A DNA stretch of 15,710 nucleotides from Lysobacterales bacterium (GTDB lineage: Bacteria; Pseudomonadota; Gammaproteobacteria; Xanthomonadales; Rhodanobacteraceae): the NCBI GenBank assembly GCA_013298265.1, contig JAAFHE010000013.1, positions 1 through 15,710 of the forward strand, in the 5' to 3' direction. This document shows, in pieces, positions 1 through 15,710 of the stretch. The position numbers were made by a program, and so were the translations under genes. Every line of letters begins with the position of its first letter. The stretch's first letter is position 1. A model generated the notes under the pieces. That model was not told the origin of the DNA and made no database searches. It saw only the letters and a list, made by a program, of their open reading frames with translations.

Positions 1-2819
1 TACTGAAAATCGAGCTGGCGGAAGGCTTCCTCGTAGATGTCCGGCTGGCCGGCTACACCGACCGCGGCGATGCGGCGGCCGGAGACGTTGTAGAGCAGGG
101 TCGCTTCGCGGCTGCCGTCACCGGCTTGGTGCCCGATCTGCACGTTGGCCACGTACGGCGACTGACCCTGCATCGGCCGGTTGAGATTGGTCTGGAAGCT
201 CGCGTCCAGCGGATCGAGCTGGATCGAGGACTTGATGCGCGCGTAGTTGAAGCCGACGTTCCAGTTGGCCCAGTCGCCGTGGACATGGCGGAAGCCCGGC
301 CAGTCGGCAACGAATTCCAGACCCTTGCTGATGTCGAGTTCGATGCCGTAGTTGCGCGCCGACTGCGCATTGTCGAGGCTCAGCAATACGCCCGAGCCGG
401 GCAGGCGCGTCTTCTCGATCGGGTTCTCGAATTCCTTGAGGAACGCGCCGATCGAGAAGCTCTCCACCGGCGAAAAGTAGTATTCCCAGCGCAGGTCGTA
501 GTTGCGGATATCGGCCGTGATCAGGTCCGGGTTGCCGATGACCTGCACGTCGAGCAGCGGGTCGAGGTAGGGCGCTGGCGAAAGCTCGCGGAAGTCGGGG
601 CGCGACAGGGTTTTCGAATAGCTCGCGCGTAGCTGGGCGTCCTCGCTGTAGGCCCAGGTGAAGGCGGCGGCCGGCAGCGTGGAGTTCGCGTTCTCTCCGG
701 CGACCACGGGCGGCGCTTCCGGATTGGACAGCGAGAACGTCGTCACCGCCTGGTCGTTCTTCTCGCGCCGGGCACCGAGTGCAATACGGTACTTTTGCGC
801 AATGTTTGCATCTATGCCGAGGAAGAATGCGGTAAGGTCCTGGCGTGCGGCGTAGTTGTCGGTCGGCAAGGTGGACTCGGTCAGGACGAAACCGTCCTCG
901 CCGATGTTCTGCGGGCTCAGCACCTGATCGACCGGCAGCGCGAGGATGGCCGGATCGCGCGCGCGCGGCCCCGAGGCGCTGAACGCGAAGCTGCGCAGGC
1001 TCGCGTCGCGCTCGCGCTCCAGGCGTTCGCCACCGAAGGAGACATCAAGCGTGGCCGCGGAGAAATCGAACGGCAGCTTGCCCTTGATGTTGAGGTCGCG
1101 CTGGTAGTCGTCGAGTTCAGCCCAGGTGATCTGGTTGGAGTCGGAACGCGGCGAGAACGACAGGGCGCCGTCACTGTCGCGGTCGTAGCGGTATCTGCGC
1201 GTATTCGGCTCGTCGCGCGTCGCGCGTGCCCAGGTGTACTGCCAGTCCAGCGTCAAGTCGTGGGCGCCAGGAAGCACATGGTTGCCGCCGAGCTGCTGGG
1301 CGAATAGCTGGTTCTCGGTCCAGCGCAGTTCGGTGAAGCGCGCCTCCTGCTCGTCCTGGATGCCTTCGGAGAGCTTGACCCGGTCTTCGCTCTGGCGCAG
1401 CAGCACGCTGGTCGCGTTGAAGCGGTGCTGCTGGTTGATCTCGTAGCCGAGATTCAGAAACGCGGAAAAATCAATGTTGCGGCGGGTGTCGTCGATCGCC
1501 AGCTCGTCGGCGGGCTCCAGTCCGGCCGACGAGGCCTGGAAGGTGCGGCGCACTTCCTCGTTGCGGTCCCAGGCCTGGTTGTAGCGCACCGCCGCGGTGA
1601 AGCCGAGCTTCGACGTCTCGCCGATGTTCCAGCGATTGCCGATCGCAGCCGACAAGCCCAGGTCCGGCCCCAGCGTCTCGCGGGTCACGCCATAGCCGCT
1701 CGCGGCCACGTCTTCGCCGTAGCGTTCCAGCTCCGCCGCGGTAGCACCGTTCGGATTCAGCGGCGTCTGTGGCCGCAGCACCTGGCCGCCGGCCGTGGCC
1801 GCGGCGAGCGAAGCGGGCAGCTCGCGCGTGCCGTCGTCGTGGCCGGTCCAGTCGCGGCCGCCGCCTTCGTAGGAGTAGCCGTCGTCGAAACTCGTGCCGT
1901 CGCTGTAGCCCAGCGTGCCGCTGACGCGGACGAAGAACTTGGATGGAATGTCGCGCGTGCGCAGGAGTACCGCGCCGCCGCCGAACTCGCCGGGCATGTC
2001 GGGCGTATAGCCTTTCTGTACGACCACGCCGTCGAGCAGGTCGGTCGGGAACAGATCCAGCGGCACAACGCGGCGGGTCGGGTCGGGACTCGGTATCGGG
2101 GCGCCGTTGAGCGCGACGCTGGAATAGCGCTCGCCGAGCCCGCGCACGTAGACGAAGCGGCCGTCGACCAAGGTCAGGCCGGTGACGCGCTTGAGCGTGG
2201 TCGCCGCATCCGAGTCGCCGGTGCGCGCGATCTGTTCGGCACCGAGGGTTTCGGCCACTACCGGCGAGGCCCGCTTTTCGTCGAGATACAGCGCTTCGCC
2301 GCCACGCTGATAGCTGCCGCGCACGTTGACGCCGCCGAGCGTCTGTGTGCCACCGGACGCCGGCGCGACACCAGCAGCGGGGCTGATTCCGATATCGGGC
2401 GAGATGGCTTCCTCAGCACCGGCGCTGCCGACAGCAGCCGGCGCGCCTAGCGCCAGCGTCGTTTCGACCGTGGCGCCGCTGCGCACGGCAAGGCCGTCCT
2501 GGATCAGCAGGTCGAAACCGTCGGCCTGTACGGTCAGCCCGAATTCGCCGGCCGGCAAGTTGGCCTGGAAGCGTCCGTCGGCATCGCTGAGCAGATCCAG
2601 CGATACGCTTTGCACGGCGTCAGACATGCCTTGCGCGGTGACGCGCGCTCCGGCGACCGGCTGCCGGGTCTGGGCGTTGACGACCTGGCCACGCATCAGG
2701 CCCTGCGCCTGCGCGGCCGCGGCGGTGGCCGGCGGCGCCGCAAAGGCGGGTTGAACGAGGCCAGCGGCCAGGAAGACGGACAGCAAGGTGCGGCGTAAAG
2801 GCAAGCGCGGGGGCGACAT
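1..2819 (-). CDS. TonB-dependent outer-membrane receptor with N-terminal carboxypeptidase-regulatory-like domain (3' end cut by window)
   Basis: The frame stays open for 939 codons from the ATG at 2819 down to the window edge, so the gene is partial and lacks its last strands. Residues 1-27 form a signal peptide with an arginine-rich start and a cleavage site near VQPAFA/A. Residues about 40-125 look like a carboxypeptidase-regulatory (Ig-like) domain (RGQVVNAQTRQPVAGARV, then DADGRF). The plug follows at about 180-290, with FVYVRGLGERYSSVALNG and GYTPDMPGEFGGGAVLLRTR. The rest is beta-barrel, including the family-typical RASYSKTLSRPDFRELSP. Such receptors import scarce substrates across the outer membrane using TonB-ExbBD energy. 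The substrate cannot be read from the sequence, and no enzyme or transporter partner is visible here. I saw no clear TonB box. A weak GGAA lies about 9 nt before the ATG. The AT-rich patch upstream may carry its control region. Confidence 0.93.
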   Translation of the reverse strand, partial: MSPPRLPLRRTLLSVFLAAGLVQPAFAAPPATAAAAQAQGLMRGQVVNAQTRQPVAGARVTAQGMSDAVQSVSLDLLSDADGRFQANLPAGEFGLTVQADGFDLLIQDGLAVRSGATVETTLALGAPAAVGSAGAEEAISPDIGISPAAGVAPASGGTQTLGGVNVRGSYQRGGEALYLDEKRASPVVAETLGAEQIARTGDSDAATTLKRVTGLTLVDGRFVYVRGLGERYSSVALNGAPIPSPDPTRRVVPLDLFPTDLLDGVVVQKGYTPDMPGEFGGGAVLLRTRDIPSKFFVRVSGTLGYSDGTSFDDGYSYEGGGRDWTGHDDGTRELPASLAAATAGGQVLRPQTPLNPNGATAAELERYGEDVAASGYGVTRETLGPDLGLSAAIGNRWNIGETSKLGFTAAVRYNQAWDRNEEVRRTFQASSAGLEPADELAIDDTRRNIDFSAFLNLGYEINQQHRFNATSVLLRQSEDRVKLSEGIQDEQEARFTELRWTENQLFAQQLGGNHVLPGAHDLTLDWQYTWARATRDEPNTRRYRYDRDSDGALSFSPRSDSNQITWAELDDYQRDLNIKGKLPFDFSAATLDVSFGGERLERERDASLRSFAFSASGPRARDPAILALPVDQVLSPQNIGEDGFVLTESTLPTDNYAARQDLTAFFLGIDANIAQKYRIALGARREKNDQAVTTFSLSNPEAPPVVAGENANSTLPAAAFTWAYSEDAQLRASYSKTLSRPDFRELSPAPYLDPLLDVQVIGNPDLITADIRNYDLRWEYYFSPVESFSIGAFLKEFENPIEKTRLPGSGVLLSLDNAQSARNYGIELDISKGLEFVADWPGFRHVHGDWANWNVGFNYARIKSSIQLDPLDASFQTNLNRPMQGQSPYVANVQIGHQAGDGSREATLLYNVSGRRIAAVGVAGQPDIYEEAFRQLDFQ

Positions 2820-3048
2820 CGGGTATTCCAGGCGAGGGCGCCGGTCATGCGGCCCTTGCCGGGGCTGTCGCGAGGCGGGCTGCGCCAGTGACTGCCGGGT
2901 TCAGGCCCTGTGACGCGGCGCGGTCCGAAGGGCAATGACACGCGACGCAGCCTAGGCAGTACGGATTGCGCTTGCGTGACCGTGAGGCTTCAGCGGGAAG
3001 TCAGTCGGGGAGCTGGTTGCAGCCGACGTCAAGCCCCCCGACACAAGG

Positions 3049-3057
3049 TTATGCACA
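3049..3057 (+). promoter_or_regulatory. DnaA-box match TTATGCACA
   Basis: The nonamer TTATGCACA fits the TTATNCACA consensus for DnaA binding exactly. It lies 169 bp from a second perfect match in the same orientation. Function is inferred only from the motif. Confidence 0.45.
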
Positions 3058-3109
3058 GCGCTGAACAGACTCGATCGCAGCGTTCAGCAAAACCGTGAAC
3101 ACGGTCGAG

Positions 3110-3175
3110 GATGTTTTTTAAGTTACTGTTTCAATTAACGTTTACAAAAATCGGGAATCTGATTTTCACGTAACT
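3110..3175. promoter_or_regulatory. AT-rich patch with LacI-type operator-like site, likely control region of the TonB-dependent receptor
   Basis: This stretch is only about 30 % GC in a 65 % GC neighbourhood. Read on the minus strand, TGTAAACGTTAATT (within 3133-3146) resembles one good half plus a degraded half of the AACGTT-centred operators bound by LacI-family repressors. A weak minus-strand promoter (TTGTAA, 16-nt spacer, TAACTT) overlaps it. Operator and promoter are both inferred. The patch could instead be an easily melted element linked to the flanking DnaA boxes. Confidence 0.35.
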
Positions 3176-3217
3176 GAAGCGCAGGAACGGAAACGGCCGT
3201 GCGGCTTGCTCACAAAC

Positions 3218-3226
3218 TTATCCACA
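3218..3226 (+). promoter_or_regulatory. DnaA-box match TTATCCACA
   Basis: TTATCCACA is the strongest known form of the DnaA box, identical to R1 of E. coli oriC. A weaker nonamer, TTGCTCACA (two mismatches), lies just before it at 3206-3214. The AT-rich patch lies between this box and the one at 3049. The site is about 140 bp upstream of the argS promoter, so it could serve transcription control or DnaA titration. Confidence 0.5.
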
Positions 3227-3365
3227 AGCCGGTCAACAGCGCCGAGTTCCGGAATCCGCTCAAGTGCTTGCTGCCGTGTCTTGCCACAGACGCGAGATAG
3301 CGCAGCCAACTCGCCGCCGGTTAACGATTTGTTGCAGCGCGTCAGCCAGCAAACCCGCATCCGGC

Positions 3366-3394
3366 TTGGGCCAGGGACGCGGGCCGACTACAAT
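3366..3394 (+). promoter_or_regulatory. Sigma70-type promoter of argS
   Basis: TTGGGC at 3366-3371 and TACAAT at 3389-3394 are separated by an ideal 17-bp spacer. Transcription should start near 3401, giving a leader of only about 22 nt before the GTG at 3423. The leader is pyrimidine-rich and has no evident Shine-Dalgarno sequence. Confidence 0.7.
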
Positions 3395-3422
3395 CGGCTT
3401 CTTTTCCCGCTCCGGCTCCCCT

Positions 3423-5108
3423 GTGAAAGACTTCCTCCGCGACCAGCTGCTGCAGGCGCTGGCAGCGCTGCAACGCAATGGCAGCGTGCCTGCCGACATC
3501 CCCACCGCCTTCGTCATCGAACGTACGCGCAGCAAGGACCACGGCGATTTCGCCGCGAATGCCGCCCTGCTCATGTCCAAGGCCGCCGGCATGAAACCGC
3601 GTGATCTGGCGCAGGCGCTCGTCGCGGCCCTGCCCGCTTCCTCCCAGGTCGCAAAAGTGGATATTGCAGGCCCGGGATTTATCAACTTCTTCCTGAGCCC
3701 GGCCGCCTATCGCGCCGAAGTGCGCACCATTCTCGCGCTGGGTGCGGCCTGTGGCCGCACTGGCAGCGGCGAAGGCCGGAAGGCCCAGATCGAATTCGTC
3801 TCCGCCAACCCGACTGGCCCGCTGCATGTTGGCCACGGTCGCGGCGCGGCAGTCGGCGACTGCCTCGCGCGGCTGCTGCAGGCAACCGGCTGGGATGTGA
3901 CGCGCGAGTTCTACTACAACGATGCCGGCCAGCAGATCGCCAATCTGGCGCTGTCCACGCAGGCGCGTGCGCGCGGTATTGGCCCCGACGACGCAGGCTG
4001 GCCCGCCGATGGTTATCGCGGCGACTACATCACCGACGTGGCGCAGGCCTACATGGCCGGTGAAACCGTACATGCGGACGGCCAGGACGTGACCGGCGCG
4101 AAGGACCCGGACGATCTCGACGCGCTGCGCCGCTTCGCGGTGGCCGCGCTGCGCCGCGAGCAGGACCTCGACCTGCGCGCGTTCGGCGTCGAGTTCGACG
4201 TCTATTACCTCGAGTCCTCGCTGTATACCGACGGCAAGGTCGAGGAGACGGTCCAGCAGCTCATCGCCGCAGGCCATACCTATGAGCAGGATGGCGCGCT
4301 GTGGCTGCGCACGACCGAGTTCGGCGACGACAAGGACCGCGTCATGCGCAAGGCGCAGGGCGGCTATACCTATTTCCTGCCGGACATCGCTTACCACGTC
4401 ACCAAGTGGCAGCGCGGCTTCGGCCGTGTCATCAACGAGCAGGGCGCGGATCATCATTCGACGGTGATGCGCGTGCGCGCCGGACTGCAGGCGCTGGACA
4501 TCGGCATCCCCAAGGGTTGGCCCGAATACGTGCTGCACCAGATGGTCACGGTGATGCGCGACGGCGAGGAAGTGAAATTGTCCAAGCGCGCCGGCAGCTA
4601 CGTGACGCTGCGCGATCTCATCGACGAGGTCGGCCGCGACGCGACGCGCTGGTTCCTCGCCGCGCGCAAGTCCGATTCGCAGCTGACCTTCGACATCGAC
4701 CTCGCGCGCACGCGCAACCGCGAGAACCCGGTCTATTACGTGCAGTACACCCATGCGCGCATCTGCCGCGTGCGGGAGAAATTCGCCGAGCAGGGCTGGA
4801 CCTGGAACCGCGACAATGGCCTGGCCGCGCTGGAGCGGCTGGATACGGCCTACGATCAGGACATGATGGCCGCGATCGCGCGCTTCCCGGAAATCGTCGA
4901 GATCGCGGCCAGGAACCTCGAGCCGCACCTGGTCGCGACCTACCTGACCGAGCTGGCTGCGGCGTTCCACACCTGGTACGACAACAGCCACATCCTGGTC
5001 GAGGACGCCGATCTGCGCGATGCGCGCTTTGCCCTCGCGGAAGCGGCACGCAGCGTGGTCGCCAACGGACTGGATCTGCTGGGCGTCAGTGCGCCGGAAA
5101 GCATGTGA
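3423..5108 (+). CDS. argS: Arginyl-tRNA synthetase (class I)
   Basis: ArgS charges tRNA-Arg with arginine using ATP in the cytoplasm. The protein has 561 residues from a GTG start, close to the usual 560-580. The frame stays open upstream to an ATG at 3264, but homology-like sequence begins at [16 protein letters not shown]. The GTG also sits just after a good promoter, and the longer start would lie upstream of that promoter. Residues 1-90 are the Arg-specific N-terminal domain ending in [13 protein letters not shown]. The HIGH-type signature is HVGH at 135-138 within [15 protein letters not shown]. The KMSKS-type loop is KLSKR at 385-389. The C-terminal part (about 440-561) is the DALR anticodon-binding domain. 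A SPOR-domain gene follows 14 nt downstream and is probably co-transcribed. No truncation or frameshift is seen. Confidence 0.98.
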
Positions 5109-5122
5109 GCAAGGAATAGACG

Positions 5123-5761
5123 ATGGCAGGCAAGCGCAAACAGGCAACCCGCAACGGTACGGCGACCCCGGCCTGGCCGGCCTGGGTATGGCTGGCGCTC
5201 GGCGTGTTGCTGGGCCTGGGTTTTGCGACCCTGATGCTGCTGCAGGGTTGGGCGCCGACCTTGCGCAAACCGAACTCGCCGCAGCCCAATCCGCAGGCCA
5301 CCGCGCCCAAGGCCAGCGAAACCGCGGTCGCCGACGAGGCGAAGAAGGCGGGCGCGAAGAAGAACTACGAGTTCTATTCGGTACTGCCCGAAATGGAAGT
5401 CGTGATACCGGACACTGAGCTCAGCGCGAAGGCGCGCGCCGAGCAGCAGCGCCAGCAGGCCGCGGCGCAGAACCCGGCGACCGCCGGCACGCCGCCGCCG
5501 GAACCCGCGGTCGCTGCGACGGGCGCGCGCTACGTGCTACAGGCCGGCTCCTATCCCGATCCCAAGGCGGCCGAGGAGCTCAAGGCCAGGCTCGCCCTGT
5601 CGGGATTCGTCGCGCGCGTGCAGTCGGTCAACGTGAACGGCAAGACCTGGCACCGCGTGCGCGTCGGCCCGTACAGCAGCGCCAGCGATGTCGAGACGGC
5701 CAAGGCCGGCCTGTCCGAAGCCGGTGTCAACGCGATCGCCCTGAAGGATGTCGGCGAGTAA
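5123..5761 (+). CDS. SPOR-domain membrane protein (FtsN-like)
   Basis: The product is 212 aa with a basic cytoplasmic N-terminus, one membrane segment at about 20-42, and a low-complexity periplasmic linker rich in Ala, Gln and Pro (about 50-134). A C-terminal SPOR domain spans about 136-210 (ARYVLQAGSYPDPKAAEEL through VRVGPYSSASDVETAK). NYEFYSVLPEMEV at about 81-93 is the short motif often seen after the membrane anchor in FtsN-like proteins. SPOR domains bind denuded glycan strands of septal peptidoglycan, so the protein probably works at the division septum. The layout matches FtsN, but other SPOR proteins share it, so I give no symbol. The ATG is preceded by AAGGAA, a good ribosome-binding site. 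Its position 14 nt after argS suggests one operon. Confidence 0.88.
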   Translation: MAGKRKQATRNGTATPAWPAWVWLALGVLLGLGFATLMLLQGWAPTLRKPNSPQPNPQATAPKASETAVADEAKKAGAKKNYEFYSVLPEMEVVIPDTELSAKARAEQQRQQAAAQNPATAGTPPPEPAVAATGARYVLQAGSYPDPKAAEELKARLALSGFVARVQSVNVNGKTWHRVRVGPYSSASDVETAKAGLSEAGVNAIALKDVGE

Positions 5762-5786
5762 CCGAATTCAGCGCAAAGGAGTGAGC

Positions 5787-5818
5787 AGTGAGAGAGAGCA
5801 ATAACGCTGTCTCTTACT
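5787..5818 (+). terminator. Possible terminator hairpin after the argS/SPOR pair
   Basis: AGTGAGAGAGAGC (5787-5799) and GCTGTCTCTTACT (5806-5818) form a 13-bp stem with one mismatch and one G-U pair around a 6-nt loop, 25 nt after the stop codon. No U tract follows, so it may instead be an mRNA-protecting structure. Confidence 0.35.
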
Positions 5819-5888
5819 CCTTACACCGCAGCAACCGATGGCATTTTCGCCCTTGGGCCGACCAACAGATCTCCACAACCCTGGCCAA

Positions 5889-5946
5889 CGCTGCGCGTTG
5901 GCCGCCCCCTTAACTTAAGGGGGCTCCAAGATCCAACGCGGCAGCG
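5889..5946. repeat. Nested palindromic REP-like unit 1
   Basis: An outer stem pairs CGCTGCGCGTTGG (5889-5901) with CCAACGCGGCAGCG (5933-5946), giving 13 bp with a single 1-nt bulge. It encloses a perfect inner palindrome with 10-bp arms, GCCCCCTTAA-C-TTAAGGGGGC (5904-5924). An alternative 9-bp hairpin GGCCAACGC-TGC-GCGTTGGCC (5883-5903) competes for the left arm. The nested symmetry and the convergent-gap location are typical of REP/BIME or MITE-type intergenic repeats. It could also terminate transcription from both sides, but no U tract is present. Whether it is repeated elsewhere cannot be seen here. Confidence 0.6.
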
Positions 5947-5998
5947 GCGCTATGGCGAAGAATGTCGCTTTTGACAAGTTCCACGCTACTAAGACGGG

Positions 5999-6043
5999 CC
6001 AGCCACTAAACACTCCCCTTCAAGGGGAGGGTTTAGTGGCTGG
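5999..6043. repeat. Long near-perfect inverted repeat, REP-like unit 2
   Basis: CCAGCCACTAAAC (5999-6011) pairs with GTTTAGTGGCTGG (6031-6043). After one A/G mismatch the stem continues with CTCCCCTT (6013-6020) and AAGGGGAG (6022-6029) around a single central C. This gives about 21 paired positions in 45 nt. The CCCCTT/AAGGGG core matches the core of unit 1, suggesting that both belong to one composite element. Confidence 0.6.
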
Positions 6044-6150
6044 GGATGGTGTAAGCGTCGCTCCATGAGATAGCAACGCAAGTTCTGGGCAGTTACTGAC
6101 CGAGCACTTCGCCGAATGATCTCAAGTCTCCTCGCCGCTGACCGCCGCAC

Positions 6151-7647
6151 TTACCACTTGTAGCGGACGGTATAGGTGATCTTGGCTTCGCCGTCGGCGG
6201 GGATGTCGAGGGGGAAGTCGATGGTGTTGGCGTCGCGTTTGACGAAGTCGCGGTTTTTCGCGGTGACGGTCCAGCCGCTCCAGCGGTAGAGGTATTCGCG
6301 GGCGATCACGCGGGCGGCGGTTTTCTTGCGGTTGCGCACGGTGACTTCGACGCTCTCGTCGATGGTCTTGGCGGTGGTGTCGACGGAGAAACTGACCTGC
6401 TTGCGCTCGCCGACCACATCGAAGGCAGTACCCAGTTTGATGCGCAGGGTCTCGTTGCGCGGGGTGTGCTTGATGACGTCCTCGCCGATGAATTCCAGCG
6501 TGCCGTCGACGGAGGCCTGGTTCACGCGGACGCGGCCGGCGGGCAGCGGCATGCCGAGCCTGTTCGCTTCCTTGTTGTCGAACTCGAGGAAGGCGCCGAC
6601 CGTACCTTCACTGGTCGCGCCGTAGCCCTGGTCCTGGATCGGCGACGACCAATAAGCCCAGGGCTGCGGCGAGGCCGTGAATACGAGCTGCTTGGTGCAG
6701 CCGGCCTTGCTTGCGGTCGGGAACAGTTCGAGCTGCTTGGTCGAGTTGTCCGGCAGATCGCTGCGCCGGCCCAGTGTATACAAGTGGTACTCGAACAATG
6801 AGGATTCCTGGAATCCTTCATCCAGGGTCGAGGCCTCGGCGACCATGGTCTTCATCTGCATGCGCATCGCCGGCTGCGGCGGCGCCGGCGCGCGATTGAC
6901 CTCGCCCGCGACGAGCTTGAGCTGCGCCTGCGGGTAGCTCGCACCCGACTGGTTGACGATGGTGACCCAGGCCGACAGGTCCATGTCGCAGCCGCCGTCG
7001 TTCTCGCGCAGTGTGATGTTGTAGTCCGACCACCAGGTCATGCCCTGGGTCTGGTAGCTCACGCGTGTGTCGTGCGTACCCGCCTGCTTGGCGTTGACGA
7101 GCCAGACCAGGGTCGGCCGCGTGATCAGGCCGCCCGGAAGACTAGGGAACAGCACGTTGCTGTAGCTGTTGATGCTGACGACTTCGCCGCTGTCGCGCTG
7201 CAGGATCAGCGTGCCGGCGGCGGCCGAGAGCAGTACGCCGCTGAGGCGCTCCAGCGTATCGCCGCGTTGCTGCTCCACGGTGATGGTGGCGCCGACGTAG
7301 CGCTCGAGCAGCTTGTCGCGGCTGACGAGGTCGAACTGGTAGTTCTGTTCGACCACGCGCGTGCCGGCAGGGTCGGTCAGCGATTCGAACGCGACCGTGG
7401 TCGGGTCGATGCGCGTGGCGACGTCGGTGAAGCGAAGCACGCCACTGCCGGCCTGCAGGGTCATCTTGCGTCCGTCGCGGACCAGCGCGTAGCCCGGCAG
7501 CGCATTGCCGAAGTTGGCGAGGCTTTCGGTGCTGACCTGACCGGGTTGCGCTGAACTGTAGACAGTCAGGGAATAGTCGGGCGTATCGGCGGCGAGGGCG
7601 GCGGTAGTCATTGCGGCGGCGATTCCTGTGACGAGCAACGTACGCAT
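6151..7647 (-). CDS. Exported DUF4139 domain protein
   Basis: The product is 498 aa. Residues 1-20 are a signal peptide ending in AALAA/D, so it should be exported to the periplasm or beyond. The DUF4139 region covers about 180-498, with GMTWWSDYNITL near 202-213, YTLGRRSDLPDNSTKQLELF near 290-309, and a C-terminal immunoglobulin-like portion ending DGEAKITYTVRYKW. Only two cysteines stand out (220 and 317), which could form a disulfide. DUF4139 proteins of the MuiA (mucoidy inhibitor) group carry an N-terminal DUF4140 plus a coiled coil. Here residues 21-180 show no coiled coil, so this is a shorter member of unknown function. The ATG at 7645-7647 has GGAA upstream. rmuC ends 140 nt upstream on the same strand, so read-through is possible. 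I see no convincing own promoter. Confidence 0.88.
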   Translation of the reverse strand: MRTLLVTGIAAAMTTAALAADTPDYSLTVYSSAQPGQVSTESLANFGNALPGYALVRDGRKMTLQAGSGVLRFTDVATRIDPTTVAFESLTDPAGTRVVEQNYQFDLVSRDKLLERYVGATITVEQQRGDTLERLSGVLLSAAAGTLILQRDSGEVVSINSYSNVLFPSLPGGLITRPTLVWLVNAKQAGTHDTRVSYQTQGMTWWSDYNITLRENDGGCDMDLSAWVTIVNQSGASYPQAQLKLVAGEVNRAPAPPQPAMRMQMKTMVAEASTLDEGFQESSLFEYHLYTLGRRSDLPDNSTKQLELFPTASKAGCTKQLVFTASPQPWAYWSSPIQDQGYGATSEGTVGAFLEFDNKEANRLGMPLPAGRVRVNQASVDGTLEFIGEDVIKHTPRNETLRIKLGTAFDVVGERKQVSFSVDTTAKTIDESVEVTVRNRKKTAARVIAREYLYRWSGWTVTAKNRDFVKRDANTIDFPLDIPADGEAKITYTVRYKW

Positions 7648-7787
7648 GGCGATTCCGGGATGGTGAGAGAGGCGTCGAACGGCAGCTTGGACTGCGCGGG
7701 GTTAGGCCGGAGTGGAGGCGGTTCCATCAACGGCGACGCACAGTGGCCGTGGTACACCGGCCATGGCATCAGCGCTCGTATACGGCC

Positions 7788-9224
7788 TCATTCGTCGTCT
7801 CCGACGCCAAGGCCGTCCTCGCCGAGCAGGCCCTGGCTCTGCTCGCCGCTCAGCGACTCGACGCTGCGCAGCTTGCGCTCGATCGCGCGTGAGCGCACGC
7901 CGGCGGCGTCGATGCTGTTGCGCACGCTGTCGAGCTGGTTGCGCGTGCGCTCCAGCACCGTGCCGAACTTGCCGAACTCGGTCTTGACCGCGCCGAGCAG
8001 CAGCCAGACTTCACTGGAGCGCTTCTCGATCGCAAGCGTGCGAAAGCCCATCTGCAAGCTGTTGAGCGTCGCGCTCAGCGTGGTCGGTCCGGTCACGACG
8101 ACGCGCAGGTCGCGCTGCAGCGCCTCGAACAATCCGGGGCGGCGTATGACTTCGGCGAAAAGCCCCTCGGTGGGCAGGAACATGATCGCGAATTCCGTCG
8201 TCGACGGTACGGAAATATACTTGTCGCGAATGCTACGCGCGGCCTCGCGCACGCGGCGCTCCAGCGCGTTGCCGGCGACGGTGGCGGCCTCGGCGTCGGC
8301 GCGTTCCTGCGCGTCGAGCAGGCGCTCATAGTCTTCGCGCGGGAACTTTGCGTCGATCGGCAGCCAGACCGGCGTATCGGCGCTGCTGCCGGGCAGGCGT
8401 ATCGCGTATTCGACACGCTCCGTGGAGCCCGGCACCGTGGCCACGTTGCGCGCGTACTGATCGCCGGTCAGCAGTTGTTCGAGCAGCGCGGCGAGCTGCA
8501 CCTCGCCGAGCATGCCACGCGTCTTGACGTTGCTGAGCACACGTTTGAGGTCGCCGACGCCCTGCGCCAGGCCCTGCATCTCGCCGAGGCCGCGATGGAC
8601 CTGCTCGAGACGCTCCGATACCAGCTTGAACGATTCGCCGAGACGGGTTTCGAGCGTTGCATGCAGTTTTTCATCGACCGTGACACGCATGGCTTCTAGC
8701 TGCTTTGCATTGTCCGCCTGCAGCTCCTTGAGGCGCGTTTCGAGTGTGCTGCGCACTTCGGCCAGGCGCTGCTGGCTATGTTCGCCCTGCTCCAGCAGGC
8801 CCTGGCGCAGCAGGTCGCCGAAGCGGCTCAGCGCCTGCGCACCTTCTTCACGGGCCTTGCGCGCGTCGTCCTGCAAGGTCAGGCGCAGTGCGTCCAGGCG
8901 CTGCTCGTTGCGCTGGCCGGTCTGCTCCAGGCGCAGACCGAAATCCTCGATGCGCTGATGCTGCAGCTGCGCCAGTTGCGCGAACTGGCCCTGCACACTG
9001 TCGCGTAGCTGGTCCTGGCGCACCGATTGCTCGCCGCGGCCGGCGCGCTGTTCATCGCGCAAGGTGCGCTCCAGGCGTTCGTTGTCGTCGCGCAGGTCGC
9101 CCAGCATCTGGCGCAGCGGGGCCAGCATGTCGGTGCGGCCATGGCGCAGGATCAGCAGCTGCAGGATCAGCAGCAGCACCAGCGCCAGCACCGCGACGAG
9201 AACCAGGATTTCGAGCAGCGACAT
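7788..9224 (-). CDS. rmuC: DNA recombination protein RmuC
   Basis: RmuC is a membrane-anchored PD-(D/E)XK-nuclease-like protein that limits DNA rearrangement at short inverted repeats in E. coli. From the ATG at 9222-9224 it has 478 aa, very close to E. coli RmuC (475). The frame extends upstream to 9383, but that extension reads through a perfect terminator stem, while MSLLEILVLVAVLALVLLLI gives the expected N-terminal membrane helix (about 4-26). A long Gln/Arg/Glu-rich coiled coil follows (about 35-220). The RmuC domain spans about 225-440: KTRGMLGEVQLAALLEQLL, LPIDAKFPREDYERLL at about 288-303, YISVPSTTEFAIMFLPTEGL at about 336-355, and GPTTLSATLNSLQ. The tail is acidic. A TACACT -10-like hexamer sits at 9253-9258 with a poor -35, so expression may depend partly on read-through of the upstream terminator. 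Confidence 0.95.
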   Translation of the reverse strand: MSLLEILVLVAVLALVLLLILQLLILRHGRTDMLAPLRQMLGDLRDDNERLERTLRDEQRAGRGEQSVRQDQLRDSVQGQFAQLAQLQHQRIEDFGLRLEQTGQRNEQRLDALRLTLQDDARKAREEGAQALSRFGDLLRQGLLEQGEHSQQRLAEVRSTLETRLKELQADNAKQLEAMRVTVDEKLHATLETRLGESFKLVSERLEQVHRGLGEMQGLAQGVGDLKRVLSNVKTRGMLGEVQLAALLEQLLTGDQYARNVATVPGSTERVEYAIRLPGSSADTPVWLPIDAKFPREDYERLLDAQERADAEAATVAGNALERRVREAARSIRDKYISVPSTTEFAIMFLPTEGLFAEVIRRPGLFEALQRDLRVVVTGPTTLSATLNSLQMGFRTLAIEKRSSEVWLLLGAVKTEFGKFGTVLERTRNQLDSVRNSIDAAGVRSRAIERKLRSVESLSGEQSQGLLGEDGLGVGDDE

Positions 9225-9284
9225 GGGCGGCAGGCAGACGGGAACGGCGCCCAGTGTAGCGGCTGGCATCGCTGCGCAGCGCGC

Positions 9285-9320
9285 AAAAAAACAGCGGCGG
9301 TTCTCGCGAACCGCCGCTGT
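9285..9320 (-). terminator. Intrinsic terminator upstream of rmuC
   Basis: Read on the minus strand, ACAGCGGCGGTTC and GAACCGCCGCTGT form a perfect 13-bp stem around the loop GCGA, followed directly by a run of seven T. It is the strongest terminator in the window and ends 61 nt before the rmuC start codon. Confidence 0.9.
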
Positions 9321-9457
9321 CCCCATGCACCGTGTTGCTTTACCCCAGACCTTGTACTGCAGGTCACAACCATAGCCGCTCACGGCGACCCCACGCCGTC
9401 CGGCTTACCGGATCATGAAGCGGCATAAGCCCCCGCATGACCTTCGGCACTCCCTGT
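9285..9457 (-). ncRNA. Candidate structured RNA (sRNA or rmuC leader/attenuator)
   Basis: On the minus strand a promoter (9463-9491) predicts a start near 9457, and a strong intrinsic terminator ends at 9285, giving a transcript of about 173 nt. AGGTCA (9438-9443) pairs with TGACCT (9361-9366), enclosing an internal loop and a second stem GCCGCT/AGCGGC (9419-9424 with 9375-9380). That stem closes a three-way junction with two abutting hairpins: CCGG-TAAG-CCGG (9400-9411) and ACGGCG-TGGGGT-CGCCGT (9382-9399). TGACCT can instead pair with AGGTC at 9348-9352. The terminator's 5' arm also contains AGCGGC, which could pair with GCCGCT. A 24-codon frame starting at 9438 has a poorly spaced GAAGG and is probably incidental. 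It is not a tRNA, and I do not recognise it as 6S, SRP or tmRNA. Confidence 0.55.
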
Positions 9458-9462
9458 GGCTG

Positions 9463-9491
9463 AACGTAGTAAAAACGTTAAGCCGCGTCAA
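9463..9491 (-). promoter_or_regulatory. Sigma70-type promoter for the candidate RNA
   Basis: On the minus strand TTGACG (9486-9491) is followed by a 17-bp spacer and TACGTT (9463-9468). The -35 matches the consensus at five of six positions, while the -10 is moderate. An interrupted inverted repeat ACGTT/AACGT (9475-9479, 9490-9494) spans the -35 element and might be an operator. Confidence 0.55.
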
Positions 9492-9614
9492 CGTGCAGTG
9501 CAGCGAAACGCGGCCCGGTCTGGGAGCAGGCGCGACCGGGACGGTCGACGTTCGCCCACGGTTTGCGCCATCGCAACGCATCGAGTGAAGCCGCCGGAGG
9601 GTTGGGATCCCGAG

Positions 9615-9645
9615 CCGCGGGCAGCAGTCACCCGACTGCCCGCGG
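9615..9645 (-). terminator. GC-rich hairpin after glyS, possible terminator
   Basis: CCGCGGGCAG and CTGCCCGCGG form a perfect 10-bp stem about 20 nt past the glyS stop. An alternative inner pairing CAGTC-GGGT-GACTG is possible. No U tract follows on either strand, so it may slow decay or act with Rho rather than terminate by itself. Confidence 0.4.
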
Positions 9646-9664
9646 TCGTTGCAAGGCCGGTCTC

Positions 9665-11806
9665 TCAGCCGGCTGGCTGCAGCACGGAGATGTCGGCGAC
9701 CTGCAGGAACTGCTGGCGCAGCTCGCGCAGCAGCCGCAGCCGGTTCGCGCGTACCGCCGGGTCGTCGGCCATGACCATGACGTCCGTGAAGAACGCATCG
9801 ACCGGGCCGCGCAGCTCGCCGAGTCGCTGCAGCAGCGTCACGTAGTCGCGCTGCTGCGCCGCCTGCGTCGTGACTAGTTTTGCCGCGACCAGCGCGCCGT
9901 ACAGATCGGTTTCCGCGCCGTCACCGAGCAGGTTCGCATCGATCGCCCCGCCGTCCGCATCACCGGCCTGGCGCAGGATGTTGGCGATACGCTTGTTGGC
10001 CGCGGCCAGCGCCTCGGCTTCGGGCAAACGGGCGAAGGCGTCCACGGCACGCACGCGTGCGTCGAAATCGCCAAGATCATCCGGGTTCAAAGCCCGCACC
10101 GCTTCGAAGCGGTCAGCGGCTATGCCCGCGTCGGTGTAGTAGCCGCGCAGCCGGTCGACGATGAAATCAAGGATGTCGGCGGCCAGTTCGCGCCGGCGCG
10201 CGCCAGCATCCAGCGCCGGTGCCTTGCCGTCCTTGCCCTTGGGCAGCCCCGCAGCGAGCGCGCCGTCAGGCAGTTGCGCCAGGGCTTCGGCCAGCAGCGG
10301 TGGCAGTTCCAGCGCGAGGCCGCTTTCGATCAGCGTGCGGGCGAGTCCAAGCGCGGCGCGGCGCAGCGCGAACGGATCCTTGTTGCCGCTGGGCTTGAGG
10401 CCGACTGCGAAGATGCCGCACAGCGTGTCGATGCGTTCGGCGATCGCGAGCACCTGGCCGACCGGTCCGCTCGCGATGCCGTCGCCGGCGAAACGCGGCC
10501 GGTAGAACTCGTCCACCGCCCGCGCGACATCGGCGGGTTCGCCGTTGGCGCTCGCGTAGTAGCGGCCCATGACGCCCTGCAGCTCGGGGAACTCGCCGAC
10601 CATGCGCGTCATGAGATCGCATTTGGCCAGCGCGGCCGCACGCGTCACCTGTGCCGCGTCGACGCCGACGCGGTTGGCGATGGTACGGGCGAGTTCGGCG
10701 ACGCGGATCACCTTGTCCCAGACCGAGCCCAGCGCCTGCTGGTAGGTCACGCCCTTGAGGGTTTCGAGCTGGTCGATCAGCGGCGACTTGAGGTCTTCGT
10801 CAAAGAAAAAACGCGCATCGGCGAAGCGCGGCCGGATCACGCGTTCGTTGCCCTTGCGGATTTCGCCGGGATCCTTGCTGGCGATGTTCGCCACGCCGAT
10901 GAAATGCCGCGTGAGACGGCCGTCAGCGTCGACCACGGAGACGAATTTCTGGTTGGTCTCCATCGTCATGACCAGCGCTTCCTGCGGCACGCGCAGGAAA
11001 TCCTCCTCGAACGCGCAGGCAATCGCGACCGGCCACTCGGTCAGGTTGGCGATTTCGTCGAGCAACTCGTCGCCGAGCTGCGTACGTCCGCCGGTCTCGG
11101 CGGCGGCGCGCGCGATTTCGGCGCGGATGCGTTCGCGTCGTTCGACCGGATCGGCGAGGACGTGCGCCTCGCGCAGGCTGGCCAGCCAACTGTCCGCATC
11201 AGCGATCGACACCGCCTGGTTGTGATGGAAGCGATGGCCGCGCGATTCGCGGCCGCTGACGAGTCCCATCAATTTCGCATCAATGACCTGGTCGCCGTGC
11301 AGGATCACGAGCCAGTGCACCGGCCGCACGAAGGCATAGTCGTGATCGCCCCAGCGCATCGGCTTGGGAATCGGCAACGCTTTGAGCGCATCTACGATGA
11401 TTTCCGGCAGCAGTGCGGCCAACGGCTGGCCCGCCTGCTCGCTGCGGAAAACATACCAGGCACCCTTGTCAGTCTCGAGTTTCTGTAGCTGCTCGACCGT
11501 CGTGCCGCAGGACGCGGCGAAGCCGGCCAGCGCCTTGCTCGGCTGACCATCGCTGCCGAAGGCAGCGGCAGCGGCGGGGCCACGGCGTTCGATAGTCTGA
11601 TCGGGCTGGGCTTGCGCAACGGATGGCAGCCGCACGGCAAGGCGGCGCGGCGTGCAATATGCGGCGGCGGCATCGGCTGGGATCGCAAAGCCGCGCTTGT
11701 TGAGTCCATCCAGGATGCCGGCAGCGAAGGCGTTGGCAAGTTCGTCGATCGTGCGCGTTGGCAGTTCTTCGGTACCGATTTCGATAAGCAGCGCCTGCTC
11801 AGCCAT
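9665..11806 (-). CDS. glyS: Glycyl-tRNA synthetase beta subunit
   Basis: GlyS is the tRNA-binding subunit of the bacterial alpha2beta2 glycyl-tRNA synthetase. The product is 713 aa, slightly longer than E. coli GlyS (689). It opens with [20 protein letters not shown], the characteristic N-terminus of the family. Family features continue with [13 protein letters not shown] near 160, [20 protein letters not shown], and the HD-like region containing [20 protein letters not shown] and [13 protein letters not shown]. An Ala-rich C-terminal DALR-type anticodon-binding region ends [20 protein letters not shown]. The ATG lies inside the end of glyQ (8-nt overlap), with AGGAG about 10 nt upstream, so the two subunits are translationally coupled. 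This fits equimolar assembly. I see no disruption. Confidence 0.98.
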
Positions 11807-12716
11807 GGGCCTTCTCCTGGCGATTCTTCAGTCCGGGAAAGCCGAGCTTCTCGCGCTGCGCGAAATACGCCTCGGCCACGCCGCGGGCCAGCGTACGCAC
11901 CCGCAGGATGTAGCGCTGGCGTTCGGTCACGCTGATCGCGCGGCGCGCGTCGAGCAGGTTGAAACTGTGCGAGGCCTTGCACACCTGTTCGTAGGCCGGC
12001 AGCGGCAGTTTTGCCGCGATGAGCTTTTTCGCCTCGGACTCGCAGACGTCGAACCAATGCAGCAGCTCAGTAACGTTCGCGTGTTCGAAGTTGTATGTGG
12101 ATTGTTCCACTTCGTTCTGGTGGAACACGTCGCCGTAGGTGACCACGCCGTGCGGCGCGACGGTCCAGACCAGGTCATAGACGTTGTCGACGTTCTGCAG
12201 ATACATCGCCAGGCGCTCCAGGCCATAGGTGATTTCACCCGTGACCGGACGGCATTCGATACCGCCGGCCTGCTGGAAATAGGTGAACTGGGTCACTTCC
12301 ATGCCATTGAGCCAGACTTCCCAGCCCAGGCCCCAGGCGCCGAGCGTCGGCGATTCCCAGTTGTCCTCGACGAAGCGCAGGTCGTGGGTCAGCGGGTCGA
12401 GTCCGAGCGCACGCAGCGAGCCGATATACAAGTCCAGAATGTTGTCCGGGTTCGGTTTGAGCACGACCTGGTATTGGTAGTAGTGCTGCAGGCGATTCGG
12501 GTTTTCGCCGTAGCGGCCGTCGGTAGGCCGGCGCGACGGCTGCACGTACGCCGCAGCCCAGGGCTCGGGGCCGAGCGCACGCAGGAAGGTGGCCGGATGG
12601 AACGTGCCGGCGCCGACTTCGGTGTCGAACGGCTGGATCAGTACGCAGCCCTGTTCCGCCCAATAGCGGTTGAGGGTCTGTATCACGTCCTGGAACGTGG
12701 GCGTCGGCGTAGACAT
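11799..12716 (-). CDS. glyQ: Glycyl-tRNA synthetase alpha subunit
   Basis: GlyQ is the catalytic class II subunit that activates glycine with ATP. From the ATG at 12714-12716 the protein is 305 aa (E. coli GlyQ has 303). The frame stays open far upstream, but family sequence begins at [20 protein letters not shown], and a longer start would run into the divergent gene. Diagnostic blocks are [20 protein letters not shown] at about 40-59, [20 protein letters not shown] at about 61-80, [19 protein letters not shown] at about 131-149, and class II motif 3 in [14 protein letters not shown] at about 161-174. It overlaps glyS by 8 nt. A divergent ATPase gene starts 73 bp away, so the two share a compact promoter region. 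Confidence 0.98.
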
Positions 12717-12752
12717 GGTGTGGCTCACGAAAGGGCTACGGCAAAGCGCGCT

Positions 12753-12758
12753 AGTATA
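12753..12758 (-). promoter_or_regulatory. -10 element of the glyQS promoter
   Basis: TATACT on the minus strand sits 37 nt before the glyQ ATG, so the transcript would start near 12746. There is no good -35 at 16-18 bp (CTGTGG at 17 bp is weak). The plus strand of the same nearly symmetrical CTAGTATAG could serve the divergent ATPase gene, but less convincingly. Confidence 0.5.
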
Positions 12759-12789
12759 GCCAGCGCTCCGCCGTCCCACAGGAATCGCC

Positions 12790-14634
12790 ATGGCCACCAA
12801 CCCGCAGCGCCCCGTCGCGGCCAATGCTCCGGCGCCCACCGCCGCGAGCACGCCGGTCAAGCTGGGCCTGCACGGAAGGCTGGAGCTCGACGAAACCCTG
12901 ATGGCGCTGGTGCAGGATGGCCTGCTCGCCGCCGAGGACGCGCGCCGCATCCGCGCCGACTCGCGCAGCACCAAGGACAAGCTCGCCCTGCACCCGCTGG
13001 TCCTCGTGGCCAATCTCAAGCCGATCGACCAGCGCAATCCCGGCAAGCCGCTGGGCCTGGAGCTGCTCACGCAATGGCTGGCGGAAAAGTCCGACCTGCC
13101 GTATCTGCGTATCGATCCGATGAAGATCGACGTCAAGGCGGTGACCCAGGTCATCTCGCACCAGTACGCGACGCGCTATCGCATCCTTCCGGTCGCGGTC
13201 GCGCCGGAGAAGGTCACGATCGCCTCGGCTGAACCCTTCGACGCACGCTGGGTCAACGACCTCGGGCACATCCTGCGTCGCGAGATCGTGCGGGTCGTAT
13301 CGAGCCCGCTCGACGTCAACCGTTACCTTGCCGAGTTCTTCGGCGTACAGCGCTCGATCCAGCGCGCCAAGGACGCCAAGGGCGACAGCGGCTACGACCC
13401 GTCGACACTGCTGAACTTCGAGCAGCTGCTGGAGCTCGGCAAATCCGGGGACATCGGCGCGGACGACCGCCATGTCGTGCACATCGTCGACTGGCTGCTG
13501 CAATACGCCTTCGATCAGCGCGCCTCGGACATTCATCTGGAGCCGCGACGCGAAGCGGGCAACATCCGCTTTCGCATCGACGGCAACATGCTCAAGGTGT
13601 TCGAATTTCCCCCGCCGGTAATGACGGCGGTGACCGCGCGCATCAAGATCCTCGGTCGCATGGATCTTGCGGAAAAGCGCCGGCCGCAGGACGGGCGCAT
13701 CAAGACGCGTTCGCCGGGCGGGCGCGAAGTCGAGCTGCGCCTGTCGACGATGCCGACGGCTTTCGGCGAAAAGATCGTCATGCGCATCTTCGACCCGGAC
13801 ATCGTGGTCAAGGAGTTTCGCCAGATCGGGTTCTCCATGGATGAGGAAAACCTCTGGCGCTCGATGGTCGAGCGGCCGCACGGCATCGTGCTGGTGACCG
13901 GTCCCACCGGCTCGGGCAAGACGACGACGCTGTATTCGACGCTGAAGCATCTGGCCACGCCGGATCTCAACGTCTGCACGGTGGAAGACCCGATTGAAAT
14001 GGTCAGCCCCGAGTTCAACCAGATGCAGGTGCAGCCGGCCATCGACCTGGATTTCGCCGCGGGCGTACGTACGCTGCTGCGCCAGGATCCGGACATCATC
14101 ATGGTCGGCGAAATCCGCGACCTCGAGACCGCGCAGATGGCCGTGCAGGCGTCACTGACGGGTCACCTGGTGCTGTCGACGCTGCACACCAACGACGCGC
14201 CGACAGCCGTCACGCGACTCCTTGATCTAGGCGTTCCGCATTACCTGATCCAGTCGACCTTGACCGGCGTCGTGGCGCAACGCCTAGTCCGCACGCTTTG
14301 TCCACACTGCAAGACGGCACTGCCGGTGGAGCCGCGCGCATGGGACGCTCTGACGCACCGCTGGAACCTGGCGTTGCCCGAGCGCACGCAGGGGCCGGTC
14401 GGCTGCCTCGAATGCCGCAATACCGGGTTCCTTGGCCGCACCGGCATCTATGAGATGTTGCGCATCACCACCAAGCTGCGCCAGCTGATCCAGGCCGATA
14501 CCGACCTGGTCAAGTTCGGCGAGGCGGCGCTGAGCGATGGCATGCGGCCGCTGCGCATATCCGCCGCGGCCCAGGTCGCCCGCGGCGTGACGACCGTGGC
14601 CGAGGTCATGACGGTATTGCCTCCGATCGAGTAG
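12790..14634 (+). CDS. GspE/PilB-family type II secretion / type IV pilus ATPase
   Basis: These hexameric cytoplasmic ATPases power pseudopilus or pilus assembly. The product is 614 aa, longer than E. coli GspE (about 490) or PilB (about 566). An N-terminal T2SSE-type domain covers about 60-185. A linker leads to the first part of the motor ([20 protein letters not shown] at about 238-257). The P-loop is GPTGSGKTT at 371-379. Asp-box residues lie around TVEDPIEM (about 397-404), Walker B in [12 protein letters not shown] (433-444), and the His box in [16 protein letters not shown] (about 458-473). Two CxxC pairs (504/507 and 539/542) form the zinc-binding tetracysteine typical of GspE. All key residues are present. 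No other secretion or pilin gene is in the window, so which machine it serves is open. A weak AGGA precedes the ATG. Confidence 0.93.
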
Positions 14635-14638
14635 CGGC

Positions 14639-15364
14639 GTGGATCGACTCCTCATCCTTCAGACCGGCACGACCTTGCCGCGGCTCGCGGCGCGGCGTGG
14701 CGACTTTGCCGCGTGGTTCATCCGGGCCGTGGGCCTGCGGCGCAGCGACGTCGATACCGTGCGCGTGGATCGCGGCGAAGCGTTGCCATCGGCTGGACGC
14801 TTTGCTGCGGTTCTCGTGACCGGCTCGGCGAGCATGGTGACCGAGCGCGCCGACTGGAGCGAACGCACCGCCGCGTGGCTTGCCTTGGCAGCGCGAAGCA
14901 ATGCCGTGCCGGTACTCGGCATCTGCTACGGCCATCAGTTGCTGGCGCACGGCCTGGGCGGCCGGGTGGACTGGAATCCCCTGGGGCGGCAGATCGGCAC
15001 TCAGTCGCTGCAGACGGCTGCGCAGGCGACGACCGATCCGCTGTTCGCCGCAGTGGCTCCCGGGTTCCGTGCGCAGACCACTCACCAGCAATCCGTCATC
15101 GAGGCACCGCCTGGTGCACAGGTACTGGCGAGCTCGTCACTCGACCCGCATCAGGCGCTGCGTTTCGGCGAGCGGGCCTGGGGGCTTCAATTCCATCCGG
15201 AGTTCAGTGCGGGAATCATGGCGGGCTATATCCGTGGCCGACGCGAGCGCCTTGTCAGTGAAGGGCTGGATCCGGCACGGCTACTGCGCGAATGCGGCCC
15301 GACGCCGCAGGCGCGCTGGCTGCTTCGGAGTTTCGTGCGGCTGGCGCGGGTTGGCGGCCTGTGA
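14639..15364 (+). CDS. Class I glutamine amidotransferase domain protein (GMP synthase-like)
   Basis: The product is a 241-aa stand-alone class I (GATase1) glutaminase domain. The nucleophile elbow is GICYGHQL with Cys96, and the rest of the triad is His186 and Glu188 in LQFHPEF, so the enzyme should be active. It starts with GTG 4 nt after the ATPase stop codon and has no clear ribosome-binding site, suggesting translational coupling. The N-terminal LLILQTGTTLP supports this start. Family members include free-standing gamma-glutamyl hydrolase-like and GMP-synthase-like proteins. The acceptor of the released ammonia is unknown, as no synthetase partner lies here. The pairing with a secretion ATPase is unexplained. 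Confidence 0.88.
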   Translation: MDRLLILQTGTTLPRLAARRGDFAAWFIRAVGLRRSDVDTVRVDRGEALPSAGRFAAVLVTGSASMVTERADWSERTAAWLALAARSNAVPVLGICYGHQLLAHGLGGRVDWNPLGRQIGTQSLQTAAQATTDPLFAAVAPGFRAQTTHQQSVIEAPPGAQVLASSSLDPHQALRFGERAWGLQFHPEFSAGIMAGYIRGRRERLVSEGLDPARLLRECGPTPQARWLLRSFVRLARVGGL

Positions 15365-15370
15365 GCTTCA

Positions 15371-15388
15371 TCGTCGCGGCTGCGACGA
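15371..15388 (+). terminator. Hairpin just after the amidotransferase gene
   Basis: TCGTCGC-GGCT-GCGACGA is a perfect 7-bp stem with a tetraloop, 6 nt past the stop codon. It has no U tract, so its role as a terminator is uncertain. Confidence 0.35.
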
Positions 15389-15487
15389 GTAGAAATGTGC
15401 GCTGGTCGACTTTGGTCGAAGGTTCCGGGCGAGAGATCTTCCAAACTTGCGCGAGTCGTTACCTGGATTCGTCAGCGTTGCAAAAGC

Positions 15488-15512
15488 AAACGCCGCGCAG
15501 TGCGCGGCGTTT
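15488..15512. terminator. Strong hairpin between convergent genes, likely bidirectional terminator
   Basis: AAACGCCGCGC and GCGCGGCGTTT form a perfect 11-bp stem around a 3-nt loop. Read on the minus strand it is followed by GTTTGCTTTTG, a reasonable U-rich tail for the gene ending at 15561. On the plus strand only TTT follows. Confidence 0.7.
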
Positions 15513-15560
15513 GGATGTCTTGCGGATCGGGCCTTGCTGGCCGCAGAAACGCAGAGAGCA

Positions 15561-15710
15561 TTACTTGCGGCCCTTGCCGCCCTTGCGCAGACCAGCCAGC
15601 GGATCCGGCAGCTTCAGGCCGCCCAGATAGTCGTTGATGGCTTCGTTGGTCACATCGTACAGCGGGCGGCCCATCACGGCTGCTGCTGCCTTGAGGCTGT
15701 CGCGCATGCG
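15561..15710 (-). CDS. C-terminal end of an unrecognised protein (5' part outside window)
   Basis: On the minus strand 49 codons are open from the window edge to a TAA at 15561-15563. The visible end includes RPLYDVTNEAINDYLGGLKL, LPDPLAGLRKG, and a basic tail GGKGRK. I do not recognise the family. Good codon structure for a GC-rich gene, a mixed hydrophobic/charged composition, and the terminator hairpin 48 nt beyond the stop support a real gene. It converges with the amidotransferase gene. Confidence 0.75.
   Translation of the reverse strand, partial: RMRDSLKAAAAVMGRPLYDVTNEAINDYLGGLKLPDPLAGLRKGGKGRK

Follow-up and report, generated by a model that had tools for sequence, protein, structure and literature searches.

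A small RNA gene conserved in Tahibacter, very probably related to TonB-dependent-receptor leaders, and a possible antagonist of sX13

Introduction

What is the RNA that appears to be encoded on the minus strand between glyS and rmuC in a Lysobacterales bacterium, and on what might it act? The stretch of DNA analysed here (the window) comprises 15,710 nucleotides (GenBank assembly GCA_013298265.1, contig JAAFHE010000013.1, positions 1 to 15,710). A preliminary description of the window, made from the letters alone, had read a promoter, a terminator and, between them, a structured RNA of about 173 nt that it could assign to no known family. The present analysis compares the locus with related genomes, revises the fold, traces the relation of the RNA to the leaders of TonB-dependent-receptor genes and considers the C-rich small RNA sX13 as a possible partner.

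The locus and its transcription signals

The region contains the following features.

9665–11806, minus strand: glyS, the upstream neighbour (Pfam PF02092, E 8.9e-197)
9463–9491, minus strand: promoter read from the sequence, TTGACG at 9491–9486, a 17-nt spacer and TACGTT at 9468–9463
9285–9457, minus strand: RNA of about 172–173 nt (covariance model R1 match at 9286–9457, 84 bits)
9285–9320, minus strand: intrinsic terminator, a perfect 13-bp stem 9320–9308/9303–9291 with a GCGA loop
7788–9224, minus strand: rmuC (Pfam RmuC PF02646, E 1.1e-73; ATG at 9224)

Transcription would be expected to start near 9457. The T-run of the terminator consists of seven T (9291–9285), the first of which lies within the stem, and the end of the U-tract is separated from the rmuC ATG by 60 nt. 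Both signals named in the preliminary description (TTGACG-17-TACGTT and the perfect 13-bp terminator) are present and conserved. The pattern TTGAC-N18-TACGTTCNNCNNNNGGGAG, and likewise TTGAC-N18-TACGTTC...GGGAG with G007 among its carriers, occurs without mismatch in seven of the eight Tahibacter genomes and its reversed control in none of the eight; the stem-loop sequence of the terminator is kept in seven orthologues, with a weak U-tract in G004 and G007. Consensus scanners list no promoter and no terminator in the region, and TACGTT agrees with TATAAT at three of six positions (counted by hand); since promoter and terminator are both conserved, this miss is taken as a limit of the scanners.

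Reading frames within the RNA differ or shift between orthologues and none is conserved; a small protein was rejected on account of these frame shifts. The GTG extension of rmuC to 9383 in the list of open reading frames is an open frame that runs through the RNA. No Rfam 15 family reaches its gathering score in the window, and the six weak matches within 9200–9670 all have E ≥ 0.94, in agreement with the earlier failure to name a family. With the Xanthomonadaceae sRNA Xoo2 (RF02241) the alignment is limited to the terminator-bearing 3′ part; its score of 13.9 bits (gathering score 45; E 3.8) is taken as chance. Judged from sequence, the locus combines a promoter of its own, an intrinsic terminator and a conserved non-coding RNA, as a conserved intergenic sRNA gene would.

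Several other features of the window were recorded in passing. A TACACT element at 9253–9258 (minus strand), between the terminator and rmuC, is also found in G001, G002, G003, G005 and G006 and is a possible separate rmuC promoter. A long GC-rich inverted repeat, CCGCGGGCAG...CTGCCCGCGG, lies without a T-run at about 9612–9643 (minus strand) just 3′ of glyS and possibly marks the end of the glyS mRNA. The intergenic region 5760–6150 contains short inverted repeats such as CCCCTTCAAGGGG, and another TonB-dependent-receptor-like gene, recognised by eye and open at the window edge, occupies 3–2819 on the minus strand; it is not the leader-related receptor discussed below.

Conserved blocks and predicted fold

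Conservation in the alignment is concentrated in the promoter, GGGAGUGCCGAA.GUCA, GGUCUGGGGU, GGUGC-UGGGGA and the terminator stem, with G004 and G007 deviating in several of these blocks. The elements of the RNA body are listed here together with their complements in sX13.

9438–9456, minus strand: 5′ block CAGGGAGTGCCGAAGGTCA, from the alignment; its AGGGAG is the complement of CUCCCU, sX13 loop 1
9406–9449, minus strand: hairpin P1, UGCCG..GGUCAUG/CAUGAUC..CGGUA, which competes with a long-range GUGCCG/CGGUGC pairing
9382–9399, minus strand: hairpin P2, ACGGCG-UGGGGU-CGCCGU, with the loop GGGG at 9392–9389
9342–9352, minus strand: AGGUCUGGGGU, the complement of sX13 ACCCCAGACCU
9320–9325, minus strand: UGGGGA before the terminator, conserved; the complement of UCCCCA, sX13 loop 2

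The whole RNA is predicted to fold more stably than every one of 200 dinucleotide-shuffled sequences (z −4.8); most of this stability resides in the terminator, and the segment 9330–9457 alone reaches z −1.9, with four of 200 shuffles as good. In the full RNA, P1 forms locally with a probability of about 0.25 and gives way to the long-range pairing with about 0.74 (helices 1 and 2, whose pairs were counted in seven orthologues), and P2 has a pairing probability of 0.90–0.99 in the predicted ensemble of the window RNA. The body had earlier been drawn as a long-range stem AGGTCA/TGACCT leading to a junction closed by GCCGCT/AGCGGC. This junction has to be given up: forcing both helices costs 6.5 kcal/mol (−77.9 vs −84.4), their ensemble probability is about 1e-4, and the 3′ partners sit in an insertion exclusive to the window's copy. 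Among the eight other copies, TGACCT occurs in none and AGGTCA in three, and GCCGCT and AGCGGC are missing from their first 100–110 nt. Hairpin P2 (9399–9382) with its GGGG loop replaces the junction, and covarying pairs were found in it.

MAFFT did not align the isolated hairpin well, and the pairs of P2 were therefore counted from seven sequences aligned on GGGG, leaving out G002 and G005 (bulged stem) as well as G015 and G001 (no GGGG loop). GGGG is constant and the stem differs; at positions −2 to −5 all seven sequences have standard pairs, of three or four types per position. The model-fitted alignment of seven orthologues, which leans towards structure, has changes on both sides in 9 of 10 P2 pairs, and all five whole-structure measures from this same alignment exceed 500 of 500 shuffles as well as slid versions; the counts for helix 4 were ignored, as the stored structure places it out of register with the terminator. 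How often a GGGG-hairpin arises by chance in a single sequence varies widely, from none of 500 shuffles (G003A, the diverged first copy of G003, and G139) through 7, 11, 14, 22 and 40 (G005, G002, G007, G006 and G003) to 96 for the window and 193 for G004; G001 has lost the hairpin. The number of GGGG runs as such is not above that of shuffles (5 in the window versus 3.8, reached by 164/500). Taken together, comparison of the sequences shows the predicted GGGG-loop hairpin P2 to be maintained by compensatory change.

Distribution

The preliminary description had suggested a search of related genomes, and homologues were found in all eight genomes of Tahibacter (Rhodanobacteraceae, Lysobacterales), the genus to which the window belongs (G000–G007, G000 being the window's own), in a decayed form in G001. 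For the promoter-plus-GGGAG pattern, G001 has a two-mismatch copy at another locus, G003 a second copy with one mismatch and G007 (C17) one further two-mismatch match. By blastn the region is detected in six of the eight genus genomes, with 74–76% DNA identity over 206–251 nt in G002, G003, G005 and G006; over 61 genomes, seven have a match, that in G022 being merely a 34-nt match to the terminator end. Covariance model R1 matches 12 of the 61 genomes, six of them genuinely (G000, G002–G006), and misses G007. The matches in G014, G016, G018, G025, G029 and G054 and the second matches in G000 and G004 were judged to be chance on inspection of six of the eight loci (all except L061 and L065) on the plus strand only, the wrong strand for two of them; the inspected loci have coding-like sequence or none of the conserved blocks.

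In the GTDB species set the exact pattern occurs in four stretches, from three Tahibacter species (T. caeni, T. harae and T. aquaticus) and one MAG (SCN 69-320). A looser promoter-plus-GUGCCGAAGGU pattern matches seven of 230 family genomes, namely four Tahibacter, the G139 leader described below, G142 and G184, the last two judged to be chance. The reversed control also matches seven genomes, so that outside the genus the G139 match is credible solely by its position before the receptor gene. The only relatives found outside Tahibacter among these 230 genomes are the diverged leaders of receptor genes in two of them, G015 and G139. In the open-access literature searched, no paper names Tahibacter with a small RNA, and a search on Lysobacter and receptor leaders returned nothing on the element. 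The comparisons thus make it very probable that a structured RNA is real and, as far as seen, restricted to the genus; it is new in the sense that the open-access literature searched holds no earlier description of it.

Relation to TonB-dependent-receptor leaders

The gene order around the element differs within the genus. The window, G002, G005 and G006 have glyS, the RNA and rmuC in this order; G003 (T. aquaticus) has glyS, a diverged copy A (G003A), a receptor gene, copy B and rmuC; G004 and G007 have glyS, the element and the receptor gene, with no rmuC within the 1.3–1.4 kb examined; and in G001 the 155-nt gap between glyS and rmuC lacks the element, which precedes the receptor gene at another locus. 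The element thus lies directly upstream of, and in the same direction as, a TonB-dependent-receptor gene in G001, G003 copy A, G004 and G007 and, in diverged form, in G015 and G139, and in the window, G002, G005, G006 and G003 copy B it is a stand-alone element ahead of rmuC. A leader of rmuC was rejected, since some copies occur without rmuC (G001, G004, G007 and G003 copy A). Naming the RNA by its position between glyS and rmuC missed its relation to the receptor leader; its conservation across the genus, also where the flanking genes differ, supports the RNA of about 173 nt at the level of sequence.

The receptor, which we take to be Oar-like, has CarboxypepD_reg and Plug domains over the cut-off (Plug in G001) and a barrel below the curated cut-off, and NCBIfam assigns no family. 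No receptor match at E ≤ 1e-30 was found in G000 (the window's genome, an assembly that is 88% complete), G002 or G005, and G006 has just paralogues of 46% and 53% identity at this threshold; promoter, RNA and terminator are intact in the genomes without the receptor. Outside Tahibacter, two of 230 genomes (G015 and G139) have the receptor at E ≤ 1e-70, both with an RNA-like leader, and that of G015 ends in a GGGGAC-terminator 58 nt ahead of the ATG of the receptor. In G004 the receptor gene that follows the leader (L079/L066, C1:697539–698249) appears to be broken, its matched stretch being interrupted by an in-frame stop.

Local alignment from promoter to P1, compared with shuffles, gives leader similarities to the RNA of z 14.6 for G003A and 8.5 for G001 and, in other genera, 8.2 for G015 and 6.5 for G139. 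Eight leaders of receptor paralogues range from z −0.8 to 4.7, two of them also beating 100/100 shuffles. A second covariance model (R2), built from seven other copies without G003A, G001, G015 and G139, recovers G003A with 25.4 bits (E 1.7e-5) and G001 with 17.5 bits (E 0.0019), and scores G015 at 7.3 bits (E 0.86) and G139 at 8.5 bits (E 0.42), below the 15.9 bits of a stray, terminator-like match in L017. The low R2 scores, the stray match and the two paralogue leaders that beat all shuffles make the ancestry of the G015 and G139 leaders less sure. The G139 leader has a predicted 11-bp stem that presents GGGG. Other receptor paralogues were rejected as carriers, their leaders being without the element; this holds even for two (in G007 and G004) that qualify as receptors at E ≤ 1e-70. 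On this evidence, the RNA is very probably related to TonB-dependent-receptor leaders.

sX13 as a possible partner

The GGGG loops led us to consider as a partner sX13, an sRNA with C-rich loops. The sX13 study PMC3771888 describes sX13 as acting through its C-rich loops, with 4G motifs often carried by repressed targets, and reports that one TonB-dependent-receptor mRNA fell rather than rose in Xanthomonas without sX13. The genera listed there are Xanthomonas, Xylella, Stenotrophomonas and Pseudoxanthomonas (PMC3771888), and sX13 model matches in 26 genomes reach beyond them. In total, 33 of 34 family genomes searched have an sX13 (RF02232) match, 12 of them over the gathering score: seven of the eight Tahibacter genomes (three over the gathering score, the remainder at 42.5–49.5 bits against a gathering score of 50) and all 26 other family genomes (nine over it). 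One of 14 control genomes has a match below the cut-off. The sX13 match adjoins polA in all seven genus genomes in which polA was found, three of these matches being over the gathering score; in the window's genome neither sX13 nor polA was found. The predicted folds of Tahibacter sX13 have three C-rich loops, in G005 CCCUCCCU, CCUCCCCA and CUCCCCU, and much the same in the others. G001, the genome with the most decayed G-rich element, carries two copies of sX13, separated by about 3.6 kb (C4:38808–38922 and 42552–42665; L102 and L096), both over the gathering score. The open-access literature searched contained no sX13 antagonist.

In five genomes, the GGUCUGGGGU block of the RNA is perfectly complementary to sX13 ACCCCAGACC over 10–11 nt: 11 nt in the window (measured against the sX13 of G006 as a stand-in), G002 and G005, and 10 nt in G006 and G003. 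In the order window, G002, G005, G006 and G003, this length is reached by 1, 1, 1, 14 and 19 of 500 RNA shuffles, by 3, 3, 0, 5 and 2 of 500 sX13 shuffles, by 15, 59, 67, 205 and 203 of 5746 genomic windows (0.3–3.6%) and by 4, 23, 29, 48 and 49 of 737 C-rich windows (0.5–6.6%); taken in the opposite direction, the genomic windows with an equally long complement to sX13 number 21/5702, 8/5724, 9/5714, 43/5726 and 32/5736. Together, the length controls put the chance level at 0–7%. It is important to point out that the five strong cases come from close relatives and are not independent. No unusual complement was found in G004 (8 nt), G007 (7), G003A (6), G015 (6) and G001 (6, or 8 with its second sX13 copy). 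In G004 the 8-nt complement is kept by a single change in the RNA that is matched by one in sX13 (CCUGGGGU with ACCCCAGG); alone, it is not significant (216/500). The ribosome-binding region of the G139 receptor holds a 10-nt complement of the sX13 of that genome, a figure without a control.

Energy-based measures give a mixed picture. The gain from co-folding the RNA body with sX13 (each genome's own, and that of G006 for the window) lies above the shuffle mean in 7/7, with 2, 7, 2, 7, 22, 1 and 19 of 100 shuffles as good for the window, G002, G005, G006, G003, G004 and G007; for plain duplex energy the corresponding counts are 11, 27, 17, 44, 26, 59 and 64 of 200. When the best site is weighted by accessibility, G003A alone stands out (2/60 shuffles as good), the others giving 14 (window), 22 (G002), 11 (G005), 21 (G006), 24 (G003), 10 (G004), 10 (G007) and 30 (G001) of 60. 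In predicted folds, the sX13 site ACCCCAGACC is half unpaired, ACCCC being free and AGACC lying at the base of the 3′ hairpin, and the GGGG of AGGUCUGGGGU is mostly paired in the window RNA (mean unpaired 0.19). The evidence for an RNA–RNA partnership with sX13 is thus suggestive only.

Proposed function and alternative explanations

We tentatively propose that the RNA is derived from a receptor leader and acts on sX13 as a sponge or antagonist, a reading that is possible and falls short of probable. The small RNA gene would derive from the 5′ leader of a TonB-dependent-receptor gene or have a common origin with it; where that gene is missing, as in the window and some of its relatives, the RNA would act alone in trans. 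Its G-rich elements (AGGGAG, the GGGG loop, AGGUCUGGGGU and UGGGGA) would pair with sX13 in its C-rich loops and linker and so titrate or destabilise it, and elements of a similar kind in the leader form would turn the receptor mRNA into a target of sX13. The fuller history, in which an sX13-targeted receptor leader turned, after gene loss or move, into a free-standing RNA that soaks up sX13, with both forms in G003 (T. aquaticus), is unlikely as a complete account.

All the conservation evidence would hold equally for an ordinary trans-acting sRNA that is not specially tied to sX13 and uses its G-rich or 5′ elements on mRNAs or a protein, the complementarity to sX13 being just moderately beyond chance; this somewhat unlikely reading has to contend with conserved blocks that include sX13-complementary stretches and with a co-fold gain that is favourable in 7/7. 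Titration of CsrA/RsmA, considered for the GGA-like motifs, was dropped by reasoning, since the constant loop is GGGG. A different role would be that of a cis-acting leader, attenuator- or riboswitch-like, whose terminator controls read-through into the receptor gene and which in the window now stands before rmuC. The GGGGAC-terminator close before the G015 receptor ATG, the same terminator hairpin ahead of the receptor in G004 and G007 and the competition between local and long-range P1 pairings fit such a leader; against it, the U-tracts of the terminators in G004 and G007 are poor, five copies have rmuC downstream, the predicted folds tie no antiterminator to the terminator stem, and TACACT before rmuC is kept even in G001, where the RNA is absent, so that rmuC may have a promoter of its own. 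We regard cis control as clearly unlikely.

That the element is just what is left of a lost receptor leader, a relic in decay that no longer has a function, is very improbable: the failure to find the receptor in the window's 88% complete assembly, in G002 and in G005, and the decay seen in G001 and G003A, are what a relic would leave, whereas promoter, blocks and terminator are kept without the receptor, DNA identity stays at the level given above in G002, G003, G005 and G006, and the changes in the P2 stem are compensatory. Palindromes arising by chance in GC-rich DNA, with no RNA at all, would account for the scanners that list neither promoter nor terminator and for a body fold of just z −1.9, but hardly for sequence and structure that are conserved across the genus, also where the receptor gene lies at a different locus; we give this explanation next to no credence.

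Comparison with known systems and outlook

The RNA proposed here as a candidate sX13 antagonist can be set beside several known systems. Like sX13 itself (RF02232, Xanthomonadaceae), it is predicted to be a stand-alone sRNA with a terminator and hairpins with homopolymeric loops, in the same bacterial order; sX13, however, presents CCCC and follows polA, whereas the element presents GGGG and lies after glyS or before the receptor gene, and the window has no match to the RF02232 model. Attenuator and riboswitch leaders share with the receptor form of G015 a promoter, structure and a terminator a few tens of nucleotides before a transport-related gene; unlike them, the window has no Rfam match, and its form of the element has no receptor gene downstream. 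Antagonists or sponges of sRNAs named in PMC8687705 include the chbBC decoy of ChiX, SprY, which acts on RNAIII, and CJnc180, which acts on CJnc190; they resemble the proposed case in that an RNA, sometimes derived from an mRNA, counteracts another sRNA (PMC8687705). The antagonism here, by comparison, is predicted, and the RNA, whose gene is separate from that of sX13, is related to a receptor leader.

The RNA is specific to the genus, carries a conserved complement of the widespread sX13 and is a testable candidate antagonist. If the proposal is true, it would be the first natural sX13 antagonist known to us, occurring in G003 (T. aquaticus) both as leader and as sponge. The locus, with its leader, its leader plus orphan copy and its orphan, offers a natural series on how mRNA leaders may become trans-acting RNAs.
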